From NCBI GenBank assembly GCA_003290165.1, contig QNQO01000521.1:645365-709364 (forward strand): DNA of 64,000 bases, written 5' to 3'. The notes under the pieces are model-generated. The model made no database searches, was not told where the DNA came from, and saw only the letters and a list, made by a program, of their open reading frames with translations. Origin of the DNA: Berberis thunbergii. Its lineage: Eukaryota > Streptophyta > Magnoliopsida > Ranunculales > Berberidaceae. A program made the position numbers and the translations under genes. This document shows positions 1 through 64,000 of the stretch, in pieces; within the stretch, counting starts at the first letter, position 1; each line of letters opens with the position of its first letter.

Positions 1-112
1 CCTCCAAATGCGTTCCAACAATCTCCACTTTGGCTAGGATGGAGTTCCAAATCAAAACGTCCAGAAACATAGTGTGCACGAACATACATAATCCAAATCT
101 TCGTACAAAATA

Positions 113-266
113 CTCGAGGCATCAGAACGATCATCTTTGGAGCGATGTAACTCCACCAGAAGCAACATCCTTATGGTCAACAACAACAACAAGTTGTTTT
201 ACCAAACCCTCGAGGCATCAAAACAAGTATCATTAGAGTGATGTAACTCCACCAGAAGCAACATCC
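113..266. repeat. Direct duplication of a 58-bp motif
   Basis: Positions 113-170 and 209-266 are near-identical 58-bp copies, both starting CTCGAGGCATCA and ending AGAAGCAACATCC, separated by 38 bp that include a CAA run. They lie in the internal part of the LTR-element remnant. No coding role is evident. Confidence 0.8.
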
Positions 267-431
267 ATAACATTTTCGATACAAGTTGCTTCACCAGCGT
301 AACTGTACTCATCTGCAAGAAGTACAAGTTACCCTTCCAAATGGTCATTCAAAATTACAAGTGCACCATGAACGACCTTCAAAATTTCAGCATTTCATGC
401 AACATCAAATGAGCCCATCAAAATAACCTTT

Positions 432-445
432 GGCTCTGATACCAA
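432..445 (-). other. tRNA-Met-type primer-binding site of the LTR remnant
   Basis: The minus strand reads TGGTATCAGAGCCA, a 14-base match to the complement of the plant initiator tRNA-Met 3' end. The same motif is used by the pararetroviruses further right, but nothing around this copy is viral. Confidence 0.6.
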
Positions 446-904
446 TTTGTTGTGGGCGATGCTGCTCTGATACTAATTTGTTACAGGCAAAAGTATTACA
501 AATGTCGAAATGCGAAGCTACAAACAAAATACTAACAAATACTGGAGACAACCAATTTAACTCGGTTGGACAAACATGCCTACGTCCACGACAAATACCA
601 ACTTTACTGATGAAAGAGAAATATTACAAATGGAGAGAGCTATAAAACGTCAAACACGTTACATATACAAGTGTCTAAATGACACCACACAAATACGCGT
701 GCTGCGTATAACACAAATAAACAAAACAAAATTCTCTATCTCTCTCCTTACCCCTTTTTTCTTCCTCACAAAACAAACACAGAGTTGAGAAGTTTTTCTC
801 AAGCTCTCAATTTCTCAATCTCTCTCAGATTTCTCTCAATGGAAGAAAAAGATTATCTAAAGAGGAAAGGGAATTCTCCTTTTATAGATTCTCTGTTTCA
901 ACAG

Positions 905-1945
905 TGTTATCTGATTAATCTGATCCAATCTTATAGTTTTGATGTGTTTGTGTGTGAATTTGGAAAATCACTGTGTTTTTTAGTGAGTGATTTGTTTTTG
1001 TAGAGAAAAAACATTTGGGGTAGTTGTGAATTGTTGAAGAGACAGCTTGGTAACCTTTTGGTTTAAGGCTTAATTCTAGAAAATGACTAAGAATTTGGTT
1101 ATGTTTAAGATGAATTATTGATAGAAGCTTGTGGGTTGCTCGTGTTTGCTGAATAACTATGTTAGAAGTCTCACAATTTTTCTTTTATTCACTCATTAGT
1201 TCTTAATCCACTAGTCACCAGTAACCACTTATTAGGTTTAGGCATAATATTTCCTTTTGTACATAGGCACATACAAGTATGCAACACGAGGGTTTGAGTT
1301 ATCTTTAGTATGAGAGGGCAATCAACAAGGTTTAGGGCGAAATATGTCAACCTCTTTGCATTAATTAGGCTACTTAAAACCTATCATAGAATAATTGGAT
1401 TGGGATGCAAACTTAATGCTTCCGCAAATTTTTGAATTTGAATTGTGCATAATCTTAGTTGGTAGGTATTGATGATTGATATGATCTATCAACTTCATTA
1501 CTGCATGATATAAAGTTATACATGCATATGGGAATTGTCCGAGATACAAAGTAACACATTTATTAGTGTACAAGCTCATTTGACTTTGAATGATGCCAAT
1601 AGATCCAACTAGGGTGTTTGAACCTTCATTATGTTTGAAATATCAAACATAAGATCTTATCAGCTTGACGACTTTTGCTTTAATTTTTTTAATTGATATC
1701 ATGTATTATTACTATAAAACTTATGTAATTTTTAATTGATGTCAGAAGGAAATGGGCGATCCTTCGAAGACTAACAGTGGATGTTCATGTTATTGCTCGT
1801 TTTGAATTTGGGCTTCCTTAAAGCCTAATTTAGAGGGGTGGTGCGGTTTGAATATCTTATTGTAAGTGTGTTATAATTGTTTGATGATCTCTAACCATTA
1901 TTTGGAGATGTTTCTAATTAGTGTATGTAGTTTTGGCTTTCAATA
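905..1945. repeat. Segmental repeat, copy 1 (intron-like DNA)
   Basis: This stretch is homologous to 5393-6340 over its first part (to about 1740) and to 6742-6936 over its last part (1745-1945). A piece from about 1449 to 1735 recurs a third time at 6937-7209. Similarity is high but broken by small indels, so the duplication is not recent. The sequence is T-rich with no sustained reading frame and resembles a plant leader intron. It may be duplicated promoter and first-intron material of a neighbouring gene. Confidence 0.75.
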
Positions 1946-3854
1946 AAACTTATCATTTTTTTTAAATAATAGAAAAAATATTTTCCATGGTCATCTCAAG
2001 GTTTAAAATGGTTGTGGTTAATGGTTTGGGTTGAAGGGATGCCACCTACATTCAATTTCTTTTTTAGAAGATACTCTTTAAGGGAGCAAGACAGTTAGAA
2101 AGAGAAAAATTGAAAGAATACAAAACGAGTAGCATCTACCCTAGTTCCAAATGGTCATTTGGTAACAATTTTCGAAAGGATTCAGTTTCATTGGGGTTTT
2201 CCGAATTCCATTGTTCTTGATCCATCGAAAAGTTTTGTTGTCAAGCTTATGAATGTTCATAAGAGAAAGAGGATGGGATCACTTACACCATAGTCAATTC
2301 TTTGGGGTACTTGGCTTGATAGTAATAATAAGCATATTCGAGGGCTCGACACAGGGAAGGATTTGATCCTGGTGGACGTGGAAATCATTACAATTTTCTA
2401 GTTTTGAAGTTTGGCTAATCAGAGAATTAGGAAAGCTCGATTTAAGGGCTTTTTTCTTAATTGGAATATCTTTTTGTATCAGAACTTCGTTGTTGTTGTT
2501 GTTGGCACGTTGTAATGCTATTGCAATTATTTTCTTTTAATATCTGATCTGAAGGTATGCCAAGGGTGTTAGCTGTAACTATTTCATGATTTGAAATGAA
2601 AGAGTCAGGTTATGTCCGGACAATGAGTTGTTAGAAAATATGAATTATGAAATAGATCTAATGAGAATTTCGAGAGGGTGATCTAAGATTTTATTTATTT
2701 ACTTTTTTATTTTTTTAGAAAAATGCCCAGTTTGGACATTTAACACTAAGGGTGGATTTTCCCTGACATGGCTCTTATCATATTAATTGTTCATTCATTT
2801 AGAATGTAACATGAAAAAGAATTAAAAAAACAATGCTAAAGGATAAAATCACAATAAAAAGTTTATGAGATTTTCTTTCTAACCTCATCGTAATAATTGC
2901 CTCAAATTTTCAAATTTAGGCAGAAAAATGAACTTGAAGGTGCCAGAGTGAATGAGGAGAGGACTGTCTCAATGCTTCGTCTACTTTCCACCAAGTTCAT
3001 TGCAGAAGCTTCGTTTAAGCCAGGTTAATGAGAGATTAGAGAATGAACACTCAACTGAATCTAGGGCTCCTTATTTATGCTAGAATAGACTGTCAATAAG
3101 CATTAAACTACTTAACATATCTATATATAGGATCCCTCCATTTAAACAAACTGAACTTGGTTTCCACAACGAATGTTTTAAGATTGGAAGCGTGTGCCTT
3201 GATGTTCAGGGGTTAGAAAAGAATTGTGCATGTTGGACTTATGATATTTCTTGGGATATGTATGGATTATAATCTTCAAGAGTGAGAGATGTGATGCAAG
3301 GTGGCTAATCTCACTTGCCACTATTAGGTAATGGGAGACACTGTCTTTGTAGATATTGTAATTGAAAAGAGAGATGATCGTTAGAGGAAACAAAAAACTC
3401 TTTAGTGTGTTAGCATGTTCATTATATATGCTTAGTTGTATTGATTACTTTTCTTCGTAGACTAACTTTTCAGACTGCGACTCACAACATCTTAATAGGG
3501 CCTTAGTGAATGACAAACTGGTCAAATGAGAGTCTTTTTAGTCGGTGACCAAGAACACCATCTTGCATTCCTAGAGTGTTTTTGTACTTGATCACCGAGA
3601 CTAAATTGGGGTGACGACGGGGTAGGAATTTCTTAATGGGAACTCGGCTATACCCATATAATTCAAATAATTTATTTCAATGGCATTTTGGTCTGACCTA
3701 ATGGATACCTAGACAGGCCTAGATGAATCACGAAGTCCTATCCGACCTATTGTCGGGTCTGGTGCGGGTCTCTGATTGGGTATAGTAATTGTATAACAAA
3801 TTTCAGGTATGGTTATAGGAGCTCTTATCCGGAGTCGATTTTCTATGTTGTATT
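1946..3854. other. Intergenic or intronic DNA without a recognisable gene
   Basis: No gene is recognised. One exon-like block at about 2921-3022 is open for 34 codons, lies between an AG acceptor and a GTTAATG donor-like site, and contains a short helical-looking peptide (NEERTVSMLRLLSTKF). It has no identifiable family. A 65-bp imperfect inverted repeat sits near 3539-3603 (TAGTCGGTGACCAAG against CTTGATCACCGAGACTA). The rest is AT-rich with no evident function. Confidence 0.4.
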
Positions 3855-4180
3855 TAGGAGTGGTAATTGGTTACTGAAAATTGACTGAACCGGCCGAACC
3901 AAATTGAAATATAATCGAAAAAGTCTGAACCAAGAAAAATCGAAACCGAACATTAGAAAATCGAACCGAATGGAGTTGGTTTGGTTTGGTTCGATTTCGA
4001 TTTTTATTTTTCACACATCCGAAACAACCGAACCGAATCCTTTCTCTTATCTTGTTTTTAATCCCCTAATCCTCTATCTCTTATTTAATCCCCCACCAAC
4101 TCACTCTTATTTAAATCCTCACCCCATTCCAGTGCACCCCACGTCCCCACCCTCAATGTCATTTTTTTCTCTCTTTTTAA

Positions 4181-4214
<34 letters not shown>

Positions 4215-4982
4215 CCAACCACTTGCAAGTTGAGATAAAGAGACAGAGTTTGACTCAATCTTGTTGAAGAAAATCAAACTTTTCACTTGGTTGCTTGTAG
4301 CAAAAATGAGCAACGGTGATGGCGACAACTTCGACACTTTTGATTTGATAAAAAAACTTCTTGCAGGATGAAATTACGAGACTTGTGGAATCGTCATAGA
4401 ATGTTCAGTCTTGTTCAGATCATCACATGGGTGTGGTGAAGATAGATTAAGATGCAAACAATGTAGTTATGGTTATAGTTTTTTGTATGATATTATAATA
4501 TTGTGTATATGAGAGACATAGCAAAAAAAAATATAATCTTATGGAATTATCAAGAAAAATAGGCAAGAAAAATTTGAAAGAATTCTCTATAAATGAATAG
4601 TCGGGGCCTTGAAACTATTTGTGTTCATCTGACATTTGTTTTTCATTTACTGCTTCCCTTATCTTTCTCTTTTATTTTATTTGTATTTTCTCTCTCTCTG
4701 GGTTTTTCTCATTTGCAAACTAAGCTTCATTGCCTTATTTCCATTATTTGTAGTTTTGACTTATTTCTTCTGTGCAAGAGTCAACTCGATTGTATGTAGC
4801 AACGGAAAATAAATAAAATAAAAAATAAAAGAAAAAACCAAAAATAACCAAACCGAAATCGAACTGATCGGTTTGGTTATTTATTTGATAAAATGTGAAA
4901 ATCGAACCGAAAACCGAATTATTGATTTGGTTCAATTTAGTTTTTATCCAACTTAAACCGATCAAACTGATTAGCATTCCTA
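3855..4982. mobile_element. Non-autonomous hAT-like element
   Basis: The left end TAGGAGTGGTAATTGGTTAC and the inverted right end (TAGGAATGCTAATCAGTTTG on the complement) are imperfect terminal inverted repeats of the hAT kind. Both ends carry the AACCGAACCGAA/TTCGGTTCGGTT sequence often seen in plant hAT-derived elements. The 8 bp flanking each side are GTTGTATT and ATTATATT, a target duplication differing by two G-to-A changes. No transposase domain is visible. The interior holds a CT/AT microsatellite and short spurious frames. Confidence 0.5.
4181..4214. repeat. (CT)n(AT)n microsatellite
   Basis: A CT dinucleotide run passes directly into an AT run inside the hAT-like element. It is simple sequence only. 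Confidence 0.9.
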
Positions 4983-5029
4983 ATTATATTACGTATGTTT
5001 TGCTGTTGCAAGGGAGATGACAAAATTTC

Positions 5030-5196
5030 TTTATTCCTCTCTCTCTGTCTATCACGCAACTCTCGATTTCTCCGCCGAAACTCACTCTCTCTCCTCTAGC
5101 TCAATCTCTTCAGATCTCTCCCTCGCTCGCCCCCAGTCACACCCTCCAAGCCAATCCAATCCAATCCAATCGACATTTCAGGAGACCAATCTCCAG
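5030..5196 (+). promoter_or_regulatory. Leader-exon-like CT-rich block with splice donor
   Basis: A CT-rich block ends CTCCAG|GTAATT, a good plant 5' splice donor at 5197, followed by T-rich sequence that is one copy of the duplicated intron-like segment. This is how an untranslated first exon plus leader intron looks. No downstream coding exon of such a gene is found before CKS1, so it may be a duplicated or orphaned promoter. It could be an alternative distal leader of CKS1, but I see no direct evidence for that. Confidence 0.3.
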
Positions 5197-5392
5197 GTAA
5201 TTCCACCCCATTTCATCTTTTCTAGGGTTTTCCCACAACCCAATTTCTCCAATTTTACTTTTGGTACTTTTTTTTTTTTTATTGTAAAGTTTTGATTTTT
5301 ATTTTTGCGCATCTCAGATTCGCTTAAAGTCTTTGCCTTGCTTTGTCCCCCATGTGGTTATGATTTAGTTTTGAATTAGTTTATAGTTTTTG

Positions 5393-6340
5393 TGTTATCT
5401 GATCAATCTAATCTTATATAAATTATCGCTTTTGCTTGCTTTACTTGATTTGCTTTGTGTTACTTGTTGGGTTATTTGTTTGGCACGCTTTGTTGGATCT
5501 CGTTGATGTGTTTGTGTGTGAATCTGGGAAATCACGTTGGTTTTTGAGCGAGTGAGTTGTTGTTGGAGAGAAAGACATTTGGGATCTGTGTGAATTGCTA
5601 GCTTGCTTGTTCCAGGGTATGGAGTTGGGAGTTGCTGAAGAGACATCTAGGTGAGATTTTGGTTTAGAATTAGGTTTAATTGTAGAAATGATTAAGAACT
5701 TGGTCCTGTTTAAAATGAATTACTGATAGAAGCTTGTGGGTTGCTCTTTGTTACTGGATAGCTATGTTAGAAGTCTCACGATCTTTCTTTTATTCACTCA
5801 TTAGTGCTTAATCCACTAGTCATCAGTAACCACTTATTAGGTTTAGGCAGAAACTTTCCCTTTGTACATATGCACATGCAAGTATGCAACACGCGGGTTT
5901 GAGTTATATTTCGTATGGGAGGACAATCAATGGGATTTGGGGCAAAATATGTCTAACTTTCTGCATCAATTAGGTTAGTTAAAACCCACCGTAGAAGAAT
6001 TGGATTGGGATGCAAACTTAATGCAAACTTTAGAATTTGAATTGTGCATCATCGTATTTGGTAGGTATTGTATGATTGATATGATCTATCAACTTCATTA
6101 CTGCTGATTCAAAGTTATACATGCATATAAGAATTGTCTGAGATACAAGATAACTCTTTCACATCTAATACTGTAGCCTCCTTTGACTTTGAATGATGCC
6201 AATAGATCCAAATAGGGAGATTTTGAACTTTCATTGTGTTTGAAATATCAAACTTAAGATCTTATAAGTTTGTTCACTTTTGCATTAATTTAATTTTTTT
6301 ACTGGTATCATGTATTATTACTATAAAACTTATGTATGTT
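5393..6340. repeat. Segmental repeat, copy 2
   Basis: Colinear homologue of 905-1740. Shared anchors include GCTTGTGGGTTGCTC and CCACTAGTCA followed by CAGTAACCAC. It runs to about 6340, where unrelated sequence interrupts it before the homology resumes at 6742. There is no coding content. Confidence 0.75.
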
Positions 6341-6741
6341 AGAAAATCATCACCGATTAGGGAGAGATGCAATTGGCTTGGTCTTCTTTTGTCTGGCTGT
6401 CCCTAATTTTGTTTTGGGAATGAAAGTCAAACATAATATAAGCATAAATTATAAGACGTGCATGGAACTAATTGAGGACTATGGATAAAAATAGAAAACC
6501 AAGATGAGTAAAATGTTTGTGAGCCACCATATGAAAGTATAAGCGTGGTAGGAAAACTACATGGAAGTTCAAAGTGTGTACGACAATTTGAAAATGGTCC
6601 AAGAATGGTTTATTATCGGTTCTAGCATTTCGGTGGAGGAAAAATCCCTTCCAAGGTGCTATGGACCCCCTCCCCCCTCCCTCCACAACACACAAACATG
6701 TTTGGTCATTTGGAATTTAAAAATTAAATTAAAAAAAATCT
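6341..6741. other. 400-bp insertion splitting repeat copy 2
   Basis: Relative to copy 1, about 400 bp of unrelated DNA lies between the CTTATGTA and GAAGGAAATGGG anchors. It ends in an A/T-rich stretch and has no clear terminal repeats. It could be an old short transposon. Short frames within it look spurious. Confidence 0.45.
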
Positions 6742-7209
6742 GAAGGAAATGGGTGATCCTTCGAAGACTACCATGGGATGTTCATGTTATTGCTCGTGTT
6801 TGGACTTGGGCTTCCTTAAAGCCTAATTCAGAGGGGTGGTGGGACTAAATATCTTGTAAAGTGTGCTACAGTTGTTTGATGATCTCTAATCTCTCTTTGG
6901 AAATGTTTGTATTAGTGCATGTAGTTTTGGCTTTCAGAATCGTAGTTGGTAGGTATTGATGATTGATATGATCTATCAACTTCATTACTGCATGATCCAA
7001 AGTTATACATGCACATGGGAATTGTCCGAGATACAAGGTAACACATCTGCTAGATCCAACTAGGGTGTTTTGATAGCCTCTTTTGACTTTGAATGATGCC
7101 AATAGATCCAACTAGGGTGTTTTTGAACCTTCATTGTGTTTGAAATATCAAACATAAGATCTTATCAGCTTGACGACTTTTGCTTTAATTTTTTTTAATT
7201 GATATCATG
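6742..7209. repeat. Segmental repeat, copy 3, blocks in swapped order
   Basis: Positions 6742-6936 match 1745-1945, and 6937-7209 match about 1449-1700, so the two blocks are in the opposite order to copy 1. The homology stops exactly after GATATCATG at 7209, where a CACTA-like terminus begins. Confidence 0.7.
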
Positions 7210-7340
7210 CACTACAACACAAGTGCCCTTTAATAGCACATAAATATAGCGTTTTTTCAATTTGTGCTATGAAAAGCCTTCTTTTAATAGGATTACAATA
7301 AAAAATGCTATAGAACTGAAAGCGGGAAATGAAAATTATG
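7210..7340 (+). mobile_element. CACTA-like transposon terminus
   Basis: Starts CACTACAACACAAGTGCCC, the typical plant CACTA (EnSpm) terminal sequence, followed by short subterminal motifs in both orientations (TAGCAC, GTGCTAT, TGCTATA, ATAGCG). The repeat to its left is cut exactly at this point, which marks a true insertion edge. The opposite terminus is not found in the window, and the right limit given is approximate. Confidence 0.45.
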
Positions 7341-7436
7341 GCGCCACTCGAATTTCAATTGGAAGTTTAGAAAATCCCTCGACTCTCTAACAAAACATGC
7401 ACCCAATTCCAATTTCTTTCATTAAGGAATACAGGG

Positions 7437-7744
7437 AGAGGGTAGAGAGAGCGAGGGAGGGAGATCGATCCGAGAGAGAGCGAGCAAGGGAGAGAGATCA
7501 AGGGAGAGAGTGAGGAAGAGAGATCGATCCAAAGAGAAAAAATCACCCCTCTCACGCTCGCTCTCTCAAACACTGCTCTTTTCACTCCTCCAGGCATTTC
7601 CTTTCTCTTTCCCCAATTTCGGTTTAGGGTTTTCGAAATCTGAACTCTTCTCGTCACTGTGTCGTAATTCTTCTTCGATTTTGTTTTGCAGATATTCAGA
7701 AAAAGCGAACAATCCTTAAGATTTTATCAGTTAAGCGACGCGAA
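7437..7744 (+). promoter_or_regulatory. CKS1 proximal promoter and 5' leader
   Basis: A GA-rich then CT-rich stretch (7437-7690) precedes the CKS1 start codon, as is common for plant leaders. A possible leader-intron acceptor (GATTTTGTTTTGCAG at about 7676-7690) lies 54 bp before the ATG, but no donor can be chosen with confidence. No clear TATA box is visible. Confidence 0.4.
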
Positions 7745-8174
7745 ATGGGGCAGATTCAGTACTCCGAGAAGTATTTCGATGACACCTTCGAGTACAGGTA
7801 ACAAGACCACTCTTCCTTCTCCCTTATATTGTTGTAAACAAAGAAACAAAAAAATTTGAAGCTTTTTGTTTGTGTGTTTTTCAGGCATGTGGTTCTTCCT
7901 CCAGAAGTGGCGAAACTTCTTCCAAAGAACCGTCTTCTTTCTGAGGTAAGTTTCTTGATTTCTAGGGGTTTATTTTTTTTTCTGAGGAGTATCGAATTGA
8001 GGATCTGATTGTGATTTGATGAAAAAAAAAAAGAACGAATGGAGAGCGATTGGAGTGCAGCAAAGCAGAGGATGGGTGCACTATGCGATCCACCGCCCAG
8101 AGCCACACATCATGCTCTTCAGGAGGCCTTTGAACTACCAGCAACAACAGGAGGCTCAGCAATTGCCTAGTTGA
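7745..8174 (+). CDS. CKS1: Cyclin-dependent kinase regulatory subunit 1 (CKS1)
   Basis: Three exons, 7745-7797, 7885-7945 and 8034-8174, with GT-AG introns, encode 84 residues, the usual size for plant CKS proteins. The protein begins [20 protein letters not shown] and contains the family signatures [34 protein letters not shown] and RRPLN, followed by a short Q-rich tail. CKS proteins bind cyclin-dependent kinases and provide a phosphate-binding pocket that steers CDK complexes to primed substrates in the cell cycle. The second intron ends in a long A run just before its AG, which is unusual but leaves the conserved NEWRAIG junction in frame. The only confidently intact host gene here, it lies between a CACTA end and an LTR element. 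Confidence 0.95.
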
Positions 8175-8586
8175 GTTGCGAGGGCGAATGTTCGTTCCAT
8201 TTGGTGAACTCTTTCTCAAACAATTGACTCCCCGTTTTCATCTAGAAAAGAAGAACAATCTAGGGTTTATGTTGATGTTATATGATGTGATGATGATAGT
8301 TTCTCTTCTTTAGGGTTTATGTTGAATCAATCAATCAAACACTCTTTGGAGTGAATTTGATGGTGGTAAAGTTACCTTAGTTTGTGAAATTTGATAGATT
8401 GGTTATTTGTGGCTCTTGTGATTGCTTTCTTTCTGCTTGAGATTAGGGCTTTATTTTAGGTCAAAGAGCGTGAGAGAGAGGTGATCCATGGAGAGAAAGA
8501 TTAGGCTAGATGGGTTTTTGTTAATTGTAGCCATAGTTTATAATTTCCTTGTTGTTGTTGTTGTTGCTTGTTGATTTGTTAATTGT
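8175..8586. other. CKS1 3' flank
   Basis: AT-rich sequence following the stop codon, with a (GTT)n run at 8550-8566. It probably includes the CKS1 3' untranslated region. No other gene is seen before the LTR element. Confidence 0.5.
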
Positions 8587-10405
8587 TGATTACGCCCAAA
8601 CAGTACACGCGGTCAATTGCAGTAAAGAATGGAGTGTCGATCCCACGAGGAAAAACGATCTACAAAATAAGGTTAAGGAAAACAAACTATGCAAAACTAA
8701 AGTTAATAAATTCTAACAAATTTAAAATACGAAATTGAATTTAATTTAATGAAAATTAAGTTTGGAAAAATCACAAGGTTCCAAGAATCCCTCCTAGACT
8801 TCACACGCCAATTAGTATTGATTCGCTACGATGACTCAACTACGTGTTTCACATCCCAAACGACGTAATCGGAAAAATAATCTTTTAATCATTAATAAAC
8901 TCTAATGTAAATGAAGTTTAGATTTCACTTATTCTAAGAAACCACAAAGGTTTGTCATATGTGATATCTTAAACTTACGATATATCCGGAGACAATACCG
9001 TAATAAATGACGGTCACATATAACTAACTTACCGGAATCAATTAATTTTTAAACATTCCACACATAAGAAAAGCGTGACTAAGCTTATATGGAGAAGAAA
9101 AGATAATCACCGGAATAAAAATAATCTACAAAGAAATCTATGAAATCTTTCTCACTGAAATAACATAAATTTCTATATTAAATAAAAGTGATAATCATTA
9201 AACATCATTATTCATCGTGAAAACTTAAAGCGAATCAAATGCTAATTTAGTGCGTTACATCTAGGAGTTCACCTCTTCACCTTGCGTGGGGTTTAGTGAC
9301 TCATGGTGGTGGTGGTCACAACATCACCGGAGGAGGAACCCATCGCTTCCTGTACACGCACGAATCCCGAGAAAAAGAGCTAAATAGGCTCTGTGGTGGC
9401 TCTTACAAGTTCTCAGGGTGTCAATAGCCAAAACGGTTTTTCAAAACAAAAAAAACTGTTTTCCCGCCTCACAGTCGCGACTCTCGCCTGGTTCGTTTTC
9501 TCCAGCGCGACAGCGCCTTGCTCCGCCTCCGTTCTCCGCTCCTCGCGAGCTTCCTCTCCTCACGAATGTCTCCGGCACCTGCAAGAACAAAGAGAGAGGG
9601 TGAGGAACAACGAGAGGTGGAAACAAAACAGGGAGCGCTTCCCTATCGCGTGCTCTGTTCTGCGGCGGTGATAGTGGTGGTTGCGTGGTCTGTTTCGGCG
9701 GTGGTCGACAGAGAGAGAGAAGTGGAGGAGGGAGAAACCGTGGAGAAGAGAGAAAGCGGAACGAGGGTGAGGAACAGGGAGCGAAACAAGGAGGTGCTCC
9801 CTGTTTCGCGGCAGTAGTATGCGCGCGGTGGTGGCGATGGTGTTCGAGTGGTGGTGGCGGTGAGAGATGGAGGGAGATGGTGGTGGCGGCTGTGTTATGG
9901 ACAGAGAGAACGGTGGCGAGGTGAGGTTTGTAGCGTGAAACAGGGGCGAGAGCGAGGACGGTTAGTGGCGAGATGGTGGTTGGTTAGTGGCGAGAGCAGC
10001 AGGGCTCTGCCTTGGTGGAGGTGGAGATGGTGGCTGTGAGAGAGAGCAGAAAAACGTGGAAGAGAAGAGTTGTCTCAAGAGAAGGCAATAGAGAAACCTA
10101 AATAGGGTTTCCCTATTTTCTTGTTAGGCTGGGTTTAGGATTCTAGCTTTTTGGGCTTGGTTAAAGTAAGTGGATCATGCTTATTCGGGTTAGGCTTAGA
10201 TGTGTGAACCACTCTTTTATACCACCGCTAGAATCAACAAATTAATCATTTTCTCAAATTTGTCGCCTTAATGCACTTTTAACGTTCACGCGCGCAGATT
10301 CCTACAAAAACATAAAAATTGAAATAATTAGAATAAAATATATTAATTGAAGCACTAACATATATAAATTAAGGGTTATAATTTGTAATAATTACGTGTA
10401 TATCA
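8587..10405 (-). repeat. 3' LTR of the gag-only element
   Basis: Direct repeat of 14327-16162 with scattered substitutions and a few small indels. It contains a GC-rich, purine-rich tract (9480-10060) that opens several spurious frames. The single GGGCTTGG near 10150 corresponds to an expanded hexamer run in the other LTR. Confidence 0.93.
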
Positions 10406-10422
10406 AATACCCCCAAACCTAT
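10406..10422 (-). other. Polypurine tract
   Basis: The minus strand reads ATAGGTTTGGGGGTATT immediately before the LTR start TGATATAC. This is the purine-rich primer site for plus-strand synthesis. Confidence 0.7.
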
Positions 10423-12670
10423 ATTTTGCTAGTCCTCGAGCAAAACAAAATAAAGAATAAAATCCTAACTCACTTTCGTAGGAATCACGGTTGCACTTAC
10501 CTTAACGTGCAACAAGGCTTTAAACTTCTAGATTACCTGTAGAGGACGAGTTATAGTCTCGTGAGGGTTTCCAGAAATGCTACCCCCAAACATTACTGAC
10601 TCTATAAAACAAAATATATTTTCTAAAAACATAATGCAAAAACGTGAGCATTCTTCTTTATTTTCTTAGAGTAATTTTCTAATTGCTTAGCATTCGAGAA
10701 AAACAACAAACTAAAACTGTCACAAAAGTAAATCAATAGAGTACAATAATTTAATAGTATCCAAAGGTTAAATGAATTGCATAATCATTCTCAACTCGAA
10801 GTGTGTGTGTGAGAAGCCTTATCAACATAACTCTTCATCTCATAGTAAAGATGTGACAAGAAAACCTTTAGAAAAGACGTTTCGACTACAATTCTCTCAT
10901 GTCGCTAAAAATGAAACGCTCAGAGATTAGACACTCAATTTATATGTGAGGAAAAGAATATATTATGGAAAATGCAAACGTCTCACATATAATTATCATG
11001 AAAAACAGAATTTTCAAAGAGTGAAATGAATATGATCTCATGAACCGGAATATTGATTACTTTTGAGAATGTTGAACCAAACACTATAGTTCTTGCCTAT
11101 TCAATTTCCACATCTATTAAGCTAACTTTCACTTAAGATCAATCAGGTCTTTACTAGGTTGTATTGGGGCTTGGATTATGGCAAACAATAATGGACAAAA
11201 AGGATACAAAGATTTTCTGAGAATGGATACACTCTTGAATAAAACATAGGGCATTGAAGAGCAAATCAATGTTGTACACCATTAACTTTTTCTTCATTAT
11301 TTTCTTCTTCAATCACTTTTTTTTTTTTTTTTTGAAATAACATACTTTTCCCCATTGATACAATCCAACACTTTTACTTCAAAGGCGCATGAAATATTTT
11401 TTTTTTCATTTTTTTTATTAGCCCATTCTATAAATATATCTCACCGGATACATTCTCAGAAAATTGGGTAAGGATGAAATAATAGAGGTATTACTCCTTG
11501 ATTGGAGTGGGTATTGGGAATGGGGATAACAAATAAAAGGCTATCTAAAGGCTCAAAGGGCTGCAAATGGATATTTATTATTGGGTAGGCTAAAAGGCTA
11601 AAAATGGTTTAAAGAAAGAAATGCCTATATCACTTCATAAGTTCTAGTTAGTACTAGGACATCTCAACTAAATAAAGCAAAAAGTTCTAGTGTAAAGATT
11701 CAATTTTTATATCATTTTTAAAGCAATCAATAAGAAAATCAAGAATAATGAGATCATTAACGAAATAATGCGGACTCAAAAAAAATCAGAGTGTAATTAA
11801 TAACCCTCAAGAAATAAAGAAGGGCTCAAAACTCACAAGGGTTAAGTCTCCACTATTATTCTAAGGTTTTCTAGTTCAATACCTCACTAATCAACTTCAG
11901 ATCATGTTGACTTGGCTTATAGTGCATGAATAGTCGAGTTGAAAAGTCTCACGAAATACATCTAACATAAGGATACTATCAAATATCATGTTTTCCACTA
12001 ATATAACTATGTGACACGTGCTAGTATGTGTTTTCTCAAAATTAAAGGCAACAAAAATATTATCTGAAAAAAACTCAAAACCTCTTTTTTTTTTTTTTTT
12101 TTCACCAAGAGTTCGGATTTCAAATGCATTTTCAAGAAGATTTTACACAATTACCATAATCATCTAAGTGTTCAATGGAGATTGAGTAGAACACAAAAAT
12201 GACTCGGTTTAATTGTAAAATACGTTTTAAACTCAAAGATTTTTTGAAAATTGCATAAAAAAATCTAATAAACCACACCCCCAAACCTAAATCAAACATT
12301 GTCCTCAATGTATAAAATAATAATCATGACAAATCAAGGCAAAAGAAAAGAGGAGGGTTAGAGTGATAGTACCATGGTGAAGCTTTTTACCAATTTCGAT
12401 GAAATCTTCCACCAATGAACGCGCATAAACATAAAAATCATGGAGTTTTCATTAGAAATTGATAAAATGCAGACTCGACATTAACAAAGAAAACAAAAAA
12501 GAAGCATGTTGTAAGTCAAAACTGTTATGGAGCTAACGAGTATGAGTGAAACACAACTAAATAGGGTACTCGAAAATCAATCCAAACTAACAGCAAAGAC
12601 ACACAACTAAGGCTAGGTTGCCTCCTAGGAGCGCTTGGTTTAACGTCGTCAGCCCGACATATATTCTCCC
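10423..12670. other. Non-coding interior of the LTR element (pol region missing)
   Basis: About 2.2 kb between the end of gag and the polypurine tract, where pol would lie in a full element. No protease, RT, RNase H or integrase motif is visible in any frame. It is AT-rich with several homopolymer runs. Confidence 0.7.
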
Positions 12671-14149
12671 TCATGAAAGATATACTATGAAGTGACGAGG
12701 AAGAACATATGGAACACGCACCTCCAAACCTAGTCTATGATATAAATGAGTCAAAAGGGTGAAGGAATCGTATACCAACAACCTGAAAAGTTGAGGATCA
12801 ATCCATTCAAAGATAGCAACCACCTGATGTTTCTTCTTGGTAGTGCATAGATCCTTGATGACCCTCGCATAAGTTGGTACCTGTTTAAACACATGTGGCA
12901 AAGGTAAGTTAATTTTAACCTGGTTCAAGTGTTCTAGAATCTCACCATACATTTTTGATTTCTTTCCAGTAGATCGTAGTGCTTGAGGAAAAGGATCTGA
13001 AACTGGAATGTTCTTGTTGGGCTCATCCTCAGGGATGCTCTCATTTGCACATGGGGAGGTGCTTATAGTTGTGGACGAGCTTGACCTATCTAAGATCTTA
13101 CCACTCTGAGTGGCGATGGCATTAACCTCTGTGACATTCTGAGAGTCTGAAGTAGAGGTTTGTGCCATAAGTTGGCCCTTCGGATTTGCTTGAGGTTGTG
13201 ACGGAAATTGGCCCCAAGCTTGTACTGTTAATGAACTTGTTAGCCTTGTTATTTGGCTTCTGATCTCCTTGTTCTCTTCTGCCAATTGTGTCAATGCAAC
13301 CTCAATTTTTTGATTAGTTTTACCTTGTGCCTCTATAAATGCATGTAATGTGTCTGATAAGGAACTTGTGTTAGATTGTGCATTGTATGTAGGTGCAGGG
13401 TATGACCTAGGTGGTTGTGCCTGTGAGTGTGTAGGTTGGTCTGCCTCAGACCTCCAGCTAAAGTTACGGTGATCTCTCCAGCCAGAACTGTAATTGTTAG
13501 AGAATGGTGAGTAAGACTTCTTGTACATCCCTAAGGCGTTACATTGTTCCTCATAAACCCCTTTCATCTCAGTGAAGGTCGGGCAATCCTGTGCGTAGTG
13601 TTCAACTCCCCCGCATATAAAACAGGCGTCCTGTAGCTCAACTCTGGCAACAGTATGTGTGGGCCTACCATCCTTGGTCTTAAGTGCCTCTAACTCCCTA
13701 GTTACTCTATCAAGTTGGGCTCTAAGGCTATCATCTTCCCTAAGTTGGTAAATTCCAGCTGGATGTGTTCTATCCGTGCTCTCAGTAGCACTTGGACCAG
13801 TCCAAGTATGAGCCTTTTTAGCCAAGTCATTCAGGTACTCAATGGCCTCGTCAGGGTCCTTTTGCAAAAATTCTCCATTACACATCATCTCAAGGAACTG
13901 ACGTTCTCTACTGGTGAGCCCCTCATAAAAATAACTGACTAAGCGCCAACTCTCATACCCATGGTGTGGGCATGTATTCAAGATATCCTTGAACCTTTCC
14001 CATACTTGATATAGTGTCTCGCTATTCTTTTGGGTGAAGGTAGAAATCTGTCTCTTTAGACCGTTGGTTTTGTGGTGAGGAAAGTATTTATTACAAAATG
14101 TTTGGGTCATCTCCTCCCACGAACCTAAGTAGTCTCTGTTCCAACTCAC
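12671..14149 (-). CDS. Ty3/gypsy-type Gag (N-terminally truncated)
   Basis: An open frame of 492 codons carrying a retrotransposon gag core at its start (SWEEMTQTFCNKYFPHHKT, then the QVWERFKDILNTCPHHG region) and a CX2CX4HX4C zinc knuckle, CFICGGVEHYAQDC, near residue 175. Towards the end it keeps the gag-pro linker LEHLNQVKINLPLPHVFKQV. The listed first codon is GTG. The frame abuts an A-rich run, and the usual residues before the core are missing, so the true N-terminus is lost or shifted. The C-terminus ends where a protease should begin. If made, the protein would form the particle that packages the element RNA, with enzymes supplied by another element. Confidence 0.75.
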   Translation of the reverse strand: MSWNRDYLGSWEEMTQTFCNKYFPHHKTNGLKRQISTFTQKNSETLYQVWERFKDILNTCPHHGYESWRLVSYFYEGLTSRERQFLEMMCNGEFLQKDPDEAIEYLNDLAKKAHTWTGPSATESTDRTHPAGIYQLREDDSLRAQLDRVTRELEALKTKDGRPTHTVARVELQDACFICGGVEHYAQDCPTFTEMKGVYEEQCNALGMYKKSYSPFSNNYSSGWRDHRNFSWRSEADQPTHSQAQPPRSYPAPTYNAQSNTSSLSDTLHAFIEAQGKTNQKIEVALTQLAEENKEIRSQITRLTSSLTVQAWGQFPSQPQANPKGQLMAQTSTSDSQNVTEVNAIATQSGKILDRSSSSTTISTSPCANESIPEDEPNKNIPVSDPFPQALRSTGKKSKMYGEILEHLNQVKINLPLPHVFKQVPTYARVIKDLCTTKKKHQVVAIFEWIDPQLFRLLVYDSFTLLTHLYHRLGLEVRVPYVLPRHFIVYLS

Positions 14150-14303
14150 ACCTCCAATGTTTTTTTTTTTAATTAAATTTTTTTTTTAGAAATGAAAATA
14201 AAGATAAAGTTAGAAATTAAACTGGACCTAAAACCTAAAAAAATAGAATGAAAAATGAGCAAGAAAGATAATACCCGAAACCTTCCTTATAGAATGACGC
14301 TTG

Positions 14304-14321
14304 TCCCTAGCAACGACGCCA
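14304..14321 (-). other. Primer-binding site, tRNA-Asp type
   Basis: The minus strand reads TGGCGTCGTTGCTAGGGA, close to the complement of the plant tRNA-Asp 3' end used by Athila/Tat-like elements, with a few mismatches. It starts five bases inside the 5' LTR, as expected. Confidence 0.75.
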
Positions 14322-14326
14322 AAATT

Positions 14327-16162
14327 TGATTACGCTCAAACAGTACACGCGGTCAATTGCAGTAAAGAATGGGGTGTCGATCCCACGAGGAAAAACAATA
14401 TACAAAATAAGGTTAAGGAAAACAAACTATGCGAAACTAAAGTTAATAAATTCTAACAAATTTAAAATACGAAATTGAATTTAATTTAATGAAAATTAAG
14501 TTTGGAAAAATCACAAGGTTCCAAGAATCCCTCCTAGACTTCACACGCCAATTAGTATTGATTTGCTATGATGACTCAACTACGTGTTTCACATCCCAAA
14601 CGACGTAATCGGAAAAATAATCTTTTAATCATTAATAAACCCTAATGTAAATGAAGTTTAGATTTCACTTATTCTAAGAAACCACAAAGGTTTGTCATAT
14701 GTGATATCCTAAACTTACGATATATCCGGAGACAATACCGTAATAAATGACGGTCACATATAACTAACCTACCGGAATCAATTAATTCTTAAACATTCCA
14801 CACATAAGAAAAGCGGGACTAAGCTTATATGGAGAAGAAAAGATAATCACCGGAATAAAAATAATCTACAAAGAAATCTATGAAATCCTTCTCACTGAAA
14901 TAACATAAATTTCTATATTAAATAAAAGTGATAATCATTAAACATCATTATTCATCGTGAAAACTTAAAGTGAATCAAACGCTAATTTAGTGCGTTACAT
15001 CTAAGAGTTCACCTCTTCACCTTGCGTGGGGTTTAGTGACTCATGGTGGTGGTGGTCACAACATCACTGGAGGAGGAACCCATCGCTTCCTGTACACGCA
15101 CGAATCCCGAGAAAAAGAGCTAAATAGGCTCTGTGGTGGCTCTTACAAGTTCTCAGGGTGTCAATAGCCAAAACGGTTTTTCAAAACAAAAAAACTGTTT
15201 TCCCGCCTCACAGTCGCGACTCTCGCCTGGTTAGTCTTCTCCAGCGCCTTGCTCCGCCTCCGTTCTCCGCTCCTCACGAGCTTCCTCTCCTCACGAATGT
15301 CTCCAGCACCTGCAAGAACAAAGAGAGAGGGTGAGGAACAACGAGAGGTGGAAACAAAATAGGGAGCGCTTCCCTATCGCGTGCTCTGTTCTGCGGCGGT
15401 GATAGTGGTGGTTGCGTGGTCTATTTTGGCGGTGGTCGACAGAGAGAGAGAAGTGGAGGAGGGAGAAACCGTGGAGAAGAGAGATAGCGGAACGAGGGCG
15501 AGGAACAGGGAGCGAAACAGGGAGGTGTTCCCTGTTTCGCGGCAGTAGTATGTGCGCGGTGGTGGCGATGGTGTTCGAGTGGTGGTGGCGGTGAGAGAGA
15601 TGGAGGGAGATGGTGGTGGCGGCTGTGTTATGGACAGAGAGAACGGTGGCGAGGTGATGTTTGTAGCGTGAAACAGGGGCGAGAGTGAGGACGATTAGTG
15701 GCGAAATGGTGGTTGGTTAGTGGCGAGAGCGGCAGGGCTCTGCCTTGGTGGAGGTGGAGATGGTGGCTGTGAGAGAGAGCAGAAAAACGTGGAAGAGAAG
15801 AGTTGTCTCAAGAGAAGGCAATAGAGAAACCTAAATAGGGTTTCCCTATTTCCTTGTTAGGCTGGGTTTAGGATTCTAGCTTTCTGGGCTTGGGCTTGGG
15901 CTTGGGCTTGGGCTTGGTTAAAGTAAGTGGATCATGCTTATTCGGGTTAGGCTTAGATGTGTGAACCACTCTTTTGTACCACCGCTAGAATCGACAAATT
16001 AATCATTTTCTCAAATTTGTCGCCTTCATGCACTTTTATCGTTCACGCGCGCAGATTCCTACAAAAACATAAAAATTGAAATAATTAGAATAAAATATAT
16101 TATTTGAAGCACTAACATATATAAATTAAGGGTTATAATTTGTAATAATTACGTGTATATCA
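14327..16162 (-). repeat. 5' LTR of the gag-only element
   Basis: Direct repeat of 8587-10405. It differs mainly by an expanded GGGCTT hexamer run near 15890-15915 and a short deletion near 15243. High similarity between the LTRs suggests fairly recent insertion. Confidence 0.93.
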
Positions 16163-16829
16163 CTTGTATATGTTTCAGTTTGTTGGTACAATTTGTAGAG
16201 AGAATGGAAGTGAAGAGAAAAGAATAAAAGAGGTTCTTGTTGTTGTTGGTGGTGATAAGAGGAATAGAGCAATAAGAAGGTGGTTAAGAGGGATTTATGT
16301 CGGTTGGTTCTGATCTGATCATCTGTGGAGCTCAAGAGAAGCTTTGGGTTTCTTTCTCTTCTCAATCTCTGTTTCTTCTTTTGTTGCTTATTTTAGTGCT
16401 TGTTTCCTTGTGTATGCATATTTTCTTCCGGCTCGAACAGAGGTTGCAACCAGTTTCAATGCGATTGAGATCAAAACGGTCAGTCATGAGAAATTTTTCA
16501 TACCTTTTTTTTTTTTTTTTGATTTGTGGTTTAATAGCTTTTTGGTTTTGTGATTTTGTTTTGCAAGACTGGTTATGGAGCCGAATCTTTTGGGGCTTTT
16601 CATATAAAACGCTTTTTGTATCTCTTCTCGTTTTTCAGAGGTTGTTTAACTTGAGATTGTTAGAGGGACGGATTTAACAAGGCAATCTGTCTGATAGACT
16701 GGTTTGTTCTTCTTTCTTCATTTTATTTTTTCTCTGATTTCGGGTTGCTAAGCATGCTAGTTAGACCAGTCTTTAATATTTGGTTTCCTTTCTAAAACAT
16801 TCGTTAAGATTTTCTTGTTCCACATGCAG
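16163..16829 (+). other. T-rich, promoter- or signal-exon-like stretch
   Basis: Resumes host sequence after the LTR element. A frame at 16297 onward encodes a short hydrophobic segment (SLFLLLLLILVLVSLCMHIF) that resembles a chance T-rich translation. No family is recognised. It leads directly into the gene-fragment cluster. Confidence 0.25.
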
Positions 16830-16944
16830 AATGTTGATGCCTGCCTTCCTGTGGAAGATGTGGAGAAACAACTTGCTGAATGTGTACTGGATTGTGTTAG
16901 CACATGCCAAAAAGGAAAGCCGTTATCGCAACTATGGTTATAAG
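16830..16944 (+). pseudogene. Unidentified exon-like fragment
   Basis: Bounded by a good acceptor (TTCCACATGCAG) and a good donor (AAG|GTAATA). Two frames are open over most of it. One reads NVDACLPVEDVEKQLAECV but meets a stop just before the donor, and the other stays open throughout. I do not recognise the source gene. It heads a series of captured fragments in the same orientation. Confidence 0.35.
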
Positions 16945-17517
16945 GTAATATCTTCTTTCGAATTAGATCAAATTTTATATACATATTGCAGAGCATTTGA
17001 AAATAAAGACATGGGCAAAATACGTTGTTAGCTGCAAGGCTCCAATTCCGCCTAGGCGCCTACCAACTTGGCAAGGTGAGGCGTCGTTGCTGCGGAGCCT
17101 TTTTTTCAATGGTAGATTTTTTATATTTCTAATTATTTCAGATTCTTATCATGTTGAAAATTTGTTGTGATTTAAAGTTGCTTCTATAAGTTTTATTTTC
17201 CCCCTCAATTCAAGGTACTTTTACAAAAAAAATAATAATAATAATAAATAAAATAAAATCTAGGAGTGTCTTAGTTGCCCTGGTTACACTCCAACTTGAA
17301 TAAGGTGTGGTGAAGCCAGTGGAGCGAAACAACATTGATTAACATTGCATGGACCCAAGTGGCACGTCGAAGGCATGCCACCAGGGAGACAAGAACAGTG
17401 AGTTGTCGTGCCTAGTTATTGGCAAAAAAAAACATAAAAAAGATGCAAATAATGGGAGGGTAAGTTATTATAAAAGCAATAATATACAGTCCAATCCATG
17501 CTTATTTCCTCAGAAAC

Positions 17518-17825
17518 ATGGAGTTACATGAACCAGCTCACCGGGCTAGCATGTGGTCAGATTCCTTCAAGATCAATGCCAGTCCAAATACTGGCGCTTC
17601 GTCGCTTGTGGAGATGGACTCGAATCTTGACAAGAAGGTTGAACTTCATCTATTTGTGTTTACTAAATGTTAATGTTAGAACATATATCTCTAGTAAAGC
17701 TCTTCTTATTCCAATTCTTTTAAATCTTATTTCTAATTTCCCTTCTTCAGTCAGAAGATCTGTCTAAAGGAATCTTAGGATCTTCAAAACAGTATGATCA
17801 AGAAGGAAAAAAGCCCATTGAGAAG
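17518..17825 (+). pseudogene. TGA-type bZIP transcription factor, N-terminal fragment
   Basis: Two exons, 17518-17637 and 17751-17825, are joined by a GT-AG intron. The first encodes MELHEPAHRASMWSDSFK and then an S/T-rich stretch. The second encodes SEDLSKGILGSSKQYDQEG and ends KKPIEK before a GTAATG donor. The EP-H...MW-DSFK pattern and the SED...YDQE block are typical of the N-terminus of TGA1/TGA4-like factors. The next exon should carry the basic DNA-binding region and leucine zipper but is absent, so no functional factor can be made. A fragment of an LRR kinase gene follows directly. Confidence 0.7.
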
Positions 17826-17900
17826 GTAATGTTTGTTGGTACACTTAACTGATGATGTTCTTGACATTATTTCAGTTTAAATTTAGCTCATATATTCCAG

Positions 17901-18640
17901 TTTTTATATTCCATCACTTCAAGTTATCCAACAATCTATTAGCTTGGATTTAGACTGGCATGATGATCCATGCTTGCCAACACCATGGAAACATATTGGC
18001 TGTGAAGGAAGTCTTGTTACATCACTGTGAGCATAATATTTATGTTGATTTATTTTACTCATTTTTCTCTTTTTAACAAACGATTCATTGTGCTATCATG
18101 TATTCATGTAGAGTTCATTTTTATTGACAAATATTAGGGAGCTTTCCGACATTGATTTGAGGTCAATCAGCCCAACTTTTGGAGATTTGCTAGATCTTAA
18201 AACATTGTAAGCTCTTTGAATATGAATTCACTCTTAAGGTGTCTTTATCTGCAATGGGAATTTTTTTTTAAGAAAGTTTATGAATTATCACTAGATTGTA
18301 CTAAATTTGTATTGAAGCCACTCATTGATGCGAAAAATAACTAAATCATGTTTTTCCCTTTGAAATGGGAATTCATTTTCTTTGAAATGGTTACTAAATT
18401 TTTTACATATGCCAACGCATGGTTTCCATTGTACACAAACACAAACTTAATATCAATATTATCTATGCTGGTTTCCAACTTTTTCATATCAGTAGTAGAT
18501 TAATAGCATATTTTCTATGCAAAGTTTCTTTATGCTATTTTCCTAATAAGATTTGTTGGAATATAATTCAGGGATTTACACAACACGTTACTTACGGGGC
18601 AGATACAAAACTTGGGTAGCTTGCAGGAACTGGAGAAATT
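17901..18640 (+). pseudogene. LRR receptor-like kinase fragment (malectin/LRR type)
   Basis: Three exons in the correct order and phase, 17901-18026, 18138-18206 and 18572-18640, keep their introns. The first contains LDWHDDPCLPTPWKHIGC, the W-GDPC motif that opens the LRR region of malectin-like receptor kinases. The next two encode ELSDIDLRSISPTFGDLLDL and DLHNTLLTGQIQNLGSLQEL, two leucine-rich repeats. The set resembles At5g48740-type LRR kinases. The signal peptide, malectin part, membrane segment and kinase are absent. The fragment stops at its third donor and passes into an unrelated oxidosqualene cyclase fragment. Confidence 0.7.
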
Positions 18641-18714
18641 GTAATATTCCATAATTTAGCTGTGCACTGGTTCATAAGTCACATTTGATGTTTACCCAAT
18701 TTACATGGTGGCAG

Positions 18715-19309
18715 GGTGGAAAAGGTGGTTTCACAGTGGGGGAGCCACCGACTGGACTGGATTGGCTAGAGGTGAACTTTTACACAAATCAAAATAGTAG
18801 CATACATTTCTCACCTACAATTCACAGAGTATTTGAGATGTTCAATTATCATTTGAAAAAAAAATTATTCTTAATTTTTTTTGTAGGTTCTAAATCCAAC
18901 AGAACTATTTCATGGCCTTGTTTTTGAGTTTGAGTAAGCAATCTTACTTCATCAATTTCCTTATTGAGTGTTATGACTTATTTTTACTCATTAATGCCAA
19001 TGGAGTCATACCTCAGGTACGTTGAATGTGCTGCATCGGCAATTCATGCTCTAGTCTTGTTCAAGAAGTTATATCCAGGAAAATGGAAGGAAGAAATCGA
19101 CCTTTCCATTTCAAAAGCAGTACGATTCAAATGCCTGATGGTTCATGGTATGTTCAATGGTTTAATTATAAAAAAACTTTCCACACCCACAGAAAAACAT
19201 GTAATAAATTGAAGATATACTTTCACAGGTATGGAAACTGGGGAATTTGTTTTATCTACAGCACAATTTTTCGCCCTACGAGGACTTTCAGCTGTTGGGA
19301 AAAATTGGG
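18715..19309 (+). pseudogene. Oxidosqualene cyclase (beta-amyrin-synthase-like) fragment
   Basis: Four exons at 18715-18771, 18887-18933 approximately, 19018-19147 and 19229-19309 match the middle of plant triterpene cyclases, which fold 2,3-oxidosqualene into sterol or triterpene skeletons. Readable blocks are GGFTVGEPPTGLDWLE, VLNPTELFHGLVFEFE, YVECAASAIHALVLFKKLYP, then a PDGSWY/GNWGICF junction across the last intron. The catalytic DCTAE region is not included. At least two frameshifts are visible, one in exon 3 before the PDGSW block and one in exon 4 after STIF. It is a dead fragment, the third unrelated gene piece in the cluster. Confidence 0.75.
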
Positions 19310-19317
19310 GAATTTGT

Positions 19318-19432
19318 TTCATCTGCTGCTGTTGCTGTCGTTGCTATCGTTGCTGTTATTGCTGTCGATAGCCCCTGTTGCTGTTGCTGTTGATGTTGCT
19401 GTTTCTGCTGTCGTTGTTGTTGTTGCAGGTGT
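19318..19432. repeat. Imperfect CTG/GTT trinucleotide repeat
   Basis: An imperfect run of GCTGTT and GTTGCT units follows directly after the cyclase fragment. It opens Q-rich or V/A-rich frames that are not genes. Confidence 0.85.
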
Positions 19433-19450
19433 AGATTAATAAGAGTTTGT

Positions 19451-19543
19451 ACATTATGTACATTCATCATCACAAAAATTATGTCGTTGCTTTCGTTCCC
19501 TTTTTTCCCTTGAAACATTATGTACATTCATCATCACAAAAAT
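19451..19543. repeat. Short direct repeat of 29 bp
   Basis: A 29-bp sequence starting ACATTATGTACATTCATCAT occurs at 19451-19479 and again at 19515-19543. It lies between the gene-fragment cluster and the viral array, in otherwise featureless AT-rich DNA that runs to 19753. Confidence 0.85.
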
Positions 19544-19793
19544 GTTTAGATCATTCAACATTTCTTTTAGCAAAAGGAAGTGAAAATAATACATTTTATT
19601 TTCTTTTGCTTGATCACCAACATGGTTTTTCTTGTCTTTGTCACAATGAATTTCGAGTGCTTAGGCTAATGCATACATGATAAGATGTAATAAAAAGTCA
19701 TTTGATAGTAAAAATAAAAAAAAATAAAAAAAATTGCTATGTATACTTACCATAGATAAATAAATAAAATAACTAAGATAGATGAAAGACTTC

Positions 19794-19799
19794 TTTATT
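19794..19799 (-). terminator. Polyadenylation signal, B unit 1
   Basis: AATAAA on the minus strand, about 150 nt downstream of the TATA box. This spacing allows transcripts to pass the signal once and end at it after a full circle, giving terminally redundant RNA as in other caulimovirids. Confidence 0.65.
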
Positions 19800-19945
19800 A
19801 ATAATCAAGAAGTAATATACAAGAAGTAGAAAAGAAAATAAAAGAAACAGAGAGGAAAGCTTAAGGGACTTACAGGTTGAAAGGGAAGAGACTAAAAACT
19901 GATTAGAGAAAAAAAAACTAGTTCTTCTACATGTACAAACTACTT

Positions 19946-20373
19946 CTATATTTATAGCTAAAGGTTGCTTCGAGAAGAAGCCTTGCTGGAAGATAAGAAT
20001 CCTTTGGACTATTTGTCTTTTGTGTGAGTGGAGGTGGACTGTTGAATCATGCTTCTACTGTGCACCTTTTGACTGTCGGCAGATACTGTTGAAGATGCTT
20101 CGACTGTAGCTGCACTAATGGAGTTGACTGTAGCTTCACGCGGAGGCTTTTGCAAAGAAGGAAAGATGCTTGTCGGGCTGTCTGTTGACTATAGCCGAAA
20201 GCACTTTTGTTGTTTTTGGAGCTGGCAGATGCTGCTATTGATGGGAATGGACATGGGACCGGACGACTGCAAAGTCGTTGTTTGCTTGTGGATGTGGCGG
20301 AGAAGGCCTTTGAGTGCTTGTGGAGGTGGCAGATAACGCCATTGATTGTCATACTAGACATGGGTCCACTTAG
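19946..20373 (-). promoter_or_regulatory. B promoter, unit 1
   Basis: The TATA box CTATAAATATAG is at 19957-19946 (minus sense), and the 415 nt between it and the ORF stop form the likely enhancer. The motif GCTACAGTC and related ACAGTCAAC repeats occur several times and are conserved in type A, although short reading frames there are not. The bases at 19923-19927, about 30 nt below the TATA box, differ in every unit. Confidence 0.7.
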
Positions 20374-23300
20374 TTAGTTGGAGAAGACATTGTAACAGTC
20401 ATCATCAACCTTGGGAAGAACTGTTGCGTCGTCTTCTTCAGATGTTTCTGAGCTTATTGTTTCAAAAAGCTGCTTAGGAATCAGCTTTTTTGGAGATTGT
20501 CTGAGAAGATGGCGGAGAGCTTTTTCTTCAGACCATGGAGAAATGGGATTTACCTGAGGAGCAGGTACTTGAGGATGTTTGGAGAAGAAGCGGAGAACTC
20601 CTTCTTTTGTTGCATGGGAGTGATCAAGTTGAGACCACCATTTGACCATGAAGCGGCGACAAAACCACTTTGGTGATTGTTGAGATTGACATGGCTTGGA
20701 TAATTCTGAACACTGGTAATCCCAGCATAAAATCCAAGATAATCTAAATTGAATAAAAAACCAGAGTGACAACACCTGTTCAGTGGACGGCATTGGAGGC
20801 TGGTATTGAGACTGAAAAACCTTCCATCCTTCTTGTACATCAAGAGGGACAATTTCTAGAACAGGACCAAAATGACTCCACCATGTTTGTTGAAACCAAA
20901 GTGGAACAGTCTTTTGGCAGAAGATTGGACAGAACTGAAGAAGCCATGAATGACCGCAGTTTTGTGATTGAATGAAGAAGGCTCTTGACCAAGCTAATTT
21001 GTAGTCAAGATAATTGTAGACTGGAGGAACATAGTTCACTGAGAACTTCTTGGGAAAATGGGGAAGCTGGTTCCAATCAGCTTCAGAGAGAACTTTGATG
21101 ATTTGGCAGTAGGAGACTGCAATATTTTCAGAATTGTCATAGTGATGGGTTACTATAACAGAATCTGAGTCTACAAGAATGAACTCGTAGAATTCTTGAG
21201 TTTTGGAAGGGTCTGCTTCTTCAAACTGTTGTTGAGGAAGAAACAGATTTTGGGCTATGAGCTGGGGCTCATTGATCAGATCGTACATCGAAGGTTCGAT
21301 CATACAGATGAATTCAAGACTTTGTTGTGAAAGGAAAAGATTTGATGCCGAATGTAACGGCTCTGGAGAACTGGTTCTGGAAGAGCCAGTGGCTTCTGTG
21401 TTCAAGGGATTGAACCTTTGAGCAAGAACAGAAGAAAGAAAGGTCTGATGCTTTGATGCAGAAGGCAACATAGCATATTGGGATTTTGATTTTGGTTTTG
21501 GGACAGAAGAAGGTTTAGGAGACGATGAGTTAGAAGAACTCATTGTTGCTAAGCAAAACTCTCTGGATAAAGAACATACAAGAGAGTTGTCATTCTCTGT
21601 TAAAAACAAAATCAATGGTTGAAAATGATCATGCCACTTGGCAAAGATCTGTTTGAAAACATTTAAAATCCTTTTGATGGATTTAAAAGGTATTTGAAAA
21701 GAATGATTTGTTAAATCATTTTGAAAAATATGATTTGTTAAATCATTTTGAAAACTATATAGACCATTGAACATATGATTTTGATTTTGAAAAATCATGA
21801 TCAAATCAATTTGAAATATGATGCATGATACAATGGAGAAGACTTCAGAAGAAGTATTGAAATACCAAATACCTGAATGGTAATGGATAATAAAGTCATG
21901 AATACATTGTGGAAGACTATACTGGTTACGTATACCACTGTATCCTAAAGTGACTTTTCTTGATTTGACTGTTTCGAGATAGACCTCGGGATTGGAAAAT
22001 CTTAAATAAGGAAGAAACTTGTTATTGGGCCTGATAAGACAGACATTGGATGAATGGGCTTTGGGCTTGTGCAGATTGACACTAGTCCATAGTCCTAATT
22101 GGTTTTGATTTATGTGAAACCAATAATCTCGAGAAAACATTTTGAAAATCTTTGGAAAAAGAATTTTGCGATTAAATTCATTTTGGAATTTAGTTGCAAA
22201 TTCATTTGACCTAAAGATTACAGATTCATTTGACCTAGAGATCTGTGTGTTGATCTCAATAGAATTTTGATATTTGAGAAGTAAAGAAATAAAGAAAAAC
22301 TTGAAGGAAGTGTTTTTCATTTTTCTTATTCGTTGATGTCTTTGGATGTTTGATTTAGAGATGATCAAAGGATCATTGAGATGCTTATTTGAAGATAGAG
22401 ATAAACAATCTCTATTGAGGATTGTCAAAATCTCAATGAGGGTATTCATGAGATTGACGTTTGAAAAATGACATAGAGAGAAAACATCTCTATGCAAGAT
22501 ATTTAGAATCTCAATGAAGTTATGCATGAGATCAAACTTGTAAAATTCACAGATAGAGTGAAATCTTAAAAGAAGATCAATACAAGATAGTGGATAATAA
22601 ATCCAATGGAAAGTCTGGATTAAAGGCATAGCCTTTATAACAGACTGAAGATTTTCTCTAATTAGATCAGTGATTGTGTTATCATTAATCCAATGAGAAT
22701 TGGAAGAAATCAAGGTTTTGATTTCTGTCATATAATATGTCCTAAATTCAGATGTTATCTGATTTAGACACATGTTGGGAAGACTCAGAGAGTCATTGAA
22801 AGAAATGACATAAAAGACACGAACAAAAGGATGATTTGGACAAACTTGAATTGGAGGAAGACTTCTTGGGAGAGAAGCTCCTTCAAGGATCCAATGTTCT
22901 AATTCAGATTGAATGACCTGATCTCTTTGAATTGTCTTGTGGACGAATTCATTAGTTATCTGGTCATTGTTTTCAAAAAGGATGGTGTGTCCTCTTTCAT
23001 AAAATTGAAGAGCTATAGGGCTCAATGGAGTTTTTATTGCTCTATACATAATTATGAATCTTAGAGCAAATGGTTCAACTTCTTTAACTAAATCAAAGTT
23101 GTTGGACTGACAAGAGATTGTGAGTGTCTCGAGGAGATGTGAATCACAAAGAGACACAGGGAGGTTAGTGCAACATCTGGAATGAGCTGAACCCCAAGAG
23201 AGTGATGACTCTGCAAATTTAAACAGAGTGTCACAGAATTTGTGATGACTATAATTGCGAATTGCAACTGAGTCATAAGAATTAAACCTGGTTAGAGGTT

Positions 23301-26300
23301 TCAGGGCTGTGTGAATTAAACCTAATTGAAAAGTTTTATGAATTTCCTTAATTAAGGAATTGCAAGGTTTAATTACTAAGCAATGTTTGTGAAAAATGAA
23401 ATTAAGGAAACACATATCTAGTTTGATATTGTTTCTCTCAATAATTTCATATTTGAGAATGAAAGGAGGCTGAGATTCAGTTCCTATATTGAATGTGATA
23501 ATGCCATAAGATGTAGCTTTAAAAGGATGAATTGTAGCAAAACATGATATACCAATTTCTTTTTGGGTCATGCTTTGGGCTTGCAAGAAATCCTTTTTGA
23601 TACAAACCTTATAGGCATTAGTCCAATTATCTTGTATAGCTAAACTAGGGATGTTAGCCATAGACAAGATACGAGAATTCACAATAGGAATTAATCCTTC
23701 ATAAAGATCAGCAAATGAATCAATAAGAGCCTTACAACGAATGGTAAGATCTTGATTGATACAGAGGTTGATTTGGTAAAACCAACACTGATGTTTTGCT
23801 TGATTAATGTTATGTAAACATTTTTGAGAAATTTGAACAATATCAGAAGAATATGAAGAATCAAACTTCAGAGATTGAGTCCGATTTTGATTTAAAATCA
23901 CAATCTCAATTGTGATATCATTTTCTTCATATTGATTGACAAGAATAGAAGATCTGAAAGATCTTTTAACTCTGTCAAAATTTAGTTTGTGGTCATAAAA
24001 GAGTTTTATGAACTCAGAGTTTAATATGAAATTGAGATTTGTTGTAATGTGAAGAAACTTGTGACTCTGGTTAGTTTCAACACATTTATCATCATTATTA
24101 GATGCAAAGAATTCTGAAACAGAAAGATTATTCAGATTGGGAATCTGAAAATCTTTATCAGATTGTTCAGAATCTGCATTGTTAATTTGGTTATTTAATT
24201 CTGAAACAGGAAGATTGTTCGAATTTGGAATTTGAAAATCTTCATCAGAATGTTCAGAATCTGAATTGTTACGAACTTGTATATACTTATTCGTACTGGA
24301 TTTAGACATAGCTGCAAATTGAATGGGTTGTTCCAATTTGCAAGTCTTATGGGTTTTGCCAGTCTTTTGGGCCTTGTTAGTCTTAAGGGCCATTGCACAT
24401 GTTTGTGCATAATGACCTGGACGTCCACACTCATAGCATATGGGCTTTGAATGCTTCATAGCCGAATGGGGAGACTTAGGCTTATGTTTCTTATGCCTTT
24501 TGGGCGGACTATAATAACGATCATAGTCCTTGGGCTTAAGAGGTTCTGGTCCATATGGACGTTTGGACTTAAATTTTCGGGCTGGATGAGACCGATAAAG
24601 AAGTTTGGAACGAGATGGCTCCTTGGAAAGAGATGGTTGCTGATGAGGGATTTGAACTCTATCAGTTCCAATTGAATTACAGGAATCAAGACAAATTGTA
24701 TCTTGGTTCTGAATTTGATTGTAAAGCTGCAAAGCACAGCTTTTAATGGAAAAGATGATATCTGCAAATGATAACAATTCATAGGGGATATCACCGAGAT
24801 TATTTGCTGTTAATCTGTTTCGACAGATTTTAGCAAACTTTGAAGGAAGACCAGAAATAAATTTCTGCTTCCAAATTGGATTATTAGAATCAGATTGATT
24901 CTCAACTTGTTTAAGAAATAAATATTTGTAAAACCAAAAATGACTTAATGTCGGACATTTGAGGTTTGACAATAAAATTTCATTGTTTGTATTAGAATTA
25001 TCCACAAAAATTTCCAAGATGCAGAAGATCAATCTATGAACTGCATATGGACTGACTAAACTCTTAGATTTAGTTATTCTGGGATTTTCTAATAATTGGT
25101 TTTGTTTTTGCTTAGGATAAATATCCCACCATTTCTTGAGTATTCCAGAAAATCCATCGATGAGTAGTCTTGCTATTGTAGTTTCAGGTTTCCCTTGACT
25201 ACGATAAACAAAGGCTATCATGATCATTTCATGGAGTAACTTAATCGTATTTTCTACAGAGAGACCATCTATATTCCATGTATAGAGGTACTTTGTAGAA
25301 ATTAATGTATTTATTTGAAGAGGTGATGGTTCTTCAAATTGCATATTTATATTTGAATTTTGATTGTGAATTATGCCAGGTTTAGCATTTGTTAAGGAAT
25401 TGATCTCATATTGACAATAAGTCAAGTGATGATCTAATTCAATGCTAGAAGGTTGTGCATATTTCAACAGATTGATATCGTATTGAATATAATTCAAACG
25501 ATCTAATTCAATCATTGGATCAAAATTGTGAATACAATTAATTTTATCTTTAGCAGAGACAGTAGTAACATAAGGTTTGTGACTAGTACAAGCTGCTAAT
25601 TTAGTGGTTTGAATCCTTTTATGTTGAGAAATTAGAACATTTTGTTCCTCATAAGTAGGTACAGAGTACGATACTGGATTAACATCAGTAGGTACCTTGT
25701 ACAATACTGGTTTTGATTCAAAGGGTTGGTTATGAATCAATTGAGTATTAGTCAATTGATCATCCTGGCTTTGATCATTAGAACAATGATCTATGATCAG
25801 TTCAGAATCCAACAAATTAGTATTGTTAGGTTGTATAACCCTACTAATTCCTTTGAATGAGTTCTCATTATCATTGTGAGTGGAAGAAGAAGCAACTTCA
25901 AGTGCTTCACTTAAAGGTAGATCAGATTTTTTAACCGTATTGGTTTCTGTTGGATATTCTTGTTTTGTATTTGTAATAGTTAAAACATGAACCTGAGGTA
26001 CATGTATATTGAAATACCAGTCTAGGAATGGTATATTGGTTTTTAATTGTTCACAACAATCATAGAAAGGTTTGTTGAGGGCAAATCTTTCTATTTCTGT
26101 TGTTTGTGATTGAAATTTCAATCTTCTTTCTGTGTTTTCTAGAGATAAGAAATCTCTTTTGATGAACTCTTTGTCGACTTTAAAAGGTGTAGACAGAGAA
26201 GTCAGACAACTTACTCTAGGCAGAAACTTCATTTCTGACTGAGTTAAGGGTTTAATAGGAGAATGATTCTCCATCTGAGATTGAGTGAGTAACTCAAGAT

Positions 26301-26454
26301 TGGAAGTTGATTGCTTGTTCTGAGGAAACTGGGTCGTATCACTCAGACTAGCAATACTTGTTTGAGGAAGAACTTCAGACGGTGTTGAAGTTCTATGACT
26401 TTGAAATTGCTTAAGACCATTAGTCTTAGCATTGTTAGTCTTAAAAGACTTCAT
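20374..26454 (-). CDS. Type-B fused polyprotein, unit 1 (enzymatically dead)
   Basis: An open frame of 2026 codons starting at the first ATG (MKSFKTNNAK). Upstream in-frame triplets are not ATG. In order it contains a type-A-like linker (KRDFLSLENTERR, FLDWYFNIH), a coat-protein region with zinc knuckle CYECGRPGHYAQTC, a protease-like segment with DSF instead of DSG, a movement-protein domain, an RT remnant without YxDD, an RNase H remnant without its acidic residues, then the whole ORF2 fused in frame. Coat and movement parts could act in particle formation and cell-to-cell spread, and reverse transcription would have to come from type A. Unit 1 has a private Val for Asp near the end of the movement domain (base 22808). 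Confidence 0.8.
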   Translation of the reverse strand: MKSFKTNNAKTNGLKQFQSHRTSTPSEVLPQTSIASLSDTTQFPQNKQSTSNLELLTQSQMENHSPIKPLTQSEMKFLPRVSCLTSLSTPFKVDKEFIKRDFLSLENTERRLKFQSQTTEIERFALNKPFYDCCEQLKTNIPFLDWYFNIHVPQVHVLTITNTKQEYPTETNTVKKSDLPLSEALEVASSSTHNDNENSFKGISRVIQPNNTNLLDSELIIDHCSNDQSQDDQLTNTQLIHNQPFESKPVLYKVPTDVNPVSYSVPTYEEQNVLISQHKRIQTTKLAACTSHKPYVTTVSAKDKINCIHNFDPMIELDRLNYIQYDINLLKYAQPSSIELDHHLTYCQYEINSLTNAKPGIIHNQNSNINMQFEEPSPLQINTLISTKYLYTWNIDGLSVENTIKLLHEMIMIAFVYRSQGKPETTIARLLIDGFSGILKKWWDIYPKQKQNQLLENPRITKSKSLVSPYAVHRLIFCILEIFVDNSNTNNEILLSNLKCPTLSHFWFYKYLFLKQVENQSDSNNPIWKQKFISGLPSKFAKICRNRLTANNLGDIPYELLSFADIIFSIKSCALQLYNQIQNQDTICLDSCNSIGTDRVQIPHQQPSLSKEPSRSKLLYRSHPARKFKSKRPYGPEPLKPKDYDRYYSPPKRHKKHKPKSPHSAMKHSKPICYECGRPGHYAQTCAMALKTNKAQKTGKTHKTCKLEQPIQFAAMSKSSTNKYIQVRNNSDSEHSDEDFQIPNSNNLPVSELNNQINNADSEQSDKDFQIPNLNNLSVSEFFASNNDDKCVETNQSHKFLHITTNLNFILNSEFIKLFYDHKLNFDRVKRSFRSSILVNQYEENDITIEIVILNQNRTQSLKFDSSYSSDIVQISQKCLHNINQAKHQCWFYQINLCINQDLTIRCKALIDSFADLYEGLIPIVNSRILSMANIPSLAIQDNWTNAYKVCIKKDFLQAQSMTQKEIGISCFATIHPFKATSYGIITFNIGTESQPPFILKYEIIERNNIKLDMCFLNFIFHKHCLVIKPCNSLIKEIHKTFQLGLIHTALKPLTRFNSYDSVAIRNYSHHKFCDTLFKFAESSLSWGSAHSRCCTNLPVSLCDSHLLETLTISCQSNNFDLVKEVEPFALRFIIMYRAIKTPLSPIALQFYERGHTILFENNDQITNEFVHKTIQRDQVIQSELEHWILEGASLPRSLPPIQVCPNHPFVRVFYVISFNDSLSLPNMCLNQITSEFRTYYMTEIKTLISSNSHWINDNTITDLIRENLQSVIKAMPLIQTFHWIYYPLSCIDLLLRFHSICEFYKFDLMHNFIEILNILHRDVFSLCHFSNVNLMNTLIEILTILNRDCLSLSSNKHLNDPLIISKSNIQRHQRIRKMKNTSFKFFFISLLLKYQNSIEINTQISRSNESVIFRSNEFATKFQNEFNRKILFPKIFKMFSRDYWFHINQNQLGLWTSVNLHKPKAHSSNVCLIRPNNKFLPYLRFSNPEVYLETVKSRKVTLGYSGIRNQYSLPQCIHDFIIHYHSGIWYFNTSSEVFSIVSCIIFQIDLIMIFQNQNHMFNGLYSFQNDLTNHIFQNDLTNHSFQIPFKSIKRILNVFKQIFAKWHDHFQPLILFLTENDNSLVCSLSREFCLATMSSSNSSSPKPSSVPKPKSKSQYAMLPSASKHQTFLSSVLAQRFNPLNTEATGSSRTSSPEPLHSASNLFLSQQSLEFICMIEPSMYDLINEPQLIAQNLFLPQQQFEEADPSKTQEFYEFILVDSDSVIVTHHYDNSENIAVSYCQIIKVLSEADWNQLPHFPKKFSVNYVPPVYNYLDYKLAWSRAFFIQSQNCGHSWLLQFCPIFCQKTVPLWFQQTWWSHFGPVLEIVPLDVQEGWKVFQSQYQPPMPSTEQVLSLWFFIQFRLSWILCWDYQCSELSKPCQSQQSPKWFCRRFMVKWWSQLDHSHATKEGVLRFFSKHPQVPAPQVNPISPWSEEKALRHLLRQSPKKLIPKQLFETISSETSEEDDATVLPKVDDDCYNVFSN

Positions 26455-26553
26455 GCTTAATTGAACTTTGTTTAAAATTGAAAACAATTTGAGTTTAATT
26501 TGAAAATTGTTTTGAATAAAAACAGAGATTAAAAGACTTTAATTTGATCAAGC

Positions 26554-26625
26554 CAATCGATCGATTTAGCTCTAAGACAGTTTCCTGTTTTACACTTAGA
26601 GAGGACCTAGAAGATCTTATCAGAG
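26554..26625 (-). ncRNA. Conserved 72-nt leader stem-loop element, B unit 1
   Basis: Minus-strand copy of the element described in detail for the plus-strand unit at 47033-47104. It lies between the primer site and the ORF start in the leader RNA. Confidence 0.55.
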
Positions 26626-27150
26626 GTTGATCCTTCTTTTAATTGAAGGTTTTAATAAGAAAAGAAATCAATTTGATTTTTAAAGAACATCAGAAGGTAT
26701 GTAACCTTATTGAATGACACAATTCTGATCTAGGGAACATAAAAATACAAGATCGGGATTTCAATTTAAGAAGATGATTTCAAGTAAATCTGATTTTGAA
26801 AATTCAAAATTATGTTCTTAATACCTAGATATCATGATAATTGCAAGATCTAATATCTATAAAAATCTAATGATAAATCTAGAATAAATCTTGAAAACAA
26901 AGACAAACTTACTTCAATTTAATTTGAGGATGGGAGTTGGGAATACTTGCATCCGGACCACCTACAGCTGGAACACCTAATTTTGAATGGGACCACCTAA
27001 CCACGATCACTCCTTCTGCGCTCACCATGGCGACTTACACTTGGATCTGGCTCCTAACGGCTGACCAACACTCTTAGGCTTGCCAACGCTATCAACGGCT
27101 GACCAATGATACCTTAGACTACCAACTATTCCCCCAAAGAAAAATGAAGG

Positions 27151-27166
27151 CTTGGCTCTGATACCA
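27151..27166 (-). other. tRNA-Met primer-binding site, B unit 1
   Basis: The minus strand reads TGGTATCAGAGCCAAG. The first 14 bases match the complement of the initiator tRNA-Met 3' end, the standard minus-strand primer site of Caulimoviridae. Confidence 0.85.
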
Positions 27167-27451
27167 ATTTCTACCCCAGGAGTTATCAAGATGATAATAG
27201 ATAGAAGAAGATGGCAAATAGTATGATATGCAGATAATATGCAACGAAATTTTGAAGAAACAAAATAAGAAATACTGAAATCAAAACAGAAATCTTAGCC
27301 CATCTTATATTCTATCCTTGATCTGTTTAGACGAACGGTGCCAATTCACCTTCTTAGGGGTGAATAATGAGATGTTCAATTAAAAACAGATCGTAGATAA
27401 AATAAAAGAAGAGATAAATAAATAAAATAACTAAGATAGATGAAAGACTTC

Positions 27452-27457
27452 TTTATT
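27452..27457 (-). terminator. Polyadenylation signal, B unit 2
   Basis: AATAAA on the minus strand, in the same position relative to the TATA box as in unit 1. Confidence 0.65.
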
Positions 27458-27601
27458 AATAATCAAGAAGTAATATACAAGAAGTAGAAAAGAAAATAAA
27501 AGAAACAGAGAGGAAAGCTTAAGGGACTTACAGGTTGAAAGGGAAGAGACTAAAAACTGATTAGAAAAAAAAACTAGTCTTTCTACATGTACAAACTACT
27601 T

Positions 27602-28029
27602 CTATATTTATAGCTAAAGGTTGCTTCGAGAAGAAGCCTTGCTGGAAGATAAGAATCCTTTGGACTATTTGTCTTTTGTGTGAGTGGAGGTGGACTGTTG
27701 AATCATGCTTCTACTGTGCACCTTTTGACTGTCGGCAGATACTGTTGAAGATGCTTCGACTGTAGCTGCACTAATGGAGTTGACTGTAGCTTCACGCGGA
27801 GGCTTTTGCAAAGAAGGAAAGATGCTTGTCGGGCTGTCTGTTGACTATAGCCGAAAGCACTTTTGTTGTTTTTGGAGCTGGCAGATGCTGCTATTGATGG
27901 GAATGGACATGGGACCGGACGACTGCAAAGTCGTTGTTTGCTTGTGGATGTGGCGGAGAAGGCCTTTGAGTGCTTGTGGAGGTGGCAGATAACGCCATTG
28001 ATTGTCATACTAGACATGGGTCCACTTAG
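27602..28029 (-). promoter_or_regulatory. B promoter, between units 1 and 2
   Basis: Same promoter as in unit 1, TATA box CTATAAATATAG at 27613-27602. It would drive transcripts leftward into the unit 1 leader and ORF. The variable five bases are at 27579-27583. Confidence 0.7.
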
Positions 28030-31000
28030 TTAGTTGGAGAAGACATTGTAACAGTCATCATCAACCTTGGGAAGAACTGTTGCGTCGTCTTCTTCAGATG
28101 TTTCTGAGCTTATTGTTTCAAAAAGCTGCTTAGGAATCAGCTTTTTTGGAGATTGTCTGAGAAGATGGCGGAGAGCTTTTTCTTCAGACCATGGAGAAAT
28201 GGGATTTACCTGAGGAGCAGGTACTTGAGGATGTTTGGAGAAGAAGCGGAGAACTCCTTCTTTTGTTGCATGGGAGTGATCAAGTTGAGACCACCATTTG
28301 ACCATGAAGCGGCGACAAAACCACTTTGGTGATTGTTGAGATTGACATGGCTTGGATAATTCTGAACACTGGTAATCCCAGCATAAAATCCAAGATAATC
28401 TAAATTGAATAAAAAACCAGAGTGACAACACCTGTTCAGTGGACGGCATTGGAGGCTGGTATTGAGACTGAAAAACCTTCCATCCTTCTTGTACATCAAG
28501 AGGGACAATTTCTAGAACAGGACCAAAATGACTCCACCATGTTTGTTGAAACCAAAGTGGAACAGTCTTTTGGCAGAAGATTGGACAGAACTGAAGAAGC
28601 CATGAATGACCGCAGTTTTGTGATTGAATGAAGAAGGCTCTTGACCAAGCTAATTTGTAGTCAAGATAATTGTAGACTGGAGGAACATAGTTCACTGAGA
28701 ACTTCTTGGGAAAATGGGGAAGCTGGTTCCAATCAGCTTCAGAGAGAACTTTGATGATTTGGCAGTAGGAGACTGCAATATTTTCAGAATTGTCATAGTG
28801 ATGGGTTACTATAACAGAATCTGAGTCTACAAGAATGAACTCGTAGAATTCTTGAGTTTTGGAAGGGTCTGCTTCTTCAAACTGTTGTTGAGGAAGAAAC
28901 AGATTTTGGGCTATGAGCTGGGGCTCATTGATCAGATCGTACATCGAAGGTTCGATCATACAGATGAATTCAAGACTTTGTTGTGAAAGGAAAAGATTTG
29001 ATGCCGAATGTAACGGCTCTGGAGAACTGGTTCTGGAAGAGCCAGTGGCTTCTGTGTTCAAGGGATTGAACCTTTGAGCAAGAACAGAAGAAAGAAAGGT
29101 CTGATGCTTTGATGCAGAAGGCAACATAGCATATTGGGATTTTGATTTTGGTTTTGGGACAGAAGAAGGTTTAGGAGACGATGAGTTAGAAGAACTCATT
29201 GTTGCTAAGCAAAACTCTCTGGATAAAGAACATACAAGAGAGTTGTCATTCTCTGTTAAAAACAAAATCAATGGTTGAAAATGATCATGCCACTTGGCAA
29301 AGATCTGTTTGAAAACATTTAAAATCCTTTTGATGGATTTAAAAGGTATTTGAAAAGAATGATTTGTTAAATCATTTTGAAAAATATGATTTGTTAAATC
29401 ATTTTGAAAACTATATAGACCATTGAACATATGATTTTGATTTTGAAAAATCATGATCAAATCAATTTGAAATATGATGCATGATACAATGGAGAAGACT
29501 TCAGAAGAAGTATTGAAATACCAAATACCTGAATGGTAATGGATAATAAAGTCATGAATACATTGTGGAAGACTATACTGGTTACGTATACCACTGTATC
29601 CTAAAGTGACTTTTCTTGATTTGACTGTTTCGAGATAGACCTCGGGATTGGAAAATCTTAAATAAGGAAGAAACTTGTTATTGGGCCTGATAAGACAGAC
29701 ATTGGATGAATGGGCTTTGGGCTTGTGCAGATTGACACTAGTCCATAGTCCTAATTGGTTTTGATTTATGTGAAACCAATAATCTCGAGAAAACATTTTG
29801 AAAATCTTTGGAAAAAGAATTTTGCGATTAAATTCATTTTGGAATTTAGTTGCAAATTCATTTGACCTAAAGATTACAGATTCATTTGACCTAGAGATCT
29901 GTGTGTTGATCTCAATAGAATTTTGATATTTGAGAAGTAAAGAAATAAAGAAAAACTTGAAGGAAGTGTTTTTCATTTTTCTTATTCGTTGATGTCTTTG
30001 GATGTTTGATTTAGAGATGATCAAAGGATCATTGAGATGCTTATTTGAAGATAGAGATAAACAATCTCTATTGAGGATTGTCAAAATCTCAATGAGGGTA
30101 TTCATGAGATTGACGTTTGAAAAATGACATAGAGAGAAAACATCTCTATGCAAGATATTTAGAATCTCAATGAAGTTATGCATGAGATCAAACTTGTAAA
30201 ATTCACAGATAGAGTGAAATCTTAAAAGAAGATCAATACAAGATAGTGGATAATAAATCCAATGGAAAGTCTGGATTAAAGGCATAGCCTTTATAACAGA
30301 CTGAAGATTTTCTCTAATTAGATCAGTGATTGTGTTATCATTAATCCAATGAGAATTGGAAGAAATCAAGGTTTTGATTTCTGTCATATAATATGTCCTA
30401 AATTCAGATGTTATCTGATTTAGACACATGTTGGGAAGACTCAGAGAGTCATTGAAAGAAATGTCATAAAAGACACGAACAAAAGGATGATTTGGACAAA
30501 CTTGAATTGGAGGAAGACTTCTTGGGAGAGAAGCTCCTTCAAGGATCCAATGTTCTAATTCAGATTGAATGACCTGATCTCTTTGAATTGTCTTGTGGAC
30601 GAATTCATTAGTTATCTGGTCATTGTTTTCAAAAAGGATGGTGTGTCCTCTTTCATAAAATTGAAGAGCTATAGGGCTCAATGGAGTTTTTATTGCTCTA
30701 TACATAATTATGAATCTTAGAGCAAATGGTTCAACTTCTTTAACTAAATCAAAGTTGTTGGACTGACAAGAGATTGTGAGTGTCTCGAGGAGATGTGAAT
30801 CACAAAGAGACACAGGGAGGTTAGTGCAACATCTGGAATGAGCTGAACCCCAAGAGAGTGATGACTCTGCAAATTTAAACAGAGTGTCACAGAATTTGTG
30901 ATGACTATAATTGCGAATTGCAACTGAGTCATAAGAATTAAACCTGGTTAGAGGTTTCAGGGCTGTGTGAATTAAACCTAATTGAAAAGTTTTATGAATT

Positions 31001-34000
31001 TCCTTAATTAAGGAATTGCAAGGTTTAATTACTAAGCAATGTTTGTGAAAAATGAAATTAAGGAAACACATATCTAGTTTGATATTGTTTCTCTCAATAA
31101 TTTCATATTTGAGAATGAAAGGAGGCTGAGATTCAGTTCCTATATTGAATGTGATAATGCCATAAGATGTAGCTTTAAAAGGATGAATTGTAGCAAAACA
31201 TGATATACCAATTTCTTTTTGGGTCATGCTTTGGGCTTGCAAGAAATCCTTTTTGATACAAACCTTATAGGCATTAGTCCAATTATCTTGTATAGCTAAA
31301 CTAGGGATGTTAGCCATAGACAAGATACGAGAATTCACAATAGGAATTAATCCTTCATAAAGATCAGCAAATGAATCAATAAGAGCCTTACATCGAATGG
31401 TAAGATCTTGATTGATACAGAGGTTGATTTGGTAAAACCAACACTGATGTTTTGCTTGATTAATGTTATGTAAACATTTTTGAGAAATTTGAACAATATC
31501 AGAAGAATATGAAGAATCAAACTTCAGAGATTGAGTCCGATTTTGATTTAAAATCACAATCTCAATTGTGATATCATTTTCTTCATATTGATTGACAAGA
31601 ATAGAAGATCTGAAAGATCTTTTAACTCTGTCAAAATTTAGTTTGTGGTCATAAAAGAGTTTTATGAACTCAGAGTTTAATATGAAATTGAGATTTGTTG
31701 TAATGTGAAGAAACTTGTGACTCTGGTTAGTTTCAACACATTTATCATCATTATTAGATGCAAAGAATTCTGAAACAGAAAGATTATTCAGATTGGGAAT
31801 CTGAAAATCTTTATCAGATTGTTCAGAATCTGCATTGTTAATTTGGTTATTTAATTCTGAAACAGGAAGATTGTTCGAATTTGGAATTTGAAAATCTTCA
31901 TCAGAATGTTCAGAATCTGAATTGTTACGAACTTGTATATACTTATTCGTACTGGATTTAGACATAGCTGCAAATTGAATGGGTTGTTCCAATTTGCAAG
32001 TCTTATGGGTTTTGCCAGTCTTTTGGGCCTTGTTAGTCTTAAGGGCCATTGCACATGTTTGTGCATAATGACCTGGACGTCCACACTCATAGCATATGGG
32101 CTTTGAATGCTTCATAGCCGAATGGGGAGACTTAGGCTTATGTTTCTTATGCCTTTTGGGCGGACTATAATAACGATCATAGTCCTTGGGCTTAAGAGGT
32201 TCTGGTCCATATGGACGTTTGGACTTAAATTTTCGGGCTGGATGAGACCGATAAAGAAGTTTGGAACGAGATGGCTCCTTGGAAAGAGATGGTTGCTGAT
32301 GAGGGATTTGAACTCTATCAGTTCCAATTGAATTACAGGAATCAAGACAAATTGTATCTTGGTTCTGAATTTGATTGTAAAGCTGCAAAGCACAGCTTTT
32401 AATGGAAAAGATGATATCTGCAAATGATAACAATTCATAGGGGATATCACCGAGATTATTTGCTGTTAATCTGTTTCGACAGATTTTAGCAAACTTTGAA
32501 GGAAGACCAGAAATAAATTTCTGCTTCCAAATTGGATTATTAGAATCAGATTGATTCTCAACTTGTTTAAGAAATAAATATTTGTAAAACCAAAAATGAC
32601 TTAATGTCGGACATTTGAGGTTTGACAATAAAATTTCATTGTTTGTATTAGAATTATCCACAAAAATTTCCAAGATGCAGAAGATCAATCTATGAACTGC
32701 ATATGGACTGACTAAACTCTTAGATTTAGTTATTCTGGGATTTTCTAATAATTGGTTTTGTTTTTGCTTAGGATAAATATCCCACCATTTCTTGAGTATT
32801 CCAGAAAATCCATCGATGAGTAGTCTTGCTATTGTAGTTTCAGGTTTCCCTTGACTACGATAAACAAAGGCTATCATGATCATTTCATGGAGTAACTTAA
32901 TCGTATTTTCTACAGAGAGACCATCTATATTCCATGTATAGAGGTACTTTGTAGAAATTAATGTATTTATTTGAAGAGGTGATGGTTCTTCAAATTGCAT
33001 ATTTATATTTGAATTTTGATTGTGAATTATGCCAGGTTTAGCATTTGTTAAGGAATTGATCTCATATTGACAATAAGTCAAGTGATGATCTAATTCAATG
33101 CTAGAAGGTTGTGCATATTTCAACAGATTGATATCGTATTGAATATAATTCAAACGATCTAATTCAATCATTGGATCAAAATTGTGAATACAATTAATTT
33201 TATCTTTAGCAGAGACAGTAGTAACATAAGGTTTGTGACTAGTACAAGCTGCTAATTTAGTGGTTTGAATCCTTTTATGTTGAGAAATTAGAACATTTTG
33301 TTCCTCATAAGTAGGTACAGAGTACGATACTGGATTAACATCAGTAGGTACCTTGTACAATACTGGTTTTGATTCAAAGGGTTGGTTATGAATCAATTGA
33401 GTATTAGTCAATTGATCATCCTGGCTTTGATCATTAGAACAATGATCTATGATCAGTTCAGAATCCAACAAATTAGTATTGTTAGGTTGTATAACCCTAC
33501 TAATTCCTTTGAATGAGTTCTCATTATCATTGTGAGTGGAAGAAGAAGCAACTTCAAGTGCTTCACTTAATGGTAGATCAGATTTTTTAACCGTATTGGT
33601 TTCTGTTGGATATTCTTGTTTTGTATTTGTAATAGTTAAAACATGAACCTGAGGTACATGTATATTGAAATACCAGTCTAGGAATGGTATATTGGTTTTT
33701 AATTGTTCACAACAATCATAGAAAGGTTTGTTGAGGGCAAATCTTTCTATTTCTGTTGTTTGTGATTGAAATTTCAATCTTCTTTCTGTGTTTTCTAGAG
33801 ATAAGAAATCTCTTTTGATGAACTCTTTGTCGACTTTAAAAGGTGTAGACAGAGAAGTCAGACAACTTACTCTAGGCAGAAACTTCATTTCTGACTGAGT
33901 TAAGGGTTTAATAGGAGAATGATTCTCCATCTGAGATTGAGTGAGTAACTCAAGATTGGAAGTTGATTGCTTGTTCTGAGGAAACTGGGTCGTATCACTC

Positions 34001-34110
34001 AGACTAGCAATACTTGTTTGAGGAAGAACTTCAGACGGTGTTGAAGTTCTATGACTTTGAAATTGCTTAAGACCATTAGTCTTAGCATTGTTAGTCTTAA
34101 AAGACTTCAT
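28030..34110 (-). CDS. Type-B fused polyprotein, unit 2 (reference copy)
   Basis: 2026 codons without interruption, start ATG at 34110. Approximate residues: zinc knuckle 673-686; protease remnant 909-919 (ALIDSFADLYEG, catalytic Gly lost); movement protein 1043-1210 (LGLIHTALKPL to PRSLPPIQ); RT remnant 1282-1310 (HWIYYPLSC, FYKFDLM) without palm catalytic residues; RNase H remnant about 1440-1545 (YHSGIWYF kept, TDAS lost); ORF2 part 1638-2026 starting MSSSNSSS and ending in an acidic DDCY tail. Compared with type A, the movement domain has moved from the N-terminus to between protease and RT. An unbroken frame this long is unlikely to last by chance, so the protein was probably selected when the virus was active or integration is recent. 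Confidence 0.85.
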   Translation of the reverse strand: MKSFKTNNAKTNGLKQFQSHRTSTPSEVLPQTSIASLSDTTQFPQNKQSTSNLELLTQSQMENHSPIKPLTQSEMKFLPRVSCLTSLSTPFKVDKEFIKRDFLSLENTERRLKFQSQTTEIERFALNKPFYDCCEQLKTNIPFLDWYFNIHVPQVHVLTITNTKQEYPTETNTVKKSDLPLSEALEVASSSTHNDNENSFKGISRVIQPNNTNLLDSELIIDHCSNDQSQDDQLTNTQLIHNQPFESKPVLYKVPTDVNPVSYSVPTYEEQNVLISQHKRIQTTKLAACTSHKPYVTTVSAKDKINCIHNFDPMIELDRLNYIQYDINLLKYAQPSSIELDHHLTYCQYEINSLTNAKPGIIHNQNSNINMQFEEPSPLQINTLISTKYLYTWNIDGLSVENTIKLLHEMIMIAFVYRSQGKPETTIARLLIDGFSGILKKWWDIYPKQKQNQLLENPRITKSKSLVSPYAVHRLIFCILEIFVDNSNTNNEILLSNLKCPTLSHFWFYKYLFLKQVENQSDSNNPIWKQKFISGLPSKFAKICRNRLTANNLGDIPYELLSFADIIFSIKSCALQLYNQIQNQDTICLDSCNSIGTDRVQIPHQQPSLSKEPSRSKLLYRSHPARKFKSKRPYGPEPLKPKDYDRYYSPPKRHKKHKPKSPHSAMKHSKPICYECGRPGHYAQTCAMALKTNKAQKTGKTHKTCKLEQPIQFAAMSKSSTNKYIQVRNNSDSEHSDEDFQIPNSNNLPVSELNNQINNADSEQSDKDFQIPNLNNLSVSEFFASNNDDKCVETNQSHKFLHITTNLNFILNSEFIKLFYDHKLNFDRVKRSFRSSILVNQYEENDITIEIVILNQNRTQSLKFDSSYSSDIVQISQKCLHNINQAKHQCWFYQINLCINQDLTIRCKALIDSFADLYEGLIPIVNSRILSMANIPSLAIQDNWTNAYKVCIKKDFLQAQSMTQKEIGISCFATIHPFKATSYGIITFNIGTESQPPFILKYEIIERNNIKLDMCFLNFIFHKHCLVIKPCNSLIKEIHKTFQLGLIHTALKPLTRFNSYDSVAIRNYSHHKFCDTLFKFAESSLSWGSAHSRCCTNLPVSLCDSHLLETLTISCQSNNFDLVKEVEPFALRFIIMYRAIKTPLSPIALQFYERGHTILFENNDQITNEFVHKTIQRDQVIQSELEHWILEGASLPRSLPPIQVCPNHPFVRVFYDISFNDSLSLPNMCLNQITSEFRTYYMTEIKTLISSNSHWINDNTITDLIRENLQSVIKAMPLIQTFHWIYYPLSCIDLLLRFHSICEFYKFDLMHNFIEILNILHRDVFSLCHFSNVNLMNTLIEILTILNRDCLSLSSNKHLNDPLIISKSNIQRHQRIRKMKNTSFKFFFISLLLKYQNSIEINTQISRSNESVIFRSNEFATKFQNEFNRKILFPKIFKMFSRDYWFHINQNQLGLWTSVNLHKPKAHSSNVCLIRPNNKFLPYLRFSNPEVYLETVKSRKVTLGYSGIRNQYSLPQCIHDFIIHYHSGIWYFNTSSEVFSIVSCIIFQIDLIMIFQNQNHMFNGLYSFQNDLTNHIFQNDLTNHSFQIPFKSIKRILNVFKQIFAKWHDHFQPLILFLTENDNSLVCSLSREFCLATMSSSNSSSPKPSSVPKPKSKSQYAMLPSASKHQTFLSSVLAQRFNPLNTEATGSSRTSSPEPLHSASNLFLSQQSLEFICMIEPSMYDLINEPQLIAQNLFLPQQQFEEADPSKTQEFYEFILVDSDSVIVTHHYDNSENIAVSYCQIIKVLSEADWNQLPHFPKKFSVNYVPPVYNYLDYKLAWSRAFFIQSQNCGHSWLLQFCPIFCQKTVPLWFQQTWWSHFGPVLEIVPLDVQEGWKVFQSQYQPPMPSTEQVLSLWFFIQFRLSWILCWDYQCSELSKPCQSQQSPKWFCRRFMVKWWSQLDHSHATKEGVLRFFSKHPQVPAPQVNPISPWSEEKALRHLLRQSPKKLIPKQLFETISSETSEEDDATVLPKVDDDCYNVFSN

Positions 34111-34209
34111 GCTTAATTGAACTTTGTTTAAAATTGAAAACAATTTGAGTTTAATTTGAAAATTGTTTTGAATAAAAACAGAGATTAAAAGACTTTAATT
34201 TGATCAAGC

Positions 34210-34281
34210 CAATCGATCGATTTAGCTCTAAGACAGTTTCCTGTTTTACACTTAGAGAGGACCTAGAAGATCTTATCAGAG
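34210..34281 (-). ncRNA. Conserved 72-nt leader stem-loop element, B unit 2
   Basis: Identical in sequence to the unit 1 copy and in the same place in the leader. Confidence 0.55.
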
Positions 34282-34807
34282 GTTGATCCTTCTTTTAATT
34301 GAAGGTTTTAATAAGAAAAGAAATCAATTTGATTTTTAAAGAACATCAGAAGGTATGTAACCTTATTGAATGACACAATTCTGATCTAGGGAACATAAAA
34401 ATACAAGATCGGGATTTCAATTTAAGAAGATGATTTCAAGTAAATCTGATTTTGAAAATTCAAAATTATGTTCTTAATACCTAGATATCATGATAATTGC
34501 AAGATCTAATATCTATAAAAATCTAATGATAAATCTAGAATAAATCTTGAAAACAAAGACAAACTTACTTCAATTTAATTTGAGGATGGGAGTTGGGAAT
34601 ACTTGCATCCGGACCACCTACAGCTGGAACACCTAATTTTGAATGGGACCACCTAACCACGATCACTCCTTCTGCGCTCACCATGGCGACTTACACTTGG
34701 ATCTGGCTCCTAACGGCTGACCAACACTCTTAGGCTTGCCAACGCTATCAACGGCTGACCAATGATACCTTAGACTACCAACTATTCCCCCCAAAGAAAA
34801 ATGAAGG

Positions 34808-34823
34808 CTTGGCTCTGATACCA
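34808..34823 (-). other. tRNA-Met primer-binding site, B unit 2
   Basis: The minus strand reads TGGTATCAGAGCCAAG, identical to unit 1. Confidence 0.85.
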
Positions 34824-35108
34824 ATTTCTACCCCAGGAGTTATCAAGATGATAATAGATAGAAGAAGATGGCAAATAGTATGATATGCAGATAATATGCA
34901 ACGAAATTTTGAAGAAACAAAATAAGAAATACTGAAATCAAAACAGAAATCTTAGCCCATCTTATATTCTATCCTTGATCTGTTTAGACGAACGGTGCCA
35001 ATTCACCTTCTTAGGGGTGAATAATGAGATGTTCAATTAAAAACAGATCGTAGATAAAATAAAAGAAGAGATAAATAAATAAAATAACTAAGATAGATGA
35101 AAGACTTC

Positions 35109-35114
35109 TTTATT
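35109..35114 (-). terminator. Polyadenylation signal, B unit 3
   Basis: AATAAA on the minus strand, same position as in the other units. Confidence 0.65.
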
Positions 35115-35259
35115 AATAATCAAGAAGTAATATACAAGAAGTAGAAAAGAAAATAAAAGAAACAGAGAGGAAAGCTTAAGGGACTTACAGGTTGAAAGGG
35201 AAGAGACTAAAAACTGATTAGAGAAAAAAAACTAGTTTTCCTACATGTACAAACTACTT

Positions 35260-35687
35260 CTATATTTATAGCTAAAGGTTGCTTCGAGAAGAAGCCTTGC
35301 TGGAAGATAAGAATCCTTTGGACTATTTGTCTTTTGTGTGAGTGGAGGTGGACTGTTGAATCATGCTTCTACTGTGCACCTTTTGACTGTCGGCAGATAC
35401 TGTTGAAGATGCTTCGACTGTAGCTGCACTAATGGAGTTGACTGTAGCTTCACGCGGAGGCTTTTGCAAAGAAGGAAAGATGCTTGTCGGGCTGTCTGTT
35501 GACTATAGCCGAAAGCACTTTTGTTGTTTTTGGAGCTGGCAGATGCTGCTATTGATGGGAATGGACATGGGACCGGACGACTGCAAAGTCGTTGTTTGCT
35601 TGTGGATGTGGCGGAGAAGGCCTTTGAGTGCTTGTGGAGGTGGCAGATAACGCCATTGATTGTCATACTAGACATGGGTCCACTTAG
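35260..35687 (-). promoter_or_regulatory. B promoter, between units 2 and 3
   Basis: TATA box CTATAAATATAG at 35271-35260. It would serve unit 2. The variable five bases are at 35237-35241. Confidence 0.7.
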
Positions 35688-38600
35688 TTAGTTGGAGAAG
35701 ACATTGTAACAGTCATCATCAACCTTGGGAAGAACTGTTGCGTCGTCTTCTTCAGATGTTTCTGAGCTTATTGTTTCAAAAAGCTGCTTAGGAATCAGCT
35801 TTTTTGGAGATTGTCTGAGAAGATGGCGGAGAGCTTTTTCTTCAGACCATGGAGAAATGGGATTTACCTGAGGAGCAGGTACTTGAGGATGTTTGGAGAA
35901 GAAGCGGAGAACTCCTTCTTTTGTTGCATGGGAGTGATCAAGTTGAGACCACCATTTGACCATGAAGCGGCGACAAAACCACTTTGGTGATTGTTGAGAT
36001 TGACATGGCTTGGATAATTCTGAACACTGGTAATCCCAGCATAAAATCCAAGATAATCTAAATTGAATAAAAAACCAGAGTGACAACACCTGTTCAGTGG
36101 ACGGCATTGGAGGCTGGTATTGAGACTGAAAAACCTTCCATCCTTCTTGTACATCAAGAGGGACAATTTCTAGAACAGGACCAAAATGACTCCACCATGT
36201 TTGTTGAAACCAAAGTGGAACAGTCTTTTGGCAGAAGATTGGACAGAACTGAAGAAGCCATGAATGACCGCAGTTTTGTGATTGAATGAAGAAGGCTCTT
36301 GACCAAGCTAATTTGTAGTCAAGATAATTGTAGACTGGAGGAACATAGTTCACTGAGAACTTCTTGGGAAAATGGGGAAGCTGGTTCCAATCAGCTTCAG
36401 AGAGAACTTTGATGATTTGGCAGTAGGAGACTGCAATATTTTCAGAATTGTCATAGTGATGGGTTACTATAACAGAATCTGAGTCTACAAGAATGAACTC
36501 GTAGAATTCTTGAGTTTTGGAAGGGTCTGCTTCTTCAAACTGTTGTTGAGGAAGAAACAGATTTTGGGCTATGAGCTGGGGCTCATTGATCAGATCGTAC
36601 ATCGAAGGTTCGATCATACAGATGAATTCAAGACTTTGTTGTGAAAGGAAAAGATTTGATGCCGAATGTAACGGCTCTGGAGAACTGGTTCTGGAAGAGC
36701 CAGTGGCTTCTGTGTTCAAGGGATTGAACCTTTGAGCAAGAACAGAAGAAAGAAAGGTCTGATGCTTTGATGCAGAAGGCAACATAGCATATTGGGATTT
36801 TGATTTTGGTTTTGGGACAGAAGAAGGTTTAGGAGACGATGAGTTAGAAGAACTCATTGTTGCTAAGCAAAACTCTCTGGATAAAGAACATACAAGAGAG
36901 TTGTCATTCTCTGTTAAAAACAAAATCAATGGTTGAAAATGATCATGCCACTTGGCAAAGATCTGTTTGAAAACATTTAAAATCCTTTTGATGGATTTAA
37001 AAGGTATTTGAAAAGAATGATTTGTTAAATCATTTTGAAAAATATGATTTGTTAAATCATTTTGAAAACTATATAGACCATTGAACATATGATTTTGATT
37101 TTGAAAAATCATGATCAAATCAATTTGAAATATGATGCATGATACAATGGAGAAGACTTCAGAAGAAGTATTGAAATACCAAATACCTGAATGGTAATGG
37201 ATAATAAAGTCATGAATACATTGTGGAAGACTATACTGGTTACGTATACCACTGTATCCTAAAGTGACTTTTCTTGATTTGACTGTTTCGAGATAGACCT
37301 CGGGATTGGAAAATCTTAAATAAGGAAGAAACTTGTTATTGGGCCTGATAAGACAGACATTGGATGAATGGGCTTTGGGCTTGTGCAGATTGACACTAGT
37401 CCATAGTCCTAATTGGTTTTGATTTATGTGAAACCAATAATCTCGAGAAAACATTTTGAAAATCTTTGGAAAAAGAATTTTGCGATTAAATTCATTTTGG
37501 AATTTAGTTGCAAATTCATTTGACCTAAAGATTACAGATTCATTTGACCTAGAGATCTGTGTGTTGATCTCAATAGAATTTTGATATTTGAGAAGTAAAG
37601 AAATAAAGAAAAACTTGAAGGAAGTGTTTTTCATTTTTCTTATTCGTTGATGTCTTTGGATGTTTGATTTAGAGATGATCAAAGGATCATTGAGATGCTT
37701 ATTTGAAGATAGAGATAAACAATCTCTATTGAGGATTGTCAAAATCTCAATGAGGGTATTCATGAGATTGACGTTTGAAAAATGACATAGAGAGAAAACA
37801 TCTCTATGCAAGATATTTAGAATCTCAATGAAGTTATGCATGAGATCAAACTTGTAAAATTCACAGATAGAGTGAAATCTTAAAAGAAGATCAATACAAG
37901 ATAGTGGATAATAAATCCAATGGAAAGTCTGGATTAAAGGCATAGCCTTTATAACAGACTGAAGATTTTCTCTAATTAGATCAGTGATTGTGTTATCATT
38001 AATCCAATGAGAATTGGAAGAAATCAAGGTTTTGATTTCTGTCATATAATATGTCCTAAATTCAGATGTTATCTGATTTAGACACATGTTGGGAAGACTC
38101 AGAGAGTCATTGAAAGAAATGTCATAAAAGACACGAACAAAAGGATGATTTGGACAAACTTGAATTGGAGGAAGACTTCTTGGGAGAGAAGCTCCTTCAA
38201 GGATCCAATGTTCTAATTCAGATTGAATGACCTGATCTCTTTGAATTGTCTTGTGGACGAATTCATTAGTTATCTGGTCATTGTTTTCAAAAAGGATGGT
38301 GTGTCCTCTTTCATAAAATTGAAGAGCTATAGGGCTCAATGGAGTTTTTATTGCTCTATACATAATTATGAATCTTAGAGCAAATGGTTCAACTTCTTTA
38401 ACTAAATCAAAGTTGTTGGACTGACAAGAGATTGTGAGTGTCTCGAGGAGATGTGAATCACAAAGAGACACAGGGAGGTTAGTGCAACATCTGGAATGAG
38501 CTGAACCCCAAGAGAGTGATGACTCTGCAAATTTAAACAGAGTGTCACAGAATTTGTGATGACTATAATTGCGAATTGCAACTGAGTCATAAGAATTAAA

Positions 38601-41600
38601 CCTGGTTAGAGGTTTCAGGGCTGTGTGAATTAAACCTAATTGAAAAGTTTTATGAATTTCCTTAATTAAGGAATTGCAAGGTTTAATTACTAAGCAATGT
38701 TTGTGAAAAATGAAATTAAGGAAACACATATCTAGTTTGATATTGTTTCTCTCAATAATTTCATATTTGAGAATGAAAGGAGGCTGAGATTCAGTTCCTA
38801 TATTGAATGTGATAATGCCATAAGATGTAGCTTTAAAAGGATGAATTGTAGCAAAACATGATATACCAATTTCTTTTTGGGTCATGCTTTGGGCTTGCAA
38901 GAAATCCTTTTTGATACAAACCTTATAGGCATTAGTCCAATTATCTTGTATAGCTAAACTAGGGATGTTAGCCATAGACAAGATACGAGAATTCACAATA
39001 GGAATTAATCCTTCATAAAGATCAGCAAATGAATCAATAAGAGCCTTACAACGAATGGTAAGATCTTGATTGATACAGAGGTTGATTTGGTAAAACCAAC
39101 ACTGATGTTTTGCTTGATTAATGTTATGTAAACATTTTTGAGAAATTTGAACAATATCAGAAGAATATGAAGAATCAAACTTCAGAGATTGAGTCCGATT
39201 TTGATTTAAAATCACAATCTCAATTGTGATATCATTTTCTTCATATTGATTGACAAGAATAGAAGATCTGAAAGATCTTTTAACTCTGTCAAAATTTAGT
39301 TTGTGGTCATAAAAGAGTTTTATGAACTCAGAGTTTAATATGAAATTGAGATTTGTTGTAATGTGAAGAAACTTGTGACTCTGGTTAGTTTCAACACATT
39401 TATCATCATTATTAGATGCAAAGAATTCTGAAACAGAAAGATTATTCAGATTGGGAATCTGAAAATCTTTATCAGATTGTTCAGAATCTGCATTGTTAAT
39501 TTGGTTATTTAATTCTGAAACAGGAAGATTGTTCGAATTTGGAATTTGAAAATCTTCATCAGAATGTTCAGAATCTGAATTGTTACGAACTTGTATATAC
39601 TTATTCGTACTGGATTTAGACATAGCTGCAAATTGAATGGGTTGTTCCAATTTGCAAGTCTTATGGGTTTTGCCAGTCTTTTGGGCCTTGTTAGTCTTAA
39701 GGGCCATTGCACATGTTTGTGCATAATGACCTGGACGTCCACACTCATAGCATATGGGCTTTGAATGCTTCATAGCCGAATGGGGAGACTTAGGCTTATG
39801 TTTCTTATGCCTTTTGGGCGGACTATAATAACGATCATAGTCCTTGGGCTTAAGAGGTTCTGGTCCATATGGACGTTTGGACTTAAATTTTCGGGCTGGA
39901 TGAGACCGATAAAGAAGTTTGGAACGAGATGGCTCCTTGGAAAGAGATGGTTGCTGATGAGGGATTTGAACTCTATCAGTTCCAATTGAATTACAGGAAT
40001 CAAGACAAATTGTATCTTGGTTCTGAATTTGATTGTAAAGCTGCAAAGCACAGCTTTTAATGGAAAAGATGATATCTGCAAATGATAACAATTCATAGGG
40101 GATATCACCGAGATTATTTGCTGTTAATCTGTTTCGACAGATTTTAGCAAACTTTGAAGGAAGACCAGAAATAAATTTCTGCTTCCAAATTGGATTATTA
40201 GAATCAGATTGATTCTCAACTTGTTTAAGAAATAAATATTTGTAAAACCAAAAATGACTTAATGTCGGACATTTGAGGTTTGACAATAAAATTTCATTGT
40301 TTGTATTAGAATTATCCACAAAAATTTCCAAGATGCAGAAGATCAATCTATGAACTGCATATGGACTGACTAAACTCTTAGATTTAGTTATTCTGGGATT
40401 TTCTAATAATTGGTTTTGTTTTTGCTTAGGATAAATATCCCACCATTTCTTGAGTATTCCAGAAAATCCATCGATGAGTAGTCTTGCTATTGTAGTTTCA
40501 GGTTTCCCTTGACTACGATAAACAAAGGCTATCATGATCATTTCATGGAGTAACTTAATCGTATTTTCTACAGAGAGACCATCTATATTCCATGTATAGA
40601 GGTACTTTGTAGAAATTAATGTATTTATTTGAAGAGGTGATGGTTCTTCAAATTGCATATTTATATTTGAATTTTGATTGTGAATTATGCCAGGTTTAGC
40701 ATTTGTTAAGGAATTGATCTCATATTGACAATAAGTCAAGTGATGATCTAATTCAATGCTAGAAGGTTGTGCATATTTCAACAGATTGATATCGTATTGA
40801 ATATAATTCAAACGATCTAATTCAATCATTGGATCAAAATTGTGAATACAATTAATTTTATCTTTAGCAGAGACAGTAGTAACATAAGGTTTGTGACTAG
40901 TACAAGCTGCTAATTTAGTGGTTTGAATCCTTTTATGTTGAGAAATTAGAACATTTTGTTCCTCATAAGTAGGTACAGAGTACGATACTGGATTAACATC
41001 AGTAGGTACCTTGTACAATACTGGTTTTGATTCAAAGGGTTGGTTATGAATCAATTGAGTATTAGTCAATTGATCATCCTGGCTTTGATCATTAGAACAA
41101 TGATCTATGATCAGTTCAGAATCCAACAAATTAGTATTGTTAGGTTGTATAACCCTACTAATTCCTTTGAATGAGTTCTCATTATCATTGTGAGTGGAAG
41201 AAGAAGCAACTTCAAGTGCTTCACTTAATGGTAGATCAGATTTTTTAACCGTATTGGTTCTGTTGGATATTCTTGTTTTGTATTTGTAATAGTTAAAACA
41301 TGAACCTGAGGTACATGTATATTGAAATACCAGTCTAGGAATGGTATATTGGTTTTTAATTGTTCACAACAATCATAGAAAGGTTTGTTGAGGGCAAATC
41401 TTTCTATTTCTGTTGTTTGTGATTGAAATTTCAATCTTCTTTCTGTGTTTTCTAGAGATAAGAAATCTCTTTTGATGAACTCTTTGTCGACTTTAAAAGG
41501 TGTAGACAGAGAAGTCAGACAACTTACTCTAGGCAGAAACTTCATTTCTGACTGAGTTAAGGGTTTAATAGGAGAATGATTCTCCATCTGAGATTGAGTG

Positions 41601-41767
41601 AGTAACTCAAGATTGGAAGTTGATTGCTTGTTCTGAGGAAACTGGGTCGTATCACTCAGACTAGCAATACTTGTTTGAGGAAGAACTTCAGACGGTGTTG
41701 AAGTTCTATGACTTTGAAATTGCTTAAGACCATTAGTCTTAGCATTGTTAGTCTTAAAAGACTTCAT
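35688..41767 (-). pseudogene. Type-B fused polyprotein, unit 3, one frameshift
   Basis: Same protein as units 1 and 2 but broken by loss of one T near 41258, about 170 codons from the start. The upstream part ends after a short out-of-frame tail at 41225, and the remaining 1800-odd codons stay open to 35688. Everything from the coat-protein region to the ORF2 tail is otherwise intact. A one-base change in a short T run could be a true mutation or a sequencing error. Confidence 0.85.
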
Positions 41768-41866
41768 GCTTAATTGAACTTTGTTTAAAATTGAAAACAA
41801 TTTGAGTTTAATTTGAAAATTGTTTTGAATAAAAACAGAGATTAAAAGACTTTAATTTGATCAAGC

Positions 41867-41938
41867 CAATCGATCGATTTAGCTCTAAGACAGTTTCCTG
41901 TTTTACACTTAGAGAGGACCTAGAAGATCTTATCAGAG
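41867..41938 (-). ncRNA. Conserved 72-nt leader stem-loop element, B unit 3
   Basis: Same sequence as units 1 and 2. Confidence 0.55.
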
Positions 41939-42464
41939 GTTGATCCTTCTTTTAATTGAAGGTTTTAATAAGAAAAGAAATCAATTTGATTTTTAAAGAA
42001 CATCAGAAGGTATGTAACCTTATTGAATGACACAATTCTGATCTAGGGAACATAAAAATACAAGATCGGGATTTCAATTTAAGAAGATGATTTCAAGTAA
42101 ATCTGATTTTGAAAATTCAAAATTATGTTCTTAATACCTAGATATCATGATAATTGCAAGATCTAATATCTATAAAAATCTAATGATAAATCTAGAATAA
42201 ATCTTGAAAACAAAGACAAACTTACTTCAATTTAATTTGAGGATGGGAGTTGGGAATACTTGCATCCGGACCACCTACAGCTGGAACACCTAATTTTGAA
42301 TGGGACCACCTAACCACGATCACTCCTTCTGCGCTCACCATGGCGACTTACACTTGGATCTGGCTCCTAACGGCTGACCAACACTCTTAGGCTTGCCAAC
42401 GCTATCAACGGCTGACCAATGATACCTTAGACTACCAACTATTCCCCCCAAAGAAAAATGAAGG

Positions 42465-42479
42465 CTTGGCTCTGATACC
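42465..42479 (-). other. Truncated primer-binding site at the inversion junction
   Basis: The minus strand reads GGTATCAGAGCCAAG. The leading T and everything beyond it are replaced by plus-strand B sequence after about three filler bases. Confidence 0.8.
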
Positions 42480-42485
42480 TTCTTA

Positions 42486-45400
42486 AAGCTACATCTTATG
42501 GCATTATCACATTCAATATAGGAACTGAATCTCAGCCTCCTTTCATTCTCAAATATGAAATTATTGAGAGAAACAATATCAAACTAGATATGTGTTTCCT
42601 TAATTTCATTTTTCACAAACATTGCTTAGTAATTAAACCTTGCAATTCCTTAATTAAGGAAATTCATAAAACTTTTCAATTAGGTTTAATTCACACAGCC
42701 CTGAAACCTCTAACCAGGTTTAATTCTTATGACTCAGTTGCAATTCGCAATTATAGTCATCACAAATTCTGTGACACTCTGTTTAAATTTGCAGAGTCAT
42801 CACTCTCTTGGGGTTCAGCTCATTCCAGATGTTGCACTAACCTCCCTGTGTCTCTTTGTGATTCACATCTCCTCGAGACACTCACAATCTCTTGTCAGTC
42901 CAACAACTTTGATTTAGTTAAAGAAGTTGAACCATTTGCTCTAAGATTCATAATTATGTATAGAGCAATAAAAACTCCATTGAGCCCTATAGCTCTTCAA
43001 TTTTATGAAAGAGGACACACCATCCTTTTTGAAAACAATGACCAGATAACTAATGAATTCGTCCACAAGACAATTCAAAGAGATCAGGTCATTCAATCTG
43101 AATTAGAACATTGGATCCTTGAAGGAGCTTCTCTCCCAAGAAGTCTTCCTCCAATTCAAGTTTGTCCAAATCATCCTTTTGTTCGTGTCTTTTATGACAT
43201 TTCTTTCAATGACTCTCTGAGTCTTCCCAACATGTGTCTAAATCAGATAACATCTGAATTTAGGACATATTATATGACAGAAATCAAAACCTTGATTTCT
43301 TCCAATTCTCATTGGATTAATGATAACACAATCACTGATCTAATTAGAGAAAATCTTCAGTCTGTTATAAAGGCTATGCCTTTAATCCAGACTTTCCATT
43401 GGATTTATTATCCACTATCTTGTATTGATCTTCTTTTAAGATTTCACTCTATCTGTGAATTTTACAAGTTTGATCTCATGCATAACTTCATTGAGATTCT
43501 AAATATCTTGCATAGAGATGTTTTCTCTCTATGTCATTTTTCAAACGTCAATCTCATGAATACCCTCATTGAGATTTTGACAATCCTCAATAGAGATTGT
43601 TTATCTCTATCTTCAAATAAGCATCTCAATGATCCTTTGATCATCTCTAAATCAAACATCCAAAGACATCAACGAATAAGAAAAATGAAAAACACTTCCT
43701 TCAAGTTTTTCTTTATTTCTTTACTTCTCAAATATCAAAATTCTATTGAGATCAACACACAGATCTCTAGGTCAAATGAATCTGTAATCTTTAGGTCAAA
43801 TGAATTTGCAACTAAATTCCAAAATGAATTTAATCGCAAAATTCTTTTTCCAAAGATTTTCAAAATGTTTTCTCGAGATTATTGGTTTCACATAAATCAA
43901 AACCAATTAGGACTATGGACTAGTGTCAATCTGCACAAGCCCAAAGCCCATTCATCCAATGTCTGTCTTATCAGGCCCAATAACAAGTTTCTTCCTTATT
44001 TAAGATTTTCCAATCCCGAGGTCTATCTCGAAACAGTCAAATCAAGAAAAGTCACTTTAGGATACAGTGGTATACGTAACCAGTATAGTCTTCCACAATG
44101 TATTCATGACTTTATTATCCATTACCATTCAGGTATTTGGTATTTCAATACTTCTTCTGAAGTCTTCTCCATTGTATCATGCATCATATTTCAAATTGAT
44201 TTGATCATGATTTTTCAAAATCAAAATCATATGTTCAATGGTCTATATAGTTTTCAAAATGATTTAACAAATCATATTTTTCAAAATGATTTAACAAATC
44301 ATTCTTTTCAAATACCTTTTAAATCCATCAAAAGGATTTTAAATGTTTTCAAACAGATCTTTGCCAAGTGGCATGATCATTTTCAACCATTGATTTTGTT
44401 TTTAACAGAGAATGACAACTCTCTTGTATGTTCTTTATCCAGAGAGTTTTGCTTAGCAACAATGAGTTCTTCTAACTCATCGTCTCTTAAACCTTCTTCT
44501 GTCCCAAAACCAAAATCAAAATCCCAATATGCTATGTTGCCTTCTGCATCAAAGCATCAGACCTTTCTTTCTTCTGTTCTTGCTCAAAGGTTCAATCCCT
44601 TGAACACAGAAGCCACTGGCTCTTCCAGAACCAGTTCTCCAGAGCCGTTACATTCGGCATCAAATCTTTTCCTTTCACAACAAAGTCTTGAATTCATCTG
44701 TATGATCGAACCTTCGATGTACGATCTGATCAATGAGCCCCAGCTCATAGCCCAAAATCTGTTTCTTCCTCAACAACAGTTTGAAGAAGCAGACCCTTCC
44801 AAAACTCAAGAATTCTACGAGTTCATTCTTGTAGACTCAGATTCTGTTATAGTAACCCATCACTATGACAATTCTGAAAATATTGCAGTCTCCTACTGCC
44901 AAATCATCAAAGTTCTCTCTGAAGCTGATTGGAACCAGCTTCCCCATTTTCCCAAGAAGTTCTCAGTGAACTATGTTCCTCCAGTCTACAATTATCTTGA
45001 CTACAAATTAGCTTGGTCAAGAGCCTTCTTCATTCAATCACAAAACTGCGGTCATTCATGGCTTCTTCAGTTCTGTCCAATCTTCTGCCAAAAGACTGTT
45101 CCACTTTGGTTTCAACAAACATGGTGGAGTCATTTTGGTCCTGTTCTAGAAATTGTCCCTCTTGATGTACAAGAAGGATGGAAGGTTTTTCAGTCTCAAT
45201 ACCAGCCTCCAATGCCGTCCACTGAACAGGTGTTGTCACTCTGGTTTTTTATTCAATTTAGATTATCTTGGATTTTATGCTGGATTACCAGTGTTCAGAA
45301 TTATCCAAGCCATGTCAATCTCAACAATCACCAAAGTGGTTTTGTCGCCGCTTCATGGTCAAATGGTGGTCTCAACTTGATCACTCCCATGCAACAAAAG

Positions 45401-45630
45401 AAGGAGTTCTCCGCTTCTTCTCCAAACATCCTCAAGTACCTGCTCCTCAGGTAAATCCCATTTCTCCATGGTCTGAAGAAAAAGCTCTCCGCCATCTTCT
45501 CAGACAATCTCCAAAAAAGCTGATTCCTAAGCAGCTTTTTGAAACAATAAGCTCAGAAACATCTGAAGAAGACGACGCAACAGTTCTTCCCAAGGTTGAT
45601 GATGACTGTTACAATGTCTTCTCCAACTAA
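42486..45630 (+). pseudogene. Type-B polyprotein, unit 4, truncated and frameshifted
   Basis: The frame is open from the junction; its first ATG is at 42590. It covers the end of the protease remnant, movement protein, RT and RNase H remnants and most of ORF2. Loss of one G near 45283 (GGG to GG in the WILCWDY region) throws the last 115 codons into another frame, which is open from about 45268 to the normal stop at 45630. The linker, coat protein and zinc knuckle are missing. One further change replaces Pro by Leu just after the ORF2 start. Confidence 0.85.
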
Positions 45631-46058
45631 CTAAGTGGACCCATGTCTAGTATGACAATCAATGGCGTTATCTGCCACCTCCACAAGCACTCAAAGGCCT
45701 TCTCCGCCACATCCACAAGCAAACAACGACTTTGCAGTCGTCCGGTCCCATGTCCATTCCCATCAATAGCAGCATCTGCCAGCTCCAAAAACAACAAAAG
45801 TGCTTTCGGCTATAGTCAACAGACAGCCCGACAAGCATCTTTCCTTCTTTGCAAAAGCCTCCGCGTGAAGCTACAGTCAACTCCATTAGTGCAGCTACAG
45901 TCGAAGCATCTTCAACAGTATCTGCCGACAGTCAAAAGGTGCACAGTAGAAGCATGATTCAACAGTCCACCTCCACTCACACAAAAGACAAATAGTCCAA
46001 AGGATTCTTATCTTCCAGCAAGGCTTCTTCTCGAAGCAACCTTTAGCTATAAATATAG
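45631..46058 (+). promoter_or_regulatory. B promoter, unit 4
   Basis: TATA box CTATAAATATAG at 46047-46058. It would drive transcription rightward through the unit 5 leader and ORF. The variable five bases are at 46077-46081 and here are TAAAA, the only non-purine-only variant. Confidence 0.72.
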
Positions 46059-46200
46059 AAGTAGTTTGTACATGTATAAAAACTAGTTTTTTTTTCTCTA
46101 ATCAGTTTTTAGTCTCTTCCCTTTCAACCTGTAAGTCCCTTAAGCTTTCCTCTCTGTTTCTTTTCTTTTCTACTTCTTGTATATTACTTCTTGATTATTA

Positions 46201-46206
46201 ATAAAG
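46201..46206 (+). terminator. Polyadenylation signal, B unit 4
   Basis: AATAAA, 153 nt below the TATA box. Confidence 0.65.
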
Positions 46207-46490
46207 AAGTCTTTCATCTATCTTAGTTATTTTATTTATTTATCTCTTCTTTTATTTTATCTACGATCTGTTTTTAATTGAACATCTCATTATTCACCCC
46301 TAAGAAGGTGAATTGGCACCGTTCGTCTAAACAGATCAAGGATAGAATATAAGATGGGCTAAGATTTCTGTTTTGATTTCAGTATTTCTTATTTTGTTTC
46401 TTCAAAATTTCGTTGCATATTATCTGCATATCATACTATTTGCCATCTTCTTCTATCTATTATCATCTTGATAACTCCTGGGGTAGAAAT

Positions 46491-46506
46491 TGGTATCAGA
46501 GCCAAG
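46491..46506 (+). other. tRNA-Met primer-binding site, B unit 5
   Basis: TGGTATCAGAGCCAAG, 444 nt below the TATA box. Fourteen bases match the tRNA-Met 3' end complement. Confidence 0.87.
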
Positions 46507-47203
46507 CCTTCATTTTTCTTTGGGGGGAATAGTTGGTAGTCTAAGGTATCATTGGTCAGCCGTTGATAGCGTTGGCAAGCCTAAGAGTGTTGGTCAGCCG
46601 TTAGGAGCCAGATCCAAGTGTAAGTCGCCATGGTGAGCGCAGAAGGAGTGATCGTGGTTAGGTGGTCCCATTCAAAATTAGGTGTTCCAGCTGTAGGTGG
46701 TCCGGATGCAAGTATTCCCAACTCCCATCCTCAAATTAAATTGAAGTAAGTTTGTCTTTGTTTTCAAGATTTATTCTAGATTTATCATTAGATTTTTATA
46801 GATATTAGATCTTGCAATTATCATGATATCTAGGTATTAAGAACATAATTTTGAATTTTCAACATCAGATTTACTTGAAATCATCTTCTTAAATTGAAAT
46901 CCCGATCTTGTATTTTTATGTTCCCTAGATCAGAATTGTGTCATTCAATAAGGTTACATACCTTCTGATGTTCTTTAAAAATCAAATTGATTTCTTTTCT
47001 TATTAAAACCTTCAATTAAAAGAAGGATCAACCTCTGATAAGATCTTCTAGGTCCTCTCTAAGTGTAAAACAGGAAACTGTCTTAGAGCTAAATCGATCG
47101 ATTGGCTTGATCAAATTAAAGTCTTTTAATCTCTGTTTTTATTCAAAACAATTTTCAAATTAAACTCAAATTGTTTTCAATTTTAAACAAAGTTCAATTA
47201 AGC
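46507..47203 (+). promoter_or_regulatory. Type-B leader between primer site and ORF
   Basis: About 700 nt of untranslated leader. The first part (to about 46715) is shared with type A (GGTCAGCCGTT repeats, GTTCCAGCTGTAGGTGGTCC). A good splice-donor-like GAA|GTAAGT lies at 46746, where type A instead begins ORF1, so the stretch to the ORF may be an intron in some transcripts. Short upstream ATG frames are present, as is usual in caulimovirid leaders. The 72-nt conserved element lies inside this stretch. Confidence 0.5.
47033..47104 (+). ncRNA. Conserved 72-nt leader stem-loop element shared by A and B
   Basis: CTCTAAG at 47057-47063 can pair with CTTAGAG at 47082-47088. Inside it ACAG (47070-47073) pairs with CTGT (47078-47081) around a GAAA loop, with a 6-nt bulge on the 5' side. 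Outer GATC/CTAG blocks can extend the stem. The type-A copies at 59631-59702 and 60162-60233 match at 70 of 72 positions although flanking DNA is diverged, and the stem difference keeps a G-U pair. Location and conservation suggest a cis-acting RNA signal, for example for packaging or translation, but the function is inferred. Confidence 0.6.
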
Positions 47204-50200
47204 ATGAAGTCTTTTAAGACTAACAATGCTAAGACTAATGGTCTTAAGCAATTTCAAAGTCATAGAACTTCAACACCGTCTGAAGTTCTTCCTCAAACAA
47301 GTATTGCTAGTCTGAGTGATACGACCCAGTTTCCTCAGAACAAGCAATCAACTTCCAATCTTGAGTTACTCACTCAATCTCAGATGGAGAATCATTCTCC
47401 TATTAAACCCTTAACTCAGTCAGAAATGAAGTTTCTGCCTAGAGTAAGTTGTCTGACTTCTCTGTCTACACCTTTTAAAGTCGACAAAGAGTTCATCAAA
47501 AGAGATTTCTTATCTCTAGAAAACACAGAAAGAAGATTGAAATTTCAATCACAAACAACAGAAATAGAAAGATTTGCCCTCAACAAACCTTTCTATGATT
47601 GTTGTGAACAATTAAAAACCAATATACCATTCCTAGACTGGTATTTCAATATACATGTACCTCAGGTTCATGTTTTAACTATTACAAATACAAAACAAGA
47701 ATATCCAACAGAAACCAATACGGTTAAAAAATCTGATCTACCATTAAGTGAAGCACTTGAAGTTGCTTCTTCTTCCACTCACAATGATAATGAGAACTCA
47801 TTCAAAGGAATTAGTAGGGTTATACAACCTAACAATACTAATTTGTTGGATTCTGAACTGATCATAGATCATTGTTCTAATGATCAAAGCCAGGATGATC
47901 AATTGACTAATACTCAATTGATTCATAACCAACCCTTTGAATCAAAACCAGTATTGTACAAGGTACCTACTGATGTTAATCCAGTATCGTACTCTGTACC
48001 TACTTATGAGGAACAAAATGTTCTAATTTCTCAACATAAAAGGATTCAAACCACTAAATTAGCAGCTTGTACTAGTCACAAACCTTATGTTACTACTGTC
48101 TCTGCTAAAGATAAAATTAATTGTATTCACAATTTTGATCCAATGATTGAATTAGATCGTTTGAATTATATTCAATACGATATCAATCTGTTGAAATATG
48201 CACAACCTTCTAGCATTGAATTAGATCATCACTTGACTTATTGTCAATATGAGATCAATTCCTTAACAAATGCTAAACCTGGCATAATTCACAATCAAAA
48301 TTCAAATATAAATATGCAATTTGAAGAACCATCACCTCTTCAAATAAATACATTAATTTCTACAAAGTACCTCTATACATGGAATATAGATGGTCTCTCT
48401 GTAGAAAATACGATTAAGTTACTCCATGAAATGATCATGATAGCCTTTGTTTATCGTAGTCAAGGGAAACCTGAAACTACAATAGCAAGACTACTCATCG
48501 ATGGATTTTCTGGAATACTCAAGAAATGGTGGGATATTTATCCTAAGCAAAAACAAAACCAATTATTAGAAAATCCCAGAATAACTAAATCTAAGAGTTT
48601 AGTCAGTCCATATGCAGTTCATAGATTGATCTTCTGCATCTTGGAAATTTTTGTGGATAATTCTAATACAAACAATGAAATTTTATTGTCAAACCTCAAA
48701 TGTCCGACATTAAGTCATTTTTGGTTTTACAAATATTTATTTCTTAAACAAGTTGAGAATCAATCTGATTCTAATAATCCAATTTGGAAGCAGAAATTTA
48801 TTTCTGGTCTTCCTTCAAAGTTTGCTAAAATCTGTCGAAACAGATTAACAGCAAATAATCTCGGTGATATCCCCTATGAATTGTTATCATTTGCAGATAT
48901 CATCTTTTCCATTAAAAGCTGTGCTTTGCAGCTTTACAATCAAATTCAGAACCAAGATACAATTTGTCTTGATTCCTGTAATTCAATTGGAACTGATAGA
49001 GTTCAAATCCCTCATCAGCAACCATCTCTTTCCAAGGAGCCATCTCGTTCCAAACTTCTTTATCGGTCTCATCCAGCCCGAAAATTTAAGTCCAAACGTC
49101 CATATGGACCAGAACCTCTTAAGCCCAAGGACTATGATCGTTATTATAGTCCGCCCAAAAGGCATAAGAAACATAAGCCTAAGTCTCCCCATTCGGCTAT
49201 GAAGCATTCAAAGCCCATATGCTATGAGTGTGGACGTCCAGGTCATTATGCACAAACATGTGCAATGGCCCTTAAGACTAACAAGGCCCAAAAGACTGGC
49301 AAAACCCATAAGACTTGCAAATTGGAACAACCCATTCAATTTGCAGCTATGTCTAAATCCAGTACGAATAAGTATATACAAGTTCGTAACAATTCAGATT
49401 CTGAACATTCTGATGAAGATTTTCAAATTCCAAATTCGAACAATCTTCCTGTTTCAGAATTAAATAACCAAATTAACAATGCAGATTCTGAACAATCTGA
49501 TAAAGATTTTCAGATTCCCAATCTGAATAATCTTTCTGTTTCAGAATTCTTTGCATCTAATAATGATGATAAATGTGTTGAAACTAACCAGAGTCACAAG
49601 TTTCTTCACATTACAACAAATCTCAATTTCATATTAAACTCTGAGTTCATAAAACTCTTTTATGACCACAAACTAAATTTTGACAGAGTTAAAAGATCTT
49701 TCAGATCTTCTATTCTTGTCAATCAATATGAAGAAAATGATATCACAATTGAGATTGTGATTTTAAATCAAAATCGGACTCAATCTCTGAAGTTTGATTC
49801 TTCATATTCTTCTGATATTGTTCAAATTTCTCAAAAATGTTTACATAACATTAATCAAGCAAAACATCAGTGTTGGTTTTACCAAATCAACCTCTGTATC
49901 AATCAAGATCTTACCATTCGATGTAAGGCTCTTATTGATTCATTTGCTGATCTTTATGAAGGATTAATTCCTATTGTGAATTCTCGTATCTTGTCTATGG
50001 CTAACATCCCTAGTTTAGCTATACAAGATAATTGGACTAATGCCTATAAGGTTTGTATCAAAAAGGATTTCTTGCAAGCCCAAAGCATGACCCAAAAAGA
50101 AATTGGTATATCATGTTTTCCCTTGAACACAGAAGCCACTGGCTCTTCCAGAACCAGTTCTCCAGAGCCGTTACATTCGGCATCAAATCTTTTCCTTTCA

Positions 50201-51154
50201 CAACAAAGTCTTGAATTCATCTGTATGATCGAACCTTCGATGTACGATCTGATCAATGAGCCCCAGCTCATAGCCCAAAATCTGTTTCTTCCTCAACAAC
50301 AGTTTGAAGAAGCAGACCCTTCCAAAACTCAAGAATTCTACGAGTTCATTCTTGTAGACTCAGATTCTGTTATAGTAACCCATCACTATGACAATTCTGA
50401 AAATATTGCAGTCTCCTACTGCCAAATCATCAAAGTTCTCTCTGAAGCTGATTGGAACCAGCTTCCCCATTTTCCCAAGAAGTTCTCAGTGAACTATGTT
50501 CCTCCAGTCTACAATTATCTTGACTACAAATTAGCTTGGTCAAGAGCCTTCTTCATTCAATCACAAAACTGCGGTCATTCATGGCTTCTTCAGTTCTGTC
50601 CAATCTTCTGCCAAAAGACTGTTCCACTTTGGTTTCAACAAACATGGTGGAGTCATTTTGGTCCTGTTCTAGAAATTGTCCCTCTTGATGTACAAGAAGG
50701 ATGGAAGGTTTTTCAGTCTCAATACCAGCCTCCAATGCCGTCCACTGAACAGGTGTTGTCACTCTGGTTTTTTATTCAATTTAGATTATCTTGGATTTTA
50801 TGCTGGGATTACCAGTGTTCAGAATTATCCAAGCCATGTCAATCTCAACAATCACCAAAGTGGTTTTGTCGCCGCTTCATGGTCAAATGGTGGTCTCAAC
50901 TTGATCACTCCCATGCAACAAAAGAAGGAGTTCTCCGCTTCTTCTCCAAACATCCTCAAGTACCTGCTCCTCAGGTAAATCCCATTTCTCCATGGTCTGA
51001 AGAAAAAGCTCTCCGCCATCTTCTCAGACAATCTCCAAAAAAGCTGATTCCTAAGCAGCTTTTTGAAACAATAAGCTCAGAAACATCTGAAGAAGACGAC
51101 GCAACAGTTCTTCCCAAGGTTGATGATGACTGTTACAATGTCTTCTCCAACTAA
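47204..51154 (+). CDS. Type-B polyprotein, unit 5, in-frame internal deletion
   Basis: Open for 1316 codons from ATG 47204. The N-terminal linker, coat-protein region and zinc knuckle are intact. At 50118 the frame jumps from the protease remnant (KEIGISCF) straight into the ORF2 part (PLNTEATGSS), removing 710 codons: the movement protein, RT and RNase H remnants and the start of ORF2. The deletion keeps the frame, so a coat-protein/ORF2 fusion could still be made. The junction has at most a single-base overlap. Whether the shortened protein was ever used is unknown. Confidence 0.8.
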   Translation: MKSFKTNNAKTNGLKQFQSHRTSTPSEVLPQTSIASLSDTTQFPQNKQSTSNLELLTQSQMENHSPIKPLTQSEMKFLPRVSCLTSLSTPFKVDKEFIKRDFLSLENTERRLKFQSQTTEIERFALNKPFYDCCEQLKTNIPFLDWYFNIHVPQVHVLTITNTKQEYPTETNTVKKSDLPLSEALEVASSSTHNDNENSFKGISRVIQPNNTNLLDSELIIDHCSNDQSQDDQLTNTQLIHNQPFESKPVLYKVPTDVNPVSYSVPTYEEQNVLISQHKRIQTTKLAACTSHKPYVTTVSAKDKINCIHNFDPMIELDRLNYIQYDINLLKYAQPSSIELDHHLTYCQYEINSLTNAKPGIIHNQNSNINMQFEEPSPLQINTLISTKYLYTWNIDGLSVENTIKLLHEMIMIAFVYRSQGKPETTIARLLIDGFSGILKKWWDIYPKQKQNQLLENPRITKSKSLVSPYAVHRLIFCILEIFVDNSNTNNEILLSNLKCPTLSHFWFYKYLFLKQVENQSDSNNPIWKQKFISGLPSKFAKICRNRLTANNLGDIPYELLSFADIIFSIKSCALQLYNQIQNQDTICLDSCNSIGTDRVQIPHQQPSLSKEPSRSKLLYRSHPARKFKSKRPYGPEPLKPKDYDRYYSPPKRHKKHKPKSPHSAMKHSKPICYECGRPGHYAQTCAMALKTNKAQKTGKTHKTCKLEQPIQFAAMSKSSTNKYIQVRNNSDSEHSDEDFQIPNSNNLPVSELNNQINNADSEQSDKDFQIPNLNNLSVSEFFASNNDDKCVETNQSHKFLHITTNLNFILNSEFIKLFYDHKLNFDRVKRSFRSSILVNQYEENDITIEIVILNQNRTQSLKFDSSYSSDIVQISQKCLHNINQAKHQCWFYQINLCINQDLTIRCKALIDSFADLYEGLIPIVNSRILSMANIPSLAIQDNWTNAYKVCIKKDFLQAQSMTQKEIGISCFPLNTEATGSSRTSSPEPLHSASNLFLSQQSLEFICMIEPSMYDLINEPQLIAQNLFLPQQQFEEADPSKTQEFYEFILVDSDSVIVTHHYDNSENIAVSYCQIIKVLSEADWNQLPHFPKKFSVNYVPPVYNYLDYKLAWSRAFFIQSQNCGHSWLLQFCPIFCQKTVPLWFQQTWWSHFGPVLEIVPLDVQEGWKVFQSQYQPPMPSTEQVLSLWFFIQFRLSWILCWDYQCSELSKPCQSQQSPKWFCRRFMVKWWSQLDHSHATKEGVLRFFSKHPQVPAPQVNPISPWSEEKALRHLLRQSPKKLIPKQLFETISSETSEEDDATVLPKVDDDCYNVFSN

Positions 51155-51582
51155 CTAAGTGGACCCATGTCTAGTATGACAATCAATGGCGTTATCTGCC
51201 ACCTCCACAAGCACTCAAAGGCCTTCTCCGCCACATCCACAAGCAAACAACGACTTTGCAGTCGTCCGGTCCCATGTCCATTCCCATCAATAGCAGCATC
51301 TGCCAGCTCCAAAAACAACAAAAGTGCTTTCGGCTATAGTCAACAGACAGCCCGACAAGCATCTTTCCTTCTTTGCAAAAGCCTCCGCGTGAAGCTACAG
51401 TCAACTCCATTAGTGCAGCTACAGTCGAAGCATCTTCAACAGTATCTGCCGACAGTCAAAAGGTGCACAGTAGAAGCATGATTCAACAGTCCACCTCCAC
51501 TCACACAAAAGACAAATAGTCCAAAGGATTCTTATCTTCCAGCAAGGCTTCTTCTCGAAGCAACCTTTAGCTATAAATATAG
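51155..51582 (+). promoter_or_regulatory. B promoter, unit 5
   Basis: TATA box CTATAAATATAG at 51571-51582. The variable five bases are at 51601-51605 (GGGAG). It points toward the type-A ORF1, so it could drive type-A expression here. Confidence 0.7.
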
Positions 51583-51728
51583 AAGTAGTTTGTACATGTA
51601 GGGAGACTAGTTTTTTTTTCTCTAATCAGTTTTTAGTCTCTTCCCTTTCAACCTGTAAGTCCCTTAAGCTTTCCTCTCTGTTTCTTTTATTTTCTTTTCT
51701 ACTTCTTGTATATTACTTCTTGATTATT

Positions 51729-51734
51729 AATAAA
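51729..51734 (+). terminator. Polyadenylation signal, B unit 5
   Basis: AATAAA, 157 nt below the unit 5 TATA box and before the type-A leader. Confidence 0.65.
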
Positions 51735-51774
51735 GAAGTCTTTCATCTATCTTAGTTATTTTATTTATTTATCT

Positions 51775-52003
51775 CTTCTTTTATTTTATCTACGATCTGT
51801 TTTTAATTGAACATCTCATTATTCACCCCTAAGAAGGTGAATTGGCACCGTTCGTCTAAACAGATCAAGGATAGAATATAAGATGGGCTAAGATTTCTGT
51901 TTTGATTTCAGTATTTCTTATTTTGTTTCTTCAAAATTTCGTTGCATATTATCTGCATATCATACTATTTGCCATCTTCTTCTATCTATTATCATCTTGA
52001 TAG
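51775..52003 (+). repeat. Type-B remnant joined to type A, primer site lost
   Basis: The start of a further B unit, ending at ATCATCTTGATA, after which the sequence switches to the type-A leader (GTTGTGAGTCCAAGG). About 50 bp including the primer-binding site are missing at the switch. Confidence 0.8.
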
Positions 52004-52207
52004 TTGTGAGTCCAAGGTACTGTTGGTCAGCCGTTGATAGCGTTGGTAAGCCATATGAGTGTTTGGTCAGCCGTTAGGAACCAGATCCAGTGTAAGTCGC
52101 CATGGTGTGCGCAGAGTGTGATCTAGGTTAGGTGGTCCCACTTAGGTGTTCCAGCTGTAGGTGGTCCGAGTACAGTGTTCCTCCCAATCCCTAAGCAATC
52201 TGAAAAG

Positions 52208-55200
52208 ATGTCTTTGTTTTCAAAATTTTCCAGAACTTCTAGTTCTAGGTCAAACAGTTTACCAACCAAAATGGAAGGTAGAATTTCTGAAGTTGAACAA
52301 GATTTACAAAACTGGTCTATACCAGTAATCCCCCAAAAGGAGATTTATGAAATTTCTAAATCCATATTTTCTCAAAAAACTGAAGATTTAATCAGTATTG
52401 TTGAACAAACAATACCGATAAATAAATCTTTAGATTCAAAACAATTACTTAATTATCAAACAATCCAATCTTTAATCAAAGAAAAATACAAATATATCCA
52501 CTTGGGATTAATCCAAATAGCCTTAAAACCTTTAACTAGGTTAGGTCTTGACACTTGTGCTTTAGTCGCTCTTCGCGACTGCAGACACAATAAATTTAGT
52601 GATTCTCTGCTTGGAATCGCAGAATCTTCACTCTCAATGGGTCCAGTTTATTTTAACTGTTACCCTGACTTCTCTGTGTCTCTCTGTGATCCTCATATCT
52701 TCGAGACACTCACTCTTAATATTCAGACCTCTGGCTTTGATATGGCTGAAGGTTCTGAACCATTTGCTTTAATTTATAAAATCACTTATAAAGCAATGAA
52801 AACCCAATTAAGGCCTCGTGCCATACAAATTGATGATAGAGGACATACTACACTCTTTGAGGTCAATGACCAAAAGACTAATGTTATTGTCCCTAGAACG
52901 ATAAAATGGGATCAGGTTACCCTTCCTGAATCATGGATCATTGAAGGAGTTTCAAACCCAAAGAAACTTCCTCCAAGTGAGATCGACAGAATCCTCTCTT
53001 TCCCAGATGGATCTGTTGAACTGAGATTCAATGATATCAGAAGTACCATTTTTGATCCTTCTAAGTTTGATTCTGGAAGAAGATCTGAATCTTCATTCAG
53101 AACTGCTCCCACCAGGATTCCTTCAAGAACCCCAACTCCTGAAGTAATTCCTCACCTTCAATTAAGGAATATTAGGACCAACCCGAATTATCCTCAAATT
53201 CCTCAACCAGTTTATAATCAAGATGAAGTTCCTGAAACTTCAGAAGCAAATCAATCCCCTACCCAATCTGAAATGGAATTCAGAATTCCTAGGGTACAAG
53301 CTTTATCTAAAACTTTTAAATTAGATAAAGAAAAAATTAAAAGAGATTTCTTATCTCCAGAAAATGATGAAAGAAGAGAAAAGTTCATTGCGCAGACTAC
53401 TGAATCTGAACGCAAAGAATTGAATAAACCTTTCTATTCATGTTGTGAGGAACTTAAAGAAAATATACCATTCTTAGACTGGTATTATAATATTTATATT
53501 CCTCAAATTCATGTCCTAAATGTTACTCCAAAAATCTGGACTAATCATCCAGAAAAGAAAACAGTTAGATCAGTTCTACCCCCTATGGTAGATCTTCAAT
53601 TCAAAGTCTCTGACAATCAATATATTGCTTCACCTTTTTCTCACCCAACAGAAGATTATGTTAATACTCTGATTCAGCAGAATAATTATACTAATCTACT
53701 TCTGTCTGAACTCGGTGAAAAATTAGTTCAAGATCAACTTGTAACTAATGAATTAAGGAAGAAGCAATTAGAAGAAAAAGTAAGCAAAGAACAGGAACTA
53801 AAGAAGCAAAATGTTTTCTTTCAAATTCCTGAACCTTTGGCGCCAAATACATTTTCTTCTAAAACAAATTTATTAAAAGAAATTGATGCCAAACTTGATG
53901 CTCTAAAGATGGATTCAAGATTAAAAATCAACACTCTGTCTCATCCAGCCATGACTGACTGTGATTCAGACATAAGTAATGATTTTGATCCAATGTCTGA
54001 ATTGGATCGGCTTAATTATATTCCTTATCAAGCGAATCCTATTAGACATGCAAAAACAGCATCAAAGCATCCAAAATGGAAAAATCCTATGCCTGTTTCT
54101 AGGAATTTTTATCCTAGACCCTCATTTCCAGATATGCAGTTTGAAGAACGAAACCTTCAGACTTTTGGTTCTTTTTCAACAAAAGAATTATATATTTGGA
54201 ATATTGATGGCGTTAGTGAAGATGCAATTCTTGAATTAACTCAAGAAATGGTAATGATGGCTTCTACTCACAGAGCAGAAGGAAAAGATGATCATACCAT
54301 TGCATCCATCATTATTCAAGGATTTTCCGGCTTAATCAAAGGATGGTGGGATAATTATCTCACTCCTCCAGAAAAAACTGAAATCCTTTTTGCTAGAAAA
54401 ATTGGTCCTGATGGAAACCCAATTAAGATTGAAAATGAACTTGGTCAAGAAACTTTCGTTCCTGACAGTGTGCCTACCTTGATTCAAAGTATTCTTAGGC
54501 ATTTCTTAGGAAATCCTAATGAATATCAAGGTAAAGCCAAAGACTTGCTCATGTCTCATAAGTGTCCAACTCTTAGTCATTTTAGATATTACAAAGATAT
54601 CTTCATGAAAAGAGTCATGCTTCAGACAGACGCAGCAAATCCTTTCTGGAAACGAAAATTCATCTCAGGTCTTCCTGAGATCTTTGCTGAAACTGTTCGT
54701 ACTAGACTCCAAGAACAACATGGAGGTGACATCCAGTACGAGCTTTTAACATTCGGAGATTTAATTGCATTTATTAATAAATGTGCCCTTCAAATTTGTA
54801 ATGATTTAAAATTAAAGAAACAATTAAGAAAACAGCATATTACTGGACCTAAAGAATTAGGTGATTTCTGTCAACAATATGGGTTTGATGATTTTCATTA
54901 TCCAGCCCATTTAAACTCAAAAAGCCATTGGACATCCAAACAAAAATATCGGTCCAACCCGGCCCGACAATTTAAAAAGAAAAAGCCTTATGGCCCAAAG
55001 CCTGCTAAACCACTTGAACAGTATCTTAGCAAGCCCAAGAAACATGGGACACATAAGTCCAAGCCCTTTAAGAAAGAATCCACTTCAAAGCCTGTCTGCT
55101 TTAAGTGTGGACAGCCAGGCCATTATGCAAAACAATGCAGAACGGCCCAAAAGGTCCAAGCCCTTGATCTTCCCAAAAACATAAAACATATGTTCCTTAA

Positions 55201-57745
55201 TTGTCTAATAGACTCAGATTCTGATTCTTCTTCTGAACCAGAATTCCAGATGAATAATCTTAATTATTCTTCTGATTCTTCTGATTCTTCGGAACAATCT
55301 TGTGATTGTATTCCAGGTGCATGTTTATGCCATCTCTCTGCAAAACCAAAAATCAATATGTTATCCCAAAATAAACAGTCTCAAATACTGTTAGATTTTG
55401 TTGATAAAATTGAAGATCCCCAAATGAAGACTGAATATCTTCAACATATTAAAAACTCAATTTCACAAACTAAGCCTCCTCCTGATGTGATCACATCCTT
55501 TTATGATCATCGTGAAATAATAAAAAGGTTTAATCAAACCAAACATAATGCTTCTCCTGTTAATCTTTCTGATCTACAGCATGAAGTAAACACACTTAAG
55601 AAGGAAGTTCATCAGTTAAAACAACATCAAAATTTAACTGATCTTCAAATACAAATGTTACAAGAAAACCAATTTCCTGTTTTGTCTGAAAAGGAAGAAG
55701 AAATAACTCCTGTTATCTCTTCACAACAACCTTCTTCATCCAAACAGAAACAAGCAGATTTTCTCTGTAATTTAAATAAGAAACCAGTTATACCACATGT
55801 GGTTACCATTCAGAAATGGTATGTGGCCATAACTTTAAATATTTACAATCAAACAACTATATCAGCTATAGCACTGATTGACTCAGGTGCTGATATGAAT
55901 TGTATCCAAGAAGGAGTAGTGCCTACGCAATATTTCCAACAAACTTCGCAAAGTCTGTATACTACAGATAATTCAAAACTCCAAATTTCTTTTAAATTAA
56001 CCAATGCCCATATTTGCAAAAAGAACATTTGCATTAAGCAACATTTTCTTCTTGTCAAAAATATGGAACAAAAAATGATATTAGGTACTCCTTTTATCAA
56101 TGCAATCTCTCCTTTCGCAGTTGATAGAAAAGGAATTTCAACTACCATTCTTGGTACCAAACTTGAATTTCCATTCTTATTTTCTTCAACAGCTTATGAA
56201 CTTAACCAAGTTACTAAGCAGAAGTTTCTGAACCGTTTAATTTGCAAAACCCAGCCGTTAAACTTTCTGAAACATGAGATTGAATATAAAAGGGTTGCTG
56301 ATCAAATCCAGGAACCTAAGCTTCAGTCACAGATCATACAATATCAAAAACATTTGCAGGATGAACTCTGTTCAAACCTCCCAAATGCATTTTGGTATAG
56401 ATCTCAGCATGTGGTTCGATTACCTTATGAGCCAGGATTTGATGAAAGAAAAATTCCCACTAAGGCTCGCCCAATTCAAATGAACAGCGAACTTATGGAA
56501 TTTTGTAAACAAGAAATTAAATCTTTAAAAGAGAAACGACTCATTCGTGATTCTAAATCACCTTGGAGTTGTGCTGCTTTTTATGTAAACAAAAATGCAG
56601 AACTAGAACGAGGAAGTCCTCGTCTCGTTATAAATTATAAACCTTTAAATCAGGTTCTTCAATGGATTAGATATCCAATTCCATCTCAACGCGATCTTCT
56701 GAAGAGATTACACAACGCTTGTGTTTTCTCTAAATTTGATTTGAAATCTGGATTTTGGCAAATCCAGGTCCATCCCAAAGATAGGTATAAAACTGCTTTT
56801 AATGTTCCTTTTGGACATTATGAATGGAATGTTATGCCTTTTGGTCTCAAAAATGCTCCTAGTGAGTTCCAGAATATCATGAATGATATTCTCTCTCAAT
56901 TCTCGCAGTTCACCATTGTGTATATCGATGATATACTGGTGTTCTCTGAAAGTGTTCCCCAGCACTGGAAACACTTATATCAATTTGAGAATTGTATTAA
57001 AAAGAATGGATTGGTTTTATCCCCAACCAAAATTAATTTGTTTCAAACAAATGTTAGATTTTTAGGTCATAAGATTTTCAATGGGATGATTACCCCAATT
57101 TCAAGAACAATTGAATTTGCTGACAAATTTCCAGATGAAATCCGGGAAAAAACCCAATTACAAAGATTTCTTGGATCTTTAAATTATGTAGCAGATTTTT
57201 ATAAAGGCCTCCGTGTTTTAATTAAGCCTTTGTATAATCGACTTAAGAAAAACCCAGGCCCATGGACTGAAGCCCATACTTCCATAGTCCGCCAAGTCAA
57301 AAGTCAAGTCAAAAGTCTTCCTTGTTTAGGAATTGCTGATCCCGATGCCTTCAAAATAGTAGAAACAGATGCATCCAATCATGGGTATGGTGGTATTCTC
57401 AAACAGCGTCTACCTGTGTCTTCTACTATCCAATTGGTCCGATACCATTCAGGTATCTGGAATTCTACTCAAATGAATTATTCTACAGTCAAAAAAGAAG
57501 TTTTATCGATCGTATTATGCATCATGAAATTTCAAGATGATTTAATTAATCAAAAATTTTTATTACAAATTGATTGCCAATCTGCAAAAGACATTTTAAC
57601 TAAAGATGTTTTAAATTTGGTTTCTAAACAGATTTTCGCCAGATGGCAAGGTTTGATTTCTGCATTCGATTTTGAAATCAAGTATATAAAGGGAAAAGAC
57701 AACTCACTGGCAGACTTCCTCTCCCGTGAGTTCCTGCAAAGATGA
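52208..57745 (+). CDS. Type-A ORF1 polyprotein (MP-CP-PR-RT-RNase H)
   Basis: 1845 codons, uninterrupted, from ATG 52208 (MSLFSKFSRTSSSR). The in-frame codon at 52175 is GTG, so it is not used as start. Domains by approximate residue: 30K-type movement protein 98-264; Q/E-rich linker; coat protein 590-960 with conserved YIWNIDGVSED and CPTLSHFRYYKD; zinc knuckle CFKCGQPGHYAKQC near 964; aspartic protease ALIDSGADMNC near 1225; reverse transcriptase with KFDLKSGFWQI and active site YIDDIL near 1572; RNase H with ETDASNHGYGG near 1721 and further acidic residues near 1765 and 1790. All catalytic motifs look intact. The protein would be cleaved by its own protease and would replicate the genome through RNA in the cytoplasm. 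The order fits Florendovirus and Petuvirus. Confidence 0.92.
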   Translation: MSLFSKFSRTSSSRSNSLPTKMEGRISEVEQDLQNWSIPVIPQKEIYEISKSIFSQKTEDLISIVEQTIPINKSLDSKQLLNYQTIQSLIKEKYKYIHLGLIQIALKPLTRLGLDTCALVALRDCRHNKFSDSLLGIAESSLSMGPVYFNCYPDFSVSLCDPHIFETLTLNIQTSGFDMAEGSEPFALIYKITYKAMKTQLRPRAIQIDDRGHTTLFEVNDQKTNVIVPRTIKWDQVTLPESWIIEGVSNPKKLPPSEIDRILSFPDGSVELRFNDIRSTIFDPSKFDSGRRSESSFRTAPTRIPSRTPTPEVIPHLQLRNIRTNPNYPQIPQPVYNQDEVPETSEANQSPTQSEMEFRIPRVQALSKTFKLDKEKIKRDFLSPENDERREKFIAQTTESERKELNKPFYSCCEELKENIPFLDWYYNIYIPQIHVLNVTPKIWTNHPEKKTVRSVLPPMVDLQFKVSDNQYIASPFSHPTEDYVNTLIQQNNYTNLLLSELGEKLVQDQLVTNELRKKQLEEKVSKEQELKKQNVFFQIPEPLAPNTFSSKTNLLKEIDAKLDALKMDSRLKINTLSHPAMTDCDSDISNDFDPMSELDRLNYIPYQANPIRHAKTASKHPKWKNPMPVSRNFYPRPSFPDMQFEERNLQTFGSFSTKELYIWNIDGVSEDAILELTQEMVMMASTHRAEGKDDHTIASIIIQGFSGLIKGWWDNYLTPPEKTEILFARKIGPDGNPIKIENELGQETFVPDSVPTLIQSILRHFLGNPNEYQGKAKDLLMSHKCPTLSHFRYYKDIFMKRVMLQTDAANPFWKRKFISGLPEIFAETVRTRLQEQHGGDIQYELLTFGDLIAFINKCALQICNDLKLKKQLRKQHITGPKELGDFCQQYGFDDFHYPAHLNSKSHWTSKQKYRSNPARQFKKKKPYGPKPAKPLEQYLSKPKKHGTHKSKPFKKESTSKPVCFKCGQPGHYAKQCRTAQKVQALDLPKNIKHMFLNCLIDSDSDSSSEPEFQMNNLNYSSDSSDSSEQSCDCIPGACLCHLSAKPKINMLSQNKQSQILLDFVDKIEDPQMKTEYLQHIKNSISQTKPPPDVITSFYDHREIIKRFNQTKHNASPVNLSDLQHEVNTLKKEVHQLKQHQNLTDLQIQMLQENQFPVLSEKEEEITPVISSQQPSSSKQKQADFLCNLNKKPVIPHVVTIQKWYVAITLNIYNQTTISAIALIDSGADMNCIQEGVVPTQYFQQTSQSLYTTDNSKLQISFKLTNAHICKKNICIKQHFLLVKNMEQKMILGTPFINAISPFAVDRKGISTTILGTKLEFPFLFSSTAYELNQVTKQKFLNRLICKTQPLNFLKHEIEYKRVADQIQEPKLQSQIIQYQKHLQDELCSNLPNAFWYRSQHVVRLPYEPGFDERKIPTKARPIQMNSELMEFCKQEIKSLKEKRLIRDSKSPWSCAAFYVNKNAELERGSPRLVINYKPLNQVLQWIRYPIPSQRDLLKRLHNACVFSKFDLKSGFWQIQVHPKDRYKTAFNVPFGHYEWNVMPFGLKNAPSEFQNIMNDILSQFSQFTIVYIDDILVFSESVPQHWKHLYQFENCIKKNGLVLSPTKINLFQTNVRFLGHKIFNGMITPISRTIEFADKFPDEIREKTQLQRFLGSLNYVADFYKGLRVLIKPLYNRLKKNPGPWTEAHTSIVRQVKSQVKSLPCLGIADPDAFKIVETDASNHGYGGILKQRLPVSSTIQLVRYHSGIWNSTQMNYSTVKKEVLSIVLCIMKFQDDLINQKFLLQIDCQSAKDILTKDVLNLVSKQIFARWQGLISAFDFEIKYIKGKDNSLADFLSREFLQR

Positions 57746-58776
57746 GTTCGTCTTCTAACTCATCTCCCAAACCCAAATCAAAGGCAAGCTATGCAAAGAC
57801 GCCTTCTGCTTCTTTGCAGCCAGCCCCTCTTTCTTATGCCCTTCAATTAACTCAGAAATATTCAGCTCTTGATCAAGCTAAAGAGCTGTCATCTCTGGTA
57901 AGTTTTTCAAAGCCTAATCAGGCACCCCTTCAATACATCAACAAGACCAATCTGGACTTGTTAGGTATTGTTGAACCCCAATTCAGAGTCCTTCTCTCTG
58001 ATCCTCATGCAATCGCTAGGAATCTGTACTCTCCAGATCAACAATATGAAGAGACAGATGCCTTCAAAACCAGAGAATTCTATGAATTTATTCTGGTAGA
58101 TTCAGATTCGATCTCTGTTACTCATCACTATGATGAGACTAAAACTCGAATCACCTTCTCTAAATGTCAGATTTTCAAAGTTCTGACTGAAGCAGAATGG
58201 AATCAACACCCTCGATTCCACAAGAAGCTCTCACAGAGCTATGTTCCCCAGACTTATAGTTATTATGATTATAAGAATGCTTGGACCAGAGCATTTCTTA
58301 TAAGTCCTCATCAATCGGGCCACTCTTGGTTCTTTCTCTTTTGCAAAAAGTTTCATGCCAAAGTACTCCCATTCTGGTTCCAACATCAATGGTGGAGTTC
58401 TTTTGGTCCAGTTCTTGAGATTCTTCCTTCTCCTGTTCGAGAAGGATGGAATGTCTTCAAAGATAAGTACCAGCCTCCTGAACCTATTGATCAACAGGTT
58501 CTATCCATCTGGTTCTTCATTCGCTTCAATCTCGCCTGGATTCTTTGTTGGGATTATGTTTGTTCCAATCCTGATGCCCCAGGTGCTCTATCCAAAGCAA
58601 AACCTTCATGGTTGTCCCGACGCTACAAGGTAAAATGGTGGCAAAGGTTTGACCATTCTAAGGTAACTAAAGAAGGTGTAACAGCCTTCTTCTCCAAAAA
58701 GAGGTGTCTTCTACACCATATGTTCCAGTTCCAACAGGTCCTCCTTCAGAATCATCCTCCAACATCAAACAGTTGA
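57742..58776 (+). pseudogene. Type-A ORF2, frameshifted near its end
   Basis: Starts at ATG 57742 inside ATGA, overlapping the ORF1 stop by four bases, an arrangement suited to stop-restart translation. The protein (MSSSSNSSPKPKSKASYAK) is closely related to the C-terminal fifth of type B and resembles the second ORF described for florendoviruses, function unknown. It has a basic/serine-rich N-terminus, many conserved Trp and aromatic residues (FWFQHQWWSSFGPVLEILP) and an acidic C-terminal tail. One A is missing in the run at 58696-58700, so the frame ends early at 58776. The natural tail, ending DDCYGIDPRDL, is encoded in another frame to 58943. Confidence 0.82.
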
Positions 58777-58943
58777 AGCAGCAGATTCTACAAAAGATCA
58801 AGACCAAACCAACCAGAGCCCAGCTCATAGAAACTCTATCACAGATATGTTCTGATGAAGCTGAGGAAGAAGTCGAAGAAGATGATCAAACAGTTGACCT
58901 CAATGAAGATGACTGTTATGGCATCGATCCTCGAGATTTGTAA

Positions 58944-59277
58944 ATGGACCCACGTCCATTCTTTCCAAGGTAGCTTCTGCCACCTCTACAAGTGTCCAAA
59001 TCTGCTTTCGGCCACAGTCAACAGACAGTCCGACAAGCATCATTTCTTTTTTCAAAAGCATCCGCGTGAAGCTACAGTCAATCCAATAAGTGCAGCTACA
59101 GTTGAAGCATCTTCAACAGTACCAGCCGACAGTCAAAGGTGTATAGTGACAAAGCATGTGTCTACAGTTCACCTCCAATCAATGCAACACGACAACGCAA
59201 AGGATAAGCCTCCAGCTCATCCTCTACTCAAAGAGGAATCTTATCTCCTCATCTCTTCTCTCTTTGTCTATAAATAA
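58944..59277 (+). promoter_or_regulatory. Type-A promoter, left arm
   Basis: TATA box CTATAAATAA at 59268-59277, preceded by enhancer-like sequence sharing the GCTACAGTC and ACAGTCAACAGACAG motifs with the B promoters. Short frames here are not conserved between A and B, so conservation is at DNA level. Confidence 0.65.
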
Positions 59278-59920
59278 TTGGTAGCTCTTCCAGAGCAAGG
59301 CAGCTCGAATTAGAACCTCAAACCTACTCTGTATCCCCTAGCTATCCAAGTTTGTAAGCTTTCCTCTCCATCTCTTTTCTGTACATTCCACCTGTAAGTT
59401 TCTAATTTCCCTCTGTAATTATTTTCAGTTTATTTTCTTATCAATATATAAGCATCTTTTCTTATACATCTCTCTCTGATTTCTTTTCTTATACAAAACC
59501 TCTACTTAAAAGAAAGTATTGGACTTGATTGAACTATCAAAGTCACCCTAAGAAGTGAATCGGGTGTTCTCTTGGACAATACAAAGTAGAGTTCTTCAAC
59601 TCTGATTTTCAAATTTATTAACAGATCACACTCTGATAAGATCTTCTAGGTCCTCTCTAAGTGTAAAGCAGGAAACTGTCTTAGAGCTAGATCGATCGAT
59701 TGAAGTGATCAGTGTTAAGATCTTCAAAATCCATCTAATGGATGTAATCTTTTTAATTCTTGCATTTTTATGCTATTTAATGCTTATACTGTTCTTCTTC
59801 TCTCCTCTGTTTCATTGGTTGACATCTTTCTTTCCTATTCTTCTTTTGTGTATAGTTATCATCTTCTTTGTTCTTCCATTTATTCTATTTCTTCTGTAAA
59901 AGTTTGTAACCTGTTTGTAA
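59278..59920 (+). other. Type-A leader/R region, left arm
   Basis: Untranslated sequence below the TATA box. It is colinear with B up to CACCCTAAGAA(G)GTGAAT. It then carries the 72-nt conserved element instead of a primer site, followed by sequence not found in B that runs into the palindrome centre. No AATAAA is evident. Confidence 0.5.
59631..59702 (+). ncRNA. Conserved stem-loop element, type A left arm
   Basis: Type-A copy of the 72-nt element. The two differences from B (A to G at 59669 and A to G near 59690) leave the predicted stem formable. Confidence 0.6.
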
Positions 59921-60159
59921 TTTTTACCAGGACGATTTACAGGTTACAAACAGGTTACAAACTTTTACAGAAGAAATAGAATAAATGGAAGAACAAAGAA
60001 GATGATAACTATACACAAAAGAAGAATAGGAAAGAAAGATGTCAACCAATGAAACAGAGGAGAGAAGAAGAACAGTATAAGCATTAAATAGCATAAAAAT
60101 GCAAGAATTAAAAAGATTACATCCATTAGATGGATTTTGAAGATCTTAACACTGATCAC
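59705..60159. repeat. Palindrome centre of the type-A inverted repeat
   Basis: Left and right arms are mirror images about 59921-59943, a 23-bp spacer. Coordinates on the two sides sum to 119864 here. Direct and inverted copies of GTAACCTG/CAGGTTAC occur at the centre. The whole inverted repeat extends from about 55840 to the window end, roughly 4 kb per arm. Confidence 0.9.
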
Positions 60160-60161
60160 TT

Positions 60162-60233
60162 CAATCGATCGATCTAGCTCTAAGACAGTTTCCTGCTTTA
60201 CACTTAGAGAGGACCTAGAAGATCTTATCAGAG
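60162..60233 (-). ncRNA. Conserved stem-loop element, type A right arm
   Basis: Exact mirror of the left-arm copy at 59631-59702. Confidence 0.55.
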
Positions 60234-60586
60234 TGTGATCTGTTAATAAATTTGAAAATCAGAGTTGAAGAACTCTACTTTGTATTGTCCAAGAGAACAC
60301 CCGATTCACTTCTTAGGGTGACTTTGATAGTTCAATCAAGTCCAATACTTTCTTTTAAGTAGAGGTTTTGTATAAGAAAAGAAATCAGAGAGAGATGTAT
60401 AAGAAAAGATGCTTATATATTGATAAGAAAATAAACTGAAAATAATTACAGAGGGAAATTAGAAACTTACAGGTGGAATGTACAGAAAAGAGATGGAGAG
60501 GAAAGCTTACAAACTTGGATAGCTAGGGGATACAGAGTAGGTTTGAGGTTCTAATTCGAGCTGCCTTGCTCTGGAAGAGCTACCAA

Positions 60587-60921
60587 TTATTTATAGACAA
60601 AGAGAGAAGAGATGAGGAGATAAGATTCCTCTTTGAGTAGAGGATGAGCTGGAGGCTTATCCTTTGCGTTGTCGTGTTGCATTGATTGGAGGTGAACTGT
60701 AGACACATGCTTTGTCACTATACACCTTTTGACTGTCGGCTGGTACTGTTGAAGATGCTTCAACTGTAGCTGCACTTATTGGATTGACTGTAGCTTCACG
60801 CGGATGCTTTTGAAAAAAGAAATGATGCTTGTCGGACTGTCTGTTGACTGTGGCCGAAAGCAGATTTGGACACTTGTAGAGGTGGCAGAAGCTACCTTGG
60901 AAAGAATGGACGTGGGTCCAT
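60587..60921 (-). promoter_or_regulatory. Type-A promoter, right arm
   Basis: TATA box CTATAAATAA at 60596-60587 in minus sense. The bases around +29 to +33 are identical to those of the left arm, unlike the situation among B units. Confidence 0.6.
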
Positions 60922-62123
60922 TTACAAATCTCGAGGATCGATGCCATAACAGTCATCTTCATTGAGGTCAACTGTTTGATCATCTTCTTCGACTTCTTCC
61001 TCAGCTTCATCAGAACATATCTGTGATAGAGTTTCTATGAGCTGGGCTCTGGTTGGTTTGGTCTTGATCTTTTGTAGAATCTGCTGCTTCAACTGTTTGA
61101 TGTTGGAGGATGATTCTGAAGGAGGACCTGTTGGAACTGGAACATATGGTGTAGAAGACACCTCTTTTTTGGAGAAGAAGGCTGTTACACCTTCTTTAGT
61201 TACCTTAGAATGGTCAAACCTTTGCCACCATTTTACCTTGTAGCGTCGGCACAACCATGAAGGTTTTGCTTTGGATAGAGCACCTGGGGCATCAGGATTG
61301 GAACAAACATAATCCCAACAAAGAATCCAAGCGAGATTGAAGCGAATGAAGAACCAGATGGATAGAACCTGTTGATCAATAGGTTCAGGAGGCTGGTACT
61401 TATCTTTGAAGACATTCCATCCTTCTCGAACAGGAGAAGGAAGAATCTCAGAACTGGACCAAAAGAACTCCACCATTGATGTTGGAACCAGAATGGGAGT
61501 ACTTTGGCATGAAACTTTTTGCAAAAGAGAAAGAACCAAGAGTGGCCCGATTGATGAGGACTTATAAGAAATGCTCTGGTCCAAGCATTCTTATAATCAT
61601 AATAACTATAAGTCTGGGGAACATAGCTCTGTGAGAGCTTCTTGTGGAATCGAGGGTGTTGATTCCATTCTGCTTCAGTCAGAACTTTGAAAATCTGACA
61701 TTTAGAGAAGGTGATTCGAGTTTTAGTCTCATCATAGTGATGAGTAACAGAGATCGAATCTGAATCTACCAGAATAAATTCATAGAATTCTCTGGTTTTG
61801 AAGGCATCTGTCTCTTCATATTGTTGATCTGGAGAGTACAGATTCCTAGCGATTGCATGAGGATCAGAGAGAAGGACTCTGAATTGGGGTTCAACAATAC
61901 CTAACAAGTCCAGATTGGTCTTGTTGATGTATTGAAGGGGTGCCTGATTAGGCTTTGAAAAACTTACCAGAGATGACAGCTCTTTAGCTTGATCAAGAGC
62001 TGAATATTTCTGAGTTAATTGAAGGGCATAAGAAAGAGGGGCTGGCTGCAAAGAAGCAGAAGGCGTCTTTGCATAGCTTGCCTTTGATTTGGGTTTGGGA
62101 GATGAGTTAGAAGACGAACTCAT
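60922..62123 (-). pseudogene. Type-A ORF2, right arm, frameshifted mid-gene
   Basis: Starts at ATG 62123 and matches the left-arm ORF2, but one T is missing near 61455 just after the FGPVL motif, so the first frame runs on wrongly to 61233. The second part, in another frame, is open to the natural stop at 60922 and includes the acidic tail with DDCYGIDPRDL. The two arms are therefore broken at different places. Confidence 0.82.
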
Positions 62124-64000
62124 CTTTGCAGGGAACTCACGGGAGAGGAAGTCTGCCAGTGAGTTGTCTTTTCCCTTTATATACTTGATTCAAATCGAAT
62201 GCAGAAATCAAACCTTGCCATCTGGCGAAAATCTGTTTAGAAACCAAATTTAAAACATCTTTAGTTAAATGTCTTTTGCAGATTGGCAATCAATTTGTAA
62301 TAAAAATTTTGATTAATTAAATCATCTTGAAATTTCATGATGCATAATACGATCGATAAAACTTCTTTTTGACTGTAGAATAATTCATTTGAGTAGAATT
62401 CCAGATACCTGAATGGTATCGGACCAATTGGATAGTAGAAGACACAGGTAGACGCTGTTTGAGAATACCACCATACCCATGATTGGATGCATCTGTTTCT
62501 ACTATTTGAAGGCATCGGGATCAGCAATTCCTAAACAAGGAGACTTTTGACTTGACTTTTGACTTGGCGGACTATGGAAGTATGGGCTTCAGTCCATGGG
62601 CCTGGGTTTTTCTTAAGTCGATTATACAAAGGCTTAATTAAAACACGGAGGCCTTTATAAAAATCTGCTACATAATTTAAAGATCAAGAAATCTTGTAAT
62701 TGGGTTTTTCCCGGATTTCATCTGGAAATTGTCAGCAAATTCAATTGTTCTTGAAATTGGGGTAATCATCCCATTGAAAATCTATGACCTAAAATCTAAC
62801 ATTTGTTTGAAACAAATTAATTTTGGTTGGGGATAAAACCAATCCATTCTTTTTTAATACAATTCTCAAATTGATATAAGTGTTTCCAGTGCTGGGAACA
62901 CTTTTCAGAGAACACCAGTATATCATCGATTATACACAATGGTGAACTGCGAGAATTGAGAGAGAATATCATTCATGATATTCTGGAACTCACTAGGAGC
63001 AATTTTTGAGACCAAAAGGCATAACATTCCATTCATAATGTCCAAAAGGAACATTAAAAGCAGTTTTATACTATCTTTGGATGGACCTGGATTTGCCAAA
63101 ATCCAGATTTCAAATCAAATTTAGAGAAACACAAGCGTTGTGTAATCTCTTCAGAAATCGCGTTGAGATGGAATTGGATATCTAATCCATTGAAGAACCT
63201 GATTTAAGGTTTATAATTTATAACGAGACGAGGACTTCCTCGTTCTAGTTCTGCATTTTTGTTACATAAAAGAGCACAACTCAAGGTGATTTAGAATCAC
63301 GAATGAGTCGTTTCTCTTTAAAGATTTAATTTCTTGTTTACAAATTCCATAAGTTCGCTGTTCATTTTGAATTGGGCGAGCCTTAGTGGGAATTTTTCTT
63401 TCATCAAATCCTGGCTCATAAGGTAATCGAACCACATGCTGAGATCTATACCAAAATGCATTTGGAGGTTTGAACAGAGTTCATCCTGCAAATGTTTTTG
63501 ATATTGTATGATCTGTGACTGAAGCTTAGGTTCCTGGATTTGATCAGCAACCCTTTTATATTCAATCTCATGTTTCAGAAAGTTTAACTGCTGGGTTTTG
63601 CAAATTAACGGTTCAGAACTTCTGCTTAGTAACTTGGTTAAGTTCATAAGCTGTTGAAGAATAGAATGGAAATTTCAAGTTTGGTACCAGAATGGTAGTT
63701 GAAATTCCTTTTCTTATCAACTGCGAAAGGAGAGATTGCATTGATAAAAGGAGTACCTAATATCATTTTTGTTCCATATTTTGACAAGAAGAAAATGTTG
63801 CTTAATGCAAATGTTCTTTTTGCAAATATGGGCATTGGTTAATTTAAAAGAAATTTGGAGTTTGAATTATCTGTAGTATACAGACTTTGCGAAGTTTGTT
63901 GGAAATATTGCGTAGGCACTACTCCTTCTTGGATACAATTCATATCAGCACCTGAGTCAATCAGTTATGCTATAGCTGATATGTTGTTTGATTGTATAAA
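62124..64000 (-). pseudogene. Type-A ORF1 3' half, right arm, multiply frameshifted
   Basis: Covers RNase H, reverse transcriptase, linker and part of the protease in reverse, running off the window. Many single-base deletions break the frame, mostly in homopolymer or short repeat runs, for example near 62190, 62300, 62510, 62560, 62690, 62735 and 62800. Fragments such as QIQEPKLQSQIIQYQKHLQD and LMEF remain readable. It could not produce an enzyme. The contrast with the intact left arm is striking. Confidence 0.85.

Follow-up and report, generated by a model that had tools for sequence, protein, structure and literature searches.

A variable five-base block at the predicted RNA start of endogenous pararetroviral units in Berberis thunbergii: a candidate footprint of the first strand transfer

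Introduction

Why should viral units that lie next to each other in a plant genome, and that are otherwise almost identical, differ in the same five bases just where their transcripts are predicted to start? This question is raised by the DNA analysed here, a stretch of 64 000 nucleotides (referred to as the window), which makes up the final 64 kb of contig C521 in the 2.24-Gb genome of Berberis thunbergii and contains an array of viral units. According to the accessible parts of two publications, tandem arrays of endogenous caulimovirids are arranged head to tail or rearranged, and viral concatemers, recombination or host amplification are thought to be their sources (PMC10377300, PMC8256270); in the portion of the review available to us, their origin is left among several routes (PMC10377300). 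Compared with the arrays described in these portions, the fast-changing block found here may separate some of the routes.

On balance we consider it probable, with considerable room for doubt, that the block would mark the junction of U3 with R in a bipartite florendovirus-like pararetrovirus and would be a footprint of the first strand transfer in reverse transcription. If this is true, five bases per unit help to tell concatemers of separate viral molecules from host duplication, and the purines at the start-proximal bases of these promoters are explained. A genome with many copies would then be an in vivo record of strand transfer, for a virus group of which, to our knowledge, no living member is under study.

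Materials and methods

A genome-wide search gave 1162 candidate relatives of the promoter region of the type-B units (Table 1), of which 40 were scored. The sample compared below was chosen and is not a census; it comprises 75 promoters, i.e. the five of the window and 70 others, the latter being the remaining 35 of the 40 scored candidates and all 49 places found by pattern search (some places occur in both lists, and the window's own promoters are in each). Two stretches unmatched by the TATA search were dropped (L015, whose promoter has a 2-base gap at that point, and L083 on contig C68), and three of 23 places, two on C6006 and one on C9597, lie outside the sample. Purine fractions were counted after stripping leading T's. 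For the analysis of pairs, 284 of 2775 pairs with fewer than 400 aligned upstream bases were omitted. Clusters were formed of copies alike in both U3 and R, and the cluster counts cover 64 of the 75 copies.

Results

Three type-B units (c1–c3) stand head to tail on the minus strand (19754–42479) and are followed by an inverted B unit, a partial B unit and a type-A unit (Table 1). In c1, similarity to the other B units stops about 182 nt below the anchor GTACATGTA. An AATAAA is located 118–123 nt downstream of the block in all five B units, and R would be about 140 bases long. The motif TGGTATCAGAGC, which we take to be the tRNA-Met primer-binding motif, has the same sequence at three of its four places in the B units, and at the remaining one a unit junction cuts through it; the spacing of about 410 nt between block and motif is found in the three B units that retain it. 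AATAAA (about 120 nt downstream) and primer motif (about 410 nt downstream) thus stand at the positions that R and the leader require.

Table 1. Coordinates of the viral units and of their control elements within the window
Feature	Position	Strand	Remarks
B unit c1	19754..27411	-	left edge of viral array
B unit c2	27412..35068	-	
B unit c3	35069..42479	-	
B unit c4	42478..50119	+	inverted relative to c1–c3, circularly permuted
Partial B unit c5	50119..52002	+	joined to type-A unit near primer-binding region
Type-A unit up to palindrome centre	52003..59920	+	
Type-A ORF1	52175..57745	+	MP, coat, zinc knuckle, protease, RT and RNase H domains
Type-A ORF2	57742..58776	+	
Type-A promoter TATA	59269	+	
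TATA box of c1	19956	-	start
TATA box of c2	27612	-	start
TATA box of c3	35270	-	start
TATA box of c4	46048..46055	+	
TATA box of c5	51572	+	start
Block of c1	19923..19927	-	GAAGA
Block of c2	27579..27583	-	GAAAG
Block of c3	35237..35241	-	GGAAA
Block of c4	46077..46081	+	TAAAA
Block of c5	51601..51605	+	GGGAG
Start of putative R of c4	46082..46205	+	A of ACTAG to AATAAA (46200–46205)
Primer-binding motif in c4	46491..46502	+	about 410 nt past block
Primer-binding motif, further place	34812..34823	-	
Primer-binding motif, further place	27155..27166	-	
Primer-binding motif, cut at first base	42469..42480	-	join of c3 with inverted c4
Substituted columns, c1–c4	-6859, -5979, -3801, -2872, -1582		offsets, outside block

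The Pfam matches in the type-A ORF1 include MP, Caulimovir_coat_dom, zf-CCHC, RVP, RVT_1 and RNase H, and with these domains and ORF2 the A unit has the florendovirus domain set. For the B units, none of the three pieces of the c2 ORF matched RVT, indicating a B polyprotein without RT, and no movement or protease domains were detected by Pfam in the pieces of this ORF. Only DUF7746 and DUF7588, both of which are also present in the A ORF1, reached E 0.001. The carboxy end of B matches A ORF2 with 53% identity over 285 aa (E 2e-107). The two unit types therefore resemble the bipartite endogenous florendoviruses of a tentative genus in the Caulimoviridae, as far as these are described in the accessible part of PMC4241990: an A component with RT, a B component without it, an ORF2 homologue at the carboxy end of B, and mixed insertions of A and B. 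In contrast to the Vitis A components described there, in which the coat domain is reduced or lost (PMC4241990, seen in part), a coat match is present in the A unit of the window. More than 90% of the intergenic region is alike in A and B of one bipartite florendovirus (Geering et al. 2014, PMC4241990, in part), whereas A and B of the window share about 86–87% over approximately 180 upstream bases and 82% over 247 leader bases. This A is therefore not called the partner of these Bs.

Searching the window for the pattern GTACATGTA-N5-ACTAG gave five matches, compared to 0 expected. As the initial annotation had described, each of the five B promoters has a 5-mer of its own at this place; pattern search and alignment reproduced all spellings and coordinates as well as the distance of 29–33 nt from the first T of the TATA box TATAAATA. 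The blocks consist of A and G with one T and are non-random strings; eight of their ten pairs differ at two positions and two differ at four, i.e. they are partly alike and not fully rewritten. In the region around the block from -1450 to approximately +180, the five units show no further substitution and differ only by short indels (1 nt at -787; 1–2 nt at +19 to +28, within a T/CT run; 5 nt at +93). Over the whole 7.66-kb unit, c1–c4 show five substituted columns outside the block, in a comparison that lacks the first ~250 bases of c3 and leaves out about 16 bases at the c4 breakpoint; per pair, there are one to five such substitutions (five pairs, c2–c4 not being among them). All five block columns thus vary, compared to five columns in the remaining ~7.65 kb, and the probability of a fully segregating 5-bp stretch anywhere is about 9e-12 (10 segregating columns among 7656, assuming an even spread). 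Differences elsewhere had been put at about one per kilobase; they are indeed rare, but sparser than this rate.

Errors of assembly or polishing among near-identical units might be suspected, particularly as the window stops at a contig end, towards which the indels of the second A arm rise. Yet the changes in the block are substitutions, they always affect the same five positions of units that are otherwise clean, and the same kind of change is found in a second array on contig C276 (see below); we regard this explanation as very unlikely. The type-A palindrome at the contig end (55844–63996) is an observation of its own: its arms differ by 3 substitutions and 50 gapped bases, the gap density climbs towards the contig end, and the second arm has broken frames and is possibly a read artefact or a region of low coverage. 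That the type-A arms agree at the position corresponding to the block had been taken as a sign of inversion at the DNA level. This is weak evidence, since the A promoter has a different sequence and the palindrome reaches the contig end with indels rising towards it.

In all 75 sampled promoters, the TATA box is followed by a spacer with AT and mostly G at its end, then by the block and by AC or a close form of it. Between ATG and AC, 29–33 nt below the TATA box, the sample shows 24 spellings of a block made up of purines, and the AC that follows is mostly conserved; judged by this layout, RNA synthesis is predicted to start at the A of AC. The last base of the block is G in 66 of the 75 copies and in 17 of the 24 block types. 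Replacement without change of length, as originally proposed, holds in the window, where all blocks are five bases long, but in the sample the length varies by about one base either way. Eight of the 13 matches to GTACATGTA-N5-ACTAG lie on other contigs and were discarded as support, as the reversed pattern already gives 23 chance matches genome-wide; at three of these eight places, for which longer sequence was examined (on C68, C534 and C1241), no such TATA box was found beside the motif.

The almost purine-only composition makes the block resemble a polypurine tract, so that it could be a plus-strand primer, or a strand discontinuity subject to error-prone repair. We hold this to be extremely unlikely: the block has only 5–7 bases, its sequence varies and it is placed at the predicted transcription start, while the other discontinuity, the primer-binding motif, is unchanged at the three places where no unit junction cuts it.

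Outside the window, 7 of 76 block columns are polymorphic when blocks are aligned at their right ends, compared to 126 of 7289 upstream (U3) columns (P 4e-4). If gaps are allowed for length changes and placed to minimise substitutions, the number falls to 5 of 76 (P 0.010), and to four block columns (P 0.043) if L038 is dropped in addition, a doubtful copy with an odd R start (GGTCGA) that makes its block uncertain. For comparison, the spacer between TATA box and ATG has 3 polymorphic columns in 293, and the first 90 bases of R have 19 in 997. Thus, a modest excess of block variation is present outside the window. The block varies in 4 of 12 clusters, the window being one of them (3 of 11 without it). 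Among the sampled pairs, 42 have no substitution in more than 600 upstream bases; the block differs in 19 of these and is the same in 23, and the 19 are made up of 10 pairs from the window and 9 from C276. On this contig, six copies carry two blocks, AAAGG and AAGGG, and no upstream substitution. Even over 2564 flank bases, two of the stretches (L086 and L087) show 0 mismatches and 5 gaps, and the blocks of their units differ. C276 is the clearest case of excess block variation outside the window. The peak of diversity that had been predicted to adjoin the RNA start is therefore seen in the window and in the C276 array and, more modestly, in other sampled copies, the start being placed by its distance from the TATA box.

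A short stretch between TATA box and start might also be free of constraint and carry standing variants of a viral swarm that recombination has shuffled. The modest size of the excess outside the window fits this explanation, as do several families with a fixed block (see below). On the other hand, the spacer between TATA box and ATG is equally non-coding and has a lower share of polymorphic columns than the block, for which 4 to 7 of 76 were counted outside the window, and other sites of the window units are nearly invariant. We consider such standing variation unlikely, although it deserves to be taken seriously.

In the initial annotation, many copies sharing one block had been named as a finding that would speak against a rewriting of the block in each replication cycle, and two families of this kind are found. 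In the first, TTAGGG is common to 13 copies on C107 and C5951. Their upstream 680 bases contain 5 polymorphic columns, a degree of likeness close to that of the window units. For 12 of these 13 units, flanking pieces were compared, and pairs differ by 1 to 10 substitutions over 0.5–2.6 kb. Within the sequence read, seven of the 13 depart from the B leader; they do so at six separate joins, and one novel join is common to L027 and L043, which are located on different contigs; thus at least some of the TTAGGG copies multiplied as DNA. In the second family, TAAGAGG is common to 11 copies with 49 variable upstream columns, and several of these copies sit in repeated promoter pairs about 479 bp apart. 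The C107/C5951 and C180 families, in which the block is fixed, thus lead us to reject the idea that every cycle rewrites it, which leaves two options: either the block changes often but not always, or viral copying is mixed with DNA copying. B promoter pairs 478–486 bp apart, recurring with the same block, were seen at L071, L074 and L075 (C1009, C6006). Such recurring same-block pairs on C1009 and C6006 are a sign of DNA amplification.

DNA copying of some sister arrays, as indicated by the junction shared by L027 and L043 and by the promoter pairs that recur on C6006 and C1009, would be in line with a further explanation, in which events after integration (hypermutation, gene conversion or repair by the host) altered the block in an array duplicated by the host. 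In both the window and C276, however, the block varies while the upstream 640–690 bases are free of substitutions, and we know of no host process that would strike five units in just these five bases while sparing 7.6 kb. Host events of this kind are, in our opinion, highly improbable.

If the block marks the U3/R boundary, as we propose, U3 and R may stem from different templates. Indeed, the first ~50 bases after the block fall into distinct classes (e.g. ACTAG, ACTGAG, ACTTCG) that are uncoupled from the upstream sequence. For example, 296 of 300 upstream positions agree between c2 and L020, but in the ~45 bases that follow the block only 29 of 56 do; conversely, L032 and L050 agree at 45 of 46 downstream positions, with 274 of 300 matching upstream. 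Among 200 pairs (58 distinct copies) with a U3 divergence of at most 2%, 69 have a match fraction below 0.75 in R, and the converse is found in 28 pairs; as discordant pairs overlap in their copies, these numbers do not represent independent events. Taken together, the two forms of discordance speak for recombination in which the switch occurs at the block, as is predicted for transfer of strong-stop DNA between RNAs. The classes seen in the first ~50 bases of R might go back to old divergence between lineages, and by themselves they are no proof of strand transfer.

Further along, the leader is mostly conserved and the far end of the exchanged patch is not visible. In 12 comparisons with c2, bins of about 50 bases from +60 to +360 are 88–100% alike, save for one bin in each of four copies (L009, 41/50; L044, 42/50; L050, 16/50; L054, 41/50). 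A recombinant patch reaching to the primer site was considered and dropped, because the bins are too alike to show where a patch ends. Likewise, we do not retain the ACTTCG class of R as an inversion of the ACCGAG class (first 45 bases of R), as the inverted score was equalled by 96 of 2000 shuffles and the forward score by 32 of 2000. Very different classes at the start of the predicted RNA between otherwise similar copies were noted for L013, L020, L021 and the window units.

The same switch at the block would be expected if the variation arose during transcription, from multiple starts or stuttering of Pol II on a purine run, with the variable 5' purines of the RNA then being copied faithfully over the end of U3. 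The almost pure A/G composition of the block, its location at the expected transcription start and its length variation of about one base all agree with such an origin. But stuttering yields runs of a single base and not mixed orders such as GAAGA and GGGAG, and the choice of a start site cannot by itself make bases that are missing from the template. We therefore think it unlikely that Pol II accounts for the block.

Discussion

The first strand transfer could give rise to the variable block as follows. Minus-strand strong-stop DNA would be synthesised as far as the capped 5' end of the RNA, where its end would gain or misplace a few bases, mostly C and T, corresponding to A and G in the viral strand. 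The strong-stop DNA would then shift to R at the 3' end of the same or of another RNA, so that its tip bases, copied from or added at the capped end, face the last bases of U3. Extension of this incompletely matched tip would fix the tip bases, and the last U3 bases would be rewritten with little change in length. Each differing unit of the window would in this case have undergone its own strand transfer before the units were joined. For error-prone first strand transfer as originally suggested, the peak at the predicted start, its recurrence, the haplotype switch and the G in last position are favourable, and the families with a fixed block as well as the base next to the start in the window are not. 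Specifically, bases opposite the cap had been invoked, and G in the last position of 66 of 75 copies agrees with this; in three of the five window blocks, however, A and not G is found beside the predicted start, and there the plain rule fails. The partial likeness of the window blocks and the unevenness of block variation outside the window, where the excess is weak once gaps are allowed, also count against first strand transfer. Transcription starts follow a pyrimidine–purine rule, and a purine before the A departs from it.

In the accessible part of a study of a murine retroviral RT in vitro, the first base added opposite the capped RNA end is almost always dC, followed mainly by dA, which would yield T (PMC6885630). 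The first dC fits the predominance of G in the last position of our blocks, whereas the further dA additions of that enzyme (PMC6885630, in part) differ from the C and T of the minus strand deduced here. The viral enzyme would therefore have to differ, or else extension of mismatches would have to favour C.A and T.G.

Other systems offer partial likenesses. For Moloney virus, errors have reportedly been found at the junction made by the first strand transfer. Our case would likewise concern the first-transfer junction, but here the changes are natural variants in an integrated plant pararetrovirus, comprise 5–7 bases and are nearly purine-only in the viral strand. In Ty1, Mules, Uzun and Gabriel are said to have found, in 1998, replication intermediates with untidy ends and extra bases, and the likeness lies in such additional bases at the termini of intermediates of reverse transcription. 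Ty1, an LTR element of yeast, has an integrase; the virus studied here presumably has no integrase and a single junction in its circular genome. In the literature on caulimovirid and pararetroviral strand transfer, strong-stop DNA, start sites and florendoviruses we found no report of the block, which is a weak absence, as most subscription literature lay outside the search.

A bolder reading, which we put forward only tentatively and think less likely to be true than false, is that the block serves as a natural, partly self-renewing barcode of reverse transcription. The pararetroviral RT would add pyrimidine tails at the cap, which would be extended over the A/G of U3 as C.A and T.G mismatches, and the virus would in this way repeatedly rewrite the bases preceding its own start site. 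If true, reading the barcode separates units from different replication rounds, as in the window, from units copied as DNA.

The joins between units may bear on how the molecules were linked. Of 15 copies examined on C107, C5951 and C2860, 8 leave the B leader at 373–438 bases, the primer site being at about 430, and the other 7 continue beyond 600 bases of B leader. Joins so near the primer site suggest that molecules may have been opened at the minus-strand discontinuity and then linked. A B promoter and leader joined to a type-A leader near the primer site, as at 52002 in the window, was also observed at L012, L032, L034 and L036 on four other contigs, where the A part is 99.6–100% identical to the A unit of the window.
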